Shown here: positions 1 through 64,000 of the stretch, in pieces | How the letters are laid out: every line of letters begins with the position of its first letter | How positions within the stretch are numbered: the first letter of the stretch is position 1 | DNA from: an uncultured Lachnospiraceae bacterium | GTDB lineage: Bacteria > Bacillota > Clostridia > Lachnospirales > Lachnospiraceae | Direction of reading: 5' to 3' | Length of the DNA stretch: 64,000 nucleotides | Assembly (NCBI GenBank): GCA_947176505.1 | Contig: CAMWQW010000003.1 | Location: forward strand, 62,001-126,000 | Notes under the pieces: model-generated | Database searches by the model: none | What the model saw: the letters and a program-made list of their open reading frames with translations, nothing else | Told to the model about the DNA's origin: nothing | Translations under genes and position numbers: made by a program

Positions 1-487
1 TTCCGCACGGCTTTCCTTTATACAATGAATCAACCGCATGACACGCATCCTCAATCACCGGATAACCTAATTCTATAATCGGGTCTAAGTCCACCGGAAG
101 ACCTGCATAATGAACAATCATAATAGCGCTCGTGTTCTCTGTAATATGAGGTTTGATCGTCTCTGCCGTAACATTCTGGGACTCCAGATCCACATCGCAG
201 AATACCGGAACGCAGCCTGCCAGCATAATTACCTGTGCACAGGATACCCATGTGAAGGAAGGTACGATAACCTCACTTCCCTTCGGGAGTTCCAGTAATG
301 TGAGCGCCATATAGAGTCCGTTGGAACCACTGTCCACCAGCACAAATTTATCTTTATGGAGTCTTTCTGCCATTTTTGCCTCAAAAGCTTTTGTCTTTGG
401 ACCCATTCCCATCCATTGGTTGTTAATACTGTCCGCAATCTGTTCGATTTCTTCTTGTCCAACTTTAGAACCAAAAACATTAATCAT
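1..487 (-). CDS. DegT/DnrJ/EryC1-family sugar aminotransferase (N-terminal part; cut by window edge)
   Basis: PLP-dependent aminotransferase that would convert a nucleotide-linked keto-sugar to an amino-sugar. Only the first 162 residues are in the window; the protein begins MINVFGSKVGQEEIEQ and carries the family features WMGMGP (about residues 25-30), the phosphate-binding stretch SGSNGLYMAL, the PSFTW segment and the cofactor Asp in IEDACHAVDS (about 147-156). The PLP-binding lysine lies beyond the edge. Start is ATG at 487, preceded by an AGGAGG site that sits in the last codons of the upstream GNAT gene, only 3 bases away. With that acetyltransferase it looks like a pair making an N-acylated 4-amino-deoxy sugar. 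The N-terminus does not look like LegC. Exact sugar unknown. Confidence 0.9.
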   Translation of the reverse strand, partial: MINVFGSKVGQEEIEQIADSINNQWMGMGPKTKAFEAKMAERLHKDKFVLVDSGSNGLYMALTLLELPKGSEVIVPSFTWVSCAQVIMLAGCVPVFCDVDLESQNVTAETIKPHITENTSAIMIVHYAGLPVDLDPIIELGYPVIEDACHAVDSLYKGKPCG

Positions 488-490
488 AAT

Positions 491-1009
491 CTACTCCTCC
501 TCGACGTCAATCTGAACCATAGTAATATCATCGTTATTAATTCCCATAATATAATACTCTTTTTCCTCTAAAATAGCAAACCCGCATTTGTGATACCACT
601 TAACTGCCGGATTATCCTTCAGCACATCGCACTTAATGCTTCGCTGGGGGAATTTTTCCCTGATATAGGATAGCATCAAATACATAGCGTCCCGCATGAA
701 TACTTTATGTTCACCCTCTTCTCCCCTGATGATGTTATATAGGTCGATGGCATCCTCTTCTTCTGTGCGGAACGCCATGCATCCAATCGGATGACCGTCT
801 TCTTCTATCACAAACATATAATCGTCTGTTCGCTCCTGATAGCCTTGAAACCACTTCAACTGCTGCTCCGGTTGAATCATCTCCTGATAAAAGAAGCTTG
901 TGCGATGATTATTCTTCCATGTCCTCAAATCCTCCTGATTGGCATCTGTGGCAGACACTAAGCTTAAGTATGGGAAACTTTCACACCTGATTGTAATCTT
1001 TTTATCCAT
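491..1009 (-). CDS. GNAT-family N-acetyltransferase (probably sugar N-acyltransferase)
   Basis: 172-residue GNAT-fold protein. Visible features are the central strand FVIEEDGHPIGCMAF, an acyl-CoA-binding region around residues 85-110, and the C-terminal NPAVKWYHKCGFAILEE segment (about 135-152) typical of motif B. A longer reading frame to 1087 would overlap the upstream glycosyltransferase; I chose ATG at 1009 because AGAGGAG lies 6 bases upstream and the protein then starts at a normal GNAT N-terminus. It lies 10 bases after the glycosyltransferase stop and 3 bases before the aminotransferase start, so the three are probably co-translated. By context it may acylate the amino-sugar made by that aminotransferase, but the acceptor is not shown by sequence. 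Confidence 0.85.
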   Translation of the reverse strand: MDKKITIRCESFPYLSLVSATDANQEDLRTWKNNHRTSFFYQEMIQPEQQLKWFQGYQERTDDYMFVIEEDGHPIGCMAFRTEEEDAIDLYNIIRGEEGEHKVFMRDAMYLMLSYIREKFPQRSIKCDVLKDNPAVKWYHKCGFAILEEKEYYIMGINNDDITMVQIDVEEE

Positions 1010-1019
1010 TCTTCTCCTC

Positions 1020-2048
1020 TTATACCCTCTGGCAGAATTGCAAAATCTGCTTTGCTCTTTTTCTTCCGAGTAGCAGATACACAACATATGCCATTATCGT
1101 CCTAAAGCGCTCTTTTGCGTCAACCGGATAGAATCTATCCAGCCTCCTGTTATTTTCTTCATAGAAAGGCAGGTCTGCCGATCCAACCGCCTCAAAGTCC
1201 TTGTGCTCATCAATCGGCTGCGCGGCATAATCATAATTTCTGGACGAAACCGGCTTATTTAAATCTATCTGTATATTTTCACAGTTCATCCCCGTTCCGT
1301 TGTAGCCGATATTCCTTGTCTTAGATACTTTCGGGAAAATAACATATTTATGGTTCATAAAGATATAAACGCTGAACGCCATATCCAGTTTGACAATCTC
1401 ATCATGCTGCACAAGCACAGGAATATACTCCAGCATACCTTTAACCAAATTGCAGAACTGATTACAACTCGCCTTATAAAACCGACGCATTTGAAACGGT
1501 CGGCGCATAATTTTTTCAAAATTGTGCATCGTGATATCACGATACATTTCTTCTTCTTTCTCTCTCCATGTGGCGTAACCCCACGCGGTATAATATGTGT
1601 TAATTTTAACGAGGTTCCTGTTATCCTCCATCCACCTAAAGGGATAAGAATAACCGCAGACTGCCTGTACACTCATATCCTTTTCATAAATCGCAAGATT
1701 TGCGTTCATGTACGCAAGAAAATTAGGAGATACCTCAATATCGTCTTCCAAATAAATGAATCTGTCATATTTCTCATAAAGCCTTTGCCTTACGGACACA
1801 AAATTATCATACCATCCTTTATTCTCCGTCTGTTTTATAAGATACACATTGGCAAAGCCGTCCACTCCTCTTTCCAAATATTCCAGTATCCTCCCATACC
1901 CTTCTCTGTGCGTATCCTTCAGTGGAAAATCTATGCCGATATACAGGTCTGTATATGCTGCATCAGAATTGTTACGCAGCGACTCTATACATCTGACCAG
2001 TTCCTCGAAACGGCATAAAGTTATAATCAATACCGGTGCATAGTTCAT
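1020..2048 (-). CDS. GT-A-fold glycosyltransferase (GT2/GNT-I-like)
   Basis: 342 residues, cytoplasmic. It starts APVLIITLCRFEELVRCIESL, a nucleotide-sugar-binding N-terminus resembling N-acetylglucosaminyltransferase-I-like enzymes, and has a DxD-type metal site in IYLEDDIEVSPNFL (about residues 98-111), followed by a hydrophobic acceptor region with YYTAWGYATWREK. ATG at 2048 has GGAG 8 bases upstream. There is no membrane anchor apart from a weakly hydrophobic segment near the C-terminus (AYVVYLLLGRKRAK), which may be an amphipathic membrane contact. It sits between the RGTD-motif transferase and the GNAT/aminotransferase pair, so it may add the amino-sugar or a neighbouring residue. Donor and linkage cannot be read. 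Confidence 0.82.
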   Translation of the reverse strand: MNYAPVLIITLCRFEELVRCIESLRNNSDAAYTDLYIGIDFPLKDTHREGYGRILEYLERGVDGFANVYLIKQTENKGWYDNFVSVRQRLYEKYDRFIYLEDDIEVSPNFLAYMNANLAIYEKDMSVQAVCGYSYPFRWMEDNRNLVKINTYYTAWGYATWREKEEEMYRDITMHNFEKIMRRPFQMRRFYKASCNQFCNLVKGMLEYIPVLVQHDEIVKLDMAFSVYIFMNHKYVIFPKVSKTRNIGYNGTGMNCENIQIDLNKPVSSRNYDYAAQPIDEHKDFEAVGSADLPFYEENNRRLDRFYPVDAKERFRTIMAYVVYLLLGRKRAKQILQFCQRV

Positions 2049-2139
2049 TGTTTTGTCTCCGAAATATTCTTGAAATCCTCTTCAATCAGAGAATACTTTA
2101 AATGACATCCCTCTTTATAGGACATTCCGCATTTCTCTT
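2049..2139 (-). other. Intergenic segment with a 26-codon open frame
   Basis: This 91-base gap between two glycosyltransferase genes is larger than most here. On the minus strand it holds a short ATG frame (MSYKEGCHLKYS, ending SETKQ then stop) that runs into the start of the next gene with an ATGA-type overlap. The frame is continuous, in another register, with the end of the upstream gene, so it could be a residual C-terminal piece. No ribosome site is clear and I do not call it a gene. No hairpin or promoter was found. Confidence 0.25.
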
Positions 2140-3177
2140 TTACTGATAATTGCCAAGCTGAAAAATATATACCTTTTCGTATCCGCCTTTCATTCTAAGC
2201 GCCCCTAGAGTTCCGTTAACCATAGGTGCAATCAATGCGTCACACTTTGAAAGGCAGTAGGTAGTAGACAGATAATCCATCATTTTTTCATACTTATACT
2301 CCGCACCATGACCTTGATTTATGACATCAAATAATCCTGTACTTCCTGTATTTTCAAAGCGGCTGCAATCATTAAATACCAATTCATCTTCAAAGTGCTC
2401 TTTGAGCCCCTGTAAAATCATCTCATCTTCTGTCGCCACAAAAATCGCATCATATTCTCCGATTTCTTCTTCCCATATCCCTCTCATTTCTTCTATCTTT
2501 TCAATTGTCATTTGAATCGAAGGCATTACCGCATGTCCAAAGGGTTTAAGCCCCAGATAGTCCGTGCCACGACATTTAACTCCCAAAATTCTTCTGCTGT
2601 CTCCTCGTATTCTTCTCCATTCACTTTCACATATTTTCTCAGCTTCTGGACATAACTTGATATACTTCGAAACAAGCGAGTGACTTTCCAAAATTTTGTC
2701 AGCATCTAATATCTCAGATAGCTGCCCGTCATACATACCATGACACAATACAACATTACGGCTATGATATACCTCCTCAAGTGTATATGGAAATGGTTGC
2801 AAGAAACAATATTCCCACCAATTAATCCTGCCAATTGTTTCCTTATCATTATAATAATAATTAGGATAATGCTTCATATCCACTATAGGAATCATTCCTC
2901 TTTCGATGGCAGTTCTAATATGCCCAACTACCAAGGCGTGCACCGCAAACAATCCAGCCATTCTATGTGGATCACGAATAACATAAAATACTTTGTCCGG
3001 ATTCAGATTACCAAAAGAAGCATGAAGCTCTCTCGAATTGCAAACCAAATACACCAACAAATTTCTGCATTTCTCCAAAAACCATAAATTACTATTCAGC
3101 CATTTCCATTTGATAATGTGATTATATACCTTAATGACTACTCCCGTCACTTTATGAAATACCATGCCATTTTGCAT
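2140..3177 (-). CDS. Putative glycosyltransferase with RGTD motif (fucosyltransferase-like)
   Basis: 345 residues, soluble. The key feature is GVKCRGTDYLGL (RGTDY at residues 203-207), which matches the H/KxRGTD nucleotide-sugar-binding motif of GT23/NodZ- and O-fucosyltransferase-like GT-B enzymes. The C-terminal part (IFVATEDEMILQGL, then YCLSKCDALIAPMVNGTLGALRM, ending YIFQLGNY) fits the donor-side Rossmann half of such enzymes. The histidine usually two residues before the first Arg is absent (Lys-Cys-Arg). The DNA looks more AT-rich than its neighbours, suggesting separate acquisition. It follows the glycosyltransferase/GNAT/aminotransferase group upstream of a heptose branch. The donor might be a GDP-sugar, but that is inference from the motif alone. 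Confidence 0.65.
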   Translation of the reverse strand: MQNGMVFHKVTGVVIKVYNHIIKWKWLNSNLWFLEKCRNLLVYLVCNSRELHASFGNLNPDKVFYVIRDPHRMAGLFAVHALVVGHIRTAIERGMIPIVDMKHYPNYYYNDKETIGRINWWEYCFLQPFPYTLEEVYHSRNVVLCHGMYDGQLSEILDADKILESHSLVSKYIKLCPEAEKICESEWRRIRGDSRRILGVKCRGTDYLGLKPFGHAVMPSIQMTIEKIEEMRGIWEEEIGEYDAIFVATEDEMILQGLKEHFEDELVFNDCSRFENTGSTGLFDVINQGHGAEYKYEKMMDYLSTTYCLSKCDALIAPMVNGTLGALRMKGGYEKVYIFQLGNYQ

Positions 3178-3192
3178 AATAGTGTGTCTCCC

Positions 3193-4647
3193 TCAACCGT
3201 TATTTTTATAGCATTCCACCACTTTCTCAATAATCTCCGTAGTAGACAAACCTTGTTCTAAATCGATAAACTGCATTTTCCCGCCGTATGACTCTATTAT
3301 CTCACGTTCAGGCATATATTTACCTTCCCAATCCCTTCCCTTCACCGCCACATCCGGCTTAAGCGCAGAAATCAACCTGCTCGGATTGTCGTCTTCCATC
3401 AGCACCACATAATCCACATACTTAAGCGCACTGACCATACGCATACGATTTTCTTCATCGATAATCGGTCTGCTTTCTCCTTTGATTCTCTTAACCGACG
3501 CATCACTGTTGACAGCCGCCACCAGAACATCCCCATACTGTCTTGCCTGTCTGAAGGAAGACAAATGTCCTGCGTGAAGCAGATCAAAACAGCCGTTAGT
3601 AAATACAATTGTTTTTCCTTGTTCCCTTACACCCCGAAGCTTCTGCTGTATCTCTTCTAAGGTCAATATTTTGTCTTTTGCACCGTTCTCCATTGCTTCA
3701 GCCAATTCTTGTACAGAAACACTGGCAGCTCCGAATTTGGAACATACGATTGCCGCCGCAGTATTAGCAAGTCTGCAGCTTTCCTGAAGCCCTGCGCCAA
3801 TAGCCATTGACGCCGCAATCATGGACACCACCGTATCTCCTGCACCGGTCACGTCAATTACTTCCTGCGCTTTGGTAGGGAAGTCTCTTCTCGCATTCTG
3901 TGCGTTCAAAAACATAATGCCTTTCTCCGACCTTGATATAATTAGGTTCTCGATTCCATCCCGGTTTTTCAATGTAAGACCGGCATTCTCCACATCTTCA
4001 TCGGTAATCAGCTTCATCCCCGTGGCAACAGCTAATTCTTTCTCATTCGGTTTACAGACTGTTGCACCTGCGTACTTGGCATAATCAACTCCCTTCGGAT
4101 CCACAACAACGGGGATTTTCTGTTGTATGCACATATTAATGATTCCCTGTGCAACGTCGTGTGTAACGTTCCCCTTTCCGTAATCCGACAAGATCACGGC
4201 ATCGATACCTTGCATAATGCTCTCCACACTGTTCAGTACCCGTTCCTCCATCGCCTTCTCAATATTCTCAGCCTTTTCCTCATCCAAACGGATAAACTGT
4301 TGGTTTCTGGAAGTAATGCGCGTTTTAATCACGGTCTGCAAACTGTCGACATTCTCAAAATATGTCGTATCGGCACCCATTTTTGAAAAGGTATCCGTCA
4401 GCCATAAACCTTCCTCATCGTTTCCGGTAAATCCTGCCACGCGTACCTTTACACCGAGCGCAAGCAGATTTGATACCACATTGCCTGCTCCCCCAAATTT
4501 TCTTTCCCTACCCGTAACATGCAGAACCGGAACAGGCGCCTCGGGGGAAATTCTATTGACCTCACCGTGAATATATTTATCCACCATAAAATCACCATAT
4601 ACTAATATTCTGACTTCTTTCATCTTATATAATTGTCTGCTGTCCAT
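3193..4647 (-). CDS. hldE: Bifunctional heptose kinase / heptose-1-phosphate adenylyltransferase
   Basis: 484 residues, close to the usual length of about 475. The N-terminal PfkB-type kinase phosphorylates D-glycero-D-manno-heptose 7-phosphate at C1: RISPEAPVPV (residues 32-41), FGGAGNVVSN, and the anion-hole and catalytic motif DVTGAGDT (265-272). The C-terminal cytidylyltransferase-like domain has FTNGCFDLLHAGH (349-361, HxGH), SDASVKRIKG and the STTEIIEK end, and forms ADP-heptose. I chose ATG at 4647 because GGGAG lies 6 bases upstream and the protein then aligns with known HldE starts; ATG at 4701 would add 18 unlikely residues. It follows gmhA and the GT9 gene, giving a heptose branch. 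GmhB and the HldD epimerase are not in the window. Confidence 0.95.
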   Translation of the reverse strand: MDSRQLYKMKEVRILVYGDFMVDKYIHGEVNRISPEAPVPVLHVTGRERKFGGAGNVVSNLLALGVKVRVAGFTGNDEEGLWLTDTFSKMGADTTYFENVDSLQTVIKTRITSRNQQFIRLDEEKAENIEKAMEERVLNSVESIMQGIDAVILSDYGKGNVTHDVAQGIINMCIQQKIPVVVDPKGVDYAKYAGATVCKPNEKELAVATGMKLITDEDVENAGLTLKNRDGIENLIISRSEKGIMFLNAQNARRDFPTKAQEVIDVTGAGDTVVSMIAASMAIGAGLQESCRLANTAAAIVCSKFGAASVSVQELAEAMENGAKDKILTLEEIQQKLRGVREQGKTIVFTNGCFDLLHAGHLSSFRQARQYGDVLVAAVNSDASVKRIKGESRPIIDEENRMRMVSALKYVDYVVLMEDDNPSRLISALKPDVAVKGRDWEGKYMPEREIIESYGGKMQFIDLEQGLSTTEIIEKVVECYKNNG

Positions 4648-4713
4648 CTCCTGCTCCCGTCTGTAACAAGTAAATCGTCTCATTTTGTGCGGCTTATACA
4701 TCTTTCGCCGCTT

Positions 4714-5292
4714 TTACATTTTTTGCTCCACCAGTTGACACAATGTATGTATCGTATGTTCATGTATCTCTTGAATACGAGCCGTTCTATCATGAGGTAC
4801 ACACAATACAATATCGCAAAGTTCTCTCATTCTTCCGCCGGTTTGTCCCGTCATACCGATTACTTTCATCTTCTTATCCCCAGCCATGTGCACGGCGCGA
4901 ACTATATTCTCTGAATTGCCGCTTGTAGAAATTGCAATAAAAATATCGTCTTCCGCCCCCAACGCTTGGATCTGTCTCTCATAAACTGCCTCAAAGCCAT
5001 AGTCATTACCACCCGCTGACAAGATGGAACTGTCCGTTGTCAGTGCCATTGCCGGATATCCTTCCCTGTCCTTCTCAAAGCGTACCACTAACTCCGCCGC
5101 CATATGCTGTGCGTCGGCTGCCGATCCGCCGTTACCGGCAATCAACACTTTATGCCCTGTCTGTATCGCATGCAATATACATTCTGCCGCTTCTATCATT
5201 TTGTCCGCATAATCCGTTTCCATGACACGTCTAAGAAGCTGCATCTGCTCTTTCATATTCTTCTCTATTATTTCCCGCATATTGATATCCAC
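4714..5292 (-). CDS. gmhA: Sedoheptulose-7-phosphate isomerase
   Basis: 192 residues, the normal length for GmhA. SIS-domain enzyme that converts sedoheptulose 7-phosphate to D-glycero-D-manno-heptose 7-phosphate in the cytoplasm. Visible are IAGNGGSAADAQHMAAELV (phosphate site plus the catalytic Glu), TTDSSILSAGGNDYGFE, the second SIS signature ISTSGNSENI, and the C-terminal IHEHTIHTLCQLVE with the catalytic His. The start is GTG at 5292, with AGGAG 7 bases upstream; the ATG at 5280 would leave that site 19 bases away. The site lies inside the end of the GT9 gene, 2 bases upstream, so translation is probably coupled. A DiaA-like role is less likely because hldE follows directly. Confidence 0.95.
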   Translation of the reverse strand: MDINMREIIEKNMKEQMQLLRRVMETDYADKMIEAAECILHAIQTGHKVLIAGNGGSAADAQHMAAELVVRFEKDREGYPAMALTTDSSILSAGGNDYGFEAVYERQIQALGAEDDIFIAISTSGNSENIVRAVHMAGDKKMKVIGMTGQTGGRMRELCDIVLCVPHDRTARIQEIHEHTIHTLCQLVEQKM

Positions 5293-5294
5293 AT

Positions 5295-6503
5295 CTATTC
5301 TCCTGCTCTATTGATTATTCCGCACATCTTTTGCTCTATCCTCTCCATCACATCATCTACCGTGACCGCATCCAGACATTTACGAATTCCATGTTCTCTG
5401 ATATACTGTCTGCATTCCGCCGTCTTGTCTACGCCATCCAGCAGGCAGTTCCTGCATTTCGTATCGTGATAGCATACTACAGGCAGATTTCTTCCTTCTG
5501 TCAACTCTACTTCGTACGGCAGAAATCTGCCATACTCCCATGGTCCCCAGATGCAGAATGCCTGCGTATTTACCGCCGCCGCAAAATGTACTGCGCTGGT
5601 ATCATTTGTAACAATAAATTCCGCGCCACGTATAATCTCTATCAATTCCAGAAGAGACGTCTCTCCCATTCTGTCAATAAGCATTTCTTTCGGAGCATAC
5701 CGTTTGGCAAATTTCTCTCCCAGATATGCCTCCTCTTTGCCGCCGCACAGACAGCACTTCAACTGTCCGTATTGTGCACTCTCATGTAATCGTTCGGCAA
5801 GTTCTGCGAAACGTTCAATCTGCCACATTCTTTCCGGTTCACTGGCTCCCGGAAACAAGACAAAATATTTATCCGACGGAACTTTGCCGCGCACCGTTTC
5901 CACCTCTTTGAATAACGGCACACCTGATTGTATTTCTCTTTTCACTATCTGCCTTGTAAAGAGTGCATTCCTGTGAATTTCCATGATATGATTTCTCGGC
6001 GTCACTACCACTTTCTGATAAATCGGTCCTGCCAACCGATAGGTAAAACGGGAGGTTATCGTCTCCGGAGAATCTATTGTAATTTTCTCATAAGCTGTCA
6101 CGGCGGACATGACCATATCCGAGAATATTTCTTTGGAATAAGTACATTGAATTGCCTGTCCGCCATGCACCCCTTGTAACAGGCGATGCATTGACCAACG
6201 ATACTTCACCTGTGACGTATGCCTAAGTTTCCCGTAATTGACTCCGATTATTTCATCAAAATAACCTGTATTACGCGCAATCTCACTACAGACCTGATTA
6301 CAAATCAATATCACCCTGCCGTCCAGCCCTTGTCTGAATTCTTTCGCAGCATCCAGCCACATAACGAAATCACCGATTGCATCGAGCCGTACCAAAACCA
6401 TATCATTACTCTGTACATCACTCCTTCGGTTACGCATCCTGATAATCAGCAAATCTGCCAATGATACGATGGCTACCAGCAGTGACTCTATACCCTTCTT
6501 CAT
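5295..6503 (-). CDS. GT9-family heptosyltransferase-like protein
   Basis: 402 residues, GT-B fold. Signatures are LVRLDAIGDFVMWL (residues 37-50, the acceptor-side motif of ADP-heptose:LPS heptosyltransferases), VLFPGASEPERMWQIERFAEL, and the donor-side FIVTNDTSAVHFAAAV. The C-terminus has several cysteines (CYHDTKCRNCLLDG, CRQYI, IRKC), more than usual. The N-terminal segment ESLLVAIVSLADLLI is hydrophobic and may associate with the membrane. It lies directly before gmhA and hldE, so ADP-heptose is the natural donor. In a Gram-positive cell the acceptor would be a cell-surface glycan rather than LPS. A stem-loop precedes its ribosome site (6522-6554). Confidence 0.9.
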   Translation of the reverse strand: MKKGIESLLVAIVSLADLLIIRMRNRRSDVQSNDMVLVRLDAIGDFVMWLDAAKEFRQGLDGRVILICNQVCSEIARNTGYFDEIIGVNYGKLRHTSQVKYRWSMHRLLQGVHGGQAIQCTYSKEIFSDMVMSAVTAYEKITIDSPETITSRFTYRLAGPIYQKVVVTPRNHIMEIHRNALFTRQIVKREIQSGVPLFKEVETVRGKVPSDKYFVLFPGASEPERMWQIERFAELAERLHESAQYGQLKCCLCGGKEEAYLGEKFAKRYAPKEMLIDRMGETSLLELIEIIRGAEFIVTNDTSAVHFAAAVNTQAFCIWGPWEYGRFLPYEVELTEGRNLPVVCYHDTKCRNCLLDGVDKTAECRQYIREHGIRKCLDAVTVDDVMERIEQKMCGIINRAGE

Positions 6504-6521
6504 ATATCCGTTCTCCGTTCT

Positions 6522-6554
6522 TAATCGGCTCCCACTGCCTCCTGCAGCCGATTA
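6522..6554 (-). promoter_or_regulatory. 9-bp stem-loop covering a stop codon, just before the GT9 ribosome site
   Basis: Perfect inverted repeat TAATCGGCT (6522-6530) and AGCCGATTA (6546-6554) with a 15-base loop. On the transcript the 5' arm begins with the TAA stop of the GT2 gene. No run of U follows, so it is not a standard intrinsic terminator. It ends about 18 bases before the GT9 start, and may affect re-initiation or mRNA decay. Confidence 0.45.
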
Positions 6555-7325
6555 TCTGCGCATTCTGACAACAGCCTTCAAGGGTCGCATCAGATAATAC
6601 AACAACGGATAATGCTCCCTGATGCTTCTATCGTCCTCCGCGCGCATCCTATCCAGATTTGCTTTCTGCGAGCTGATTCCTGTCACACAGTCCACAACGC
6701 TGACATTCACGTCTACATACTGCATTCTGACATGTTCGCGGACGCAGCGCAGCAGGAAATCGAAATCCGCACAAATCCGGTAGGACTCGTCAAACCGAAG
6801 CTTTCTCATAATAGAAGTCTGCGCAAAAATCCCCTGATGACAGGGCATCTTTCCCATCATTAATAATTTGAACACCCTATGTTTCCCGGGATATTTTTCC
6901 GTGACGGTTTTATCCGCATATATTTTTGTGACATTTCCATATATAACATCCGGCAGTGGACTGCCGTCGTCGCATATCTGTGCCACCACATTCTCCACCG
7001 CATGTTTATCTACAAAGATATCACCGCTGTTTAGGAAAAGAATATAATCGCCGGAACACAAGTCTGTTCCCTTGTTCATAGCATTATAAATCCCGCTGTC
7101 CTTACTGGATACCGATTTTATTCCCGACTTACTTTCATACTCCCGGATAATCTCAAGCGTACCGTCCGTAGACATACCGTCAACAATCACATACTCCAGA
7201 TTATTGTAAGTCTGACCCAATACAGATTCTACTGTCTCTCTGATTGTGTCCGCCGTATTTAAACATACGGTAACTACCGAAATTCTGATTTTCTGCATTC
7301 TACTCACTTCTAACTTATCCGGCAT
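6552..7325 (-). CDS. GT2 glycosyltransferase (WcaA/colanic-acid type)
   Basis: 257 residues with a complete GT-A fold: ISVVTVCLNTADTIRETVESVLGQTY, VDGMSTDGTLEII, then DSGIYNAMNKGTDLCSGDYILFLNSGD (the metal-binding DxD position is replaced by NSGD, as is common in this subgroup) and MGKMPCHQGIFAQ. The DSGIYDAMNKG-type motif marks the WcaA-like branch. Start is uncertain: TTG at 7349, ATG at 7325 (GAGAGG 10 bases upstream, chosen) or ATG at 7298. It follows another GT2 and precedes the heptosyltransferase. No membrane segment. Donor unknown. Confidence 0.88.
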   Translation of the reverse strand: MPDKLEVSRMQKIRISVVTVCLNTADTIRETVESVLGQTYNNLEYVIVDGMSTDGTLEIIREYESKSGIKSVSSKDSGIYNAMNKGTDLCSGDYILFLNSGDIFVDKHAVENVVAQICDDGSPLPDVIYGNVTKIYADKTVTEKYPGKHRVFKLLMMGKMPCHQGIFAQTSIMRKLRFDESYRICADFDFLLRCVREHVRMQYVDVNVSVVDCVTGISSQKANLDRMRAEDDRSIREHYPLLYYLMRPLKAVVRMRR

Positions 7326-7363
7326 TTCCACGCCGCCTCTCACAATCAAATAATTCTTTACTT

Positions 7364-8344
7364 CTATCGCCCTGTCAAATGGTATAGAATCCGAAACAGG
7401 AATATGAACACCGGCTGCACATAGGCAATCAGAACAGCACAGCCTTTCATATACAGAGGAACTACCGGATGGCTTAATGTGTTAGACATATTCTCCCTTA
7501 AGTCCTTCTTCAGCTTATGAAGCACCTCTCTGTCATAGCAGTCGTTTCTGCACATAGCGGTGATGACTGCCATTTCATATTCCGTATGAAAAGCGGTAAC
7601 GTCCGATGTAAGCGCCGGATATTTTCGAATCAGTTCCTGCCGAATCCGCATATAATGATCAAACGCCTGCTTATGCCGCTCCGTATATCCTCCGTGAGAA
7701 ATGCTCCCTTTCCTCACATACCTGAAATATAATTCAAGCGGCAGGATTCTTACTCGCTCGGCTTTCTCTGCAAGCTGCACAATCATGGCATAGTCTTCTC
7801 CAATAGTTACATTGCTGCAAAAATCAATGCCTTCAAACAGTTCCTTTCGAAACAGTTTCGTACACGGAGAACCTGTCAAATGCCTCGTGCGATGCATCTG
7901 ATACATACATTCCTCCGCCGTATAACAGTCGATACGTTCCTCTTCAAACATATGCGGGTGAGAAATCTTTCCATGGTCGTCGACATCCTTGAAAATACAG
8001 CAGACAATTCCAGCTTCCGTCTCCTGCATCTGTTCATACATAATTCGCAACATCTCTTCATCCAGCCAGTCGTCCGAATCAACAAACATAATGAAATTGC
8101 CGGCAGCTTCCCGAATACCATAATTCCGGGATGCCGCCGGTCCCTGATTCTGGTTATGAAATGCCCTGATGCGCGAATCAGTTTGGGCGTATTCATCACA
8201 AATCTTATCGCTTCCGTCCGTAGAACCGTCATCCACCAAAAGCAGCTCCCAGTCTCCATATGTCTGCTTCAAAACACTGTCAATACATCTGGACAGATAC
8301 GGCTTTGTATTATAAACAGGAATGATTACACTAATCTCGCTCAT
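7364..8344 (-). CDS. GT2 glycosyltransferase (EpsJ-like)
   Basis: 326 residues. N-terminal GT-A domain with ISVIIPVYNTKPYLSRCIDSVLKQTYGDWELLLVDDGSTDGS, the acceptor-loop Q-N-Q-G-P-A-A-S-R-N and metal-binding FVDSDDWLD (about residues 88-96). The C-terminal third ends in a hydrophobic segment (LIAYVQPVFIFLFRILYHL, about 304-322), probably membrane-associated. ATG at 8344 has GAGGAAG just upstream. It is separated from the upstream polyprenyl-type GT2 by 6 bases. The overall form is like Gram-positive exopolysaccharide transferases EpsJ and CpsI, but donor specificity cannot be predicted. Confidence 0.9.
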   Translation of the reverse strand: MSEISVIIPVYNTKPYLSRCIDSVLKQTYGDWELLLVDDGSTDGSDKICDEYAQTDSRIRAFHNQNQGPAASRNYGIREAAGNFIMFVDSDDWLDEEMLRIMYEQMQETEAGIVCCIFKDVDDHGKISHPHMFEEERIDCYTAEECMYQMHRTRHLTGSPCTKLFRKELFEGIDFCSNVTIGEDYAMIVQLAEKAERVRILPLELYFRYVRKGSISHGGYTERHKQAFDHYMRIRQELIRKYPALTSDVTAFHTEYEMAVITAMCRNDCYDREVLHKLKKDLRENMSNTLSHPVVPLYMKGCAVLIAYVQPVFIFLFRILYHLTGR

Positions 8345-8350
8345 CTTCCT

Positions 8351-9343
8351 CTACTCCTGCTGGGACTCGTTTCCCTCTTCATTTACAGAATCCTTTTCAT
8401 CTTTTCCAAAATTAATCCTCTTCTCCTCCACCACGAGAGGTCTATGGATTACACGCGTGTTGATATTCAAAATATATTCTCCCAACAGCCCAATGAAGAA
8501 AAGCTGTATCGAACCAATCACATAGACACCTATGATCAGCGGCGTATTTCCAGCTTGGAAGTCATTCCAGTTGACCAGTTTCATAATCAGATAAATCAAT
8601 GCAATCAGCAGACTGACACCCGATGATATGAAGCCAAGCAATGTCGCCAGACGCAGCCCCACCTTCGTATAAGAAGTGATACTCAGCATCGCCGCATCAT
8701 ACAGACTATAGAAATTATTGTGCGTCTTACCTGCTCTTCTCTTCGCCTGCTCATATTCTATCTCAATACGGTTAAATCCATGCCCGTATTCCGCCACGAT
8801 ACCGCGCAGAAACGGAATCGGATCGTCCAGCTCCCGCAGAAGGTTAATAAATGTCTTATCATACAGCCCGAATCCGGTAAAATGCTCAATCATCTTCGTA
8901 TCCGACATATTTTTGATCAGCTTATAATACATGCTGCGCAAAAAGTAGATGATCGAATTCTCTTTGCTGCTCGTCTTGATACCGCTGACAATCTTATGAC
9001 CTTTCTCCCACTCTTCCACAAATCTGGGTATCAGTTCCACAGGGTCCTGAAAATCGCAGCACATGGAAATCGTACAATCCCCCGTCGTCTGGCACATGCC
9101 ATGGAACGGTGAATTGAACTGTCCGAAATTCGTCACGTTAAAAATCGCCTTAATCTTCTTATTTTTGGCACAAATCTGTTCCAGCTTCTCTCTGGTGCCG
9201 TCCGTAGAACAGTTATCAATAAAGACAAGTTCGTAATCGTAGCGCGAAAGCGCCTCTTCCATCACATTGATCACTGCAAAGCTCATCGGCTCCACGTTTT
9301 CCACTTCGTTATAGCATGGTATCATAATGCTGATTTTTTTCAT
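8351..9343 (-). CDS. GT2 polyprenyl-phosphate glycosyltransferase (DPM1/GtrB-like) with two membrane helices
   Basis: 330 residues. Begins ISIMIPCYNEVENVEPM and has VFIDNCSTDGT and the CCDFQDPVELIPRFVEEWEKG stretch characteristic of the DPM1/GtrB/ArnC branch. This branch makes undecaprenyl-phosphate-linked monosaccharides. Two C-terminal membrane helices are visible (LATLLGFISSGVSLLIALIYLI, about residues 233-254, and IIGVYVIGSIQLFFIGLLGEYIL, about 268-290), followed by a charged tail. It would supply a lipid-linked sugar for an extracytoplasmic GT-C transferase; candidates at 39954 and 45404 are far away. ATG at 9343; the ribosome site is weak (GGATAG). Confidence 0.9.
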   Translation of the reverse strand: MKKISIMIPCYNEVENVEPMSFAVINVMEEALSRYDYELVFIDNCSTDGTREKLEQICAKNKKIKAIFNVTNFGQFNSPFHGMCQTTGDCTISMCCDFQDPVELIPRFVEEWEKGHKIVSGIKTSSKENSIIYFLRSMYYKLIKNMSDTKMIEHFTGFGLYDKTFINLLRELDDPIPFLRGIVAEYGHGFNRIEIEYEQAKRRAGKTHNNFYSLYDAAMLSITSYTKVGLRLATLLGFISSGVSLLIALIYLIMKLVNWNDFQAGNTPLIIGVYVIGSIQLFFIGLLGEYILNINTRVIHRPLVVEEKRINFGKDEKDSVNEEGNESQQE

Positions 9344-9384
9344 TTCTATCTATCCGCCTATCTAAATATCCGTATCATATTTCC

Positions 9385-9429
9385 ACATTTTTCTAACTAA
9401 GCGGTGTACCTCTCCGCCACAAAAAATGT
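9385..9429 (-). promoter_or_regulatory. Imperfect stem-loop in the gap between the amidotransferase and GT2 genes
   Basis: Nested inverted repeats: outer arms ACATTTTT (9385-9392) and AAAAATGT (9422-9429), inner arms GCGG (9401-9404) and CCGC (9414-9417). It fills most of the 97-base gap after the amidotransferase stop. The outer stem is A/T only and no U-run follows on the minus strand, so termination is doubtful. A TATGAT hexamer lies just downstream, but no good -35 element is spaced for it. Confidence 0.3.
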
Positions 9430-9440
9430 TCATTTTATCT

Positions 9441-11324
9441 CTAAGTCAGTTCCACATGAAATAATTTTACCCAGTGTCCTGCGCAGATAATCCTCCACGG
9501 CGTGAAATTCGACCTGCGTACCTGACCCTCGTTCGCGTCAAACCATTTCATGATTGTATCCGGTTCCAGTATCTCCGAAAGCGTATCCACCGCACTTTGC
9601 AGCTCAGCCCTGTATTTCTCAAAATTATTGTTGATCCACTGGTCTTCCGGCGTCACAAAACCAAGTTTGCTGTACCGCTTCCTGATTTTGTCCGGCAGGA
9701 CGCTCTTTAGACCGTCCCTTAAGACCGCCTTAGTCACGCCGCCACGCAGCTTATAATCAAAAGGCATCGCATAGACTGCCTCCGTCAAATTACAATCTAA
9801 GAACGGTACTCTCGACTCAATGGAATGCGCCATGGAATTTCTGTCTTCATAGTGCATCAGAGACGACATGCTGTTGCGTAAGAATTCCGCGATATAGAGC
9901 CTAGGCTGGCGTATCGGGTAGATAATCTCATTTTTTAAAACCTGCCTGAGCTGTTTTTTCGAGAACGGCTGCTTATTCGGGAACAGGTGGTAGAACAGCA
10001 TTTGAAAATGATATTTTATTTTATCCGGTACAAGCAGCGCCCCCAATGCCGGCAGGAGAATTTCGTAAGAGGAAATATACGTCTCCGTCGATGCACGGCT
10101 GCGTTTGTAAGTTTTCCATTCTTTCCACAACTTCTTAAACTGACCTCTTCTGATGCGTTCAGCTACCATCACGATATAGAAGTGCGTATATCCGGCTAAC
10201 TGTTCATCGCTTCCCTGCCCGTCCAGCATCACCGTCATTCCGCACTCCTTGGCTGCACGGAACACATTCCACTGCGCATACATAGACGTAGAAGCGAAAG
10301 GCTCATCCATATGCCATAAGAGGTCATCCAAGTCTTCAAACAGATTCGTCTCCTGCGGAAATGTCTTATGAGAGTGTACGCTGGTCGCTTTTACTACCTC
10401 GTCAATGTACTCCTGTTCGTCATATCTTTTATCCTCAAAGCAGGAAGAAATCGTATGCTGCTCCACCGTGCTTTTATTATCCTTGATGATTTTATCCGCC
10501 ATACATACGATTGCAGAACTGTCCAGCCCGCCCGACAGACAATACCCTGTCGGCACATCCGCCCGCAGTCTGAGTTTCACAGATTCATGGAACTTCTGAT
10601 AGAATTCCTTGCAGGCTTCTTGATAGGTCTGCTCTTTCTCCGGCACTTTTCTGATGTCAAAATACCGGCGAATCTCATACTTCTTCCGAGCCATATCATA
10701 AACCAGATTATGACCGCCCGGAAGCTGGAAGATATCCTTGAACATCGTCTGCTCGGAATAATCGAGGTTGCCTCTGATGATAAACTGTAACAGTGTATCG
10801 GTGTTCGCCTTCGGATTCTTCTCAAGCATCTCAAAGAACTGTTTAATCTCCGATGCCGCCAAAAACATGCCTTCCTGTTTCGTATAGTAGAACGGCTTCA
10901 CGCCGAACCGGTCTCTGGAACAGAAAAGAACACGCTTTACCTTGTCATAAATAACAAAGGACCACATACCGTTAAAGTGTTCTACACATTTGTCTCCAAA
11001 GCAGTCGTAAGAGGCAATCAGGACTTCCGTATCCGTCTTGGTCTGAAACTGATATCCCTTCTTCTTTAAGCTCTCTCTCAACTCGATATAATTGTAAATT
11101 TCTCCGTTAAAGACAAGCACATATTTGTCTTGATATTGAAAAGGCTGATGTCCGTCCGCCGACAAGTCGATGATAGACAGCCTTCTGTGACCGAGCGCAA
11201 GATTGTTCTCATAAAATATTCCCCTGTCGTCAGGTCCGCGATGAGCAATGATGTCAACCATCTTCTCAAACCTGTTACGGTCTATTTCCCCTTTATTTTT
11301 CAAACATACGGCTATTCCGCACAT
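9441..11324 (-). CDS. Asparagine synthase-like glutamine amidotransferase (AsnB family)
   Basis: 627 residues. Starts MCGIAV, so Cys2 is the glutaminase nucleophile after Met removal; further class II amidotransferase motifs are HRGPDD, GHRRLSIIDLSADGHQPF and FNGEIYNY. The synthetase half has the ATP-pyrophosphatase loop LSGGLDSSAIVCMADK (about residues 260-275) and ends SIESRVPFLDCNLTEAVYAMP with VLPDKIRKRYSKLGF. I chose ATG at 11324, with GAGAGG 8 bases upstream; the ATG two codons earlier would bury the cysteine. Such enzymes in polysaccharide loci often amidate a uronic acid or amino-acid substituent rather than make free asparagine. That role is inferred from position only. Confidence 0.92.
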   Translation of the reverse strand: MCGIAVCLKNKGEIDRNRFEKMVDIIAHRGPDDRGIFYENNLALGHRRLSIIDLSADGHQPFQYQDKYVLVFNGEIYNYIELRESLKKKGYQFQTKTDTEVLIASYDCFGDKCVEHFNGMWSFVIYDKVKRVLFCSRDRFGVKPFYYTKQEGMFLAASEIKQFFEMLEKNPKANTDTLLQFIIRGNLDYSEQTMFKDIFQLPGGHNLVYDMARKKYEIRRYFDIRKVPEKEQTYQEACKEFYQKFHESVKLRLRADVPTGYCLSGGLDSSAIVCMADKIIKDNKSTVEQHTISSCFEDKRYDEQEYIDEVVKATSVHSHKTFPQETNLFEDLDDLLWHMDEPFASTSMYAQWNVFRAAKECGMTVMLDGQGSDEQLAGYTHFYIVMVAERIRRGQFKKLWKEWKTYKRSRASTETYISSYEILLPALGALLVPDKIKYHFQMLFYHLFPNKQPFSKKQLRQVLKNEIIYPIRQPRLYIAEFLRNSMSSLMHYEDRNSMAHSIESRVPFLDCNLTEAVYAMPFDYKLRGGVTKAVLRDGLKSVLPDKIRKRYSKLGFVTPEDQWINNNFEKYRAELQSAVDTLSEILEPDTIMKWFDANEGQVRRSNFTPWRIICAGHWVKLFHVELT

Positions 11325-11381
11325 GCGCATATCCTCTCTGCTATCATATAATCATTACATGATGTTATTTGAACAATAAAC

Positions 11382-12908
11382 TTAATTTTCACTTACGCGT
11401 CCGCCGTCGCTTGTCTCTGCGACAAATTTCTCTATCAGCTCCGGCAACACCTTCGCAAGATCCGCAATATCAAACGAAATATTATGCAGCGCCTTCGCGT
11501 ATATCTTTACTTCCTTGGCAATCTCCCGACGCGGCTTCTTCATAATCTCCTCTACCGCCCGCTGACAGTCCTCCACCGTCCTCACCGGGAAAGTGAATGG
11601 CGCCATATTTTTGACGGAATACCCGAATGCAATGGCGGGCGCCCCGAAAAAATGACATTCCCACAATGCCGTACCAGTCAGGCAGGAAACCGCCAGCGCA
11701 TTCTTAATCAGTTCATAGGTACTGTATTCAATCGGTATCATCCTTACCTTTGGAATCGAAGCAATTTCTCTGTAATAGCCCTCCGTCCTAAGAAGCGATA
11801 GTTGTTCCGGATGAAGCTTCACATAAATCTTCACATCTTCCGGCAGCGCTTTACTCAAAATCTGAAGCGGTATCACTTGATCCGCATACATGCCGCCTCC
11901 CATCGGATTGGACGTTGCCTCCGGCTGGTACTGCAACGGAAAATAAATGTACTTTTCTCCCTCTGCCGGCATTGTAGTAAGCGTTTGATAATAGTTTCTC
12001 AGGCGCCTACTTTCCTTCTTAACCGGTCTTTCAAAGCAGTACCGCTTCCATGCCGCCGGTATCGCAGCAATGAGCGCCGGTATTTTCCGGAATGCGGCTG
12101 CGATAAACTTGAGACTCACACCGTACTTAGCGTAGTCCTCTCCCAGCACGCCCCGCCACACCCTGATAATATTGGTCTCCCCGAAACGCTGACGCAGCCG
12201 CCATACAAACGGATCTTTACGCATCTGTGCAGGCTTCATCTGTTCCGGTTCCTGTGACGACCATCTCTCAAACTGATTCTTAGTCTTACCCTCAAGCGGT
12301 ATATCTGCAATGTCCGCATCCCGATACTGTTCCAACAGCCTGTCATATTCCGCTTTCAGTTCCGGCGAGTCTTTCTCGAAATCTTTCAGCGCAAACCGTC
12401 TTGGCGGGATAAAGCAGCTATGCGTAAGCTGTACGGGAATATCAAGATATTTGCATAGATAATACAGCATATAATCATATCCCTCATGGGGAATCGCTGC
12501 CAGATAAACATGCGTAATCTGCTTTCTCTTTAAGAAATTATATAAGAAGAACAGATTATGTCTGTACACGGTATAATGAGTGTCAACGGTATCTCCGATG
12601 GGAAAACCCGGATAAGCCTCGAATCGTCTCTGTTGAAAAATAATGTCTAGGGCATACCGGTTCATATATTGAATGACATCATCTTCCAGCGGATAGCTGT
12701 GCTCCAAATCAAGTTGTTCCTCGCTATAGACACCGTGAACCAGATTCTTACGCAGTACGCACTCTCCAAACTGTTCAAAGATTGGCAGTTCGCTCTCCTG
12801 TGCCGCCAGCATATAGAGGTTATCCGGTTTTACTCTGTCCACGATACTCTGCACGATATCACTGTTAAATTCTTTCTGCACTACCAGACTAAGCAACAAA
12901 TTAACCAT
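11382..12908 (-). CDS. Capsule polysaccharide biosynthesis protein, KpsC/KpsS-like
   Basis: 508 residues, soluble. The C-terminal half shows the Capsule_synth signature: YIYFPLQYQPEATSNPMGG (about residues 317-335), QVIPLQILSKALPED, the VKLHPEQ motif (about 358-365) and a late SCLTGTALWECHFFGAPAIAFG stretch. In Gram-negative capsules this fold transfers Kdo to the lipid carrier. The N-terminal half is a less conserved GT-B-like domain with LAAIPHEGYDYMLYYLCKYLDIPVQL. It overlaps the end of the ABC flippase gene by 8 bases, pointing to coupled translation and a shared glycan. It could transfer a nonulosonic or Kdo-like sugar, or another donor; the sequence does not say which. Confidence 0.78.
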   Translation of the reverse strand: MVNLLLSLVVQKEFNSDIVQSIVDRVKPDNLYMLAAQESELPIFEQFGECVLRKNLVHGVYSEEQLDLEHSYPLEDDVIQYMNRYALDIIFQQRRFEAYPGFPIGDTVDTHYTVYRHNLFFLYNFLKRKQITHVYLAAIPHEGYDYMLYYLCKYLDIPVQLTHSCFIPPRRFALKDFEKDSPELKAEYDRLLEQYRDADIADIPLEGKTKNQFERWSSQEPEQMKPAQMRKDPFVWRLRQRFGETNIIRVWRGVLGEDYAKYGVSLKFIAAAFRKIPALIAAIPAAWKRYCFERPVKKESRRLRNYYQTLTTMPAEGEKYIYFPLQYQPEATSNPMGGGMYADQVIPLQILSKALPEDVKIYVKLHPEQLSLLRTEGYYREIASIPKVRMIPIEYSTYELIKNALAVSCLTGTALWECHFFGAPAIAFGYSVKNMAPFTFPVRTVEDCQRAVEEIMKKPRREIAKEVKIYAKALHNISFDIADLAKVLPELIEKFVAETSDGGRVSEN

Positions 12909-14712
12909 GATTGTTCTCCGACATATCCTTCTTTACGGCTTTGCCATCTGCAATCTCATAAACCTCGTCGCAGCTTTTGATGGTCGTCAGCCTGTGCGCC
13001 ACGATAATTAACGTCTTGTGTCCCTGCAGGGATTCAATCGCCTCCATCACGGCAGATTCCGTTTCATTATCCAGTGCAGAGGTCGCCTCATCCAGCACGA
13101 GAATCGCCGGATCATAATATAGCGCTCTGGCAATCGCCACACGCTGTCTCTGCCCACCGGAGAACTTCACTCCCCGCTCTCCTACGATTGTGTCAATCCC
13201 CTGCGGAAGACTCTCCACAAAAGTCTTAAGCTGCGCCTGCTGCAGCGCTTCCCATACGAGCGCATCGTCAATCTGCTCTTTCTCAATGCCAAATGCAACG
13301 TTATTCCTGATCGTATCATCCGTCAGATAAACACTCTGGGGCACATACCCGATGGTGCGACTCCATGTGACCGGTATCGACTTAATATCCATACCGTCCA
13401 TTTTGATTGCACCGGTTTCTGTGGGCAAAAGACCGAGAATCATATCGGCAAGCGTTGTCTTCCCAGCGCCGGACGCACCTACGAATCCAACGGCATGTCC
13501 TTTCGGAATGACCATATTCAGCCCTTCAATCACATACCCTTCTGCGTTCGGATATTTCCAGCTCACATTCTCCAATCGAATCTCGGAATGGAATGCGGGT
13601 ACATTCTCTGAAGATGTCCGTCCCTGCACCGCCTGTTCATCCTGTTCATCCATAACCGGCTCATTATTCTGCGCAAATTCCTTCGCCTCAAAAATGTTCT
13701 TGTACACGTCCCCTACCATTGTCTGATAGTAGACAATAACGTTATAATTATTCGTAATTTTACCCACAGACGGCAGAATCCGGAATGCCGCAATGGCAAA
13801 AGCCGCCGCGTTAGAGACAAATTCCGCACCGTTTACTCCTGTGAGGGACTTCACGCACAGCATCACGATAAATGCCGTAATACAGATTCCCTCAATCACA
13901 TACGCCGGACATTCGGAAGCAAAATTCTTCGCGGCATTTGACTTATTCTTGCCAGATACAGCCTCATCATAGCTCTCTGCGAAGAAAGCCTGTCTTCTGG
14001 TCACCATAACATCCTTTATACCGTTAAATGCCTCGTTTACCGCCTTTAAGCACAACTGACTGTAAGTGACCGCACGCTTTCCTTCCACCTTCATAATCTT
14101 ATGGAAAGTCGCTACAATCACCAGCAGCGCAAACATTGCAGAGACTGCCAGCACAATCGCCATGCCGAAATCCGTTGTCAATAGTACAATAATGATAAGC
14201 ACGGCGGACATGCTCTCCATAATAATCGTAAAGATACTCGCCATGGAAGCGGACACACCTGTAATATCATAGACGATACTTCTGAGCAGAACGGACGTAT
14301 TGGTATTGATGTGAAAAGTATACTCTCTGCTCAAATAAGAATTCATTAACCGCATGGAGATTTCCTTCTCCACTTTGCGGTAAAAATGATTCTTATAATA
14401 AGACAGAAACGACATATACACATTCTTGACAATATATACTGACACGGCACCCGCCGAAACCCACAGGACAAGTCCCGTCTCATCCTCCACACGAAGAAAC
14501 TGCCACAACCATTGCCACGACTGATTCTTAAGCATTGATTCCGGCAGTAAGATTACTTGAACAAGGGGTACAATAATAGACACCCCCAGCATTTCCAGTA
14601 AAGAGCCAATCAGCAGTAGAACGAACACGGCAATACTGCCTCTCCTCTGCTGTGGCGTATAAATATCATATATTCTCTTATAAGCGCCCTTAATCTGTTT
14701 TAAAATATTCAT
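12901..14712 (-). CDS. PglK/MsbA-type ABC transporter (lipid-linked oligosaccharide flippase)
   Basis: 603 residues, a half-transporter with the membrane domain (helices at about 30-55, 70-95, 130-200 and 250-280) fused to an ATPase. ATPase motifs: Walker A GASGAGKTTLADMILG, signature SGGQRQRVAIARALYY, Walker B AILVLDEATSALDNE and the H-loop IIVAHRLTTI. The N-terminal YDIYTPQQRRGSIAVFVLLLIGSLLEMLGVSIIVPL resembles the Campylobacter PglK group, which flips undecaprenyl-linked oligosaccharides. Start at ATG 14712 is chosen because AAGAGG lies 6 bases upstream and a promoter-like element ends upstream of it; ATG 14733 has no ribosome site. A second member of this family lies at 43650-45389. The substrate is not known. 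Confidence 0.9.
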   Translation of the reverse strand: MNILKQIKGAYKRIYDIYTPQQRRGSIAVFVLLLIGSLLEMLGVSIIVPLVQVILLPESMLKNQSWQWLWQFLRVEDETGLVLWVSAGAVSVYIVKNVYMSFLSYYKNHFYRKVEKEISMRLMNSYLSREYTFHINTNTSVLLRSIVYDITGVSASMASIFTIIMESMSAVLIIIVLLTTDFGMAIVLAVSAMFALLVIVATFHKIMKVEGKRAVTYSQLCLKAVNEAFNGIKDVMVTRRQAFFAESYDEAVSGKNKSNAAKNFASECPAYVIEGICITAFIVMLCVKSLTGVNGAEFVSNAAAFAIAAFRILPSVGKITNNYNVIVYYQTMVGDVYKNIFEAKEFAQNNEPVMDEQDEQAVQGRTSSENVPAFHSEIRLENVSWKYPNAEGYVIEGLNMVIPKGHAVGFVGASGAGKTTLADMILGLLPTETGAIKMDGMDIKSIPVTWSRTIGYVPQSVYLTDDTIRNNVAFGIEKEQIDDALVWEALQQAQLKTFVESLPQGIDTIVGERGVKFSGGQRQRVAIARALYYDPAILVLDEATSALDNETESAVMEAIESLQGHKTLIIVAHRLTTIKSCDEVYEIADGKAVKKDMSENNHG

Positions 14713-14735
14713 ATGCGTCCTCTTTATATCCATAT

Positions 14736-14764
14736 ATCATAGCAGAAAACAGCCCGTTTGGAAA
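14736..14764 (-). promoter_or_regulatory. Promoter candidate upstream of the ABC flippase
   Basis: On the minus strand: -35 TTTCCA (14764-14759), a 17-base spacer and -10 TATGAT (14741-14736), preceded by TGC, giving an extended TGn -10. Predicted start near 14729, about 17 bases before the ATG at 14712. The -10 matches the sigma-A consensus at 5 of 6 bases and the -35 at 4 of 6. The element lies in an 88-base gap, so an internal start in the long operon is plausible. Confidence 0.45.
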
Positions 14765-14800
14765 GTCTGATTGTATACGTCGCCCTCCGAATAGTCAACC

Positions 14801-16327
14801 CTATCGCTCCAACACCAGTCTGCTGTCCGCCACCCGCACAGTCACGCAGTCCGCCACCTGTCCCGTCTCATGGTCCAGCACGACAATATTGATGCCTTCT
14901 TCCCCTCTGCTGTATTCTTCCCCAGACACCACAATAGACGCATTCCCGTCCGTATTATCGATTGTATATGACCAAATGATCTGCCATAACGGTCTTTCGA
15001 TACTGCCCTCGTATGTCTCCTCTTTGCTTTCGGCATTGGAAAATACCACCTCCGAGTCACATACGACCCTGATGCCGTCCTTAGAGTCATCTGCAAGCTC
15101 CCAAGTCTCCAATACCTTTCTGCTATCGAATAAATCCGCAGACAATCCGGCGCCCTTCTGCGCCAGCAACAGCGTGTAAGACGCATCGTCTACCATAACA
15201 TACCACTGTGCGAAATCTTCGGTCTGTCTGATTCTTTCAGCAATCTTCAGCCTTTCTCCATACTCCTCCTGCATCTTAGTAACCGCTTCCTTGCAGGTTT
15301 TCTCTTCTTCGGCAAATCTCTTATATTCCTCCGACCATTGTGCAAATTCCTGCTCTTTCGAGTGATCCGGCATATCATAATGCTCTGTGATGTAATTGCC
15401 CAGAAACCGCGTGTACTTCTCTGCTCCGAAGCAGTTCGTGTGATTGCCGTTAAAGAAATCTTTGGAGAAGTCCAGTTCCATCTCTTCATAGTGCTCGTTC
15501 GCATTCAAATATTGATAACCACGGCTCTCCACGATATCTTTTAATGAATTATAGATTGACTGCTCCTCCTTGTCGAGTACCTTCGGGCTTACCACAAAGA
15601 GCACGTCTATCTCCTTCCGATCACAGTATGTGAGCAGACTCTCCAGTGCTTCTCTACATTTGACCGGCACCTCTCCCCTCTCGTCCGTCATAAATCCGGT
15701 GGGCTCCTCCATACAATCGTACTGTTCAAACCACTCCCAGCCCTTATTGGGAAATACCGCCTTATTACTGCTGTACTCCCATTGCTTCTCGTCTCCGAGC
15801 CTCTGTGTTTCAGTATGATATTTCGCGATATCAAAATAGAACGATCCGACATCCACCTCTTCCGTATTTGTGCGCTTTTGCATATAATCGTAGATATACT
15901 TCCATCTGACGGGTGACAACAGACTCATGCTGTCAGAGCCGTTCCTAAGTCCAAGATCGTAAACTTCATCGCTCCATGCAACATAAGACCTAAGTTCCAC
16001 CACGAACAAAGTCGGATTCTGCGTTCTCATCGCCTCTTTAATATAGTACTCGCTGCTGTCAGCCTGCAGAGAGTTCGTCGCAAATGTGTAGGAAGTAAAA
16101 CCGTGGTCGTTCCATGCCCGAAGCGGCTGCCAATAGCAGATAGAAGAACTGCTCCCCACATAAATCATATCCAAATCCTCTTCCTGTTTCAAACCAAGAA
16201 TCCGAATCCTGTCTGTGTCGGTGTCTCTGAATAAATACGTGAGAAAAGTAAATGTTTTGACAAAAAGGCAGCAAAACAAAAGGCACAGTATGATGTTTTT
16301 GATTCTGCTTTTCCAGATAGTTTCCAT
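14801..16327 (-). CDS. SGNH-hydrolase-like partner of an MBOAT O-acyltransferase
   Basis: 508 residues with an N-terminal membrane anchor (IILCLLFCCLFVKTFTFL, about 12-30) and an extracytoplasmic SGNH/DltD/AlgX-like domain. Block I is MIYVGSSSS (S60 the likely nucleophile). In the last block the usual Asp-x-x-His reads Asn293-Gly-Asn-His296, so the catalytic Asp appears replaced by Asn. The C-terminal ~150 residues are an additional region of unknown fold. Start ATG 16327 has AGAGGA 7 bases upstream and begins one base after the MBOAT stop. The pair should O-acylate a surface glycan outside the membrane, with the MBOAT protein moving the acyl group across and this protein transferring it. Confidence 0.82.
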   Translation of the reverse strand: METIWKSRIKNIILCLLFCCLFVKTFTFLTYLFRDTDTDRIRILGLKQEEDLDMIYVGSSSSICYWQPLRAWNDHGFTSYTFATNSLQADSSEYYIKEAMRTQNPTLFVVELRSYVAWSDEVYDLGLRNGSDSMSLLSPVRWKYIYDYMQKRTNTEEVDVGSFYFDIAKYHTETQRLGDEKQWEYSSNKAVFPNKGWEWFEQYDCMEEPTGFMTDERGEVPVKCREALESLLTYCDRKEIDVLFVVSPKVLDKEEQSIYNSLKDIVESRGYQYLNANEHYEEMELDFSKDFFNGNHTNCFGAEKYTRFLGNYITEHYDMPDHSKEQEFAQWSEEYKRFAEEEKTCKEAVTKMQEEYGERLKIAERIRQTEDFAQWYVMVDDASYTLLLAQKGAGLSADLFDSRKVLETWELADDSKDGIRVVCDSEVVFSNAESKEETYEGSIERPLWQIIWSYTIDNTDGNASIVVSGEEYSRGEEGINIVVLDHETGQVADCVTVRVADSRLVLER

Positions 16328-16328
16328 C

Positions 16329-17870
16329 CTAAAATCCTCTGTAAATAAAGTCCGTCGCGTCATATCCCGGACCGTAATTTCCGTAAATCAAAATCAAGGC
16401 AAACAGCCCAAGCCATAACAGCCAGCGAAACGGCAGCAGCTGTCTCTGAATCCATACTCTGGCATAAGTGTATTTTTCCTGAAGAATCCATACGATAAAC
16501 AGCAGAAATACCCCGAATATGATAATATTCAGGTCTGCGTGCGTCACATCAAACTTCATCATACTGCCGTCAAAAAATATCCACGGATTCCACTGCGCAA
16601 AACTCCTCTTAATTGCGTACAAAGTATCTGACAGGCTGTTTAATCTGAAAAACATATTTCCCACAGATACGAGCACAAATACCCGCAGTGACTGAAATAG
16701 ATGCCAGCTAAATGACTCTGTATCAATCTTAAGGAATGCAGTCATTTTCTTAAAGACAGGCTGGAATACGTCCGACAAAACGATACAGCCCCAAAACCAA
16801 AGTCCCATACCGAGAATATATTTCCACCCGCCGCCATGCCATAAGCCGATTAACAGCCATACACACAACATTCCCAAGTAAGACGGTATCTGTTTGGACG
16901 CCTTCTTGCCCCAGTGCGCTTTCATCCATTTGGTCATCTTTCTCCAAGTTTCCGTCCGCAGGATAGGGTATAATATATAGTCTCGCAGCCACACACCAAG
17001 CGTAATATGCCACCTCTGCCAGTACTCCTGAACAGAACGGGCAAAGAACGGCGTTTTAAAGTTCTCCGGCAAATCAATCCCGTAACATTCGGACACACCC
17101 ATAATAATATCCATACAGCCGGAGAAATCAGTATAGAGCTGTAACATAAACAAGAAGGAGGCAGTCCAGATATACAGACCGTCGTAAGTCTGCATATCGC
17201 CGTAAATGCCGTTCACGATATTCGCCACACGGGTGGAAATCACTAATTTCTTGAATAAGCCCCACAGAATCCTCTGCATACCGAAAGCAATCTTGTCATA
17301 CGCAAAACGATGCGGCGCATAGAGCTGCTCCTTCATCTGCTGATATTTCGTAATCGGTCCGGAAGTCATCTGCGGATAGTAACCGATAAACAACGCCGTT
17401 TTCATGAGATTCGTCTGAGACTCTGCCTCCTGCGACCAGTAACAGTCAAGCAGGTATCCGACACTGATAATCGTGTAGAAACTAATTCCAATCGGAGAAG
17501 CAAAATTCGTCTCCGGAAGCCGCAATTCCGATCCGATGCGCCCTATTACAGAGTTGATGATGCCGATAAAGAAGTTACTGTACTTAAGGACTGCAAGAAT
17601 GCCCACGTTTATAATAATTCCGATAAGCAGGGCATATTTCGACCGCTTCTCTTTGCGGTCTTTCTTCGCCTTCACCATCAGACAGACCGCAGAATAAGTA
17701 ACCACGATGTTCACAAGCATATAGATACCTGTAAACACCGTGGAAGACAGTACAAAAAAGCACACACTGTATAGTAACAGTGCAATCCATTGAAATTTCT
17801 TGGGAACGAGATAGTATAACACTAAAGAAACCGCAAATAGCGCTAAAAATTGTAAAGAAGTTATTGACAT
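16329..17870 (-). CDS. MBOAT-family O-acyltransferase (DltB/AlgI-like)
   Basis: 513 residues, about 11 membrane helices. Family signatures are LPVGISFYT-like SPIGISFYTIISVGYLLDCY (about 125-144), TDFSGCMDIIMG, PFFARSVQEYWQRWHITLGVWLRDYILYP with His288, and the conserved GLWHGGGWKYILGMGLWFWG with the catalytic His345. MBOAT proteins of this branch supply acyl groups (typically acetyl) across the cytoplasmic membrane for glycan O-acylation. ATG at 17870 has AGGAG 9 bases upstream. It is followed after one base by its SGNH partner and preceded by legB at 16 bases, so the acylated target may include the legionaminic acid residue, though that is only positional evidence. Confidence 0.93.
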   Translation of the reverse strand: MSITSLQFLALFAVSLVLYYLVPKKFQWIALLLYSVCFFVLSSTVFTGIYMLVNIVVTYSAVCLMVKAKKDRKEKRSKYALLIGIIINVGILAVLKYSNFFIGIINSVIGRIGSELRLPETNFASPIGISFYTIISVGYLLDCYWSQEAESQTNLMKTALFIGYYPQMTSGPITKYQQMKEQLYAPHRFAYDKIAFGMQRILWGLFKKLVISTRVANIVNGIYGDMQTYDGLYIWTASFLFMLQLYTDFSGCMDIIMGVSECYGIDLPENFKTPFFARSVQEYWQRWHITLGVWLRDYILYPILRTETWRKMTKWMKAHWGKKASKQIPSYLGMLCVWLLIGLWHGGGWKYILGMGLWFWGCIVLSDVFQPVFKKMTAFLKIDTESFSWHLFQSLRVFVLVSVGNMFFRLNSLSDTLYAIKRSFAQWNPWIFFDGSMMKFDVTHADLNIIIFGVFLLFIVWILQEKYTYARVWIQRQLLPFRWLLWLGLFALILIYGNYGPGYDATDFIYRGF

Positions 17871-17886
17871 TATCTACTGCTCCTCT

Positions 17887-18870
17887 TTAGATATTATAAC
17901 AATCCACTTTATATTGATCCATATTGTCTCTGATCCATGCAATCGTCTGTGCAATGCCCTCCTCGAAAGTATACTCCATCTTCCAGTCAGTCAACTGCAT
18001 AATCTTCGTATTGTCGCCGAGGAGCCTGTTGACTTCACTCTTCTCCGGGCGCAGTCTCTCCTCGTCGCATATGATGCGCGCGGAAGGATTCAACTGTGCA
18101 ATAATTTCCTTCGCCAGATCGCCGATAGAAATCTCCCGCTTTGTGGCAATATTTATTTCTTCTCCGATTGTCTGATCGGACTGTGCAATGGCAATAAACC
18201 CATTCGCCGTATCTTTCACATAATTGAAATCTCTGGTCGGCGTAAGAGAACCCAATTTAATCTCCTCTTTGCCCGCCAGAAGCTGTGTGATAATCGTCGG
18301 AATAACAGCCCGTGCAGACTGTCTCGGTCCGTAGGTATTGAACGGACGCACAATGGAAATGGGCATCTGAAAACTCCGGTAAAAGCTTTCCGCCAGACGG
18401 TCCGCTCCTATCTTGGTTGCCGAATACGGCGACTGTCCCTGATAAGGGTGTTTTTCATCAATCGGTACATACTGTGCTGTTCCGTATACTTCAGAAGTGG
18501 ATGTAATCAGGACTCTGGAAGTCTCCAAATCCCTTGCCGCCTGCAGCACGTTCAACGTCCCCTTAATATTCGTATCCACATAAGAGTCCGGAGAATGGTA
18601 ACTGAACGGAATCGCAATAAGCGCCGCCAGATGAAACACTTCGTCTACGCCTTTCATCGCTGTGCGCACGCCGTTAGGGTCTCTGATATCCCCACTGAAT
18701 ATTTCCACATGTTTCATAATATCTTCCGGTAAAGTATCCAGCCATCCCCAGTTATTAAAAGAATTATAATAAGTAAAAGCCTTTACTTCATAGCCTTTCT
18801 TAACCAATGCTTCCGTCAAATGACTTCCGATAAAACCGTCGGACCCTGTCACCAATACCTTCTTGCCCAT
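17887..18870 (-). CDS. legB: GDP-GlcNAc 4,6-dehydratase (LegB-like short-chain dehydrogenase)
   Basis: 327 residues, typical for LegB (about 320-330). Extended SDR with the NAD motif GSDGFIGSHL (residues 9-18), TSTSEVYGTA, catalytic YSATK (Y149, K153) and RPFNTYGPRQSARAVIPTII. The sequence WGWLDTLPEDI and the long YVPIDEKHPYQGQSPYSATKIGADRLAESFY stretch fit the LegB/PglF-like branch acting on GDP-GlcNAc in legionaminic acid synthesis. Start ATG 18870 is preceded by GGAGAGAG; upstream in-frame ATGs at 18882 and 18921 lack a site. It lies 61 bases after ptmE, the enzyme that would make its GDP-linked substrate. A UDP-sugar substrate cannot be excluded from sequence alone. Confidence 0.88.
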   Translation of the reverse strand: MGKKVLVTGSDGFIGSHLTEALVKKGYEVKAFTYYNSFNNWGWLDTLPEDIMKHVEIFSGDIRDPNGVRTAMKGVDEVFHLAALIAIPFSYHSPDSYVDTNIKGTLNVLQAARDLETSRVLITSTSEVYGTAQYVPIDEKHPYQGQSPYSATKIGADRLAESFYRSFQMPISIVRPFNTYGPRQSARAVIPTIITQLLAGKEEIKLGSLTPTRDFNYVKDTANGFIAIAQSDQTIGEEINIATKREISIGDLAKEIIAQLNPSARIICDEERLRPEKSEVNRLLGDNTKIMQLTDWKMEYTFEEGIAQTIAWIRDNMDQYKVDCYNI

Positions 18871-18931
18871 AGCTCTCTCCATTTCTGCGCTGCGTACGCT
18901 GCACATTATTATTTCTGTCACTTATCACTCA

Positions 18932-19984
18932 CTACTGAAAGCCCATTTTCTTTCTCATGCTCTCCAGCTCATCCAACTGTCCCATATCCATCCAGTCGTC
19001 ATCGTCTATTAAAAACGCTCCGACCCGTTCCCCGTCCCCGATGCACTTCTCTATAATATCCGTAATATGGACAAACTCGCCATCCGGTATCCTATCAAGA
19101 AACTTCGGTTCAATCAGATAGAGTCCCGTATTTACGCGATACGCCAGTTCCGGTTTCTCCTGCAGCCCTACAATCTGCCCCGCTTCGTCTAATTGAACGG
19201 TTCCGTAGGGCACCTGAAATTTCTTTCTTGCGCAAACTACCGTAATAATATTTCCTGTGTTCCAATGATACTCTAGTATCTTGGCATAATCGGCTTCGAC
19301 CAGAATATCGCAATTTGACATAAAAAAGGTGCCCTTCACGGAATCTTTCAACAGTTTGAGTCCGCCGCCGGTTCCCATATATTCCTGCTCCTCTATGAAC
19401 TTAATCTCTTTACCTATCTCACTGTCGTTAAAATATGCTTTGATAAAGTCTTTTTTATAATTGACGATCATAGTAATATCCTTGCAGCCATACTCTGCAA
19501 AGTTCTCAACGATGTACTCTGTAATCGTCTTTTCCCCGATTGGGATAAGCGGTTTCGGTAAAATATCGGTATAGGGCTTTAGCCTCGTACCCTTGCCGCC
19601 TGCCATAATCACAAGCGGAACGCCAAGCTGCGGAACGTCCCTCTCCTGCCCTCTGTATTCCTCACGCCAGAAGCAGATATCAGTCAATTCATGTGCGGAA
19701 TTGACAATAGGTACCGCCGTAACATAGTATTTCTCCATCACGGCTCCCGCCGTATGTCTCCTGCTTTCATCCAGATAAACAGGATGGCAATTGGCAATCT
19801 CAGACACCTTTGCCGTCAGACTTCCCCCTGCAATGAGATGTCTTCTGATATCACCGTCCGTAACACAACCTTCCAGTATTTTGCCCTTACATACAAAGGC
19901 AATCCTCTTTCCGTTATGTCCGATTTTCTGCATCACGTCGATGATCGGCATCGTGCCCGTCACCGTAAATAATCCTAAATCCAT
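18932..19984 (-). CDS. ptmE: CBS-domain glucosamine-1-phosphate guanylyltransferase (PtmE-like)
   Basis: 350 residues with two parts: a tandem CBS regulatory domain (about 1-115) and a nucleotidyltransferase (about 120-350). The latter has MAGGKGTRLKPYTDILPKPL beginning at 127, VNYKKDFIKAYF, the metal site in SNCDILVEADYA, and a late DDDWMDMGQLDELESM. This CBS-plus-nucleotidyltransferase arrangement is known from Campylobacter PtmE, which makes GDP-GlcN for legionaminic acid. ATG at 19984 follows a strong GAGGAGAAGG site; a frame extending to 20023 adds a non-homologous leader. It is followed by legB. The regulatory ligand of the CBS pair is unknown. Confidence 0.88.
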   Translation of the reverse strand: MDLGLFTVTGTMPIIDVMQKIGHNGKRIAFVCKGKILEGCVTDGDIRRHLIAGGSLTAKVSEIANCHPVYLDESRRHTAGAVMEKYYVTAVPIVNSAHELTDICFWREEYRGQERDVPQLGVPLVIMAGGKGTRLKPYTDILPKPLIPIGEKTITEYIVENFAEYGCKDITMIVNYKKDFIKAYFNDSEIGKEIKFIEEQEYMGTGGGLKLLKDSVKGTFFMSNCDILVEADYAKILEYHWNTGNIITVVCARKKFQVPYGTVQLDEAGQIVGLQEKPELAYRVNTGLYLIEPKFLDRIPDGEFVHITDIIEKCIGDGERVGAFLIDDDDWMDMGQLDELESMRKKMGFQ

Positions 19985-20046
19985 CCTAACCCTTCTCCTC
20001 GCATCTGCAAACATAGCGGACACGCCGTACCGTTTTTCCGCTTTCG

Positions 20047-21546
20047 TCAGCCGGTACTGTCTATGACTGCCTCTATTTCATTTTTCATGTTTTCCAGTGC
20101 TTTTTCTTTCCAGAACACAGCTGCGTTCTCAGATGTGTCAGCACTCTCATGAATCAGCCGATACAGCTCTTGCGCGGAATCAAATGCCCCTGCATACCCC
20201 TGCTCACAAAGCGACAGCAGAAAAGAAACCGCCTTTTCTCTATAGATAAAAGTCTGTAAACCGAAATACAATCCCTCAAAAATAGCCGTGGAACTCAAGC
20301 CGCCAATCTGATAGGTACTGATTGCAAACAGATAATATAATTCCGTCTCATAGTTATCAATCACTTCAATTCCGGTCTTAGCCAATTCCGGATAATCTGT
20401 TTTCCAGCTGTCGTATTCTCCCGGATGCAGCTTATAGATAATGCGGTAAACATTCTTATCAATCTTCCGTTCTAATTCCACTGCAATGTCCGAAAGCTCT
20501 TTCCCTACCGGTTTCTGTGAAATAAATAGAATAATCTTCTTAGCATCTTTCTCTATTCCAAGAAACCTCTCAGCATTGCGCTCCAAATGCGGAAATCCCA
20601 CCGCTCTGCAATGATCCGGCGGTATTGGATAGCGCGCTTCCGTACACCAATATGGCGAAAAGGTAAAAAAATACTGTGGAAACTGTCTCACTGTAATGCC
20701 TTCCGGATAATTGTAGGCAGTGTGCTCCCTGCCCGTCACACCGTGCTGCAACTCGATCGTAGGTATATTTTGTGCGGCTGCCAATTCGTTGACAATCATG
20801 CAGTCTACATTATCCCCTACTACTTCGAGAATCGCTTTCGGCTGATACTTCTTAATCTCTGCGTCAAACAGTTCCTTTTTTCTTTGATACAGAAAATAAC
20901 CGTCGCTCATCATAGTTACAATTTCTTCAATATCGTAATCCACCTGCATGACCTGCGCTATTTCATCGCAAGCCGGTTTTATTTTCGTCCTAACCTGCTC
21001 CCGAATCCGCTCATAGCCATTCTTTAAAACTACTTTATGGAACAGCAGAGAAATTGTGGCAAGAACTTCTATTCTATCCGTATAGACCAGATTGTCGGTG
21101 CCGACCGGTCTAAGATGCTGTTGCTTATATGGACGCTCAAAAACGACAACATTAGAGAAACATTTCGCAATCTCATCCGTATAGATACAGTCAAAGCGGT
21201 CTCCGTTGCGAACTCTTCTCTCATGGTTAAACACCATGAGATCTGCATTGATTAAAGGTACGCTCTTATGAAACACCGCGTTCTTCATCATGCCGCATCG
21301 AAGCTTTAATCTTGCCCACGCAGACAAGCCGCTTACTTGATACGATGCCCCATAATGATCTTTATTTTCCAGCATTTTCGCCATAAACGCTTCTCTATGG
21401 AATATCCAGTAGGAAAATCCGTCTATATCGTCCTCCGGCAGATGATATTTCTCCTCTACCTGAAGCAGACAATTAATACAGTCTAAAGTATTCATACACT
21501 CCTTTGCGCCTCTGCCAATGTTGTCATTAAATATCACGACCGTCAC
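20047..21546 (-). CDS. Predicted GT-B-like glycosyltransferase of unknown specificity
   Basis: 499 residues, no signal or membrane segment. The C-terminal half carries IELQHGVTGREHTAYNYPEG, then IILFISQKPVGKELSDIAVELERKI, IIYKLHPGEYDSWK and the late IGGLSSTAIFEGLYFG, an order of motifs seen in Capsule_synth/CDP-glycerophosphotransferase-like GT-B enzymes. The N-terminal half I do not recognise. Start: GTG at 21546 overlaps the TGA of the upstream gene (4-base overlap); an alternative ATG at 21495 has AAAGGAG only 3 bases upstream. It lies between the nonulosonate genes, so a legionaminic acid transferase is a reasonable guess, but the donor is not established. Confidence 0.7.
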   Translation of the reverse strand: MTVVIFNDNIGRGAKECMNTLDCINCLLQVEEKYHLPEDDIDGFSYWIFHREAFMAKMLENKDHYGASYQVSGLSAWARLKLRCGMMKNAVFHKSVPLINADLMVFNHERRVRNGDRFDCIYTDEIAKCFSNVVVFERPYKQQHLRPVGTDNLVYTDRIEVLATISLLFHKVVLKNGYERIREQVRTKIKPACDEIAQVMQVDYDIEEIVTMMSDGYFLYQRKKELFDAEIKKYQPKAILEVVGDNVDCMIVNELAAAQNIPTIELQHGVTGREHTAYNYPEGITVRQFPQYFFTFSPYWCTEARYPIPPDHCRAVGFPHLERNAERFLGIEKDAKKIILFISQKPVGKELSDIAVELERKIDKNVYRIIYKLHPGEYDSWKTDYPELAKTGIEVIDNYETELYYLFAISTYQIGGLSSTAIFEGLYFGLQTFIYREKAVSFLLSLCEQGYAGAFDSAQELYRLIHESADTSENAAVFWKEKALENMKNEIEAVIDSTG

Positions 21547-22655
21547 ATCGGTCTGCTCGGTCTGTCCTGATCCGCATCCGCCTTAAAGAACGGATTATCC
21601 AATCCGCTCACCGTCTTATAAGCATAATCTAAGTCAATATTCTCTAAACAGAAAGGTTCAAAGTGATTAGGAACAACCGCTCCACTCTGTTCCTTGTCGA
21701 TAAAACCAGCTTGACGCAGCATTTCATCGTCCAGACCATGCTCCACAAAATCTATATATTCATAGTTTTCTTCCCTCAGCAGACGCCTGAAGCAATGCAG
21801 CATGCCGCACAGCTTCTCCTCCCCGCAGGTCATATCCATGATTCTAAGACATTTTCTTCCTTCACTCTCGCACACTCGCGTCGCCAATACACCCTGCACA
21901 TTACCATGCTCCTTAATACAGTACATTTCATAATGATAGATTGGATGGTGGAAAAAACGGTTTGTAAAATAATCTTTTGATTTATATCTGTTTATTCCCT
22001 CAAAGGCTTGTTCCGGAAGCGCAAGGAATTCCTGAAGAGTGCATCTTTCCAGACTCTTAGCAGAATTATCCGTATCGTATCCGTTTGTAAGCATACTCTG
22101 ATAGTCCTTTACCAAATGGAAATCTTCCATCGCATCATTCAGGATATAGTAGTGCTTCATCTTTCCGGCTCTAAAATTCCAATGCTTGTAAATACTAAGC
22201 GCAACGTCCGAAATTCCCAAGATTGATATCGTTTCAATCGGCAGTGTCGACTTCATATAGTAATATAAGCTGACACCCAGCCCTTTCACATTGATATCCG
22301 GTCTGGACTTCCAGATACACGGCCATACTTCCATTTTCTCTATCTTATCATCATACTGCGACGTCGGCACGAATCCCAGAATGGAATGGAAATCTCCGCT
22401 CTTTCTGTGCTGTGCCACAACGTAATTATATCTGTTATTCTTCCTGTCCAGATGCTGCCAGTCAAGCAAATCCGGGCGCAGAACAAAAATGTGGTTTTCG
22501 CGCCAGTATTTCCTTAAGAAGTCAACCAGCTGCTCTCTTTCGTCCGCCCTGCAGAATCGCAGTTCATAGTCTTCCTGCAGCTTTTCTATATAATCCTTGC
22601 CGTTTAACTCCGGTAAAATATCTTTCAAACTTGCACCCCATTTCTTCTTCACCAC
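21543..22655 (-). CDS. GNAT-like protein of unknown acceptor, fused tandem fold
   Basis: 370 residues. The N-terminal half (about 25-170) looks like a GNAT fold: LRFCRADEREQLVDFLRKYW, YNYVVAQHRKSGDFHSILGFVP, WPCIWKSRPDINVKGLGVSLYYYM and SILGISDVALSIYKHWNFRAGKMKHYYILN. The second half (about 200-340) appears to be a second related domain with YEMYCIKEHGNVQGVLATRVCE and YIDFVEHGLDDEMLRQAGF. The start is ambiguous (GTG at 22655 or the next GTG), and the ribosome site is weak. It overlaps the GT-B-like gene by 4 bases, a sign of functional pairing. I infer an N- or O-acyltransferase acting on the nonulosonic acid or its glycan; no closer assignment is possible. Confidence 0.65.
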   Translation of the reverse strand: MVKKKWGASLKDILPELNGKDYIEKLQEDYELRFCRADEREQLVDFLRKYWRENHIFVLRPDLLDWQHLDRKNNRYNYVVAQHRKSGDFHSILGFVPTSQYDDKIEKMEVWPCIWKSRPDINVKGLGVSLYYYMKSTLPIETISILGISDVALSIYKHWNFRAGKMKHYYILNDAMEDFHLVKDYQSMLTNGYDTDNSAKSLERCTLQEFLALPEQAFEGINRYKSKDYFTNRFFHHPIYHYEMYCIKEHGNVQGVLATRVCESEGRKCLRIMDMTCGEEKLCGMLHCFRRLLREENYEYIDFVEHGLDDEMLRQAGFIDKEQSGAVVPNHFEPFCLENIDLDYAYKTVSGLDNPFFKADADQDRPSRPM

Positions 22656-22682
22656 AAACTCACAGTCTTACCGCTCTCCGTC

Positions 22683-23639
22683 TTACAGAAAATTCAGATA
22701 ATTCTCACTCTTAGGCGGGAAATCAATTGTATCCAGTCTTGGCAGTTTAAACGGATTGTCCTTTTCCAAATCGACAATCTGCACATCGGTAGTCAATCCC
22801 ATCACGCAGCCAAGCTTCCTGATGCAGGCAATTACTTCATCACTGTAGGAGCCGCACGGATAATTAATAACCCATTTATTAGGATTTACAAGTTCTTTTA
22901 AGCAATCCAGTGCTCTCGTAATATCCTCTGTAAGCTGTTCTTCCGTCAACTGATTCATCCAATAATGATCATACCCGTGAACCCCGAAATACATGCCGCC
23001 CTTCTTCATCAGCATCATCTGATCATAATTTAAATAAAGCTCATGTGCCATAACAGTCTCCGGGACGCCAAGTACCTTCTCGAATAATTCGCTGGTGATC
23101 TTGTTCCTTAGCTGTTCGGGCAATACAAACTGTAATACCCGTTTAAAGAACTCCGTCTCCTTATCATTCAGCCGGTTCGCCACCATGTACCGTTCCATCA
23201 GTTCCTGATTGGAAGGATACTCCCATCCTTCACTGCGATACTTGTCCATCTGTGTCAAAAGTTCTTTGCAGAGCGTTTCTATGGGCGCCGCCGCCAAAAT
23301 AAAATGAATCTTATTAACGTCCAGCAACGTATGTTCCGTAAAAACTTTCGCCGGTATAAAGAAAGAACCCTGCATACCATATTCCAGCAGCATGGGATAA
23401 ACAAAAGTATAATGGTCGATATAGCCATCGTCAAAAGTTAACAGCAACGCGTTCTCCGGCAGTTCCTTCCCCTCTTCATAATAGGCTATGACGTCTTCCA
23501 TCGTCACAGGACAAAAACGCTGTGCAAAGAACTGCAACTGCTCTTTAAACAACTGATAGTCAAGACCTTTGATATCCGGATAGCGGCTATTCTTCAAATC
23601 TCTCACATAATGATACATTGCGATATATAACCGCTTCAT
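22683..23639 (-). CDS. Polysaccharide deacetylase (NodB/CE4 family)
   Basis: 318 residues. NodB signatures: TFDDGYIDHYTFVYPML (residues 68-84, catalytic base and metal Asp), then FFIPAKVF, the metal-binding His pair in FGVHGYDHYWMN (H-x3-H), and a late INYPCGSYSDEVI loop replacing the usual RxPxG. No signal peptide, so it may be cytoplasmic and act on a lipid-linked or nucleotide-linked intermediate. The spacing between motifs 1 and 2 is long (about 150 residues, helical insert). ATG at 23639 has AGGAGG 11 bases upstream. A good promoter candidate lies at 23679-23706, so this gene may begin a transcript. Confidence 0.88.
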   Translation of the reverse strand: MKRLYIAMYHYVRDLKNSRYPDIKGLDYQLFKEQLQFFAQRFCPVTMEDVIAYYEEGKELPENALLLTFDDGYIDHYTFVYPMLLEYGMQGSFFIPAKVFTEHTLLDVNKIHFILAAAPIETLCKELLTQMDKYRSEGWEYPSNQELMERYMVANRLNDKETEFFKRVLQFVLPEQLRNKITSELFEKVLGVPETVMAHELYLNYDQMMLMKKGGMYFGVHGYDHYWMNQLTEEQLTEDITRALDCLKELVNPNKWVINYPCGSYSDEVIACIRKLGCVMGLTTDVQIVDLEKDNPFKLPRLDTIDFPPKSENYLNFL

Positions 23640-23678
23640 AATTCTGTCTGCCTCCTCTTGTCTGCAAAAACTACACTC

Positions 23679-23706
23679 AGTATAACATACTGCGCGCTAA
23701 AATCAA
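23679..23706 (-). promoter_or_regulatory. Promoter candidate upstream of the deacetylase gene
   Basis: On the minus strand: -35 TTGATT (23706-23701), a 16-base spacer, then -10 TATACT (23684-23679) preceded by TGT, an extended -10. Four of six and five of six consensus matches. It sits in the 104-base gap, the largest here, about 40 bases before the ATG at 23639. Confidence 0.5.
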
Positions 23707-23712
23707 GTTACC

Positions 23713-23737
23713 GCGTTGTCACGGGTTCTGTGCACGC
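23713..23737 (-). terminator. Weak terminator candidate after the GNAT gene
   Basis: Imperfect stem of about 7 base pairs (arms GCGT plus CAC at 23713-23722 pairing with GTG plus ACGC at 23729-23737) just after the GNAT stop. On the minus strand it is followed a few bases later by TTGATTTT. The stem is short and the T-run is interrupted, so termination would be partial at best. Confidence 0.22.
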
Positions 23738-23743
23738 TTCGTC

Positions 23744-24283
23744 TTATGGGCGGTATTCAGATTTCCATCGATACAATTTAACGAGTTTTTGACTTTCTTT
23801 ACAAGGCAGCATCATTTCTCTGTACTCATCCGTCCGTGCTAATCCGGCTCCCCCAAACAAAGCCTGACTCCTATCGTTATCTTCCCTGATATACGCGATT
23901 GCCGACAGCTTCGCCTCCCGCAGAAGCGCCACTGCCTCTCTCACCGCTCTCGTGCCATAACCTTTACCGGACTGTACTGCTGAGATTCCGATGCTCAACT
24001 CAGCTTCCCCATTCCCTGAATAGTCAATATACAGATAGCCGACGGGATGATTCTCTTCCTGAACAATATAAATTTCACGGCTTCCGTCATGGGGACGGAC
24101 TTCGCTCATTCCACCTTCATCATCAAACGCCCGCTCTTTGTCATGCGGCACATATTTGTTCCAAAATGCAAGCAGGTTCCCACGAACCGGTTTGTCCTGA
24201 TATCCGCACCAGTACAGATTATCCTCCTCGCTTTTTACAGAATAAAAAAAATCAAAATCTTTGCTCTCGGCTTTCCTGATCAT
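23744..24283 (-). CDS. GNAT-family N-acetyltransferase (candidate LegH-type)
   Basis: 179 residues, single GNAT domain: begins MIRKAESKDFDFFYSVKSE, has the acetyl-CoA strand IYIVQEENHPVGYLYIDYSG, the pyrophosphate loop GISAVQSGKGYGTRAVREAV (about 100-119) and motif B AYIREDNDRSQALFGGAGLARTDEY. It lies 11 bases downstream of the CMP-legionaminate synthetase. In legionaminic acid synthesis, LegH acetylates the 4-amino group of the GDP-linked intermediate, and this gene is the best positional candidate, but other GNAT-like genes (491, 21543) exist here. ATG at 24283 follows AAGGAGAAGG. No motif discriminates sugar substrates, so the LegH assignment is inference. Confidence 0.85.
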   Translation of the reverse strand: MIRKAESKDFDFFYSVKSEEDNLYWCGYQDKPVRGNLLAFWNKYVPHDKERAFDDEGGMSEVRPHDGSREIYIVQEENHPVGYLYIDYSGNGEAELSIGISAVQSGKGYGTRAVREAVALLREAKLSAIAYIREDNDRSQALFGGAGLARTDEYREMMLPCKESQKLVKLYRWKSEYRP

Positions 24284-24294
24284 ATCCCTTCTCC

Positions 24295-24996
24295 TTAATC
24301 TTCGGAGATTCTCATCTGTTCTATAAATAGTTCCGCCATTTTAAAATCAAAAGCTGTGTCAATGTCAATGGACCGTTCCGGCGGCATTACATAGGCATAG
24401 CAGCCTTGATGATACATATCGTCCACGCCGCCAAGCGCAGATACTTTCACAATATACAGCGCTCCGTTAATCCGATAATAATCCGGCAGCTCCTGTCTCG
24501 GTTTTTCATCAATCTCTTTGCTGATAAAACCGTCCATGGACATGTCTTCCGGCAGCGTGTTACACCACAGCGGAGAGTGTTCCGTGGGACACACACCAAT
24601 CACATAGTCGGCATCCTTCCCGGTAAATAAACGGTAACCGCTTCTTATGTCCTCCGCCGTCCTAAGAGGTGATGTCGGCTGTAACAAAGTAACCGTGTCA
24701 AATCGCTTCCCCAGCTTCTCATATCCCCGTACCGCCTCACGGACTGCATCCCACGAAGAAGCGTGGTCTCCCGCAATCTCGTCCGAGCGCAGAAACGGAA
24801 CATCCGCTCCGTACTGTCTCGCAATCTGTGCATACTGCTCGGAATCCGTAGAGACAAATACCCTGTCAAACATGCCGCTGTCCTTGGCTGCCTCGATAGA
24901 ATATGCCAATAAAGGGCGTCCGCCCAACGGTTTAATATTTTTATCTTTTAATCCCTTCGAGCCGCTCCTTGCAGTGATTACCGCTAAATTGTTCAT
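24295..24996 (-). CDS. legF: CMP-legionaminic/N-acylneuraminate cytidylyltransferase
   Basis: 233 residues, normal for NeuA/LegF. Activates the nonulosonic acid with CTP. The nucleotide-binding N-terminus reads AVITARSGSKGLKDKNIKPLGGRPLLAYSIEAAKDSG, followed by VSTDSEQYAQIARQYGADVPFLR, and LLQPTSPLRTAEDIRSGY. The YRINGALYIVK and ERSIDIDTAFDFKMAELF end match the family. ATG at 24996 has AGGAG 9 bases upstream. It forms a tight NeuB-NeuC-NeuA order with the two genes upstream. The closest relatives by motif are the LegF/NeuA pair; choice between legionaminic and neuraminic acid rests on the GDP-sugar genes ptmE and legB nearby. Confidence 0.93.
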   Translation of the reverse strand: MNNLAVITARSGSKGLKDKNIKPLGGRPLLAYSIEAAKDSGMFDRVFVSTDSEQYAQIARQYGADVPFLRSDEIAGDHASSWDAVREAVRGYEKLGKRFDTVTLLQPTSPLRTAEDIRSGYRLFTGKDADYVIGVCPTEHSPLWCNTLPEDMSMDGFISKEIDEKPRQELPDYYRINGALYIVKVSALGGVDDMYHQGCYAYVMPPERSIDIDTAFDFKMAELFIEQMRISED

Positions 24997-25013
24997 TCGT
25001 CAATCTCCTGTTC

Positions 25014-26192
25014 TCATCGCTCTATGCTAACATCCACATCATAAAACTTCTTCTCCAAGCAGATTTTATCCTGATACAAATACTCCGTAATCGTCTGCAC
25101 GATTCTTTCGGAAGTATTTCCGTCCCCGTAAGGGTTGACAGTATGTTTTACTTTATCTTTGAATAACGCTGTCCGGGATTCTCCAATAGCTGCTATAATC
25201 TCCGCTTTATCCGGCTCGCAATTTATGATGCTGTCTGCCTGCAGTCTACCTTTCTGACGATTTCCGATATTGACGGTCGGGATACCGAGCGACGGCGCCT
25301 CCACAATACCACTGGACGAATTACCGACAATCCCGTCAGAATAGCGCAGCAGATTGATATACCGCTTGATGCCGAGCGATGCAAATACGACACAGTTGTC
25401 ATGTTTTGCCGCAAACGCTTCCATCATCTCATTCATCTTACGTCCGCCCGCATCCGCATTCGCCTTTGTAAAGACAAACTTCATATCCTTAATCTCTTCC
25501 AATGCATCAAGCAGTTCCCTCATCTGTTTCTCCGCATCATGTGCCTCCAACGTAACCGGATGGAACGTGACACTCATATATGGCTTGTCCAGCAGAAAAT
25601 CTATCGACTGCTCCAACTCTTTCTTCGTCATCTCCGGCACAAGCCTTACCGCCTCAACACCAACGTCTCCAAAATTATACACTCTGTCCGGCTCTTCCCC
25701 CAACTGTATAATGCGCTGCCTGTACGTCTCACATGCCGGAAAATGCAGATAGCTCATCTTAGTAATACAATGGCGTACACTTTCGTCAATCGCTCCCTGT
25801 GTCGTCTCCCCTCCGGAAATGTGTACAATTGGAATCCCGGCATTCATAGCTGCACTGCACACCGCCAATAGTTCATAGCGGTCGCCCAACACCACCAGAC
25901 AATCCGGCTTCTGTCTCTCAAACGCCTCTGCGAAAGAAATCATCAAAAGTCCCATTGTCTTGGAGACGGACGCCGGCGAATCTGATGCCAGCAGAACATC
26001 AATTCGCTCCGCAATCGGGTAACCGTCCTGTTCAATCTCCATCACGGTCATGCCGTATTCCGAAACGAGATGCGTTCCGGTCACCATGAGACACAGCTCT
26101 AACTGCTTGGATTTATCTATCTGATCAATTACATTCTTCAAAATCCCGTATTCGGCTCTTGTCGCCGTCACAACCGCTGCTTTCTTTAACAT
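25014..26192 (-). CDS. legG: NDP-N,N'-diacetylbacillosamine 2-epimerase, hydrolysing (LegG/NeuC)
   Basis: 392 residues. Begins VVTATRAEYGILKNVIDQIDKS, the NeuC-type N-terminus, and has MVTGTHLVSEYGMTVMEIEQDGYPI, VVLGDRYELLAVCSAAMNAGIPIVHISGGETTQGAIDESVRHCITKMSYLHF and the C-terminal GNSSSGIVEAPSLGIPTVNIGNRQKGR. The enzyme removes the nucleotide while inverting C2, giving a free 2,4-diacetamido-mannose-type sugar for NeuB. It overlaps legI by 7 bases (start inside its end). The ribosome site is weak (GGATGAGATG). The GlcNAc form (sialic acid) is possible, but neighbouring legB and ptmE favour legionaminic acid. Confidence 0.93.
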   Translation of the reverse strand: MLKKAAVVTATRAEYGILKNVIDQIDKSKQLELCLMVTGTHLVSEYGMTVMEIEQDGYPIAERIDVLLASDSPASVSKTMGLLMISFAEAFERQKPDCLVVLGDRYELLAVCSAAMNAGIPIVHISGGETTQGAIDESVRHCITKMSYLHFPACETYRQRIIQLGEEPDRVYNFGDVGVEAVRLVPEMTKKELEQSIDFLLDKPYMSVTFHPVTLEAHDAEKQMRELLDALEEIKDMKFVFTKANADAGGRKMNEMMEAFAAKHDNCVVFASLGIKRYINLLRYSDGIVGNSSSGIVEAPSLGIPTVNIGNRQKGRLQADSIINCEPDKAEIIAAIGESRTALFKDKVKHTVNPYGDGNTSERIVQTITEYLYQDKICLEKKFYDVDVSIER

Positions 26193-27184
26193 TCTATCAT
26201 CTCATCCTCTTCAAAAGACCTGACTGCCCTCGTACCCAGCACTTCATACCACTTCATTGGTGAAATACCGCCTCCCGGTCTCTTCACTGCCAGATTATCT
26301 TCCGAAAGAATTTCTCCCTTTGCAATCCTTCTTCTCGCTACAATGCTCTTTCTCGCTATATCTATGTTTTTCTTTTCAGAACCGCTTGCCGTTTTGATAC
26401 CGTTCCCCAGAGCCTTCTCAATATTACGGATTCCCGCAACCATCGCTTTTAATTCATCCGGCTCCAAGCTCGCCTTGTGATCGGGTCCTTCCATGTTGTG
26501 ATCCAACGTGAAATGTTTCTCAATAATCTCTGCTCCCAGAGCCGCCGCCGCAATGGGCACTTCAATCCCTTTTGTATGGTCGGAATAGCCGACTCTTACG
26601 CCAAATTTCTCTTTAAGAGTCAGCATAGCCCGCAGATTGACATCCTCCATCGGCGTCGGATACTCCGTATTGCAGTGCAGCAGGCTGATTTCTCCTGCCC
26701 CATGCTCCCTTAAAACCTTGACAGCCGCTTCAATCTCCTCCATCTCCGCCATGCCGGTTGATAAAATGATATCACGTCCGGTCTGTGCTATTCTGATTAA
26801 GTAGGGCAGATTCGTAATTTCACCGGAAGGAATTTTAAAATACGGAACCTCAATACTTTCCAGAAAATCGACGCTTGGTATGTCAAACGGCGTTGAGAGA
26901 AACATCAGTCCTTTCTTCTTCGCATATTGCTGTAATTGTCTGAAATTGTCAAAAGTAAGTTCCAGCTTTTTGACCATCTCATACTGGCTTTCGTCCGCTC
27001 CCGTCGATTCCTTCTGATATTGCGCCTTCTCCGCTCTTTTAGAAATAACTTCTTCTGTCACAAAAGTCTGGAATTTGACACAGTCCGCCCCCGCCTGTGC
27101 CGCCTTGTCTACCAACTGAAACGCTAAATCAAGGCTTCCATTATGATTATCTCCTGCTTCTGCTATAATAAATATATGTTCCAT
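26186..27184 (-). CDS. legI: Legionaminic/N-acetylneuraminic acid synthase (NeuB family)
   Basis: 332 residues. Condenses the epimerised hexosamine with phosphoenolpyruvate. NeuB TIM barrel with IIAEAGDNHNGSLDLAFQLVDKAAQAGADCVKFQTF, LSTPFDIPSVDFLESIEVPYFKIPSGEITNLPYL, ILSTGMAEMEEIE, HCNTEYPTP and GYSDHTKGIEVPIAAAALGAEIIEKHFTLDHNMEGPDHKASLEPDEL; the C-terminal SAF (antifreeze-like) domain begins RKSIVARRRIAKGEIL. ATG at 27184 has AGGA 6 bases upstream. It leads the order legI-legG-legF. The Pro-rich HNMEGPDHKASLEP is typical of LegI as well as NeuB, so product identity depends on the companion genes. Confidence 0.93.
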   Translation of the reverse strand: MEHIFIIAEAGDNHNGSLDLAFQLVDKAAQAGADCVKFQTFVTEEVISKRAEKAQYQKESTGADESQYEMVKKLELTFDNFRQLQQYAKKKGLMFLSTPFDIPSVDFLESIEVPYFKIPSGEITNLPYLIRIAQTGRDIILSTGMAEMEEIEAAVKVLREHGAGEISLLHCNTEYPTPMEDVNLRAMLTLKEKFGVRVGYSDHTKGIEVPIAAAALGAEIIEKHFTLDHNMEGPDHKASLEPDELKAMVAGIRNIEKALGNGIKTASGSEKKNIDIARKSIVARRRIAKGEILSEDNLAVKRPGGGISPMKWYEVLGTRAVRSFEEDEMIEC

Positions 27185-27215
27185 CGCTTCCTGCTGCCCC
27201 TTTCCTGTCTCTACA

Positions 27216-28319
27216 TTATCTCTTGTACTGAATCATAAAACCGTTCTCCACATCAAAAGAATTGTCCTTCTCTTTTCTGAGCCGCAGCAGCTCTCCGTAT
27301 GCCTGTTCATCAAATATCGTTCTCCCTACATAGAACGGAAGTCTACCGTTCTTGTTAAACTGCTTCTTAAAGCCGAATAAGCTGTCTTCCGCCTCCATAC
27401 CACCGCCTAAATGCAACAGCCTGATTCCCTTTTCGCACGCCCAGACAGCCGCCTCATACAAAAGCAGGTTAGTTGCCGCCGTAGAACGGTACTGTGCGTA
27501 CATACCCGACAAATGATAATGCATATACTCCTCATTGTAGAAGAAAATGGATGCCCCAATATATTTTCCCTCATAGACTGAGTAAAAAAATTCCACATGC
27601 TCCCCCATATGTTCAATCAGATATTCATAATACTCTCTCTCAAAATAATAATATGGGGCAGCATGGTCATGTGCCATTGTTGCTTCATAGATGCGGATAA
27701 ACTCATCCAGATGTTCTCCCTTATCATGACAAATAGTCACACCGTTTCTGATGGCCTTACGCACCATATTTCGGTTTTTGCTGTCCATATTGACCATGAT
27801 ATTCTCTTTATCTGTCGTATCTATATAGATTGTATCCCTCAGATAACGAACCTTGCTGTTCGACAGCTCTGCATAAGCAATATCATTGCGGTATACTGGA
27901 TAAAACCGTACAAACTGACTGACAATCTCATGTTCCCTCGCAAAAGTGTCCATTTCACATTCAAAAGCTTCTCTCGCCTCTTTTGTAAAAGTTCCATGCA
28001 GCAGAAAGCCGCCGTAACCGTATGGCGTCTCCAAATCATACCACCTGTCTCTAGGCAGCATCCCCTCAAACTTTTCATTCGTGCCAATGTCCTTCTTCAT
28101 GACCACATAGCACAGACGACACTCTTCCTGTTCTGGTGCTGCGCTGCCAATCCATTTAAAGTAGATGAGAAACGCTTCACCGTCCCCGTGAATTTCAAAG
28201 GAACGGGCATACTCGTTCAGATAATAGATATCCCAATGCGCAAAAGAACAGACAATCTCATTCCAGCGGCTATTTAGTTGTGATGGTACAACTTCAAAGA
28301 TGACTTTTGATTCCGCCAT
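27216..28319 (-). CDS. FemAB/GNAT-like aminoacyl- or acyltransferase
   Basis: 367 residues. Two GNAT-like halves in a FemAB-type arrangement: the first (about 1-170) contains WNEIVCSFAHWDIYYLNEYARSF and DLETPYGYGGFLL, the second (about 180-340) has NMDSKNRNMVRKAIRNGVTICHDK, IRIYEATMAHDHAAPYYYFEREYYEYL, VYEGKYIGASIFFYN and LSGMYAQYRSTAATNLLLYEAAVWACEKGIRLLHLGGG. This pattern is known from FemAB and the PEP-CTERM/XrtA-associated GNATs, which transfer amino acids or acyl groups to cell-wall or sugar amines. It is immediately downstream of a divergent PLP enzyme (40 bases), suggesting the amine made by one is capped by the other. Substrate is not predictable. Confidence 0.8.
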   Translation of the reverse strand: MAESKVIFEVVPSQLNSRWNEIVCSFAHWDIYYLNEYARSFEIHGDGEAFLIYFKWIGSAAPEQEECRLCYVVMKKDIGTNEKFEGMLPRDRWYDLETPYGYGGFLLHGTFTKEAREAFECEMDTFAREHEIVSQFVRFYPVYRNDIAYAELSNSKVRYLRDTIYIDTTDKENIMVNMDSKNRNMVRKAIRNGVTICHDKGEHLDEFIRIYEATMAHDHAAPYYYFEREYYEYLIEHMGEHVEFFYSVYEGKYIGASIFFYNEEYMHYHLSGMYAQYRSTAATNLLLYEAAVWACEKGIRLLHLGGGMEAEDSLFGFKKQFNKNGRLPFYVGRTIFDEQAYGELLRLRKEKDNSFDVENGFMIQYKR

Positions 28320-28359
28320 TTTATCCTGCTATTTTCCTTTACCTTTTTGTTTCCCAATC

Positions 28360-29493
28360 CTACTGATTGAAATATTCCGTGATAATCTCTGCCAGATAGC
28401 GCATATGCGCTTCGCCGTATCGTTGGTCGATGGGGATGGAAATCAAATTCCCCGACCACTCCGGTACGTTTGCATGCCGCCTCTGCTCTTCCGACTCAAC
28501 AGACCAGTGTACCGCACAATATATCCGATGCTCCTCCAGATAGTTGCGAAAACTGTCCCTATCTTTATCCTCAACGTAGAGTAACGCCGTAAACGGAACG
28601 AGCATATCCGCCCAAATAGCCTGCGTGTTCTTTCGATTCTCCTGCCAGTTATACAGTGAAATGCCATTCTCGAACAGCTCTTCCCCAAGGTGTCTGTAGT
28701 TTGTCGCCCGACAGTCCCTTATTTCCGAAATGTCTATACACTGCAGTAAAAACGCCGACAGGTAAGAGATTGCATACAGCTCCCCGCTCTCCCCGATTCT
28801 TTCCTCTTCGTTTACAAATATACGCCTGTATGCTTCATTGACCAGCTCAACATTCTCCAGCTCCCGATAACCGTCCGCCTGTCCTAAGAATAACTGTTTT
28901 AGGACCATCGCATGAATCTTGTAGGAAGTCTTGGCATGCTCCAGTTCCTGCCACATAGCAGGAAGCTGATTTATGCTGTAGATAACGGCGCCTTCCGGTA
29001 TCGGCATCCATTTGCGAAGACTTGCGATACAGTAATCTCCGATTGTCCTCTCCTTCGTAAAAATACTGTGCGTGGTATCTTCTATAATCGCAATGTCATG
29101 CTCCTTACATAATATCTGTATTTGCGTCAACGTTTCCTCCGGCTGAACCATTCCGAAATAATGCATCAGGAAAAAGACGCCGCCGTCAAAATCCCCTGAT
29201 TCCAACAGCTTATAAAGTCCCTGTTCCTCTATCTCGAAATTCTCTTTTAAGTCATAGAAGATAATATTCTTATCCTTAAACGGCTCTATGACAGATTCAC
29301 AGATATAAGACGGAAGAAGTATCCGGTCTCTTCGCCCCTCGGATATCTGCACCAAATGCTCATACACTAATGTTATCGCAGTCCTTCCGTAATCCGTATA
29401 AAACGTATTGTATCTGGCTAGAAGGTGATATATTGTATTACCTCTAATCGCTGTGTTTGTTAAATCAAAATGAAATTCACTTCCAAGCTCCAT
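28360..29493 (-). CDS. Divergent DegT-like PLP-dependent protein
   Basis: 377 residues. PLP-fold cues are the Asp in AIIEDTTHSIFT (D139) and the Lys in IASLRKWMPIPEGAVIYS (K161), both at correct relative spacing for DegT-type cofactor binding; the phosphate-binding loop appears as TDYGRTAITLVYEHL. The N-terminal segment and the substrate region are unlike LegC or FdtB, and the usual GEGG-type sequence after the Lys is PIPEGA. ATG at 29493 has AAGGAG 10 bases upstream. It is one base from the upstream GT4 gene and just before the FemAB-like gene, so this trio is probably one unit. It might supply the missing LegC step or make a different amino sugar; neither is demonstrated. Confidence 0.72.
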   Translation of the reverse strand: MELGSEFHFDLTNTAIRGNTIYHLLARYNTFYTDYGRTAITLVYEHLVQISEGRRDRILLPSYICESVIEPFKDKNIIFYDLKENFEIEEQGLYKLLESGDFDGGVFFLMHYFGMVQPEETLTQIQILCKEHDIAIIEDTTHSIFTKERTIGDYCIASLRKWMPIPEGAVIYSINQLPAMWQELEHAKTSYKIHAMVLKQLFLGQADGYRELENVELVNEAYRRIFVNEEERIGESGELYAISYLSAFLLQCIDISEIRDCRATNYRHLGEELFENGISLYNWQENRKNTQAIWADMLVPFTALLYVEDKDRDSFRNYLEEHRIYCAVHWSVESEEQRRHANVPEWSGNLISIPIDQRYGEAHMRYLAEIITEYFNQ

Positions 29494-29494
29494 C

Positions 29495-30658
29495 TTATTT
29501 TATCTCCTTTCCTTTCAGCACATCAAAATACACTTTTTCTATTTCCTCTGCATTTTTCTTCTGGGTAAACATTCTCGTACTCCATGTATACCCGTTGTCC
29601 CCGAGCGTTCTGATCTGCCCGGGATTGTCTAAGAAGATTTTCATCTTCTGTGCCAAGTCTTCAATGTCTCCTCTGTGATACAGATAACCGTTCTCTCCGT
29701 TTCGTATCAGTTCCGGCGTTCCTCCGGTATCGGCGCCAATCACCGGGTTGGAACTCATCAGCGACTCCGCCGTCACCCTGCCGAACCCCTCACAGACAGA
29801 ACATACCAATTCGACATCCATCTTCTGCCGCAGCGACGGCATATCCTTTATCATGCCGAGATAAGAAACATAATCCCTGACATGGCACTCTTCAATCAAC
29901 CGCTCCAGATTATCCGCAACCTCCGTTCCAGCCATGGAAAGATGAAGATTGCTATACCCCTCTTTAACTAACAGTCCTACGGCACGTATTGCTTCATCCA
30001 ATCCCTTCTCCGGATTATTTCTGCCGCTGATCAAGAATTCAACCCTGCTTCCGTCTTCCCTGATACCGGACTTCTGTCGGTTGTGTTCCTCGTTAACCCC
30101 ATTATAAACCACTTTTATTTTATCCGGGGAAATTTTATTCTGAAACTCCTGTGCAATCGCTTGAGAAATCGTCACCACCTGATCGCTGTGGCTGTCGATA
30201 AAAGCGCATAGTCTGCGATAATCCCACACCGGAAAGAATCCGAGCCCCTTCAGCGCAAACTCCCGTATATGCCACACATGCGGCACTCCCGTCATACGTG
30301 ATAGGATTCCTCCTGTATTTAAGACGCTTGAATTTGTATGGATAATGTCTATCTTCTGTTTTCTGACAATGCTGAGCAAACTGAGCGCACAGAGATAATT
30401 GTTAAGGCAAAGTACCTTATAAGCCATCTTTTTGATAAAAGTCTTACCGTCCGTTGCCGCAGGCGCAAGCATCCACCAGAAAGAATGTCTGTAATAAACA
30501 GGTATGTTCCTCTTTCTCAGTTCATCCACCATGAAGCCTCTTTTGATGGGAACCGCCACTGAAATATTATGCCGTCCTGCCAGTTCGTCAATGATACCAA
30601 GCAGTGAGAGATTCGCTCCTCCCAGCCGGCTTTCATGTGCCATAAATAAAATATTCAT
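29495..30658 (-). CDS. GT4 glycosyltransferase
   Basis: 387 residues, GT-B. N-terminal acceptor domain with MAHESRLGGANLSLLGIIDELAGRH and HTNSSVLNTGGILSRMTGVPHVWHIREF; C-terminal donor domain with VYNGVNEEHN, FLISGRNNPEKGLDEAIRAV, EFG-type motif as CEGFGRVTAESLMSSNPVIGADTGGTPELI (about 285-315). Typical GT4 (glycosyltransferase group 1) retaining enzyme on the cytoplasmic membrane face. The ribosome site CGGAG is 8 bases before ATG 30658. Ends one base before the PLP gene. Donor unknown. Confidence 0.92.
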   Translation of the reverse strand: MNILFMAHESRLGGANLSLLGIIDELAGRHNISVAVPIKRGFMVDELRKRNIPVYYRHSFWWMLAPAATDGKTFIKKMAYKVLCLNNYLCALSLLSIVRKQKIDIIHTNSSVLNTGGILSRMTGVPHVWHIREFALKGLGFFPVWDYRRLCAFIDSHSDQVVTISQAIAQEFQNKISPDKIKVVYNGVNEEHNRQKSGIREDGSRVEFLISGRNNPEKGLDEAIRAVGLLVKEGYSNLHLSMAGTEVADNLERLIEECHVRDYVSYLGMIKDMPSLRQKMDVELVCSVCEGFGRVTAESLMSSNPVIGADTGGTPELIRNGENGYLYHRGDIEDLAQKMKIFLDNPGQIRTLGDNGYTWSTRMFTQKKNAEEIEKVYFDVLKGKEIK

Positions 30659-30715
30659 CCGTCAACTCCGATTTGCTCAATAATCCGTCCTTCTTTGCCT
30701 ATGTTCTCCGCCTTT

Positions 30716-31666
30716 TTACATGTTATCGTATTTCTGCTGCCGGCTCTTTAAGTCAAGCGCCCCGTTCAGATATTCGCTGAACCGCTCAGCCGCCTCCTCG
30801 TTTAAATGGGTAATATCCGTATAATTGGAATAATGCTTAAATTCAGGCAGGTCGCTGCAGTTTAAGTAATGCCCTTTAAATCTTTCTCCGAGAGTCTCCT
30901 CAATCATAAGATCAAAGGAATCCATATCCTCCTTCGTATAGGATGAAAGTTCCTCGTCTCTCGTAGGCGGCATAATCACATAAAGCTCTATATCATGTGC
31001 TGCACAGTAATCCACAATCTTCTCGAAATACGCTTTCTGCAAATCCCTGATGATTGCGTACCTTTCAACCGTATCTTCATCGGTAGCCGTACCGTACATA
31101 ACATACTGTCCGTTATCTTTCAGATGATTAATCTGTTCACTCGCAGCCTCTCCTTTCAGATAAGGCATGATAAACTGCGCGCTATTACGCTTGGTTTTCC
31201 AGAAATACACGATATCCGAAAATATTTCTTCTGCAATCGAGGTATGATAATCCTTCATATAATCAAGCCCGAATATTCTGTCATAAATATAATTTCTGGA
31301 ATCGCCATAAACCGAGAACTGAAAATAATCCGTACCGATGACCAGATAATCAATCTCTTTCTTTTCTTCCTCCAAAAACAATAATTTATAGTACATCTGG
31401 TTATAACTGTCATTATCGTGTGAGAAATTATATGCTTTTACTCCCGTGAACATATCTGGATTAATTCCTCTGTACATCCTTGAATTTCCCAGAAAGTAGC
31501 AGTTATAGTCCCCCGCCACCGCATTGCGGAAACTCCGCTCTATCTGCTGCTCCGTATTCTCTCCCATATATTTCACGCTGGCGGCAAGCGTCAGCTTACA
31601 GTATGCCGTTAGCAGGACGGACAGACATGCCAGAAAGATACATATATTTCTTATAAACTTTTTCAT
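30716..31666 (-). CDS. SGNH-type acyl-transfer protein paired with MBOAT
   Basis: 316 residues. Single N-terminal membrane helix (NICIFLACLSVLLTAYCKLTL, about 7-27) then an extracytoplasmic domain. Block I: NCYFLGNSRMYRGI, with S62 as likely nucleophile. Last block: NYTDITHLNEEAAERFSEYL, with D284 and H287 forming the Asp-x-x-His pair, so here the catalytic set looks intact, unlike the relative at 14801. ATG at 31666 has a very strong AAAGGAGG site. It follows the MBOAT gene by 74 bases. Together they should add an O-acyl group, probably acetyl, to a surface glycan outside the cell membrane; the sugar is unknown. Confidence 0.82.
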   Translation of the reverse strand: MKKFIRNICIFLACLSVLLTAYCKLTLAASVKYMGENTEQQIERSFRNAVAGDYNCYFLGNSRMYRGINPDMFTGVKAYNFSHDNDSYNQMYYKLLFLEEEKKEIDYLVIGTDYFQFSVYGDSRNYIYDRIFGLDYMKDYHTSIAEEIFSDIVYFWKTKRNSAQFIMPYLKGEAASEQINHLKDNGQYVMYGTATDEDTVERYAIIRDLQKAYFEKIVDYCAAHDIELYVIMPPTRDEELSSYTKEDMDSFDLMIEETLGERFKGHYLNCSDLPEFKHYSNYTDITHLNEEAAERFSEYLNGALDLKSRQQKYDNM

Positions 31667-31740
31667 ATATCCGCCCTCCTTTACTTGCCTATTGTCTTGA
31701 TTCTTTACACATTATCAATACTTCTCCGGAACGATACCTG

Positions 31741-33168
31741 TCAAAATTGAAAATAAATAAATGAGCTTGCATTTCCGATTGGCGCCATAAATAAAATCAA
31801 AAGCACCATCGCCAGATAAACCGTCCACCTTAAGACAACATTCCATCTTCCGACACATGCAATCACATCGTATTTCAAAGAAAAAGCGTCGTAGACGCAA
31901 AGCAGACCAATCATACCGATACAGGTCATGATCGCCTTCTTCGTCAACGCTAGGTCTTGATAACCCGCCATCAAATACTGCCTCGGATGACGTATGCCGG
32001 ACAAAGTATATCTGATCACATAAGCGGCGTCCGAAAAACTCTGCGCCCTAAAGAATATCCATGCAAAAGCTGCAAAAAGGAAAACAAGGAGCATTCTGAC
32101 ACCCTTTCCCTTTCTGACCTTGATTTTGCCAAAAAGATTCTCCATGACCTGTGCCAGACCGTGAATGCCGCCCCATATCACATACGTCCACGCAGCCCCG
32201 TGCCATAACCCGCTCACAAGAAAAGTAATCATCAGATTCAGTCTGTGCCGCCACTTGGATACCCTGTTACCTCCAAGAGGAATATAGACATAATCCCTGA
32301 ACCATGTGGACAGAGAAATATGCCACCTGCTCCAGAACTCCTTCACGCTGGAAGAAAAGTAGGGACTCTTGAAGTTGCTCATCAAGTCGATTCCGAACAG
32401 TTTGGCACACCCCACCGCAATATCCGAATATCCTGAGAAATCACAATAAATCTGTATGGTAAAGAAAATCGTTGCGATTCCGAGTATCATTCCCGTGTAC
32501 TCATGCAGATTATTATACACCGTATCCACATAGACCGCCAGCGTATCCGCAATCACAATTTTCTTGAAAAATCCCCACACCATTAGTTTAAGCCCGTAAG
32601 AAGCCTGTCCGTATTCAAAAATATTCTCTCTCTTAATCTGTGGGAGCAAATTTGCCGTCCTTTCAATCGGTCCGGCTACCAGCTGCGGAAAAAAAGAAAT
32701 AAATGCGGCATATTTACCGAAATGATGCTCCGCATTTACGTCGCCTCTGTAGACATCAATGACATAAGCAAGCGTCTGAAAAGTATAGAAAGAAATTCCG
32801 ACCGGCAACAGTACATCTACCATAAAGGGACTGTATTGAATCGAAAATCGCTGTACGACACCTGCAATGCTTGCAGAAATGAAATTAAAATATTTAAAGA
32901 AGAATAAAACACCTAAGCAAAAGAGAAAAGCGACTGACAAGTAGAGTTTTCTTTTCTTTTCGTTGTGCTCCTTTTCAAGCAAAATCGCGGTAATATAGGA
33001 AACAACGGTTGTCATCAGAATCAGAACAACATATTTCACATTCCAGCTCATATAGAAATAATAACTGGAAACCAATATGACAAGCCATTGACATTTCTTA
33101 GGCAGCGCCCAATATAGTATAAAAACAATCGGCAAAAAAATTGCAAATGCAAATGAATTAAAAAGCAT
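31741..33168 (-). CDS. MBOAT-family O-acyltransferase (DltB/AlgI-like), second copy
   Basis: 475 residues with about 11 membrane helices. Features: N-terminal FNSFAFAIFLPIVFILYWALPKKCQWLVILVSSYYFYMSW, DVLLPVGISFYTFQTLAYVIDVYRG, SFFPQLVAGPIER, FWSRWHISLSTWFRDYVYIPLGGNR and the catalytic SGLWHGAAWTYVIWGGIHG. It fits the AlgI/PatA/DltB group more canonically than the first copy at 16329 (LPVGISFYTFQ and VYIPLGGNR are standard). ATG at 33168 has GAGGAAA just upstream. Followed by the SGNH partner at 30716. Two independent pairs in one cluster suggest two differently O-acylated sugars. Confidence 0.94.
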   Translation of the reverse strand: MLFNSFAFAIFLPIVFILYWALPKKCQWLVILVSSYYFYMSWNVKYVVLILMTTVVSYITAILLEKEHNEKKRKLYLSVAFLFCLGVLFFFKYFNFISASIAGVVQRFSIQYSPFMVDVLLPVGISFYTFQTLAYVIDVYRGDVNAEHHFGKYAAFISFFPQLVAGPIERTANLLPQIKRENIFEYGQASYGLKLMVWGFFKKIVIADTLAVYVDTVYNNLHEYTGMILGIATIFFTIQIYCDFSGYSDIAVGCAKLFGIDLMSNFKSPYFSSSVKEFWSRWHISLSTWFRDYVYIPLGGNRVSKWRHRLNLMITFLVSGLWHGAAWTYVIWGGIHGLAQVMENLFGKIKVRKGKGVRMLLVFLFAAFAWIFFRAQSFSDAAYVIRYTLSGIRHPRQYLMAGYQDLALTKKAIMTCIGMIGLLCVYDAFSLKYDVIACVGRWNVVLRWTVYLAMVLLILFMAPIGNASSFIYFQF

Positions 33169-33207
33169 CGGGATTTCCTCTTCTCCGGTTCTCGAAACCG
33201 CTTCTCA

Positions 33208-34161
33208 TTATACCGTTTTATCGGCAGATATGCAAATCGGCATTTTCCCCCAGTTTTCCAGACGATAATCCCTTACACCTTTAAGCAGCGCCGTACACAT
33301 TGCCCGCTTCCCCTGTAGGAACCATATAAACAGCCACGCAAGCCTGTTGCAGGCAAAATAGACTACAAACAACGAAAATCGTAATTTTCCGCGTATACCA
33401 CCTTCATCATGCATATACAGCCTGTTGCATAGCAGCCAGTTTCTCGTGATATAATATGCATTCGCGGGCTTCTCATTACCTCCCGTAGAACCGTTCACCT
33501 TATGGTAGACGACTGCCTCCGCACAATAATAGATTCCGACATGATTCCGTTCCGCCCTCATGCTGTACTCTACATCCTCGTAATAGAGGAAAAAGCGTTC
33601 GTCCAATAATCCCGTCTTCTCTACGATTTGTCTCGAAAGAAGAAACGCGCAGCCGTTCGCAAACAGGCACTCACCGCTTCGGTCATATTGTCCGTTATCC
33701 GTCTTGTTCAGCCCGCTCTGGATGGTCTTCTTAATGACAGGTGTAAATGTGCCCCCCGCACACCAGATTACATTTCTCTTATCGGCATACAGAATCTTAG
33801 GAACGATGATTCCTCCAGTCTTCCGCCCACACTCAAACATCTTCTCTATTGTATCCGGCTCTATCTCCGTGTCATTGTTCAAAAGAAGATAGTAATCAAT
33901 TCCTTGTTCCATCGAGTAACGGATCCCCTCGTTATTCGCTTTGGAAAACCCGTAATTGTCACGAAGTGTCAGGATGTGTATCTGTTCATGTTCTCCCCAT
34001 TTTTCATAAAGTGCCTCTAGGGAGCCGTCCGTTGACGCATTATCAACCACCACAATCCGAATACGCTCTTTGATCGTACTGTTCAAAATCGAGGTAATAC
34101 ATGCATCATTATATTTTTTTCCGTTGTAGTTAACTAAAATAACACTGATTTGTTTTTTCAT
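33208..34161 (-). CDS. GT2 glycosyltransferase (rhamnosyltransferase-like)
   Basis: 317 residues. GT-A domain: ISVILVNYNGKKYNDACITSIL, VVVDNASTDGSLEAL, NYGFSKANNEGIRYSMEQG, metal site LLLNNDTEIEPDTI (about 94-107), then FANGCAFLLSRQIVEKTGLLDERFFLYYEDVEYSMRAERNHVGIYYCAEAVVYHKVNGSTG. The LDERFFLYYEDVE signature and length fit the RfbF/WbbL rhamnosyltransferase group, though specificity is not certain. C-terminal hydrophobic region LFVVYFACNRLAWLFIWFLQ may touch the membrane. The ribosome site is weak. Rhamnose supply genes (dTDP-L) are not in the window. Confidence 0.9.
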   Translation of the reverse strand: MKKQISVILVNYNGKKYNDACITSILNSTIKERIRIVVVDNASTDGSLEALYEKWGEHEQIHILTLRDNYGFSKANNEGIRYSMEQGIDYYLLLNNDTEIEPDTIEKMFECGRKTGGIIVPKILYADKRNVIWCAGGTFTPVIKKTIQSGLNKTDNGQYDRSGECLFANGCAFLLSRQIVEKTGLLDERFFLYYEDVEYSMRAERNHVGIYYCAEAVVYHKVNGSTGGNEKPANAYYITRNWLLCNRLYMHDEGGIRGKLRFSLFVVYFACNRLAWLFIWFLQGKRAMCTALLKGVRDYRLENWGKMPICISADKTV

Positions 34162-34192
34162 GCCGTCTACTTTTCGTTTCGCTCTGCTGCCA

Positions 34193-35743
34193 TCAATACA
34201 CCACCCACTTGCCGCTCCTGCTGTATCCTACAAACTCGGCGACGTGCTCTGCATTCATAGCTGCCAGTTCCTTCTTCAATGCATACATTGAAACACCTAG
34301 TGTCTCTGACATTTCTCTCTTAGATACCGATGGGTTTCTTTTTATCAATCTCAAAATCTGTTCCCTTAGTTCAAAGCCATATAGGCTCTTTTGTGATAGA
34401 ACTGATGGGGTTGAATTTGGGGTTGATGGGGTTGAATTTGGGGTTGATGGGGTTGAATCTGCGATAGATATCTTTTCATCCCCATCTTCCTTTAAAAAAC
34501 CTTCATGAACAAACAATCTTGAAATAAAATAGCTGTGGGACTCATCTGTTTCAAATTCAGGTTTTGGTGAACCGTTCGCCTCCAGCGCATCAAGAATCTT
34601 TTTGAATCCGGTATTTCTTCCCTCAGTTAAATGCAGCTCCTTTAAAAAATCACCTATTCTGCGATTTCTGTATCTTCGATTTGATACCCGGTAGCTCTTT
34701 AGCCCCTCAATAGTTACGGAACGATCCGGTCCCGGAAAACTCACAATTTCTATTCTGTCATTTTCAACCCGGACTTCAATCGGTTCACGTTCATCATATG
34801 CCCTATGATACACTGCGTTAGATAGTGCCTCTTCTATTGCTGCAAACGGATAATTGAAAAAACGGTCTGCCTCTGCCCAATCCGGGTGTTTTACAATCTT
34901 CTCTGTAATAATTGTATTTCTGATATACTGCAGCGCATCGCGCAGTTGTTGCTGAATCGGTCCCTTAAAAGTCTGCTCAATAATGTCATTGCCTCCTAAG
35001 CCACCCGGAAATTGGACAACATCTATCTGTGTATAAGGAAAAAATTTGTCCGGCTCCATACTGAAAAACATTAATCCCACATTCTTTGGTTTAATGTATT
35101 CAGGAAGATTACTGATAATATTCATGTCGCTACATACTTCTACGAAATCTCCGGTCTCTGATTTTTCATACAACGAACTTTTAACCTCTTTCAAATAATT
35201 CCGAATAAGAGTAATATTCAAATCTGACATCTCCGCCTGATGATTGACGCGGTCGTCAAAAGGCACCCTGTTTGCCAAATAGAATAAGTCCTTTTCTTCA
35301 TCATCAGAAGGTTCTACCGTACTCGACAGCTTACGAATATAATGAATACGCTCTTTATTATCCTTTGCCATTGTTTTAGGTGATGAATATGGTCTGTTGT
35401 CACCACCCGGACACCAAAGAACAATAAATTTCTTATCCGCATAATCCACAATTTCTACTATTGGCATATATGCCGGTCTGATTAACTTGCATACGGAAAA
35501 AATTTTCTTCTGATAGTTATCTATCTTGTCTATATGAATACCTTTCAACGGATAAACCGGTCGTCCGTTATCTTCTTCAACACCAATAACAATATATCCA
35601 CCGCCCCAATTATCCAAATCATTTGCAAAGGCACAAACTGTTTTTAAAGAAGCTTCTGTATCCCATGTCTCCTTAAACTCTATTCTAGCCCATTCAACTA
35701 CTTCACCGGACAATAGTGTTTTGATGTTTGTTGGTATCGCCAT
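34193..35743 (-). CDS. AlbA_2 / Schlafen-type ATP-binding transcriptional regulator
   Basis: 516 residues; not a glycan enzyme. N-terminal AlbA_2 domain (about 15-135; EWARIEFKETWD, GGGYIVIGVEE), central HATPase-like domain (FAAIEEALSNAVYHRAYDERE, IEIVSFPGPDRS), then IGDFLKELHLTEGRNTGFKKIL and a C-terminal winged-helix (LRLIKRNPSVSKREMSETLGV). Such proteins are putative DNA-binding regulators or part of defence-like systems; the role here is unknown. A Ser-Thr-Pro-Asn linker (seven-residue repeats) precedes the helix and is encoded by a 21-bp tandem repeat. The DNA looks more AT-rich than neighbours and it has its own candidate promoter, fitting later insertion into the polysaccharide cluster. 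Confidence 0.88.
   Translation of the reverse strand: MAIPTNIKTLLSGEVVEWARIEFKETWDTEASLKTVCAFANDLDNWGGGYIVIGVEEDNGRPVYPLKGIHIDKIDNYQKKIFSVCKLIRPAYMPIVEIVDYADKKFIVLWCPGGDNRPYSSPKTMAKDNKERIHYIRKLSSTVEPSDDEEKDLFYLANRVPFDDRVNHQAEMSDLNITLIRNYLKEVKSSLYEKSETGDFVEVCSDMNIISNLPEYIKPKNVGLMFFSMEPDKFFPYTQIDVVQFPGGLGGNDIIEQTFKGPIQQQLRDALQYIRNTIITEKIVKHPDWAEADRFFNYPFAAIEEALSNAVYHRAYDEREPIEVRVENDRIEIVSFPGPDRSVTIEGLKSYRVSNRRYRNRRIGDFLKELHLTEGRNTGFKKILDALEANGSPKPEFETDESHSYFISRLFVHEGFLKEDGDEKISIADSTPSTPNSTPSTPNSTPSVLSQKSLYGFELREQILRLIKRNPSVSKREMSETLGVSMYALKKELAAMNAEHVAEFVGYSRSGKWVVY
34404..34458. repeat. 21-bp tandem repeat (about 2.6 copies) inside the AlbA_2 gene
   Basis: Two exact units (34404-34424 and 34425-34445, unit beginning GATGGGGTTGAATTTGG) and a 13-base partial third (34446-34458). 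Encodes the linker heptad with the sense Ser-Thr-Pro-Ser-Thr-Pro-Asn on the minus strand. Because 21 is a multiple of three, gain or loss of units changes linker length without breaking the frame. Confidence 0.95.
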
Positions 35744-35782
35744 TTAGTTTACTTCCTCATTATTTATTATTGCACAAAAATT

Positions 35783-35811
35783 TAAATACTTTCAGTTTAA
35801 TCATGCGTCAA
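35783..35811 (-). promoter_or_regulatory. Promoter candidate for the AlbA_2 gene
   Basis: On the minus strand: -35 TTGACG (35811-35806), overlapping the stop codon of the RMD-like gene, a 17-base spacer, then -10 TATTTA (35788-35783), a weak match. Very AT-rich region after it. The start would lie about 40 bases before the ATG at 35743, whose GAGG site is 11 bases away. Modest support for separate transcription of this gene. Confidence 0.32.
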
Positions 35812-36776
35812 TATAGCGCAATCATATCCCCTAGCGTCGTCTCAAGCGGAATCATAGGTTTCCATCCGATATCCGCACTGATTTTCTCATAGGAACCGAC
35901 AATAATGCGATTGTCATTTAATCGCACATAAGCCGGATTGACTATCGTGTCAATCTCGACATCTAACATACCGGCAATCTGATCCACGATATCAGACAAT
36001 CTGATGCCTGTTCCGGAGCAAATATTGTACAGTTCCCCTGTTCTGCCGTGCATAAGTAGATTATAGTACGCTCTCACAACATCTCGGACATCTACAAAAT
36101 CACGAATAATAGATAAATCTCCTGTCTCGATTGTACCACGTCTTTCTCCTGCATTCTTAATCGCCAATATCCTTGATATGAACCCCGGTATGACAAAACG
36201 CGTATTCTGCCACGGTCCGATATGATTAAAAGACCTTGTCATGATAATATCCACACCGTAACTATCGGCATAGACACGCGAGAGCATCTCCTGCGCCACA
36301 CGGGCAACCGCATAAGGACTGCATGGCATCAGACCGCTATCCTCGCGAAGAGGCAGGTCTGCCTCCGTCACATTCCCGTATTCCTCCGAGGAACCGACTG
36401 ACAGAACCCTGCATTTCAAATGCAGTTCCTGCACTACTGCTATGATATTCAAAAAAATATTCGTATTGTTCTGGAAACACTCGATTGGATGTTTCCAACT
36501 ATATGCCACGCTGCTGAAAGAAGCCAGATGTATAATATAATCCGGTCCAAACTGCTCTAGCAGGCGCTTCACCGCATCCGTATCAAGCAAATTCACCGTG
36601 TGATAAGTCACCTTAATATCGGGGAACGCCGAAAAATCAAATGCCGGCGGATTGATATCTATGCCGCACACTTCCACGTCATGGTCGTTCTCCTGCATAT
36701 AGGCAAGCAGGTGCCTGCTCACGAAACCGGAAAAACCGGTGATTAATATTTTCTTCTTACTCATCGCTGCAACCAT
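35808..36776 (-). CDS. rmd: GDP-6-deoxy-4-keto-mannose reductase-like SDR (RMD type)
   Basis: 322 residues, normal for RMD, which reduces GDP-4-keto-6-deoxy-D-mannose to GDP-D-rhamnose. Extended SDR: NAD(P) motif ITGFSGFVSRHLL (third Gly is Ser), LSVGSSEEYGNV, TRSFNHIGPWQNTRFVIPGFISRI, DLSIIRDFVDVRDVVRAYYNLL and YNICSGTG all match RMD. The catalytic YxxxK reads Tyr155-Ala-Val-Ala-Arg159, so Lys is replaced by Arg. ATG at 36776 with GGAAAGG just upstream was chosen; the frame open to 36869 overlaps the GT4 gene. GDP-mannose 4,6-dehydratase, needed to feed it, is not in the window. A different 4-keto-sugar reductase or epimerase is possible. Confidence 0.78.
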   Translation of the reverse strand: MVAAMSKKKILITGFSGFVSRHLLAYMQENDHDVEVCGIDINPPAFDFSAFPDIKVTYHTVNLLDTDAVKRLLEQFGPDYIIHLASFSSVAYSWKHPIECFQNNTNIFLNIIAVVQELHLKCRVLSVGSSEEYGNVTEADLPLREDSGLMPCSPYAVARVAQEMLSRVYADSYGVDIIMTRSFNHIGPWQNTRFVIPGFISRILAIKNAGERRGTIETGDLSIIRDFVDVRDVVRAYYNLLMHGRTGELYNICSGTGIRLSDIVDQIAGMLDVEIDTIVNPAYVRLNDNRIIVGSYEKISADIGWKPMIPLETTLGDMIALY

Positions 36777-36789
36777 ACCTTTCCGCCGT

Positions 36790-37902
36790 TCACAGATTCT
36801 CCTGCAAAAAATCCATATATTTCTCCGCCAGATACGGTCTGCTGTAAACGGAAAAATCAAATTCATCATTTTTCTTTACGGGCGATTCCATCATCCGGAT
36901 CCACGCGTCCGGATCAAAAGGGTCTTCCACATAGTTAGCTTTTCCCTGCGTCACTTCGGGAATGCTGGTTCTGTCCGTTGTAATAACGACCGCATTAAAT
37001 GCCATCGCCTCCACCGGCGGCATTCCGAACCCTTCAAAGATACTCGGGAACAGAAAAGCCCTGCAATGCCGGTACAGCGTATTGCGCTCCTCATTGCTGA
37101 TAAAACCTGTCAGCGTCACAATATCCTCCAGATGATGTTCTTGAATCAGTTTTTTCACGCTGTCGCTTGCATTGCCGGAGATACCTGATACCAAAAGTCG
37201 TTTTGGCAGATTGGTTTTTCTCTTTTTTAATTCCGCCATCACTTTAATTAATGTCTCCAAATTCTTATGCGGAATCATCTGCGCGACCGTATAATAGTAT
37301 TCTCCGTCAGAAATATTAAATTTTCGGCTGACCTTCTCGAAGGATTCCGTTTCATTCAAATTAACCATCGCCGGAATATTTAACACTTCTATCTTATGCG
37401 CCTTGATTTTATACCGCTTCATTAAATCGGATTTCACATAATTGGTCGTCGTGATAATCTTCTTGGAGAACTTGGCATCTAACCACCAGCAGAGTTTAGA
37501 ATAGGCAACCTCGTGAAAAGGATGATACTCCGGATAATGCGCCGCCTGCAAATCATGAATGGTGTTAATATAAGTAATGCCGCCGTTGAAAAGCGGACGG
37601 CAATATACCGGTATGAAACACTGTCGCAGTCCGTTTTTCCTCAATAATCTATTCTGAAAAAAGAATTGCCACAAAATTCTTCCGGCAATATTGGCAGACA
37701 CGACATCTGCTTCCAACAGGGTAATTCTTCCATCCTTCGTGTAATGTTCGAAAGTCTCTCTGTTATCTTTAGAGACAAGCAATGTAAACCGGAACGGTCT
37801 GTCAAGCTGTACGAAACCGTCCAAAAGATTCCTAATATAAAATTCGGTTCCGCCCACCTTGCCGGGACGAAGCCACAACAAATCAATTGCTATATTGTCC
37901 AT
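36790..37902 (-). CDS. GT4 glycosyltransferase (mannosyl/rhamnosyl type)
   Basis: 370 residues, GT-B. N-terminus: IAIDLLWLRPGKVGGTEFYIRNLLDGF; INTIHDLQAAHYPEYHPFHEVAYSKLCWWLDAKFSKKIITTTNYVKSDLMKRY (an acceptor-domain pattern common in WbpY/WbpZ/MtfB-like enzymes); donor domain YYTVAQMIPHKNLETLIKVMAEL, LLVSGISGNASDSVKKLIQE and LFPSIFEGFGMPPVEAMAFNAVVITTDRTSIPEV. Directly upstream of the RMD-like gene (13 bases), which supports a GDP-linked donor such as D-rhamnose or mannose. ATG at 37902 has only a weak ribosome site. Confidence 0.92.
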   Translation of the reverse strand: MDNIAIDLLWLRPGKVGGTEFYIRNLLDGFVQLDRPFRFTLLVSKDNRETFEHYTKDGRITLLEADVVSANIAGRILWQFFFQNRLLRKNGLRQCFIPVYCRPLFNGGITYINTIHDLQAAHYPEYHPFHEVAYSKLCWWLDAKFSKKIITTTNYVKSDLMKRYKIKAHKIEVLNIPAMVNLNETESFEKVSRKFNISDGEYYYTVAQMIPHKNLETLIKVMAELKKRKTNLPKRLLVSGISGNASDSVKKLIQEHHLEDIVTLTGFISNEERNTLYRHCRAFLFPSIFEGFGMPPVEAMAFNAVVITTDRTSIPEVTQGKANYVEDPFDPDAWIRMMESPVKKNDEFDFSVYSRPYLAEKYMDFLQENL

Positions 37903-37947
37903 ATCCGTACTATGCCTTCCTCTCAGACTTTAGGTCAGTTGCTACCG

Positions 37948-38895
37948 CTATCTGCCAAACAGGATTCTCCTCCACCAAGAAGAAATCCCGATAATCTTTG
38001 CTATTATGATACACACCGCTGCAACCGCACATGCCAGCGCCACCGACAATATGCCTGCAATAAACGCCGAATCAATCATATCAAAATACATTTTATAATC
38101 TATCAAAAATCCATGCAATACATAGATTGCCAGCGAATTTTCTCCGCAAACGCATAACACTGAATACAAGCGGTTTCCTTCCCGCCCGCATTTACTGTCA
38201 ATGCGTCTGCAGCACACAACAATAATGCATAGGGACAGCCCGACTCTGACCACCTGCGTAATCCATCGGGTGTCATAGAATGAAAAATACGGAAATATCA
38301 TCACATAGGCGAGTATAGCGCCTGCTGTCAACCACTCGCTATTCACAAGCTTTTGTATCGTCTCATGTTTAACCAGTAGGACAGCAAAGAAATAGGGTAT
38401 CGCATAACTCAACATATTAATAAGATACGGCTGTCTCGTCAAGCATGCAAGAAGTGCACACACAATTTCCAGTCCACCGAGAATCAATATATCCGCAAAA
38501 ATCGTATCCTTTCCGCTCTTTCTGCAGATAACCCAATATAGCGAATGCATGATTTTTAAGCCAAACAGCACCGGGAAGAACCAAAGACCATTGTCGCCAT
38601 ATCCTGAAACTGCCGTATAGATAACCGTCCAGCTTAAGTACGGAAGCAACAGTCCGCTCATCCTTTTTATCAGCATTCGTCCTTCTTGTACGGCATATTT
38701 ACCTCTCCCCTGCTCCTCTATATAGGCGGAGACGAAGAAAAGAAGCGGCATATGAAAAGAATAGATGATGTTAAAAAGCAGATCCATTCTCCTGATACCG
38801 GAAAGGGAATGTCCGACTATCACTGTAATAATGGCAATTCCTTTCAGAAAATCCATATATGAATTTCTTATTGTGTCACCCGGCTTTGCCGTCAT
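37948..38895 (-). CDS. Acyltransferase family 3 membrane protein (NolL-like)
   Basis: 315 residues with about 9-10 membrane helices. Starts SYMDFLKGIAIITVIVGHSLSG, with the conserved His in VGHS, then YSFHMPLLFFVSAYIEE (second motif) and internal ILVLHGFLID-type YVLHGFLIDYKMYF. These match Acyl_transf_3 enzymes that O-acetylate sugars (NolL, OafA). ATG at 38895 with GGAG 7 bases upstream lies inside the end of the DUF2304 gene (20-base overlap). Acceptor sugar not identifiable. Confidence 0.88.
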   Translation of the reverse strand: MTAKPGDTIRNSYMDFLKGIAIITVIVGHSLSGIRRMDLLFNIIYSFHMPLLFFVSAYIEEQGRGKYAVQEGRMLIKRMSGLLLPYLSWTVIYTAVSGYGDNGLWFFPVLFGLKIMHSLYWVICRKSGKDTIFADILILGGLEIVCALLACLTRQPYLINMLSYAIPYFFAVLLVKHETIQKLVNSEWLTAGAILAYVMIFPYFSFYDTRWITQVVRVGLSLCIIVVCCRRIDSKCGREGNRLYSVLCVCGENSLAIYVLHGFLIDYKMYFDMIDSAFIAGILSVALACAVAAVCIIIAKIIGISSWWRRILFGR

Positions 38896-39262
38896 CTTTA
38901 TTCTCCTCTACTGCATTCTCCAATTCTCGGATTCTTTTCTCCATCATACTGATTTCCTGAATCAGAATCCTGATCTTAAGCTGCTGTCTTGACACAATGG
39001 AGGTAAGAGTCATCAGAATCATCATAATAAAACCGATGCACAGAATATACAAACCGTTCATGTTGCTCTCGATTCCGAGCAACCGTACAAACCTTACCAA
39101 AAGATCCGGGAAGTAAATCATGATGCCCATGATAACGCCCGCCACAAGCCAGATTAAAGTATATTTCAACTCCAGCATTTTCTTTTTCAGATAATAAAGA
39201 ATAATGATAAAATAGCAAATCACAGCTATGGAAAGCGTAATCTGCAAAGTATGTGGAATCAT
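38876..39262 (-). CDS. DUF2304 small membrane protein
   Basis: 128 residues, three hydrophobic helices (about 9-26 IAVICYFIIILYYLKKK, 33-52 YTLIWLVAGVIMGIMIYFP, 68-88 GLYILCIGFIMMILMTLTSIV) and a charged coiled-coil tail (about 90-128). DUF2304 proteins commonly sit beside a DPM1-like GT2. It overlaps the GT2 gene before it by 4 bases and the acyltransferase after it by 20. Function is unproven; possibilities are an accessory to the polyprenyl-phosphate glycosyltransferase or a flippase for its product. Confidence 0.85.
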   Translation of the reverse strand: MIPHTLQITLSIAVICYFIIILYYLKKKMLELKYTLIWLVAGVIMGIMIYFPDLLVRFVRLLGIESNMNGLYILCIGFIMMILMTLTSIVSRQQLKIRILIQEISMMEKRIRELENAVEENKDDGKAG

Positions 39263-39978
39263 TTCTGCCTCCTGACTCCGAAGCTCAATCTCCGAATCAA
39301 CATTGCCAAAGTCACCTTAAACATATAATAAACCGATTTCTTGAGTGTGATAGAACTGATTCCGTTCTCCCTGTCCCTCATGACCACAGGATACTCTCTG
39401 ATTCTGCCGCCGTGGACTGCCGCAATGACCATCGCCTCCGGCTCCGGATAGTCCGCCGGATAATCCTCTGCAAATATACCGATAAATCTCCTGTTCACGA
39501 GACGATATCCGCTGGTGATATCTTTCACTCTCACTCCGGTCAGTATCAGACCTAAGAAACTTAAGAATCTGATTCCGATTCTGCGCATTCCGGAAGACTG
39601 AAAACCCTCTTTCTCGACAAAGCGCGAACCGATGACGCAGTCCGCCTGTTCCTCTTTCATACGCTCTATCATCTTATCCAGAAATCCCACATCATGCTGC
39701 CCGTCTCCGTCTATCTGCACGGCAATCTCATAGTCATTGTCTCTCGCATAGCGGTATCCGGTCTGAACCGCGCCTCCGATTCCCATATTAATGGGCAGAT
39801 TTAAGACCTCGTACCCTCTGTCGCGGCAGACTTTCTTTGTATGATCCGTTGAGCCGTCATTGATAATGACATAGTCGTACTGCGGAAAATTTGTGATTAG
39901 ATTGTCCACTACTTTCTCGATATTCCCCGCCTCATTATATGCAGGGATAATAATCAGCGTTTTATTTTTTTGATCCAT
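39259..39978 (-). CDS. DPM1-like GT2 polyprenyl-phosphate glycosyltransferase without membrane helices
   Basis: 239 residues: IIIPAYNEAGNIEKVVDNLI, VIINDGSTDHT, VLNLPINMGIGGAVQTGYRYA, metal site QIDGDGQHDVGFLDKMIER (about 88-106), VIGSRFVEKEGFQSSGMRRIGIRFLSFLGLILTGVRVKDITSGYRLVNRR. This is the prokaryotic DPM1-like class which loads a sugar onto polyprenyl phosphate. Unlike the relative at 8351 it has no C-terminal helices, which the adjacent DUF2304 protein may replace. ATG 39978 has GGAGG 7 bases upstream and overlaps the GT-C-like gene by 25; the frame open to 40035 is unlikely. It overlaps DUF2304 by 4. Confidence 0.92.
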   Translation of the reverse strand: MDQKNKTLIIIPAYNEAGNIEKVVDNLITNFPQYDYVIINDGSTDHTKKVCRDRGYEVLNLPINMGIGGAVQTGYRYARDNDYEIAVQIDGDGQHDVGFLDKMIERMKEEQADCVIGSRFVEKEGFQSSGMRRIGIRFLSFLGLILTGVRVKDITSGYRLVNRRFIGIFAEDYPADYPEPEAMVIAAVHGGRIREYPVVMRDRENGISSITLKKSVYYMFKVTLAMLIRRLSFGVRRQK

Positions 39979-41537
39979 GGTAAATCCTCCGCAGTAATAA
40001 GCGCTGCCTCTCTCGCCAACAGATACATGCTGCAATAAAAAATGCCCATCGCATATACCATGTATCTTTGGAGTCCCAAGAACACAAGGTTTGTAACCAC
40101 TACCATCAGGAATATATATCCAAGCGTTGTGCCTGCAAACGCCGCCACTTTCTTATTGCCGCCTTTTTTCAGGCAATAGATAATTCCTGTCGCCGCAGCC
40201 AGATACAAGAGCAGCGTGATGATATGGCAGAGGAAATAAATCCTCTCTATCTGAAAAAACACACTGCTGATAAATCCGGACACCATCATCCGGAAGGAAT
40301 GATACAAGTACCTGTCAAAATGGTGAAGCAGCACCTTCATTCCCAGTTCCCTGCAAATCTGCACGTTATTCATTTGGACTTCCGGATTGTCGCGCAAGTA
40401 AGCCCCGACATGTCCAAATACGATAATGGGAATCTCATCCTTCACCAAATCTCGCCACATATACAAATCCTGCCTTGCATAAACGTAACGGTACTGCTCG
40501 GCGTCGATTGCGTCAAACACCCTCTGAAAAATTTCTTTCATCTCCGGGCTGTCAAACAGTTCGATGTCATCTTCGTCAATCTCATAAATCCCACGGGTGA
40601 TAATAAGCGATGTGAACTGGGACAGCGTCCCGGGGTTGTCTTCATTGACCGGAGCATCGCTCTTTTCTTCCTGTACTGTTTCCTGCACCGGCGAAGTACC
40701 GGATGCGTCCTGCTGTACGGCACTTTCTTCGCCCTGTACCGACTGCGCGGCTCCTTCCGCTGACGCTCCTGCATCCGCCGCCACCGTCTGTTGATTCCGC
40801 TTCTCGATGACCGGGAGCTGATGAACCCAGTACCAGCCAAATATTTTATAGACCAACGTAACCACTACGAGAATCCCTATGACTCCGATTACACAATTGG
40901 CGCCAACCTTGATAATTCTCCGGCTGACTTTATCTTTTCTGCTTTTTACAAACTCCACGCAGACAAATACCGCGGCGGTAACTCCCAACAAAAAGAGCAT
41001 CTGGCTTCTGATCAGTTCCATAAAGCCAGCCATCGCCGTAGCTGCTATCAGCCACCTGATTTTCTGCTCGAAAACATACTGTAACAGCAGCATAAAGTAC
41101 AGATAGAAAATAGCATAAGACAGCCCTTCCGTCAGAATCTGATGTGTAATCCCCGCCTCCGGTAAATAAATCGAAAACGGCAGCATACATGCTATATAAA
41201 GTAATACCGTCTCTATCCAATGTAACCGGAAATGCTTCTGCAGATACAGTACAAACGCCATCGTGCAGACAATCGCCAGCACAGATTGAATAACGACCAC
41301 AGCATCAAGATATATTTTCTCTCCGAAGATACATTTTACCACAAACAGGAACAGCGGGTAAACCGGCATAACGCCTTCTCTTCTCGGGTTCAAATAGAAA
41401 GGCGTGTCATCCTCTATGGCAATCCACTCCTGCCCCAGCACAAGGTAAAACATAATTCCCATCGCCGTAAGGACAAGGATTTGGATCATCTTGCGCCGCA
41501 TCTGCGCACGCTTATCCTCTTTTAATTGCACATTCAT
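39954..41537 (-). CDS. Multi-pass GT-C-like membrane protein
   Basis: 527 residues with about 10-11 hydrophobic helices. After the first helix comes an extracytoplasmic loop with acidic IAIEDDTPFYL, the position of the acidic residues in GT-C (PMT/ArnT-like) enzymes. A hydrophilic Ala/Gln/Glu-rich stretch of about 55 residues (about 255-310, with AADAGASAEGAAQSVQGEES) and a further soluble segment follow helix 8; these are probably outside the membrane. ATG at 41537 has GAGG 8 bases upstream; the reading from 41582 overlaps the GT4 gene. Together with the GT2 and DUF2304 genes it probably transfers a lipid-linked monosaccharide outside the cell. Confidence 0.72.
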   Translation of the reverse strand: MNVQLKEDKRAQMRRKMIQILVLTAMGIMFYLVLGQEWIAIEDDTPFYLNPRREGVMPVYPLFLFVVKCIFGEKIYLDAVVVIQSVLAIVCTMAFVLYLQKHFRLHWIETVLLYIACMLPFSIYLPEAGITHQILTEGLSYAIFYLYFMLLLQYVFEQKIRWLIAATAMAGFMELIRSQMLFLLGVTAAVFVCVEFVKSRKDKVSRRIIKVGANCVIGVIGILVVVTLVYKIFGWYWVHQLPVIEKRNQQTVAADAGASAEGAAQSVQGEESAVQQDASGTSPVQETVQEEKSDAPVNEDNPGTLSQFTSLIITRGIYEIDEDDIELFDSPEMKEIFQRVFDAIDAEQYRYVYARQDLYMWRDLVKDEIPIIVFGHVGAYLRDNPEVQMNNVQICRELGMKVLLHHFDRYLYHSFRMMVSGFISSVFFQIERIYFLCHIITLLLYLAAATGIIYCLKKGGNKKVAAFAGTTLGYIFLMVVVTNLVFLGLQRYMVYAMGIFYCSMYLLAREAALITAEDLPWIKKIKR

Positions 41538-41547
41538 CAGTTTATCC

Positions 41548-42741
41548 TCACTGTTTTGACTTACACTGCTTATTTCGCCCATTTTGCTTACTTATCTGGT
41601 CCTTTTTCATATGTTTCATTATTTCCTCGATACGGTCATAATAGTTCCTGAACTGAAAATGTGCTTTCACATGCTCATACCCGGCGGCACCCATTTTAAC
41701 AAGGTTTTCCCTGTCACATATGATTTTTTCCAGCTTCTCTATCAAATCCTTTTTGTCGTTGTCCTCAAAAACATATCCTGTCTTACCGTAGTCAATATAG
41801 CTTGCCGTGCCGTTATCACTTCCGCTGATTGCCGGAACGGAGAAGGACATTGCCTCTATCACCGTGATTGACGCCGGTTCTCCCGTACTCGGAACCACAT
41901 ATACATCGGCTTTTTCGTACTGTTCGCTAATTTGTTTGCGATTCAGATTCGTGAAAAAAGTAACTTTGTCTTCCAGTCCATGCTTCTGTACATATCCGGT
42001 AACCATCTGATAATATTCCTCATGGAAATGGTTGGACACCTCCCCTGCAATCGTCAGGTGAAGGTCGTATTTCGGAAGCAGTTCTTCGACTGCTTCTATC
42101 ATCATCTTAAGATTCTTACGCTCCTGATATTTGCCGATACAGAAGACATTGATTCTGCCGTTCTCGAAATAAGTTTTCTCCTCCGGCGATACCTGCGGTT
42201 CCATCAGAAATGGCGCCCAGTAACCGTATTCGTCCTTCACAAGTCCGGTATAATCTATCCCCACCAGATTGGTCGGCGTAATTCGGTATTTCGGTGTCAG
42301 CTTCCACACAATCTTATGCGCTAAGTCCATCTTCTTCGGCTTGTCCCAAACAGGACTCAAATTATAAAGGATAGTCGGAATCCTGTAATGTCTGCATATC
42401 GCATTCATGCAGATTGTATAAATCGAACGCTCCCGCAGGATAGCCACATCGGGCTGAAACTCTTTGATATACTTTGCAAGCTTCGCGATTGGGGGAACGC
42501 CGCATTTTAACTTCATATCTATGGCAAACGGATCTTTTCTTTTCAGATAGTGCACGTAAAGATAGTCAAACGCCATGAAAACCTTGGAGTAGTCGACTAC
42601 AATCGGTTTGATGTACGTGTAGTCTTCTACCTTACCGGCATACTGGCTTAGGAATCTGACCTCGTGACCGTTTTCTTTCCAGCCCTTCATAATCGTGGTC
42701 TGGTTTGTATGATATCTGTGTGACATATATAGAACTCTCAT
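41548..42741 (-). CDS. GT4 glycosyltransferase
   Basis: 397 residues. N-terminal half MRVLYMSHRYHTNQTTIMKGWKENGHEVRFLSQ, ILRERSIYTICMNAICRHYRIPTILYNLSPVWDKPKKMDLAH; donor half INVFCIGKYQERKNLKMMIEAVEELLPKYDLHLTIAGEV, YEKADVYVVPSTGEPASITVIEAMSFSVPAISGSDNGTASYI, with the E-x7-E pattern EPASITVIE. Start ATG 42741 (GAGGAG just upstream) rather than 42753. C-terminus is basic and Lys/Gln-rich. Donor unknown. Confidence 0.92.
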   Translation of the reverse strand: MRVLYMSHRYHTNQTTIMKGWKENGHEVRFLSQYAGKVEDYTYIKPIVVDYSKVFMAFDYLYVHYLKRKDPFAIDMKLKCGVPPIAKLAKYIKEFQPDVAILRERSIYTICMNAICRHYRIPTILYNLSPVWDKPKKMDLAHKIVWKLTPKYRITPTNLVGIDYTGLVKDEYGYWAPFLMEPQVSPEEKTYFENGRINVFCIGKYQERKNLKMMIEAVEELLPKYDLHLTIAGEVSNHFHEEYYQMVTGYVQKHGLEDKVTFFTNLNRKQISEQYEKADVYVVPSTGEPASITVIEAMSFSVPAISGSDNGTASYIDYGKTGYVFEDNDKKDLIEKLEKIICDRENLVKMGAAGYEHVKAHFQFRNYYDRIEEIMKHMKKDQISKQNGRNKQCKSKQ

Positions 42742-42769
42742 GTTACTCCTCATTTCCGCGTATATCTTT

Positions 42770-43648
42770 TCACATTACCTTCTTTTTGATCTGAGCCAGA
42801 TACGCGTCATAGCCCGCGCTGCGGTTCGCCTCTTCGCCGATGATACTATGCTTGGCGATTTCCTCTTTCTGTACCGCCTCCCGCAGATACCATTCGTATT
42901 CCATATCCAGATTGCCTATGTCTAACGCCCGGTATCCTTCTAAGAACAACCGCTCTGCCAGAAATTTTGCCGCTACTCCGAGTGAGATCAGAAACAATCG
43001 GTCTTTAGAATATTCTCTGCAGCAATCCATGATTTCGTCTAATTTTCCGTAAGCGTCGCTGCTCGGTCCGATAATCCTCTCCACGCTTGCCGCGGTGTCA
43101 AGCAAGTCATTTCCCACCCCGTTGTGAGTTCTTTCGCCTTCTACCACGACGACATCTTTATTCTTCCATATCTGTCTGATTCCATCTATCTGACTGCGGC
43201 ACCTGCTTTTGTCTGCCATCGTAATATAGAATCTGGAAACTGATGTATTATAATATTCCCTGTTCAGGTTGCAATACTTCTCATAAATCTTCCGGGCAAA
43301 AAGCAGATGGTCTTTCCAAAACTGCCTGCTCTGTCTCCGGTATACGGATAAATTATCGAATATATCGGGAATCGTGACAATCAACTCTTCATGCTCATAT
43401 TGGAGCATTCTCTTTAACCCGTCGATGATTTCCGGTTCTACTTGCTGCAGCTTAAGACTCCTTCCCCGTATCATGGTAATCTCGCCGTCACCGAATCTGA
43501 TCATACTCTTATTGCCATGCGTCAGTTCCTCTATTGTTTCCTCTACCGTATGCACTCTGACAGGACATTTTTTGATACCGGCGCGGTAAAGAGTGTAGTC
43601 AATCTGTGCAAGTATGTCTTTTACGAATCTCTTACAGTCAAATCCCAT
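42770..43648 (-). CDS. GT-D-fold glycosyltransferase, SP_1767 family (DUF1792)
   Basis: 292 residues. This fold differs from GT-A and GT-B; DUF1792 proteins such as streptococcal DGT1 use an Asp-x-Glu motif. It appears here in SMIRFGDGEITMIRG as D54-G-E56. Further matches: DVVVVEGERTHNGVGNDLLDTAASVERIIGPSSDAYGKLDEIM and RLFLISLGVAAKFLAERLFLEGYRALDIGNLDMEYEWYLREA. DGT1 adds glucose to a glycoprotein disaccharide in serine-rich repeat adhesin glycosylation. This gene sits between a GT4 and the ABC flippase (one base apart), so here it may build a lipid-linked oligosaccharide. Confidence 0.92.
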   Translation of the reverse strand: MGFDCKRFVKDILAQIDYTLYRAGIKKCPVRVHTVEETIEELTHGNKSMIRFGDGEITMIRGRSLKLQQVEPEIIDGLKRMLQYEHEELIVTIPDIFDNLSVYRRQSRQFWKDHLLFARKIYEKYCNLNREYYNTSVSRFYITMADKSRCRSQIDGIRQIWKNKDVVVVEGERTHNGVGNDLLDTAASVERIIGPSSDAYGKLDEIMDCCREYSKDRLFLISLGVAAKFLAERLFLEGYRALDIGNLDMEYEWYLREAVQKEEIAKHSIIGEEANRSAGYDAYLAQIKKKVM

Positions 43649-43649
43649 G

Positions 43650-45389
43650 TTACTGTATCACTTCCTCTTTTCTTCGTCGTTCCACTTTGCCGTCGCCCAC
43701 CTCATAAATGATATCCGCATTCTTGATTGTCGATAGTCTGTGCGCGATAATAATAATCGTCTTCTTCCCCTGCAAACTGTCTATCGCTTCCATGACTGCC
43801 GTCTCGGTATCATTGTCAAGGGCTGAAGTCGCCTCATCAAGCACCAGTATCTCCGGATCATGGTACAGCGCTCTCGCAATACCGATACGCTGTCTCTGCC
43901 CGCCGGACAATCTGACACCTCTGTCACCCACAAAAGTGTCCAGTCCTTCCGGAAGACTGTCCACAAAATCATACAACTGTGCCTGCCGCAGTGCATCGGT
44001 CACCGCCTGCTCGTCGATTTCTTTCTCGCGGATACCGAACGCAACATTGTTTCTGATTGTGTCATCGGACAGGTAAATCGTCTGCGGTATATAACCGATT
44101 TCCTGCTGCCATGTGGGCAGATTCTTATAGACGTTCATACCGTCCGCGTATATTTTACCATACTGCGGTGTCAAAAGCCCCAGCAAAATATCAACCATCG
44201 TAGATTTACCGGCTCCCGAAGCGCCGATAAACGCCACCGTCTTGCCTCTCTCAATCGTAAAGTCCGCGTGTTCTATAACATTTACATCCCCGTCCGGATA
44301 GTGGTAAGATACGTTCTTGACTTCTATCTTTTCTTTAAGCTTCCACGTCTCGTCTTTTTCCTTTTTATTGAGATTAAGTTCTTCTATCTCACGCAAATCA
44401 TTATAGACCAGTTCCAGAGACGGAAGCGCATACAGTACCGCCGATAAATGCTCATTGATTTTTCCGACGGAGGGCAGCAGACGAAACGCAGCCACCGCAA
44501 AGATAGCCAGCTGAGGAACAAATTCCACCAAGTCCTTCTGTCCGAAGAAAATCTTGAAAATCACGGCAAGTAAAAGCCCCGTCATGCAGACCATTTCAAT
44601 ACTGTATTTAGGGATAACCCCTATCAAACGGTTTAAGCGCAGCACCCTGACATACTTATCAAAATAACTGTCATACTGCTCAATAAAACTTTCTTCCCTG
44701 TTTAAGACTTTGATTTCTTTGACGCCTCCGAGCGACTGATTCATCCACTGATAGATTTTCGACTTGTACTCCTGTCCCTGCCTGCCCCAGACACTGGAAT
44801 ATTTCTTTGAAATCATGGAGAAAATCGCCAGACATAAAATCAGCAGCCCCACAATTATCACGGTAATTGACCGGCTTTCAATATACAGATAAATACCGAT
44901 TGCAATGCAGACACTCACCTCGGCAATCATCTCCATCAGGTGCAGAATGCCCTTGGTAAACTGGTCGGTATCTTCCTGCATACTGCGCTGTAATACCGAA
45001 ATATTTTTGTTTAAGTGGAATGTATACGGCTCCGCCATGTACGCTTTCAGCAGATTCGTAGAAATAGTCCGCTGGATTCTGTACGAGAATTTATATATCG
45101 CATTTTTCTCCACAATCGTGTAGATATCTTTCACAACATAGATTACGATAATGCCCCCGGCGATAAAGGCAAGGAAATATTCTATATTTTTGAAAGAAAA
45201 CATACGATATACTTCAAGAAGCATACGGTTCTTCTGCAAAATACTCGTGTCCATAATCAGATTAATAAAAGGAGAAAATACCGAGACCGCTAACATTTCC
45301 AAAAAACTCCCGAAAATAACGGCTATCAACAGAAAAAACAGTTTAATTTTATCCGATCTCGTAAAAATATAATTTAATTTGCGAACCAT
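43650..45389 (-). CDS. PglK-type ABC transporter, second lipid-linked oligosaccharide flippase
   Basis: 579 residues. Membrane domain with YIFTRSDKIKLFFLLIAVIFGSFLEMLAVSVFSPFINLIMD, then ATPase: Walker A GASGAGKSTMVDILLG, signature SGGQRQRIGIARALYHD, Walker B EILVLDEATSALDND, H-loop IIIAHRLSTI. Very like the copy at 12901 in plan: same N-terminal EMLAVSVFSPF-type segment and the same ILSDDTIRNNVAFGI-type Q-loop region YLSDDTIRNNVAFGI. The two are probably paralogues with separate cargo. ATG at 45389 has GAGGA 8 bases upstream. The GT-D gene follows after one base. Confidence 0.92.
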   Translation of the reverse strand: MVRKLNYIFTRSDKIKLFFLLIAVIFGSFLEMLAVSVFSPFINLIMDTSILQKNRMLLEVYRMFSFKNIEYFLAFIAGGIIVIYVVKDIYTIVEKNAIYKFSYRIQRTISTNLLKAYMAEPYTFHLNKNISVLQRSMQEDTDQFTKGILHLMEMIAEVSVCIAIGIYLYIESRSITVIIVGLLILCLAIFSMISKKYSSVWGRQGQEYKSKIYQWMNQSLGGVKEIKVLNREESFIEQYDSYFDKYVRVLRLNRLIGVIPKYSIEMVCMTGLLLAVIFKIFFGQKDLVEFVPQLAIFAVAAFRLLPSVGKINEHLSAVLYALPSLELVYNDLREIEELNLNKKEKDETWKLKEKIEVKNVSYHYPDGDVNVIEHADFTIERGKTVAFIGASGAGKSTMVDILLGLLTPQYGKIYADGMNVYKNLPTWQQEIGYIPQTIYLSDDTIRNNVAFGIREKEIDEQAVTDALRQAQLYDFVDSLPEGLDTFVGDRGVRLSGGQRQRIGIARALYHDPEILVLDEATSALDNDTETAVMEAIDSLQGKKTIIIIAHRLSTIKNADIIYEVGDGKVERRRKEEVIQ

Positions 45390-45403
45390 TCATTTGTCCT
45401 CTC

Positions 45404-47179
45404 TTACTGCTCCGGGCGAGCCTCACTCTCATTTACGATTTCCTGTGTATATGTGTTAAAAATCCCCGTATCATCATTTCTTGCAAACAGTTTAGCAAAA
45501 ACTGTCGAATAGGACAGCGCGCAGAATGCAACCATAATGACGGCGCCCGTCCATATTTTCTTTTTCAGTTTTGCACCTGCCGGACTCTTCCATCCCTCCG
45601 CCACAATCTCACTGCGCCGCGCATGGAGCCATGCGGACCATTCTTTATATCCGCACACACACAAAGGCAAAAGCAGCGGGAAATACAATATCGCATAGAG
45701 TCCCTCCGCCTCCCAGAATAAGTGGAATACAAAGCCTCCTACGAAAGTAATCGGCAGAATCATTTCTTCCATACTACTCTTCTTGCAACGCAGAACCGCA
45801 TACAGAAAAGTTCCGGCTAAAATCCACGTCTGTAACAGATTCGCTAAGAACGTATAGACCGCCCTGCCCTTTTCCTGTAATATCCATACCGAACTCTCCC
45901 GGTCGCTCCTTCCCTCCAGTATCCACACTGACTGAAATGTGGGATTATTCCACTGTGCCGACACCTTCTTGACAAAGAAGCCCGTAGTTTCCAGTGGTCT
46001 GTGCGCCATTCCGGAAACTCTGCTTTTTAAATCGTCCATAACCGCTTCCTGTGTTCTGTCATAGTCGTAATCGTTTCTCTCATAGACGGAATTATTATAC
46101 GCATTGTACCAGCCCGGCGCGCACTTGCCGTCCTGCAGACCCATGACCACCCACGCCATCATCGGGATTCCCTTGACTTCCTCCCCCTGATTCGCGTTTT
46201 TAATAGACTGATTCACTCCGAATCTGCCGATTGCAAAGCATATGATAATCGTCAGCATGAGCAGAAGCCTTGCAAATATTTTCCTTTTCTCAGAATGCTT
46301 GTCCGCCAATAGCTTGAACAGAATATAGATAAGTTCTGCAATCATATAAACCGTATAATTAGATTTAAACACTGTAGCCAATCCGATGCTCACACCTGCA
46401 AGCAGCAAATAATGTACTTTAGGATTCGACTCATACAACAAAACCGTGTAAAAAGACAGAAGCGCGAACGCCATACCGACCACCGTTCCGTAGAGAAAGG
46501 TTGTATACATCAGAAACGGTGCAAAAAGCAGGCATAATACAGCCGTCTGCGTTTTACAACGATGCTCTTTGTCCCATAGCATACCGGCAATCTTCATAAA
46601 GAAATAGTAGGAAAACACAATCCAGACTGCGTTCACGATTTCAAACGCGATATAATTCAGACTGCCAAACAACCGCGACAATACCTGAAAATACATAACG
46701 ATTCCCATCTGAAAAGGAAATATAAACAGGTATCCTCCCGTTTCAAAGTCCGAATAGTCATGCGCATTTAATGCTGCCGCCGCCTCCACCACATGCTTCT
46801 GGTCAAACTTCGGCGGGTACTGCCCCTTAAGTACAATCAACACCGCCACAATTCCAGCCGTAATACACGCTGCAATACCGAGCCAAGGAATCCTTCGGTT
46901 GTTCTCATCCGCAGACTTGTTACCGCCTTTTGTCCGAAGCAATACAAGTAGAGACGAGAACACCATAAAAACAACAATATGTTGTACATAGTTGTCCTGA
47001 ATATAAAAAGTATGTTCCACATTAATCTCTTCTACCTGCGCCGCATTCATATAGCTGTATCTGCCAAGATAACATGTACTGAAAATACTTGCCACCAGCA
47101 GATACCCGATAATCAATGCGAACAGTATTAAGACCAGTCTTTTTATCCATTCTGCAATCTTTGCTCTTCCGGACACCAT
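45404..47179 (-). CDS. Polytopic GT-C/PMT-like membrane protein
   Basis: 591 residues with about 11-12 helices. After helix 3 the large extracytoplasmic loop includes PPKFDQKHVVEAAAALNAHDYSDFETGGYLFIFPFQMGIVMYF, and helix-loop sequences YTTFLYGTVVGMAFALLSFYTVLL and GLATVFKSNYTVYMIAELIYILF resemble GT39/PMT-family lipid-sugar-dependent transferases. No polyprenyl-sugar synthase is adjacent, but those at 8351 and 39259 could supply it. ATG at 47179 shares the last base of the acyltransferase stop (TGATG), with GGGAG 6 bases upstream. Possible role: transferring a sugar to a glycan or protein outside the membrane. Confidence 0.7.
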   Translation of the reverse strand: MVSGRAKIAEWIKRLVLILFALIIGYLLVASIFSTCYLGRYSYMNAAQVEEINVEHTFYIQDNYVQHIVVFMVFSSLLVLLRTKGGNKSADENNRRIPWLGIAACITAGIVAVLIVLKGQYPPKFDQKHVVEAAAALNAHDYSDFETGGYLFIFPFQMGIVMYFQVLSRLFGSLNYIAFEIVNAVWIVFSYYFFMKIAGMLWDKEHRCKTQTAVLCLLFAPFLMYTTFLYGTVVGMAFALLSFYTVLLYESNPKVHYLLLAGVSIGLATVFKSNYTVYMIAELIYILFKLLADKHSEKRKIFARLLLMLTIIICFAIGRFGVNQSIKNANQGEEVKGIPMMAWVVMGLQDGKCAPGWYNAYNNSVYERNDYDYDRTQEAVMDDLKSRVSGMAHRPLETTGFFVKKVSAQWNNPTFQSVWILEGRSDRESSVWILQEKGRAVYTFLANLLQTWILAGTFLYAVLRCKKSSMEEMILPITFVGGFVFHLFWEAEGLYAILYFPLLLPLCVCGYKEWSAWLHARRSEIVAEGWKSPAGAKLKKKIWTGAVIMVAFCALSYSTVFAKLFARNDDTGIFNTYTQEIVNESEARPEQ

Positions 47180-48192
47180 CACACTCTCCCTTTACTTCTT
47201 TTCATCCGTTCTATCAGATATGCCGTAATCAGCGATCCGGCTAAAGTGAACAGGAACAGCAGCATGCCGCTCTCATTACCTTCTCCCACAAATTCCCTGT
47301 AAACAAATTTAAAAGCCGTATGTACCAGATAAATATTGATGCTCATCTTCCTTAGGAAAACCGTATCCCGCTTCGTCTGTATCTGTAATGCCAGCATCAT
47401 ACAAAAGAATGCCGTCGGAAGCAGCATCAGGTACATGTCTTTCTCTCTCACGGAGCCGGCATTCCACAAATACAACGCTTCTGCATAAAAAAGTATTGTC
47501 GATAAGATAAGTCCTGAAACAACCACCCACTGTTTCATTTTTAGATTGCATCTTGCAATCCATGTTCCCATATAAACAAACATGCCGCCGAAAAAGACGC
47601 CGTTCCTACATGTCACCATGACTTTCTTGACCGCCTTCATACCCTTCCAGAGTATGCCCTCCGAATCCAGACCGGCTAAAGTCAGTCCGAAATAGCTTTG
47701 CGTTGCGAGTCCCATCAGAAACAGTATAAGCAATGTAATGGCGCTCCAACGTTCCCCCAGATATTTTCTGAGGACAAAAACAAGAAGTACCCCGACCGCC
47801 ACTGCCGGCAAATACCACAGCTGACCGTATGAGCCTGCGAAAATAAAATCCCTGACCGCCGAGAATATGCTTTTGACGAGAGATTCCTCACTGTCTATAA
47901 TCTTGCTGCTGATAATAATCGGCAGATAAATGACTGTCCAGATGCAATACAAAATCAGAACTTTCTTGGCATATTTTAAAAGAATCTCTTTCTTTTCCGT
48001 CTGTCGTGCACTCATCTGTTTCTCTAACAGAAAACCGCTCGCCACAAAGAAGAATGGAACCGCCACTCTGGCAATGACGTCAGCCGTCGCAAAATCCGCC
48101 GCGGCGTTCACTGTCTGAAGCGGATGCGTGTGCAGCACTACCACAAACAATGCCATAATGAACTTCATGATATCAATGCCTTTATACTGCAT
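47179..48192 (-). CDS. Acyltransferase family 3 membrane protein
   Basis: 337 residues with about 10 helices. Starts YKGIDIMKFIMALFVVVLHTHPLQ with the conserved catalytic His in VVLHTHP, then VAVPFFFVASGFLLEKQM and the SGSYGQLWYLPAV-like segment GSYGQLWYLPAVAVGVLL. Matches Acyl_transf_3 (OafA/NodX) O-acetyltransferases. ATG at 48192 has AAGGA 7 bases upstream and overlaps the next acyltransferase by 11 bases; the GT-C-like protein follows with a TGATG overlap. Substrate unknown. Confidence 0.9.
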   Translation of the reverse strand: MQYKGIDIMKFIMALFVVVLHTHPLQTVNAAADFATADVIARVAVPFFFVASGFLLEKQMSARQTEKKEILLKYAKKVLILYCIWTVIYLPIIISSKIIDSEESLVKSIFSAVRDFIFAGSYGQLWYLPAVAVGVLLVFVLRKYLGERWSAITLLILFLMGLATQSYFGLTLAGLDSEGILWKGMKAVKKVMVTCRNGVFFGGMFVYMGTWIARCNLKMKQWVVVSGLILSTILFYAEALYLWNAGSVREKDMYLMLLPTAFFCMMLALQIQTKRDTVFLRKMSINIYLVHTAFKFVYREFVGEGNESGMLLFLFTLAGSLITAYLIERMKRSKGRV

Positions 48193-49258
48193 GTTGTTTC
48201 CTTTCCGCCTCTTTCATATCCTTGTCCGATTTCCTCAGACACTTGCCGTACAATTTCTGTTCTGCCGGCAGTAAAATCTTGATAATAACCACCGTCATCA
48301 CCGCCGCATAGACAAGCACAGAAAGTTCGCCTGTGACCTCTATCTTAAGCGACACAAGCCCTGCTGCCGTGCCGAGTAATGTTTTGACAATATTCTCGTT
48401 ACCGCAAAGCCACAATGTCTGCGTTCCGGCATATGACAGGAAGTGAAATCCTTCCAACAGCTTCGCCAAAATCAGGTTGAAACCGATTAACAGCACCGCG
48501 CGCACTACCGGATAGATAATGCCTGCCACCGGAACTACTCTGCAGAACAAGCTTCCGGCAATATCCTCCTGCAGATATATTGATACGGCATATCCGGTCA
48601 ACAAGACCGCGCCTGTAAAGAACAGATATCTTCTCTTCCGCGTCCGGTCATATCCGTTTTGCTCATTTCCGGCAGGGATAAGCTTGTTCCTCAAAATATG
48701 CCCAAGGGCATAATAAATCATATAATAACATGCCGAATCAATGTTCCAAAACCATGACGGCTCCACATCCGGCTGGTTTGGAAACAGCGTAACCGATATC
48801 AAGTACAAGACAGCCGCTGCAACAACTGCCGGAATATCCTTCCTGCACACTCTGCGCAGCACATCAAACAGCACGCCGGTGCAGAATATACACGGAAAAA
48901 ACCACAAAGCCGCTACCGGCATATGATTTCGCACTCCCCATATAAACTGCTTCACATATTTCAGATAAGTGATCATATCATCGCCCGAAGTCAGAATCAT
49001 CACAGCCATGTTAATAATCACGAAGAACATATATGGGAGCATAATCTGCATAAAACGTTTCTTCACCGCATCTTTGAAACTCAGCTTGTCCAAGTTCCCC
49101 GCAAAAATACCTGACGCAAAGAAGAACAAGGGGACATGATAACAAAATACAAAGCCATACAGTCTGCCGCCTGCGGTGCCGAAATGTCCGCAGAAAACCG
49201 CAATCATACCCAACAGCTTTACAATATCAATCCACTCTACCCTTGCTTTCTTTGTCAT
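48182..49258 (-). CDS. Acyltransferase family 3 membrane protein (NolL-like)
   Basis: 358 residues with about 10 helices. Starts VEWIDIVKLLGMIAVFCGHFGTAGG (His in FCGHF), then GFVFCYHVPLFFFASGIFAG and HMPVAALWFFPCIFCTGVLF. Same family as the genes at 37948 and 47179, and closer to 37948 in the H-x-x-x-F-F pattern. The C-terminal tail is basic and cytoplasmic. ATG at 49258 has AAAGGA 8 bases upstream. The gene follows the radical SAM gene by 20 bases and overlaps the following acyltransferase. Two adjacent acyltransferases suggest two separate O-acetyl positions. Confidence 0.88.
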   Translation of the reverse strand: MTKKARVEWIDIVKLLGMIAVFCGHFGTAGGRLYGFVFCYHVPLFFFASGIFAGNLDKLSFKDAVKKRFMQIMLPYMFFVIINMAVMILTSGDDMITYLKYVKQFIWGVRNHMPVAALWFFPCIFCTGVLFDVLRRVCRKDIPAVVAAAVLYLISVTLFPNQPDVEPSWFWNIDSACYYMIYYALGHILRNKLIPAGNEQNGYDRTRKRRYLFFTGAVLLTGYAVSIYLQEDIAGSLFCRVVPVAGIIYPVVRAVLLIGFNLILAKLLEGFHFLSYAGTQTLWLCGNENIVKTLLGTAAGLVSLKIEVTGELSVLVYAAVMTVVIIKILLPAEQKLYGKCLRKSDKDMKEAERKQHAV

Positions 49259-49278
49259 CCTGTGTTCCTTTAGTATCT

Positions 49279-50286
49279 TCAGCTTTCCTTGATAAACTTA
49301 TTTTCTTTCAGGCTGTACTTCCCGCCCCTTAAGAACTTATGCTTCACTACCCACCAGCCGGGCACCCAGATATACTTGTGCATTGCCGGTGATGCAGAAC
49401 CGATCATCCAGCAATTTCTATCGCATTTCTTCGTACATTCTCTTACCTGCTGCGCCTGCGCGGAATTCCACAGTTCATCCCAAGTCTGTTCTTTCAAGTT
49501 CCCCATAACAGCCTTCTTCTCCATACCGTTACAGGGAATAACATCGCAGAACGGATCGATAAAAAATGCGTTCTTAGACATATCGCAGGGCAGAAGTCTC
49601 TTGTTTCCGTAAATATAATTGATCAGCCCGTGATTAAAGTAGGCGCGGAACCACTTCTTCGGCGACTTACTCTTTAACAGTTCGTTGATCAGCTTCTCAA
49701 AATTCTGTGCCACTTTGTATTTATCATCAATCTTGTTGTCCGTCTTTCTGAAATAAAAGGAATTGTGCAGCGTAGCCGTGGCAAACTCCATCCCCATATC
49801 ATTGGCAATATTGTAAAGCGGCACCAGATCCTCGCAGTTCATATCCTGCACCGTCATCCCGAATCCCACATCCGGATGTCCCATCTCAACCAGCGTTTTT
49901 AACGTCTTATATCCTCTGTTAAATCCGTCGGGTATCCCTCTGATAGCATCATTCGTCTCCTGCAAACCTTCTATGCTGATACGGATGCCCACCTTCGGAA
50001 ATTCCCTGCACAGCGCAATAATCCTCTCCGTGAAATATCCGTTGGTAGATATGACAATTCTGTCAGATTTCTTATATAATTCCCTGACAATATCGGGAAT
50101 GTCCTGTCTGATAAAAGGCTCTCCTCCCGTAATATTAGTAAAAGCCATCTCCGGCAGCTTCTTGATGTCTTCCAGTGTGATTTCTTCATCCGGTCTTGTC
50201 GGATCCTTGAAGCAGTCACACATATTGCACCGGGCATTACACCTGTAAGTCACGATGACGGTGCCGTATAAAGTTCTTCTTGACAT
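49279..50286 (-). CDS. Radical SAM protein with SPASM-like C-terminus
   Basis: 335 residues. The Cys-x3-Cys-x2-Cys cluster is TYRCNARCNMCDC (C16, C20, C23), followed by SAM-binding FTNITGGEPFIRQDIP and VISTNGYFTERI and IRISIEGLQETNDAIRG. The C-terminal portion has cysteines in LLPCDMSKNAFFIDPFCDVIPCNGME and ECTKKCDRNCWMIG, consistent with an additional SPASM-type iron-sulfur cluster. Family members modify peptides or sugars, for example dehydrogenation or epimerisation; in glycan loci their function is mostly unknown. ATG at 50286 has AAGGAG 8 bases upstream. A long stem-loop precedes it (50349-50394). Confidence 0.92.
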   Translation of the reverse strand: MSRRTLYGTVIVTYRCNARCNMCDCFKDPTRPDEEITLEDIKKLPEMAFTNITGGEPFIRQDIPDIVRELYKKSDRIVISTNGYFTERIIALCREFPKVGIRISIEGLQETNDAIRGIPDGFNRGYKTLKTLVEMGHPDVGFGMTVQDMNCEDLVPLYNIANDMGMEFATATLHNSFYFRKTDNKIDDKYKVAQNFEKLINELLKSKSPKKWFRAYFNHGLINYIYGNKRLLPCDMSKNAFFIDPFCDVIPCNGMEKKAVMGNLKEQTWDELWNSAQAQQVRECTKKCDRNCWMIGSASPAMHKYIWVPGWWVVKHKFLRGGKYSLKENKFIKES

Positions 50287-50348
50287 GATTAATACTCCTT
50301 ATCAAACCTGCTCAAATCGGATGCTTCGCAGGACGTTCGTCATGTATC

Positions 50349-50394
50349 ATGTATATAGATGAAATCATGCAGGCACGATTTCATCTATATACAT
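50349..50394 (-). promoter_or_regulatory. Perfect 18-bp inverted repeat overlapping the end of a GT4 gene
   Basis: Arms at 50349-50366 and 50377-50394 pair perfectly; loop is 10 bases (50367-50376). On the transcript the first arm holds the last codons (Val-Tyr-Arg) and stop of the GT4 gene. The stem is A/U-rich and no U-run follows (the next bases are GATACATGACG), so it is not a typical terminator. It lies in the 94-base gap before the radical SAM gene and could be a stability or attenuation element. Confidence 0.6.
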
Positions 50395-51592
50395 TCCTCA
50401 CTATTTTAGCACAATATTCCTCAATTGTATCGAAATTTATACTTTTACAGTTTTCTCTGTACTTGCGGCATAATTCCGGGTCATTCCACAAATCTCTGAT
50501 ATGCTCCGTTAGTTCCTGAGCATCTCCGCCTCTGAACAAATCGCCTGTCACGCCAGCCTGTACCAGCTCCGGCGCTCCGCCAAGGTCGGAAGCAAGCACG
50601 GGTGTTCCGTACATCTGCGACTCCATCACGGAAAACGGACAGTTCTCATACCACTCGGAAGGATATACACTAAACCGTGCCCCCGCAATCAGCTTCCGCA
50701 GCGCCTTTCCGGTCATAAAACCGCGGTTTTCCACGTTGGAGACTCCCTTTATCTCCTCTTCCAAGGGACCTGTTCCGGCAAAGATAAAGGGAATCTGCGG
50801 CAGAGCCCGACATGCTTCCAGCAACGTTCCTATCCCCTTTTCCTCCGAAAACCGTCCGAAGTACACAACATAGTCTTTCTTACCGTCGTGATCGCCTTTG
50901 CACTCTGCTTCATCCACATCGATAAAGTTATGCATCATGACCGTCCTTTCCGCTAACAGCGGATCGGTATCAAGCTGTTTCTTCATAAATTCGCTGGGAC
51001 ACACAATCACGTCTACCATGCCATATGTCCCTCGCTTAGCATAATATTTCGCCTCTATCGTCCCCAGCATACTCTTTAAACGTGAACCATGAATGCATCG
51101 GTTCTTACTGCACTGTCCGAAGTTACCGCCGCGGCAGGCAAAACAAATCTCCCCTGTCGCCGGAATCCGCATCATGTGATTCGGGCATACCCACTGATAA
51201 TCATGCGCCGTAAAGACAATCTTGATTTTGTGTCCGTGCTTCCTCTCATAGGAACGAACCGCATAAATCACGGACGGAGTCAACTGGAAATTAATATTAT
51301 TTAAATGCACAATATCCGGCTGAAAATCTTCCAGCACAAGACGCATTTTCTTCTTTGCTTCCATGGAATAAATAATGCGAAACGGATAAAACACTTTCCG
51401 CAATCCGCCTCCGTGGAAATCCATATCGGAAGTGTAGATCCCTGCACGGTTTCCCACTATTCTGCCTTCGTGCTCCATACCGAAATACTGCACCTCATGT
51501 CCCGTCTTCTGCAATTGCCCGCCAAGTTTAAAGATATAAGTCTCCGAACCCCCGTTGGGATGGAGAAACTTATTCACCATCAATATCTTCAT
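50381..51592 (-). CDS. GT4 glycosyltransferase
   Basis: 403 residues. N-terminus MKILMVNKFLHPNGGSETYIFKLGGQLQKTGHEVQYFGM; internal Cys-rich segment GEICFACRGGNFGQCSKNRCIHG (about 155-178) seen in a subset of GT4 enzymes; donor domain DYVVYFGRFSEEKGIGTLLEACRALP, FIFAGTGPLEEEI and YPSEWYENCPFSVMESQMYGTPVLASDLGGAPELV. ATG at 51592 with AGGGAA just upstream was chosen over the frame open to 51628. Its last codons form part of a stem-loop. Acceptor and donor unknown. Confidence 0.92.
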   Translation of the reverse strand: MKILMVNKFLHPNGGSETYIFKLGGQLQKTGHEVQYFGMEHEGRIVGNRAGIYTSDMDFHGGGLRKVFYPFRIIYSMEAKKKMRLVLEDFQPDIVHLNNINFQLTPSVIYAVRSYERKHGHKIKIVFTAHDYQWVCPNHMMRIPATGEICFACRGGNFGQCSKNRCIHGSRLKSMLGTIEAKYYAKRGTYGMVDVIVCPSEFMKKQLDTDPLLAERTVMMHNFIDVDEAECKGDHDGKKDYVVYFGRFSEEKGIGTLLEACRALPQIPFIFAGTGPLEEEIKGVSNVENRGFMTGKALRKLIAGARFSVYPSEWYENCPFSVMESQMYGTPVLASDLGGAPELVQAGVTGDLFRGGDAQELTEHIRDLWNDPELCRKYRENCKSINFDTIEEYCAKIVRNVYR

Positions 51593-51644
51593 GTTTCCCT
51601 CTGTCTCCTGCCAAACAACCGGCTGCACCGCATCTGCAAACTGC

Positions 51645-53621
51645 TTACCGTTTCTTACCGTACAGTTTAAGCGTTTCCGCTACCACTTCATCCCAGTTAT
51701 ACTTACCGCAGATATAGTCCGCGCTGTGTTTCCGGTACTCCTCCACAATTTCCGGATGTGCCAGCATATACTCAAGCTTCGTCCTCAAATCCTGCACATC
51801 GCCTTGATGAAACACAAAGGCTTTATCTTCCACCACTTCCGTGTTCTCACAGATATCGCTGACAAGACAGCAGTCGCCGTAGCTCATCGCCTCAAGCAGC
51901 GTAAGCGCCATGCCCTCCACGTCGCTTGGAAGCACAAACGCATAGGCATTGGAATATAGTTCTTCCAAAACCTGTCCCTGTACGAAATCCGTCATGATGA
52001 TCCGCTCGTCCTTTTCAACCATTTGATGAATCTGCTCCATGTACTCCACCGCATGGCTGTTTCCCCCGGCAATCACCAATTTCTTATCCGTGTCAATTTT
52101 TGAAAACGCTTCAATCAGGTAATGCACCCCTTTTTCCGGTACGATTCTGCCAAGCGACAACAGATAGCCGTCCTTAGTCAATCCGTATTTCTCCGTGATA
52201 AGCTGTGCCGCCTTCGGCTCCGGCTTGTCGATACCGTTAGGAATGTACGTCACTCTTCTATTGTAAGTATCTGCAAAATACTGCTGTACATTCTTGGATA
52301 AAACAATTACCTCATCAGCGTATTTTGCAGCCATCTTTTCACCCAGTTTAATCACATAGGAAGCAAAATTTCCCCATTTCGCCCGCTGCCAGTCCAGACC
52401 ATGTACTGTCACTACAATCTTTTTGTGAAAAAGCCTCGGAAGCCATACCATAACACACGGACCTTCCGCATGGAAGTGAAAAATATCGTATCTGCCGAAC
52501 ATCGCCCTGATTGTCGCAAAGAAGCTGTATACAATGGCATTCAATTTACTTGTACGGAACGTAGGAACAATATACACACGAACCCCTTTGTAGAACTTCC
52601 TGCCCTTCCACCCGTATTCCTGTTCATATTTCTTACCGGAAACATGGTGCCCGTAGCGGTTATACGCGTCCACATGATGTCCCATTGCAGCCATTCGCAC
52701 GGCAAGCTCTTCCACCACAATCTCCACTCCGCCCTCTCTGGACGGTATTCTCTTATGCCCGATCATTGCAATACGGAGCCGGTCTTTCCTGTTTATTTTT
52801 TCTCTCCCGACTGCCTTTCCTTCTCTTCCGGCTGCTCTCTGCTTTTCTTCCGCCCTTTCTCTTCTTAAGGCTTTACTCTCCTGATGAACATGATACATAA
52901 ATGAAAAGTTCGTATTTAAGTAACGCGGAATCATCCGTTTCGGATTTTGTATGATGCGGAACACCCATTCCAGACACATCTTCTGCATCCACATAGGTGC
53001 ACGCTTGGCAGTTCCCGCAATAAAATCAAAAGCGGCTCCCACGCCGAGCATAAGCCCGTTCACCTTACCGCGATGCTCGTACATCCACTTTTCCTGCTTC
53101 GGTGCGCCAAGCGCAACCCATATAAAATCTGCGCCGCTGTCATTTATCATGCGGATTGCATTTTCATCTTCTTCCTTTGTCAATTCTCTGTACGGCGGCG
53201 CATACATACCCACAATCCGAAGCTTCGGATACTTGACAAGCAGTACCTTTTTAAGCTGCTCTAAGGTATCCTGTGAGCTTCCGTAGAAGAAATGCGTATA
53301 GCCTTTTTCCTGAGACAAATGAAGTATCTCCGGCATCAGATCCGGTCCCGGTACGCGCTGGGCTTCCGTATATCCACGGCTTCGGCTGACGATTGATAAT
53401 GGCTGACCGTCCGGCAATGCCATGGCGGCGCTGTTCTGTATCCTGCGGTACTCTTTGTCCCGAAATGCCATCACCGTAGTATGTACATTGGAGACACAGA
53501 TATAATCGCCTTTTAAGCCGTCAAGATTCTCCGTGAGATAGGCAATCGTATCCTTCATGTTCGTCACATTGATATTGGTTTTCAAAATAGTACAGTATTT
53601 CAAGTCTTTTTTATTCATCAT
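51645..53621 (-). CDS. Two-domain glycosyltransferase: WecG/TagA/CpsF (GT26) fused to GT4
   Basis: 658 residues. N-terminal GT26 domain (about 10-245): INVTNMKDTIAYLTE, SNVHTTVMAFRDKEYRRI, MALPDGQPLSI (catalytic Asp D71), RVPGPDLM, FFYGSSQDTLEQL, IVGMYAPPYR, VALGAPKQEKWM and LEWVFRIIQNPKRMIPRYL. A basic linker (about 246-280, Arg/Glu-rich) leads to a complete GT4 domain (281-658): IAMIGHKRIPSREGGVE, VVTVHGLDWQRAKW, YIPNGIDKPEPKA, LLSLGRIVPEKGVHYLIEAF, LPSDVEGMALTLLEAMSYG. No stop or frameshift is seen between them. GT26 usually adds the second sugar onto an undecaprenyl-linked acceptor, and GT4 could add the third. Confidence 0.92.
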   Translation of the reverse strand: MMNKKDLKYCTILKTNINVTNMKDTIAYLTENLDGLKGDYICVSNVHTTVMAFRDKEYRRIQNSAAMALPDGQPLSIVSRSRGYTEAQRVPGPDLMPEILHLSQEKGYTHFFYGSSQDTLEQLKKVLLVKYPKLRIVGMYAPPYRELTKEEDENAIRMINDSGADFIWVALGAPKQEKWMYEHRGKVNGLMLGVGAAFDFIAGTAKRAPMWMQKMCLEWVFRIIQNPKRMIPRYLNTNFSFMYHVHQESKALRRERAEEKQRAAGREGKAVGREKINRKDRLRIAMIGHKRIPSREGGVEIVVEELAVRMAAMGHHVDAYNRYGHHVSGKKYEQEYGWKGRKFYKGVRVYIVPTFRTSKLNAIVYSFFATIRAMFGRYDIFHFHAEGPCVMVWLPRLFHKKIVVTVHGLDWQRAKWGNFASYVIKLGEKMAAKYADEVIVLSKNVQQYFADTYNRRVTYIPNGIDKPEPKAAQLITEKYGLTKDGYLLSLGRIVPEKGVHYLIEAFSKIDTDKKLVIAGGNSHAVEYMEQIHQMVEKDERIIMTDFVQGQVLEELYSNAYAFVLPSDVEGMALTLLEAMSYGDCCLVSDICENTEVVEDKAFVFHQGDVQDLRTKLEYMLAHPEIVEEYRKHSADYICGKYNWDEVVAETLKLYGKKR

Positions 53622-53686
53622 TCATCCTCGATTTCTCTACTATCGTACATGAACATTTCTCGTCAGGAAACTGCCCCTGTACAACA

Positions 53687-55279
53687 TCATGCTTTCCGCC
53701 TGCGGCTGTCCGTCCCGGCAAAAGTAAAATACGCCGTGCCCGCCATACCCACAAGGAATGCGCCGATCATCGCACTGCCCGTATAGTATCTGACCATCTC
53801 TAACACCACAGCCTTCCCCTGCACAAGCTGCATCGGATCCTCGCTGTCCATATAGTTCATGACCTTCCATCCCTCATATGCCGGATCCTGTTCGCTCTCA
53901 AGATAAACCGACGTTTTCTCCGTTGCGTCCGTGTAGAACCGGCGAACCACATATCCGTTCGGGACCGTATACAGGGCAGCGCATAAAATGATTCCCAACA
54001 CACCGCCCAAAGCCGTCAGGCACAAAATTTTTACCCTGCATTTACTCCATGTCAAGCGAGCCATTGCAAATATAGCGTCCGGCAGTCCGGCAAAGGGAAT
54101 CGCTATCGTCCTGTTAAGCTTCGGAAACAGGCAGTATTCTTCCGCTCCTTCTTTCTGCATAAAAAGCAGGCTTCCCAAGAAGACAAGCGTCACGTTTTTA
54201 AAGGATGTATTAAACAGTAACGGCTCCGTCCACCCGGCTCCCAAGAAACAGATAAGAATCACAAGCTCTCTCGTCCGCTGTTTATGCGTATCATAAAACA
54301 GCAGTGCAAAATACCCCAGCATAAGAATCACAAAAGTAACAAGCCCGTAATTAATATAACCCCATACATAAGAGTTATCCATTGTCATGGAAGAGCGCAC
54401 GATTTGGGAGATATCGGCTCCGAACAGGCTGTGATACTCCGAGCGCAGGAATTGCTCCGCCAGATAGATTCTTGTGTTCAGCTTAAAATTTAACTGCTGT
54501 ACATAGTAGCCCAGTCTCGGATGATAGAGGTAAAAAGGTGCGACAAAGGATAGCACCAGACATACCGGAAGCACCAGATTTGCAAGGATTTTCTCCGCAA
54601 TGCAAAACCGGGGTCTGACACGTATATACAAAAATCCGACCAGCAAAACGGAGACGATACCGAATCCGGTATAGCTGACGGAATACACAAATACAATGAG
54701 ATTACCAATCATCATCCATAAGAAATGCTTGAATTTATAATGGTCCTCCAGCTCATAGAGAATATACGCGCACAGTGCCAGATAAGTAATGTGCAAAATA
54801 TTAGGATGCGAAAATCCGAGACTCCAACGGAAAATATGACCGAGCCCCATCTTGGCATGCACCCTGTACACCGTATGCTCCAGTCGAAAAAAAGAAAAAA
54901 TGCTGAGCACAATCGCACAAAGCGACCACACCCACAGTCCGATATGGAAAACCTTCTTAACAGAAATATTCTTCATGCCCAACACCATAAATGCCAGAAA
55001 CAAAATACCTCTTTCATGGGATTCATGGAAAACAACCGCCGTCAAAAGCACAAAGACCGCCTGCATCACCCACTGCCTCTTCGTATAGGGCGTAATCAGA
55101 ATCTTCACGGCGCCAAGCAGGAATGCCGGAAGGACAAGCAGCTCAAACAACTTCTGCCCCTCATACAATCCCAGCCCCTTCGTGACGGATAATAAGATAA
55201 AGAAGCCGAAATAGCACGCCTCCGTCAATGTAATCTCTATGCTGTTTTCCTGTGCAATTTTAAGAAATCTGTTCTTCAT
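53687..55279 (-). CDS. Wzy-like O-antigen/exopolysaccharide polymerase (putative)
   Basis: 530 residues with about 12 hydrophobic helices. Large membrane protein with typical Wzy features: helices separated by short loops, and a large extracytoplasmic loop after the central helices containing HPRLGYYVQQLNFKLNTRIYLAEQFLRSEYHSLFGADIS (about 240-280); also RWSLGFSHPNILHITYLALCAYILYEL. Helices between about 200 and 240 and those after 295 flank it. A long C-terminal extracellular region (about 440-500) precedes the last helix. ATG at 55279. Its place beside the Wzx-like flippase and repeat-unit transferases fits polymerase; a ligase or similar enzyme is the alternative. Confidence 0.75.
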   Translation of the reverse strand: MKNRFLKIAQENSIEITLTEACYFGFFILLSVTKGLGLYEGQKLFELLVLPAFLLGAVKILITPYTKRQWVMQAVFVLLTAVVFHESHERGILFLAFMVLGMKNISVKKVFHIGLWVWSLCAIVLSIFSFFRLEHTVYRVHAKMGLGHIFRWSLGFSHPNILHITYLALCAYILYELEDHYKFKHFLWMMIGNLIVFVYSVSYTGFGIVSVLLVGFLYIRVRPRFCIAEKILANLVLPVCLVLSFVAPFYLYHPRLGYYVQQLNFKLNTRIYLAEQFLRSEYHSLFGADISQIVRSSMTMDNSYVWGYINYGLVTFVILMLGYFALLFYDTHKQRTRELVILICFLGAGWTEPLLFNTSFKNVTLVFLGSLLFMQKEGAEEYCLFPKLNRTIAIPFAGLPDAIFAMARLTWSKCRVKILCLTALGGVLGIILCAALYTVPNGYVVRRFYTDATEKTSVYLESEQDPAYEGWKVMNYMDSEDPMQLVQGKAVVLEMVRYYTGSAMIGAFLVGMAGTAYFTFAGTDSRRRKA

Positions 55280-55300
55280 TGATGTCTTCTTTCTTATTCT

Positions 55301-56479
55301 CTATAGCAATAACGCCGGTCCAAGTGCCCACGGGTAAGCGCCGTAGCGCTGCGGATACTGCCCGAACCCCTCACACTCTCCGGAACAGTCGTATACTTTT
55401 CCGTCTTTAACCGATCTGTATACCGCGTTTCTTCCCGCATCAAGCGCCTGCTCATATTTGGAATCCGTCAGGATACGAAGCTCTATTCCCTGCTTAATCG
55501 CTGCACAAATCATTCCTGTGGCGGAAGTATCGACCGGACCGTCCATAGCATGCAGCTGCCATGAAAAATATCCGTCCTTATGCTGATACGGCAATACGGC
55601 GTCTACCAGCCCGATATAGGAATCTTTAAGCCGCTCTGCCCCGTATTCGCTTATCATACAGCCTGCCATGCCGCGAAGCAGCCAGCCCACGGCTCTTCCC
55701 CAGCCAATAATACCGTACTTACATGCCGTATCCATCACATATCCGTGATAGGGAAGCCCCGTGGAACCGTCCATACCGTAGGCGGCAAAATTAACAATCT
55801 GCTTCACCGCAAGTTCCATGGCATCGTTCCTGCGATATGTCATGCCGTACCGATAGAGGAACGGACAGGCAAGACCGATAACGTCCACAAATATAAATCC
55901 GTTATTCTGCGCCGACCGATACGGAAAACTTCCCGCCTCGTCCACGGGACTGCTTAAGCCGTAACCGGCAAGCTTCTCAATCGCTTTCCGATATGTTTCC
56001 GCGCTGCGCGAATCGATTATTCCGTTATCCGTCCCGCTCGCACAATAATCCTCATACCCGTTAAGCAGCGTCTCTCCCGCCAGTAAATCATCGAGATAGT
56101 GAATCGGACATCCCTTGTTCGTCCACCTTGTATAGTAAGCGCCAAGCGCGTGGTCAATCTGTCCTAGTATGTCACTCTGCGCTGCTGCCTTCTCTTCTCC
56201 GACTGTCCGTGCCGCCACATTTTGCAGCTCTTTCCTGTAATGCCACAGTCCTGCCGCCAGAAGTCCCGTAGTCCAGAAAATCAAATCTTCCGGCGCATTT
56301 TCCCGTCGGAGAATATATTTCTTAATCCATCTTTTTGCTTTGGTCTTTGTATCCCACAAACCGTATGACATAAGCTCGCGGCAGGCAGTTTGCGCAAGCG
56401 CATCTTTATTTACTTTACTTTCCGGCTTATTTACCGCATCCTGCGTCATAGCCCTATCCAACCTTTCCCACCACGTCAA
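55301..56479 (-). CDS. Glycoside hydrolase family 88/105-like protein
   Basis: 392 residues, no signal peptide visible. Matches the alpha/alpha-barrel of GH88/GH105 unsaturated glucuronyl or rhamnogalacturonyl hydrolases: EDLIFWTTGLLAAGLWHY, PIHYLDDLLAGETLLNGYEDY (metal or catalytic Asp pair), FPYRSAQNNGFIFVDVIGLACPFLYRYG, CKYGIIGWGRAVGWLLRGMAG and FSWQLHAMDGPVDTSATGMICAAIKQGIE. Start is uncertain: TTG at 56479 overlaps the flippase TGA; ATG at 56449 has a GGAT site. Hydrolases like this within a biosynthetic operon are unexpected, and the enzyme could trim a polymer or act as a chain-length factor, or be a non-hydrolytic relative. Confidence 0.8.
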   Translation of the reverse strand: MTWWERLDRAMTQDAVNKPESKVNKDALAQTACRELMSYGLWDTKTKAKRWIKKYILRRENAPEDLIFWTTGLLAAGLWHYRKELQNVAARTVGEEKAAAQSDILGQIDHALGAYYTRWTNKGCPIHYLDDLLAGETLLNGYEDYCASGTDNGIIDSRSAETYRKAIEKLAGYGLSSPVDEAGSFPYRSAQNNGFIFVDVIGLACPFLYRYGMTYRRNDAMELAVKQIVNFAAYGMDGSTGLPYHGYVMDTACKYGIIGWGRAVGWLLRGMAGCMISEYGAERLKDSYIGLVDAVLPYQHKDGYFSWQLHAMDGPVDTSATGMICAAIKQGIELRILTDSKYEQALDAGRNAVYRSVKDGKVYDCSGECEGFGQYPQRYGAYPWALGPALLL

Positions 56480-58017
56480 TGGTAAATCTTCTTAAGAAAC
56501 GGCAGTCTGCCTGCCGCCAGATTCCATAGATAGCTAAATTCCTGTGTCTTATGAAAGAGCAGAAAGAAAATCATATTATAAACAAGTGTAATCACCACCG
56601 CCATCACAATAAACGTCACAAGATTCACCTGTACCATGATCAATGCCTTCACCGGAATCAAAAACAGCACGATACATGCAATGACTCCGATATACTTTGC
56701 CGAATCTGCAAAATAAGACCACGCCTTCTTTGAAAAACAGTTTTTGTATACAATCACCGGCTGAATAAGATTCGCCAGCACACCGGAAACTACCGTCCCG
56801 ACATATACACCTGCCAATCCGATATATTGAATGCCGATAATGGACAATACAAGGTTCACCGCGCCTTGGAACAAGGACAGATACTTATCCTGCTCGAATA
56901 CCCCCGCAGCAATTTTAAAGTTCACCAGAACAGTCCTGCCACCTTTGAGATAGAAATCAACCAACATTAATGTCAATACAATCTGTCCCAGTCCCCAGCT
57001 CTCATTTAGCCAGATTCCCGTAATCAAGGGTGTCAGAAGCAGCCAGAATCCGACTGCGGCAAACCCGTACAGCCAGCAGGCGGCAAACCTGTATACTTTG
57101 AACATCGTATGCTGCTTTTCTTTCGACTCCGTCGCCACCAGATTGCCGAATCCGGAAATCACGGAATTAAAAATCACCCCGATGAAATTAACGGCATATG
57201 TGATGATGAGAGTATAATTCCCTACGATTCCGACCCAGCCCACATCCATAAAATAGGTAATGATGATGCTGTCCGTTGACATTCTTGCCACATCTCCTAT
57301 TTTATGAAACATCAGCGCCTTCGTCTTGGTGACTACTACGCCCGTCTCCTCTTTGCCTAACTTCTTGACATCCCGCTCTCTCAAATAGGGATACAGCTTA
57401 TTAAAATAAATACTGACAAAAATTTTCTGCGCCAATTCCACTGCAGACTGTGTCAACAAAAACAGTAGGAAATTCTTCGTCGCAAGCAGAATGATAATCT
57501 GTGCAAAAACCGTAATAATCTTCGTAATTGTAGCGATATTCGTCTGAATATAGCCTCGCTGCTGCGCATTTGCCAGACTATACTTGTATGCCACAAAATA
57601 GGTGCTGACCGTATTAAAAAGAAAAATCAGGTAATACAGAATAAGCTCCCTGCCGGCAACTCCCTTGCTGTCAGTAATCAGATAGGGCAGAAAAGGAATC
57701 AGAACAACTCCCACGACCGCAATGATTCCCGCAATTGCCATATATGCCCTTTTATATAAACGCATATATGACTTAATCTTCTCCTGATCATTCTCGGCGA
57801 CCGGTTTGTACAGACTGTAGTTCAGTGCGCTTCCGATTCCCAGTTCCGCTAACGACAGTACACTTAATATATCTGTATACAAACTATTGACACCCAGCAG
57901 TGTTTTATCCAGAACCATGATAAAAACGGTTCTTTGCAAAAACCCCATAATCATGATAATAATATTGCCTATATATCCAAAGAAAATATTTTTCTCAGCC
58001 TGTCTGACTCTGCCCAT
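56476..58017 (-). CDS. wzx: Wzx-like polysaccharide flippase (MOP superfamily)
   Basis: 513 residues, about 14 predicted helices. N-terminal amphipathic start NIFFGYIGNIIIMIMGFLQRTVFIMVLDKTLLGVNSLYTDILSVLSLAELGIGSALNYSLYKP is typical of Gram-positive Wzx/CpsU flippases, and later helices (LVDFYLKGGRTVLVNFKIAAGVF, ALIMVQVNLVTFIVMAVVITLVYNMIF) agree. It moves undecaprenyl-linked repeat units outward for the polymerase. ATG at 58017. It overlaps the GH88/105 gene by 4 bases, with pyruvyltransferase and glycosyltransferases upstream and polymerase two genes downstream: a complete Wzx/Wzy-style set. Confidence 0.9.
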   Translation of the reverse strand: MGRVRQAEKNIFFGYIGNIIIMIMGFLQRTVFIMVLDKTLLGVNSLYTDILSVLSLAELGIGSALNYSLYKPVAENDQEKIKSYMRLYKRAYMAIAGIIAVVGVVLIPFLPYLITDSKGVAGRELILYYLIFLFNTVSTYFVAYKYSLANAQQRGYIQTNIATITKIITVFAQIIILLATKNFLLFLLTQSAVELAQKIFVSIYFNKLYPYLRERDVKKLGKEETGVVVTKTKALMFHKIGDVARMSTDSIIITYFMDVGWVGIVGNYTLIITYAVNFIGVIFNSVISGFGNLVATESKEKQHTMFKVYRFAACWLYGFAAVGFWLLLTPLITGIWLNESWGLGQIVLTLMLVDFYLKGGRTVLVNFKIAAGVFEQDKYLSLFQGAVNLVLSIIGIQYIGLAGVYVGTVVSGVLANLIQPVIVYKNCFSKKAWSYFADSAKYIGVIACIVLFLIPVKALIMVQVNLVTFIVMAVVITLVYNMIFFLLFHKTQEFSYLWNLAAGRLPFLKKIYH

Positions 58018-58044
58018 CGCATTGCCTTTCCGAACTTCAGGTCT

Positions 58045-59229
58045 CTATTGTCCTGTTACCTGTTTCCATATTTTACGGACCTCATCCCCTGCCGCTTCCG
58101 CCTTGGCAACATACTCCGGCATCATGGAGGTAAGCCGCTGTCTGATTTCCGGTTCCCTGTCCATCATCCAGTCATATGCCCGTATCAATTCTTCCGGATT
58201 CTCCAATGCCTGCACCGGAAGAACATAGTGCTCTTCACTGCCAAATAAATCCCTTGCAATCCCCCGTGCCTTCACGGAGTAACCTACCACCAGCGTGGGC
58301 ACACAACTTGAATAAGCCGCAATCGTCGCATGTGTTCTTGCTCCGATAAACGCCCGGCAGTTAGAAATGATATATTTAATCTTCTGACAGGACATATCCG
58401 GAAACAGCATTACTCTCCCATTCCCTTCGTATCCTCTGTAAAGTTCTTTCAGAGTCAGCCTGTCATCGTTATAGTTCCACATAACATGCGGTATCAAAGC
58501 CACGCAATTATCCGTAGTCTGCAGAATATGATCGATCAGTTTGCGGTAATTGGCAAGTGTGATGCCTTTCACTTTCTCGTGCCTTACAATCATCGGGCTG
58601 ACATTGATCCCGACAGTCTTCCCCACCGCAAACCGCTTCGGAAGTTCCATCGTCTCCGGTTTTAACGCAAACGCCGGGTCTGGATATGCCTTCACATTCT
58701 CCGTGACACCTGCCGCTCTAAGCGCCTCCTCGGTAATGGACTCTCTCGGCGTAATCAGGGTATAGCGCTTCATATCCTCAACGACCTGTTCCTCCTGCAA
58801 AAGCTCCGGTTCAATAGAGCAGCCCCAGAGAATCGTCTTTCCTCCTGCACGGTTAAAAGTACTGTTTGCAACAATCGCTTCTTTCTTGGAAATTTCATAG
58901 CAATACATATCGCCGCCCGTAGACATGTACAAAGGCACCTTGTTCTTGCCGAGAACCTTATGGAACCGATACCGCATAAACGACTCCGGATCATGGAACA
59001 CGGCTCGCCAGACATAGTACCACACATGTGCAAAAAAATGCTCTGCAATCTTCCTCTCCTGCAAAATATCGCACAAAGGTTCCAGAGAATAGAATCTGTC
59101 TTCTTTCTCACTGTTTGTCACAAGAAGCTTGGGAATCTCCTCCAACATGTGGCATGTACTGTTTATAATTGCCTCGCATCCGTGGTTTCCGCTGCCGCCG
59201 TGCAAATACATCACTATCCGATTATCCAT
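58045..59229 (-). CDS. Polysaccharide pyruvyl transferase family protein
   Basis: 394 residues. CsaB/WcaK family: begins VMYLHGGSGNHGCEAIINST, with MSTGGDMYCYE, ILWGCSIEP, YTLITPRESITEEALRAAGV, AYPDPAFALKPET, VGINVSPMIV and RAFIGARTHATIAAYSSCVPTLVVGYSVKARGIARDLFG (about 285-325). The family adds pyruvyl ketal groups from PEP to sugars, giving negative charge. ATG at 59229. Gene order GT2, pyruvyltransferase, flippase suggests modification of the lipid-linked unit before export. Confidence 0.92.
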   Translation of the reverse strand: MDNRIVMYLHGGSGNHGCEAIINSTCHMLEEIPKLLVTNSEKEDRFYSLEPLCDILQERKIAEHFFAHVWYYVWRAVFHDPESFMRYRFHKVLGKNKVPLYMSTGGDMYCYEISKKEAIVANSTFNRAGGKTILWGCSIEPELLQEEQVVEDMKRYTLITPRESITEEALRAAGVTENVKAYPDPAFALKPETMELPKRFAVGKTVGINVSPMIVRHEKVKGITLANYRKLIDHILQTTDNCVALIPHVMWNYNDDRLTLKELYRGYEGNGRVMLFPDMSCQKIKYIISNCRAFIGARTHATIAAYSSCVPTLVVGYSVKARGIARDLFGSEEHYVLPVQALENPEELIRAYDWMMDREPEIRQRLTSMMPEYVAKAEAAGDEVRKIWKQVTGQ

Positions 59230-59283
59230 TTTACTGACCGCGCCCTCTCTTTCGTCTCTGCCTTCAAACCCTCTTTCAAATTC

Positions 59284-60348
59284 TTATGCCGTCACATCAG
59301 ATGTCTTTCTACCCCTGCCTCTCCTGCCGGAAGCATCATACCGCTTCACAATCATCCTAAGGATATGCAGAAGCATCTTGTTAGGATACTGCATACCGAG
59401 ATAGAGGAGCGCATTCGCCCTGCTCGTGACGGATAACGGTGTATTTACTATCTTCTCCCGCACTTTGGCATCCATGAAAATGTGTTGTATCTTCCGCACA
59501 TAATCTTTATCCGGATTGCGCAGTTCATTCTTCATCACATACATCATCATATAACAGTATTCCCTGTTAAGCTTCTCCTCACCATCAGAAACGTTCTGAT
59601 CCTGTACAATCTTACTGACAGCCTCGTACCATTTGGCAATGCTTAGCGCGTTGTCAGGATCGTAGGCATGTACGATAGAGTCTTCCACATAACGGTAGTG
59701 ATAGAACAACGCCTCCTCCATAATCACAATTCTTGTGCTCTTAAGAAGCGCCGGATAAATCAGATTAAAATCATCTCCCATGCGCAGCGTCGTATCATAA
59801 TATTTCTCATTACCCTCGAACACGGATTTCTCACACAGTTTCATACAGCGGGACATCGGAATGATTCTGTTTTCCCTGCCAAGGAGCCTGTCCTTGATTT
59901 CTTCGTCAAGCCGCGTGCCCTCATAAATCCCCGGAGAAAGTGGCTGGATTACCGGAGTCGTCTCTCTCTGCTTTTCCAGTACATGATTGCAGCAGACAAT
60001 CTCACCCTCACATCCGACGAGACATTCCGCCATCTCACTAAGCATTTCTTTGCTCACATAATCATCACTGTCAACAAAAGTATAGTAGTCCCCTGCAGCC
60101 TCCTGCAAACCGGTCATGGCTGCCGCCGTAGGACCGCCGTTCTTCTGGTGGAACACTCTGACTCTGTTGTCCTTTTGCGCATATTTATCACAGATTTGTC
60201 CGCTTGTATCTGTCGAACCGTCATCCACAAGCAGCAGTTCCAGATTGCCGTATTTCTGAGACAAAACGCTCTCGATACACTGCGCAAGATACTTTTCTTT
60301 GTTGTATACGGGAACAATCACGCTGATTTTGTATTTTTGTTTCTGCAT
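59284..60348 (-). CDS. GT2 glycosyltransferase
   Basis: 354 residues. GT-A: ISVIVPVYNKEKYLAQCIESVLSQKYGNLELLLVDDGSTDTSGQICDKYAQ, FHQKNGGPTAAAMTGLQEAAGDYYTFVDSDDYVSKEM (DSDD metal site). The mid-section GRENRIIPMSRCMKLCEKSVFEGN and a C-terminal helical part follow, ending with a basic Arg/Gly-rich tail (ASGRRGRGRKTSDV). Start is ATG 60348, sharing a base with the TAA of the fucosyltransferase (TAATG); the frame open to 60420 would overlap it. Translation is probably coupled. Donor unknown. Confidence 0.92.
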   Translation of the reverse strand: MQKQKYKISVIVPVYNKEKYLAQCIESVLSQKYGNLELLLVDDGSTDTSGQICDKYAQKDNRVRVFHQKNGGPTAAAMTGLQEAAGDYYTFVDSDDYVSKEMLSEMAECLVGCEGEIVCCNHVLEKQRETTPVIQPLSPGIYEGTRLDEEIKDRLLGRENRIIPMSRCMKLCEKSVFEGNEKYYDTTLRMGDDFNLIYPALLKSTRIVIMEEALFYHYRYVEDSIVHAYDPDNALSIAKWYEAVSKIVQDQNVSDGEEKLNREYCYMMMYVMKNELRNPDKDYVRKIQHIFMDAKVREKIVNTPLSVTSRANALLYLGMQYPNKMLLHILRMIVKRYDASGRRGRGRKTSDVTA

Positions 60349-61274
60349 TATATCATTTCTCCCTGCGGCGTCACAAGCTGCCACCCCTTCCACAAATCTT
60401 TCATCTGCTCCGGTATGCACTCCTGTGTATTCTTATGAATGGAAGGGCGAATCATAATCTTCCCGCTGTAATCATTCAGCCGCGCACCCCAGAAGCTGAA
60501 AGTGCTGTTGGCACAGATATTGTGTTTGCACCGGCTCATTAACATCATGTCGTAGAAGCTGTTCTTCCCGTCATTCCAGTCAATCATCCGATACGCTTCT
60601 CCCTGATAGTGTTCTTTCACATAAGGGATATCATCCGAAAAGATATAAAATACTGCATCCGGGAATCTTTCCCTCATATAGTCAATGGCTTTCCGATAAT
60701 ACGCCTCGGTACAAATCCCTCCGAAAAGCGCCTTATTGATATCGTCCAGATAGTCGCCCCGCCTGATATGCACGCTGACGGAACAAGTCTCATCCATTTG
60801 TCTGCTTATTTCATCGTTTCTATCCTGCAGCTTACTGTCCTCACAGTTCGGAAAAGTAATCTCCGCACGCAGAATATCCATGATATCCGCATAGTATTTC
60901 TCACACGCCCAGTATCCTACCAGATATTTCCCGTCCATGCCATAAATCTGTTCGTGGTACATATCGCTTTCCTCAAAGGAAGCGCCAAGCGCCGGATGTA
61001 TTTTCCGTTTGATTTTACTGCCGATGCTTTCCGCCTCTTCCCACATTCTTCCAAGCACGGAACGTATCTCTTCCTCGGTCGCCACCTTGTAAGGAAGCGG
61101 ATTTAAGTAATCCAGCTCCAACTCTCTTCCGGCTGCCATCGTCGCCTGAAACGCCTCATTGCGAAACCATGAAATATCCAGCCTGACATCTTTTCCGATA
61201 TGCTCCAGTTTCCTGTATAATGCGTACTGCTGAAGCTGGTTCCCCAGCCCGCCCATCGCCCTGACAATCAACAT
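60348..61274 (-). CDS. GT11 alpha-1,2-fucosyltransferase-like enzyme
   Basis: 308 residues, typical of GT11. N-terminus MLIVRAMGGLGNQLQQYALYRKLE with the G-G-L-G-N-Q-x-x-Q-Y signature; GDP-binding motif VHIRRGDYLDD (HIRRGDY at 169-175); C-terminal ANSTFSFWGARL, the NSTFSFW signature. GT11 enzymes use GDP-L-fucose; the GDP-fucose synthesis genes are not in the window. ATG at 61274 has GAGG 8 bases upstream; the frame open to 61355 overlaps the GT2 gene and adds a Cys-rich leader unlike GT11. The rhamnose-type GDP sugar supplied by the RMD-like gene could be an alternative donor, with less support. Confidence 0.92.
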   Translation of the reverse strand: MLIVRAMGGLGNQLQQYALYRKLEHIGKDVRLDISWFRNEAFQATMAAGRELELDYLNPLPYKVATEEEIRSVLGRMWEEAESIGSKIKRKIHPALGASFEESDMYHEQIYGMDGKYLVGYWACEKYYADIMDILRAEITFPNCEDSKLQDRNDEISRQMDETCSVSVHIRRGDYLDDINKALFGGICTEAYYRKAIDYMRERFPDAVFYIFSDDIPYVKEHYQGEAYRMIDWNDGKNSFYDMMLMSRCKHNICANSTFSFWGARLNDYSGKIMIRPSIHKNTQECIPEQMKDLWKGWQLVTPQGEMI

Positions 61275-61299
61275 ATATGCTACCTCAAACCAAATAAAC

Positions 61300-62307
61300 T
61301 TAATCTGCTTTTTTGTGTAAATGATACAGTGACAAATACAACTGCGGAAATACACGAAACATCATGGTTTTCACACGATATCCCACTGACAGTCTCCCAT
61401 ACGCCCCCGGTATCTTCATCGCTTCCTTAAGTCTCTCCCGGCATATCCCGATATATTCTGAGCAGTCATGCCGCTCGTCTGCGGGAAGCATGGCGATTTT
61501 GCCCGCAGCGAGCATAATTCCCATCATCCATAGCGCGCTAACCTGCGGGTCCAGACTTTCGTCCATGCGCAGAATCTCTTCTCTTGCAAGCTGCCAGCAT
61601 GTAATCTGATCCATGTAGCGAGACGTAAACTTTCTGTTGATCGTACCTGTTGGATTCCGATAATAACCGTAACCGGGATAATCCGTCTCCGCGATTTTCT
61701 CTACATAGGGCAGCATTTTTACTAGAAACAGCATGTCCTCCCCGATGGTGAGACCTTCCGTAAAACGCACTTTCTCTATCAATCGTCTTCGGTACAGCTT
61801 GCTCCAGCATCGGCTGTTGCCGCTCAGAAGCTCTTCCTTCAAGTATGTTCCGGCGTCATAAATTTTTGTCTGACCTGACGTCTTATGTTCTCCCGGCACA
61901 CCCGCCAGCCTCTCCCACTCGGCATCACTACTCCACATAATAAATTTACATCCGGCGACGTCGCTTTGTGTTTCAACAATACAGTCATATAACAGCCGGA
62001 TCATCTCGGGACGAAGCCTGTCGTCCGCATCCGCAAACGTGATAAACTCTCCTGCCGCTTCCCTCATCCCGATATTTCTCGCGGCAGAGACTCCCTCATC
62101 GTCCAGATTTAAGATTCTCACATTGTCGTAAGATGCCTCCAATGCTTCGCACACAGCGGGCGTCCGGTCTGTGGAGCCGTCATTAATTATGAGCACTTCC
62201 AGATTCTCATAGGTCTGATTTTCGATACTGTCAATGCACCCTGCTAAATAATCCTGTCCGTTATAAACAGGAACAATCACACTGATTAACGGTTCATCGT
62301 TTTTCAT
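61300..62307 (-). CDS. GT2 glycosyltransferase
   Basis: 335 residues. GT-A: ISVIVPVYNGQDYLAGCIDSIENQTYENLEVLIINDGSTDRTPAVCEALEAS, DEGVSAARNIGMREAAGEFITFADADDRLRPEMI (metal site DADD), then GNSRCWSKLYRRRLIEKVRFTEGLTIGEDMLFLVKMLPYV. The C-terminal third is helical and mildly hydrophobic (GRLSVGYRVKTMMFRVFPQLYLSLYHL). ATG at 62307 has GGAG upstream. It lies directly after the GT4 gene (22 bases) near the start of the repeat-unit operon. Donor unknown. Confidence 0.92.
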   Translation of the reverse strand: MKNDEPLISVIVPVYNGQDYLAGCIDSIENQTYENLEVLIINDGSTDRTPAVCEALEASYDNVRILNLDDEGVSAARNIGMREAAGEFITFADADDRLRPEMIRLLYDCIVETQSDVAGCKFIMWSSDAEWERLAGVPGEHKTSGQTKIYDAGTYLKEELLSGNSRCWSKLYRRRLIEKVRFTEGLTIGEDMLFLVKMLPYVEKIAETDYPGYGYYRNPTGTINRKFTSRYMDQITCWQLAREEILRMDESLDPQVSALWMMGIMLAAGKIAMLPADERHDCSEYIGICRERLKEAMKIPGAYGRLSVGYRVKTMMFRVFPQLYLSLYHLHKKAD

Positions 62308-62329
62308 GATTTTCTCCGTTCCGGAGCGC

Positions 62330-63409
62330 TCACATGACGGGCTGACGCTCCCCGTTGCTTACCGCCTCATATACGGCAAGAAGTTTCTTTATATTATCTT
62401 CTATGGAAAACTCCTCTTCCACTTTCCTACGGGCATTCTCACCCAATTTGCGGCATAGTTCCGGCTCCGCCAAAAGCCTGTACAAACCTTCCTCAAGCGT
62501 CTTTGTATCCTGAGGCTCTGCAAAAATTCCTGTCTGCTCTTCTATAATCATATCGGGGATTCCCCCGGTCTTAGATGCCACAATCCCGCAAGCACCTGCC
62601 ATCGCCTCCAGTATGGAAACAGACTGTCCCTCGAAATAGGATGGCATGACAAAAATATCGCACTCCTGCAAAAGTTTCTGCTTCGCAGAACCGCTCACCC
62701 AGCCAAGATCCGTCACGCACTCCTTCATCGAATGCGCGCGCGCTTTTAGCACCTCGTCTTCCCAGATTCCGCCAAGATACAGGTGTACATCCGGATATTT
62801 CTCTCTCAGTCTCGGCATAACCGTAAGCAGTTCACCGATTCCCTTTGCCTTACATAGTCTTCCCAAAAATAGAATTTTGCGGACTCCGTATTGTTTCTCT
62901 GATGTTGTCGGAATCCGTATCGCATCCGGCAATATCGTAATCTTATCGGTTCCGATTATCGTACCGAAGAACGCTTTCCACATCGTGCCCAGCACGAGAA
63001 AGGCATCTCCCATGGCGAGCACCTTCTGTACGCTCTTGCGGCCTGCATCGCTTAAGTCCCTCTCATAAAATTCAGGGAAGTTACCGCCATGTTGATGAAT
63101 CACAATCTTTTTACGGCATATCTTAGCGGTCCTGACAAAAACAGATTTGCGGTAATAGCTGGAATCTGACGCCATATTCACATGAATGATATCATACTTC
63201 GAAAGCTTTGCCAGAAATCGGAAATACGCCTTCGCGGCACAGCGCAGTTTCGCTCCTTTGGAGCCCTCCACCATCGTTCCGATATAATGCAGGTCAATCA
63301 GCTTGTCCAGCCCGGCATCGTAATAATTATTCACCACACCGGATATACCGCCGTGAACGCTTCTGTCGGGACCGATCATCAACACTTTGAATCTGTCTTT
63401 CTCCATCAT
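62330..63409 (-). CDS. GT4 glycosyltransferase, probably second sugar of the repeat unit
   Basis: 359 residues. N-terminus FKVLMIGPDRSVHGGISGVVNNYYDAG, with IIHVNMASDSSYYRKSVF and IVIHQHGGNFPEFY; donor domain ILFLGRLCKAKGIGELLTVMPRLREKYPDVHLYLGGIWED, DLGWVSGSAKQKLLQECDIFVMPSYFEGQSVSILEAMAGACGIVASKTGGIPDMI (E-x7-E at the EGQSVSILE region). Common layout of transferases following the priming enzyme, 15 bases downstream of it. Start is the first ATG (63409) or the next codon. Donor and acceptor unknown. Confidence 0.93.
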   Translation of the reverse strand: MMEKDRFKVLMIGPDRSVHGGISGVVNNYYDAGLDKLIDLHYIGTMVEGSKGAKLRCAAKAYFRFLAKLSKYDIIHVNMASDSSYYRKSVFVRTAKICRKKIVIHQHGGNFPEFYERDLSDAGRKSVQKVLAMGDAFLVLGTMWKAFFGTIIGTDKITILPDAIRIPTTSEKQYGVRKILFLGRLCKAKGIGELLTVMPRLREKYPDVHLYLGGIWEDEVLKARAHSMKECVTDLGWVSGSAKQKLLQECDIFVMPSYFEGQSVSILEAMAGACGIVASKTGGIPDMIIEEQTGIFAEPQDTKTLEEGLYRLLAEPELCRKLGENARRKVEEEFSIEDNIKKLLAVYEAVSNGERQPVM

Positions 63410-63424
63410 TTTGAACCTTTCCCG

Positions 63425-64000
63425 TCACTTCGAGCCTTTCCCCGTGAACACCACCCAGATCGTCCTGAATAATATCTTGATGTCCAACCCTAGCGTCCAG
63501 TTATCTATATATTCCAAATCAAGCTTCACCACTTCATCGAAATCTACAATCTCGCTGCGCCCGCTGATCTGCCACAATCCTGTCAGTCCCGGCGTCATAC
63601 TGATACGTCTTCTGTAATGGGAATTATACTGTTCAAACTCGTCCTCTGTCGGCGGTCTTGTCCCCACGAGGCTCATATCACCCTTTACAATATTCACAAA
63701 CTGCGGAAGCTCGTCGATACTCGTCTTACGGATAAATTTGCCCACTTTCGTAATCCGCGGATCGTTATCCATCTTGAACATCAGACCCTGCATCTCATTC
63801 TGGGCTTCCAGCTCCTTCTTCCGTTCCTCCGCATCAATATACATGGACCGGAATTTATATATTTTGAATCTTCTTCCGTTCTTGCCGATTCTCGTCTGCG
63901 CAAAGAATATCGGTCCCGGCGAATCAATCCGGATAGCCAGCGCTACAAAGGGCGTCAGTACTGCCGTAATCAAGCATCCCACCAGTCCGCCCACGATATC
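63425..64000 (-). CDS. Undecaprenyl-phosphate sugar phosphotransferase (bacterial sugar transferase), C-terminal part, cut by window edge
   Basis: The frame stays open to base 64000, so the N-terminus lies outside; 191 residues are visible. The bacterial sugar transferase domain includes one hydrophobic segment ([19 protein letters not shown]), [77 protein letters not shown], and [35 protein letters not shown]. It transfers a hexose-phosphate (glucose or galactose, usually) to undecaprenyl phosphate to start glycan assembly. The catalytic Asp-Glu pair is in SIDELPQ. It leads the genes that follow here. Whether upstream regulatory (Wzc/Wze-like) genes exist cannot be seen. Confidence 0.94.

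Follow-up and report, generated by a model that had tools for sequence, protein, structure and literature searches.

A predicted ADP-heptose branch with an adjoining GT9 glycosyltransferase in a surface-glycan region of a Bacillota genome

ADP-heptose is a sugar nucleotide that is usually linked to Gram-negative bacteria, and it is sensed by the human immune system (ALPK1). The heptose pathway of the LPS core has GmhA, a bifunctional HldE and an adjoining transferase of the GT9 fold, and the same three components are present in the 64,000-nt stretch of DNA analysed here (to be referred to as the window). In comparison, the genome that carries the window has neither of the two marks of the ADP-L,D-heptose pathway of the LPS core, HldD (no match over cut-off) and LpxC (no match), its gmhB candidates are outside the cluster, and the genes are located in a surface-polysaccharide region.

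The heptose in the S-layer glycan of Aneurinibacillus is made by the HddA/HddC pathway. This heptose-containing glycan is on record in the available part of PMC2943079 and, together with the capsule of Campylobacter jejuni (PMC10680097, in part), provides an example of heptose in a surface glycan outside the LPS core, as predicted here. Both are of the HddA plus HddC type, whereas the window branch is of the HldE, beta, ADP type. Their closer likeness in this genome is a second cluster, with a second GmhA (GmhA2), an HddA-like kinase and a nucleotidyltransferase–GmhB fusion. In C. jejuni, one GmhB, from the ADP-heptose cluster, also serves the GDP-heptose route, according to the same portion of PMC10680097.

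Heptose nucleotides serve LPS and surface layers in both Gram-negative and Gram-positive bacteria (PMC10269868, available part), and the available part of PMC12137129 calls ADP-heptose specific to Gram-negative bacteria. ADP-heptose in a Gram-positive is already published, and the window locus adds a variant. In Streptomyces, as far as the available text of PMC10221265 goes, ADP-heptose feeds small molecules; in the window, the genes from which it is predicted are surrounded by glycosyltransferase genes and accompanied by a GT9. Enzymes for NDP-heptoses across kingdoms were described by Tang et al. (2024), as relayed in the available parts of PMC11461863 and PMC11573728. The window HldE is of the same two-domain kinase/nucleotidyltransferase type, but it has a Leu where the promiscuity motif of those enzymes has an Arg. 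According to the title of entry 4rb4, the TibC structure was determined with ADP-heptose in its D,D form, which is the form predicted for the window, although the model of the window GT9 is nearer to WaaC/WaaF. In the titles and abstract openings searched, with subscription papers mostly outside the search, none was found on an HldE–GT9 module in LPS-less Bacillota.

The preferred reading, to which we assign a probability of about 0.7, is that, in a Bacillota organism without LpxC, the genes serve as the part of a surface-glycan locus that adds heptose, with GmhB encoded elsewhere, no HldD, and a D,D sugar used by the GT9.

Organization of the locus and its three enzymes

The three genes are direct neighbors in the order GT9, gmhA and hldE, all read from the minus strand, at positions 3193-6503 of the window (from the ORF list), and the consecutive arrangement described in the sequence-only reading is thus confirmed. 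These genes and the neighbors considered here are:

491..1087, minus strand, GNAT acetyltransferase, weakly PseH-like (PF13302 and PF00583; PseH 40.3 bits, cut-off 93.1)
1020..2048, minus strand, putative glycosyltransferase (GNT-I match of 23.5 bits, below the cut-off of 25.4)
2140..3177, minus strand, protein without an assigned family, downstream in the same gene run (0 Pfam/NCBIfam matches)
3193..4701, minus strand, HldE, heptose 7-phosphate kinase and heptose 1-phosphate adenylyltransferase (TIGR02198 and TIGR02199 over cut-off; tree)
4714..5292, minus strand, GmhA, sedoheptulose 7-phosphate isomerase (NF010546 and TIGR00441, both below cut-off; 1tk9)
5295..6503, minus strand, GT9 glycosyltransferase, predicted heptosyltransferase (PF01075)
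6552..7349, minus strand, GT2 glycosyltransferase, upstream neighbor in the same gene run (PF00535)
12901..14733, minus strand, PglK/MsbA-like ABC exporter, candidate glycan flippase (NF050066 309.4 bits, below the cut-off of 1000)

All three reading frames are intact, and their G+C content is 45.1-45.6%, with 45.1% for the window. The GT9 gene and gmhA are separated by 2 bases, and gmhA starts with a GTG preceded by AGGAG. The start of hldE is probably the internal ATG at 4647, which sits behind GGGAGCAGGAG, rather than 4701.

Both domains of HldE score above their NCBIfam cut-offs, the kinase domain with 358.2 bits for rfaE_dom_I (cut-off 345) and the adenylyltransferase domain with 185.2 bits for rfaE_dom_II (cut-off 181.5), in agreement with the two domains recognized earlier from the sequence. 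With the full-length model, NF008454, the protein reaches 488.8 bits, short of the 521-bit cut-off. The window motif is LEQGLSTT, with the Leu at the Arg position, so ADP is the expected nucleotide of the HldE product. Nucleotide promiscuity of the STTR5 type was considered and set aside on the missing Arg; this argument is weakened, as the Arg is not strictly required according to a commentary (PMC11461863 or PMC11573728, available part).

For GmhA, the best-scoring families are the GmhA models, with 202.9 bits for TIGR00441 (cut-off 209.45) and 223.5 bits for NF010546 (cut-off 276), compared to 144.9 bits for DiaA. The closest solved relative, with an E value of 3.4e-51, is 1tk9, which bears the name phosphoheptose isomerase 1. 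The segments QHMAAEL and RIQEIHEHTIH align with those of solved phosphoheptose isomerases and HldE-linked GmhAs, and the His, Glu, Gln and His residues, which we take to be those of the zinc site, are kept. A reading of the two proteins as non-heptose PfkB and SIS members is set aside on the domain scores, the next PfkB model on HldE having 91.8 bits against 358.2 for rfaE_dom_I, and the GmhA models scoring above DiaA. That GmhA and full-length HldE are under the whole-protein cut-offs counts against the preferred reading.

The GT9 protein matches PF01075 with 74.4 bits (cut-off 22). The models for LPS heptosyltransferases I, II and III give 52.9, 49.4 and 25.8 bits, below their cut-offs of 185.3, 134.6 and 170.2, respectively, as would be expected if the acceptor is other than lipid A. 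An AlphaFold2 model (mean pLDDT 81.9, built from 14 sequences) was compared to the Protein Data Bank with Foldseek. GT9 enzymes take up the top nine places, with seven WaaF/WaaC chains and two Veillonella GT9 chains; the first is 1psw (WaaF), with an E value of 2.1e-15, a TM score by target of 0.76 and 16% identity, and TibC (4rb4) is at rank 25. A GD near the N-terminus and an NDTSxxH stretch recur in all six aligned Bacillota GT9s. The protein is therefore predicted to be a heptosyltransferase with a WaaC/WaaF-like fold. The weak matches to the LPS heptosyltransferase models and the low identity to WaaF count against the preferred reading.

Recurrence of the HldE–GT9 module

Among 61 near relatives, NF008454 has matches in three: the genome itself, one more of its genus and one from the order. 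A sample of 392 genomes of the order has 15 with a match, full-length in 12 (its own included), and a phylum sample of 398 genomes has 41, many of these with the kinase part only. The HldE tree has 97 rows, the window and 96 loci, and was built by a quick method with SH-aLRT values only, no bootstrap and a midpoint root. Split, truncated and kinase-only loci (L033-L035, L040-L064 and L077) are omitted from it.

The window HldE forms a clade with five other Bacillota sequences, L066, L078, L065, L079 and L080 (SH-aLRT 96), and the nearest sequence outside these six is that of Desulfomonile (98). It nests among the HldEs of heptose loci, many with GmhA/GmhB nearby, in this tree that holds no non-heptose PfkB outgroup. 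Eight of the ten other HldEs of the order form a second group, together with L039 of the phylum sample. HldD passes its model in 7 of the 19 genomes tested: none of the six in the window clade, five of the eight tested in the second group, and two (G425 and G166) outside the tree. LpxC is absent in all 17 assemblies searched at this level, 14 of the order and three named MAGs, and thereby in the six of the window clade and in all 12 genomes of the order with a full-length HldE match; absences of HldD and LpxC weigh less in G820-G822, which are MAGs of unstated completeness. LpxC is present in the three phylum-level HldE carriers tested. One of these, G627, is the source of L039, and the second group is therefore not purely LPS-less.

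A GT9 domain adjoins hldE, or is one gene off, in all six loci of the window clade, in L080 as a GT2–GT9 fusion. GmhA is encoded in five of the six loci and gmhB in four; in L079 both are about 5 kb away, and the L065 locus ends at a contig edge. The G+C content of the six loci varies from 25 to 61%, which suggests that the module moved between lineages. Of the 13 full-length HldE loci across the order, 12 have a GT9 over cut-off no more than about 7 kb away. This is a raw count, uncorrected for the frequency of GT9 in the order, and it comes from candidates found by PSI-BLAST with the window GT9 and then scanned with Pfam, part of the neighbors being scanned. The exception is L072, where one candidate was scanned and the contig stops about 1.2 kb past hldE.

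GT9 enzymes may take donors other than ADP-heptose. The ADP-heptose could thus be made while the GT9 transfers another sugar, with the heptose directed to protein heptosylation or a small molecule. The scores far under the curated heptosyltransferase models would fit this arrangement, as would the appearance in the fold search of TibC, a heptosyltransferase solved with ADP-D-beta-D-heptose, and the incorporation of ADP-heptose into septacidin and hygromycin B by Streptomyces (PMC10221265, available part). However, the window GT9 is the only one found by the genome-wide profile search (a single match) and lies next to gmhA, a GT9 is near hldE throughout the window clade, and the best fold matches are GT9 enzymes, mostly WaaF/WaaC. 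We consider this arrangement unlikely.

The GmhB and HldD steps and a probable second heptose cluster

The earlier observation that the window has no gmhB or hldD holds: the GmhB matches are all elsewhere in the genome, and the two heptose-epimerase matches inside the window, with 53.7 and 53.4 bits, are far below the cut-off of 274.6. It had been proposed as an alternative that both genes lie elsewhere. For gmhB there are two candidates, on contig C17 (135.8 bits) and on the window contig C3 (122.4 bits), both below the cut-off of 149.6, as well as a third, weak match (21.5 bits). For hldD, none of the 14 SDR matches in the genome reaches the cut-off, the best having 121.5 bits, and HldD among these SDR genes was rejected. 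In contrast, all eight SDRs picked near HldE in Bacillota relatives pass the HldD model, with 395-414 bits. As no HldD over cut-off is found in the whole genome, the pathway probably yields the unepimerised D,D form.

The C3 candidate is located about 29 kb before the start of the window, fused behind a sugar nucleotidyltransferase domain. The second GmhA and the HddA-like kinase are in the same stretch, all of them below the heptose-specific cut-offs. For the kinase of this second cluster (L017), HddA is the best family (171 bits, cut-off 600). Its nucleotidyltransferase domain has 92.8 bits for HddC (cut-off 300), and scores higher with mannose-1-phosphate guanylyltransferase (135.5 bits, cut-off 440) and MurU (123.9 bits, cut-off 250). 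Among 196 genomes of the order, 18 have an HddA-like kinase, always with a score under the cut-off. Two heptose sets, one of the ADP type and one of the GDP type, are probably present in the genome.

In the GmhB tree, from which, as from the GmhA tree, rows were dropped by length filters, the C3 fusion groups with HddA-linked GmhBs (99, FastTree), which are presumably of the alpha type, while the C17 protein joins a long branch, without a clear assignment to one type or the other. That the two candidates are below cut-off, with the fused one of the HddA-linked type, counts against the preferred reading. Since gmhB is in the locus for four of the six clade members, the window locus probably came to borrow this step from elsewhere in the genome, and such borrowing is plausible by analogy with C. 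jejuni, where one GmhB serves two routes.

From these genes we infer each reaction, the GmhB that would serve, the acceptor and the product. The HldE kinase domain would produce the beta-1,7-bisphosphate, and a GmhB encoded elsewhere, the C3 fusion or the C17 candidate, would take off the 7-phosphate. With HldD not being found, the D,D sugar would be used directly by the adjoining GT9, and the heptose would be added to a glycan made by the many glycosyltransferases of the region. The window has LegB, NeuB and NeuC matches over cut-off, and near its end a sugar phosphotransferase match of 286.2 bits (cut-off 295.55). With these and the PglK-like exporter as its setting, the heptose product most likely belongs to a surface glycan linked to polyprenol.

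The pathway might instead stall for want of a beta-acting GmhB, mainly at heptose 1,7-bisphosphate, or the locus might be a decaying acquisition. The window locus is without the gmhB that most clade loci have, and the genome's own candidates are below cut-off, one of them HddA-linked. On the other hand, the three frames are intact with their sequence motifs kept, a single GmhB suffices for both routes in C. jejuni (PMC10680097, available part), and the C17 candidate, of unclear type, is a second one. This outcome appears quite improbable. The ADP-heptose branch is real and probably functional, as a variant of the known pathway.

The host genome and possible immune sensing

The assembly has 4.17 Mb and is rated 100% complete and 1.97% contaminated. 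Spo0A_C has a match with an E value of 3.7e-47 in the genome and a second one (E 2.0e-37) on contig C3. Among 14 control genomes, Bacillus subtilis alone matches this profile, and it is present in 13 of 20 genomes searched, including five of the six in the window HldE clade (G375 is without). The profile search for LpxC, the sole Lpx gene searched, gives 0 matches in the genome. By these markers the genome is of Bacillota, and the probable Gram-positive, clostridial host of the sequence-only reading is borne out. Its core proposal, an ADP-heptose branch with a GT9, is supported by the HldE domains, the GmhA residues, the Spo0A match, the lack of an LpxC match and the GT9 fold. Contamination of the contig from a Gram-negative organism, which would suit genes best known from LPS synthesis and an HldE whose clade is nearest to that of Desulfomonile, is hardly credible against the Spo0A_C match on the contig itself, the shared G+C content of the three genes and the window, the low contamination rating, and the presence of hldE with a GT9 in the other five clade assemblies, which are all of Bacillota.

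A broader proposal is put forward tentatively. A separate Bacillota HldE–GT9 lineage without LpxC might make ADP-D,D-heptose without an epimerase for a surface glycan. The present genome would combine this with a GDP-heptose route and a third kinase/transferase set of odd construction, and might represent a non-Gram-negative source of ALPK1 agonist. The interest of the branch rests on the heptose product and its immune sensing. If the proposal is true, it would supply a well-defined example of heptose being used in the absence of both LPS and HldD. Provided that cells prove to contain the product, an intact-looking set for making and transferring ADP-heptose in LpxC-less Bacillota would matter. 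Should these organisms produce ADP-heptose and also release it, the sources of ALPK1 agonists would need recounting. In the Nature study covered by the available part of PMC12137129, vancomycin, used to deplete Gram-positives, left the effect unchanged, an observation that stands against such a recounting.

Additional GmhA copies

The genome encodes two further GmhA proteins, one in a locus (L017) before the window on the same contig and the other in a locus (L019) on contig C17.

L017:7815-8405, second GmhA (GmhA2)
L019:9145-9723, third GmhA (GmhA3)

In the aligned active-site columns, a Glu and a Gln of the window GmhA are replaced by Asp and Glu, respectively, in both proteins, and GmhA3 has an additional His to Gln change. 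GmhA2 and GmhA3 may act on other substrates than the window GmhA because of these differences.

GmhA2 is part of a GDP-heptose-like cluster (L017:7815-13740), located about 24-30 kb before the window, together with a nucleotidyltransferase-GmhB fusion, an FkbM methyltransferase, an SDR, an acyltransferase and an HddA-like kinase.

HldE-like protein with reversed domains

GmhA3 and a GmhB are found close to a protein on contig C17 (L019:17311-18858) that carries the HldE domains in reverse order. In the profile search, its first domain (nucleotidyltransferase, 96.8 bits) and second domain (PfkB kinase, 114.3 bits) both score below the cut-off. The HxGH and GAGD motifs are retained. This protein may use a different sugar, as the kinase stretch RISPEAPVPV is not preserved in the sequence comparison.

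Neighboring and related gene sets

The region of the heptose genes also contains a predicted nonulosonic (legionaminic-like) acid set (window 17887-27184). LegB, NeuC and NeuB score above the cut-off in the profile search, and a PseF-like cytidylyltransferase scores below it.

In another genome (G194), an HddA-like kinase and a nucleotidyltransferase-GmhB fusion share one locus (L075) with HldE, GmhA and GmhB, and therefore both predicted heptose routes lie side by side. In a locus of the six-member Bacillota HldE clade of the window (L080), a GT2-GT9 fusion of 974 residues (L080:7099-10023) is located between GmhA and HldE.
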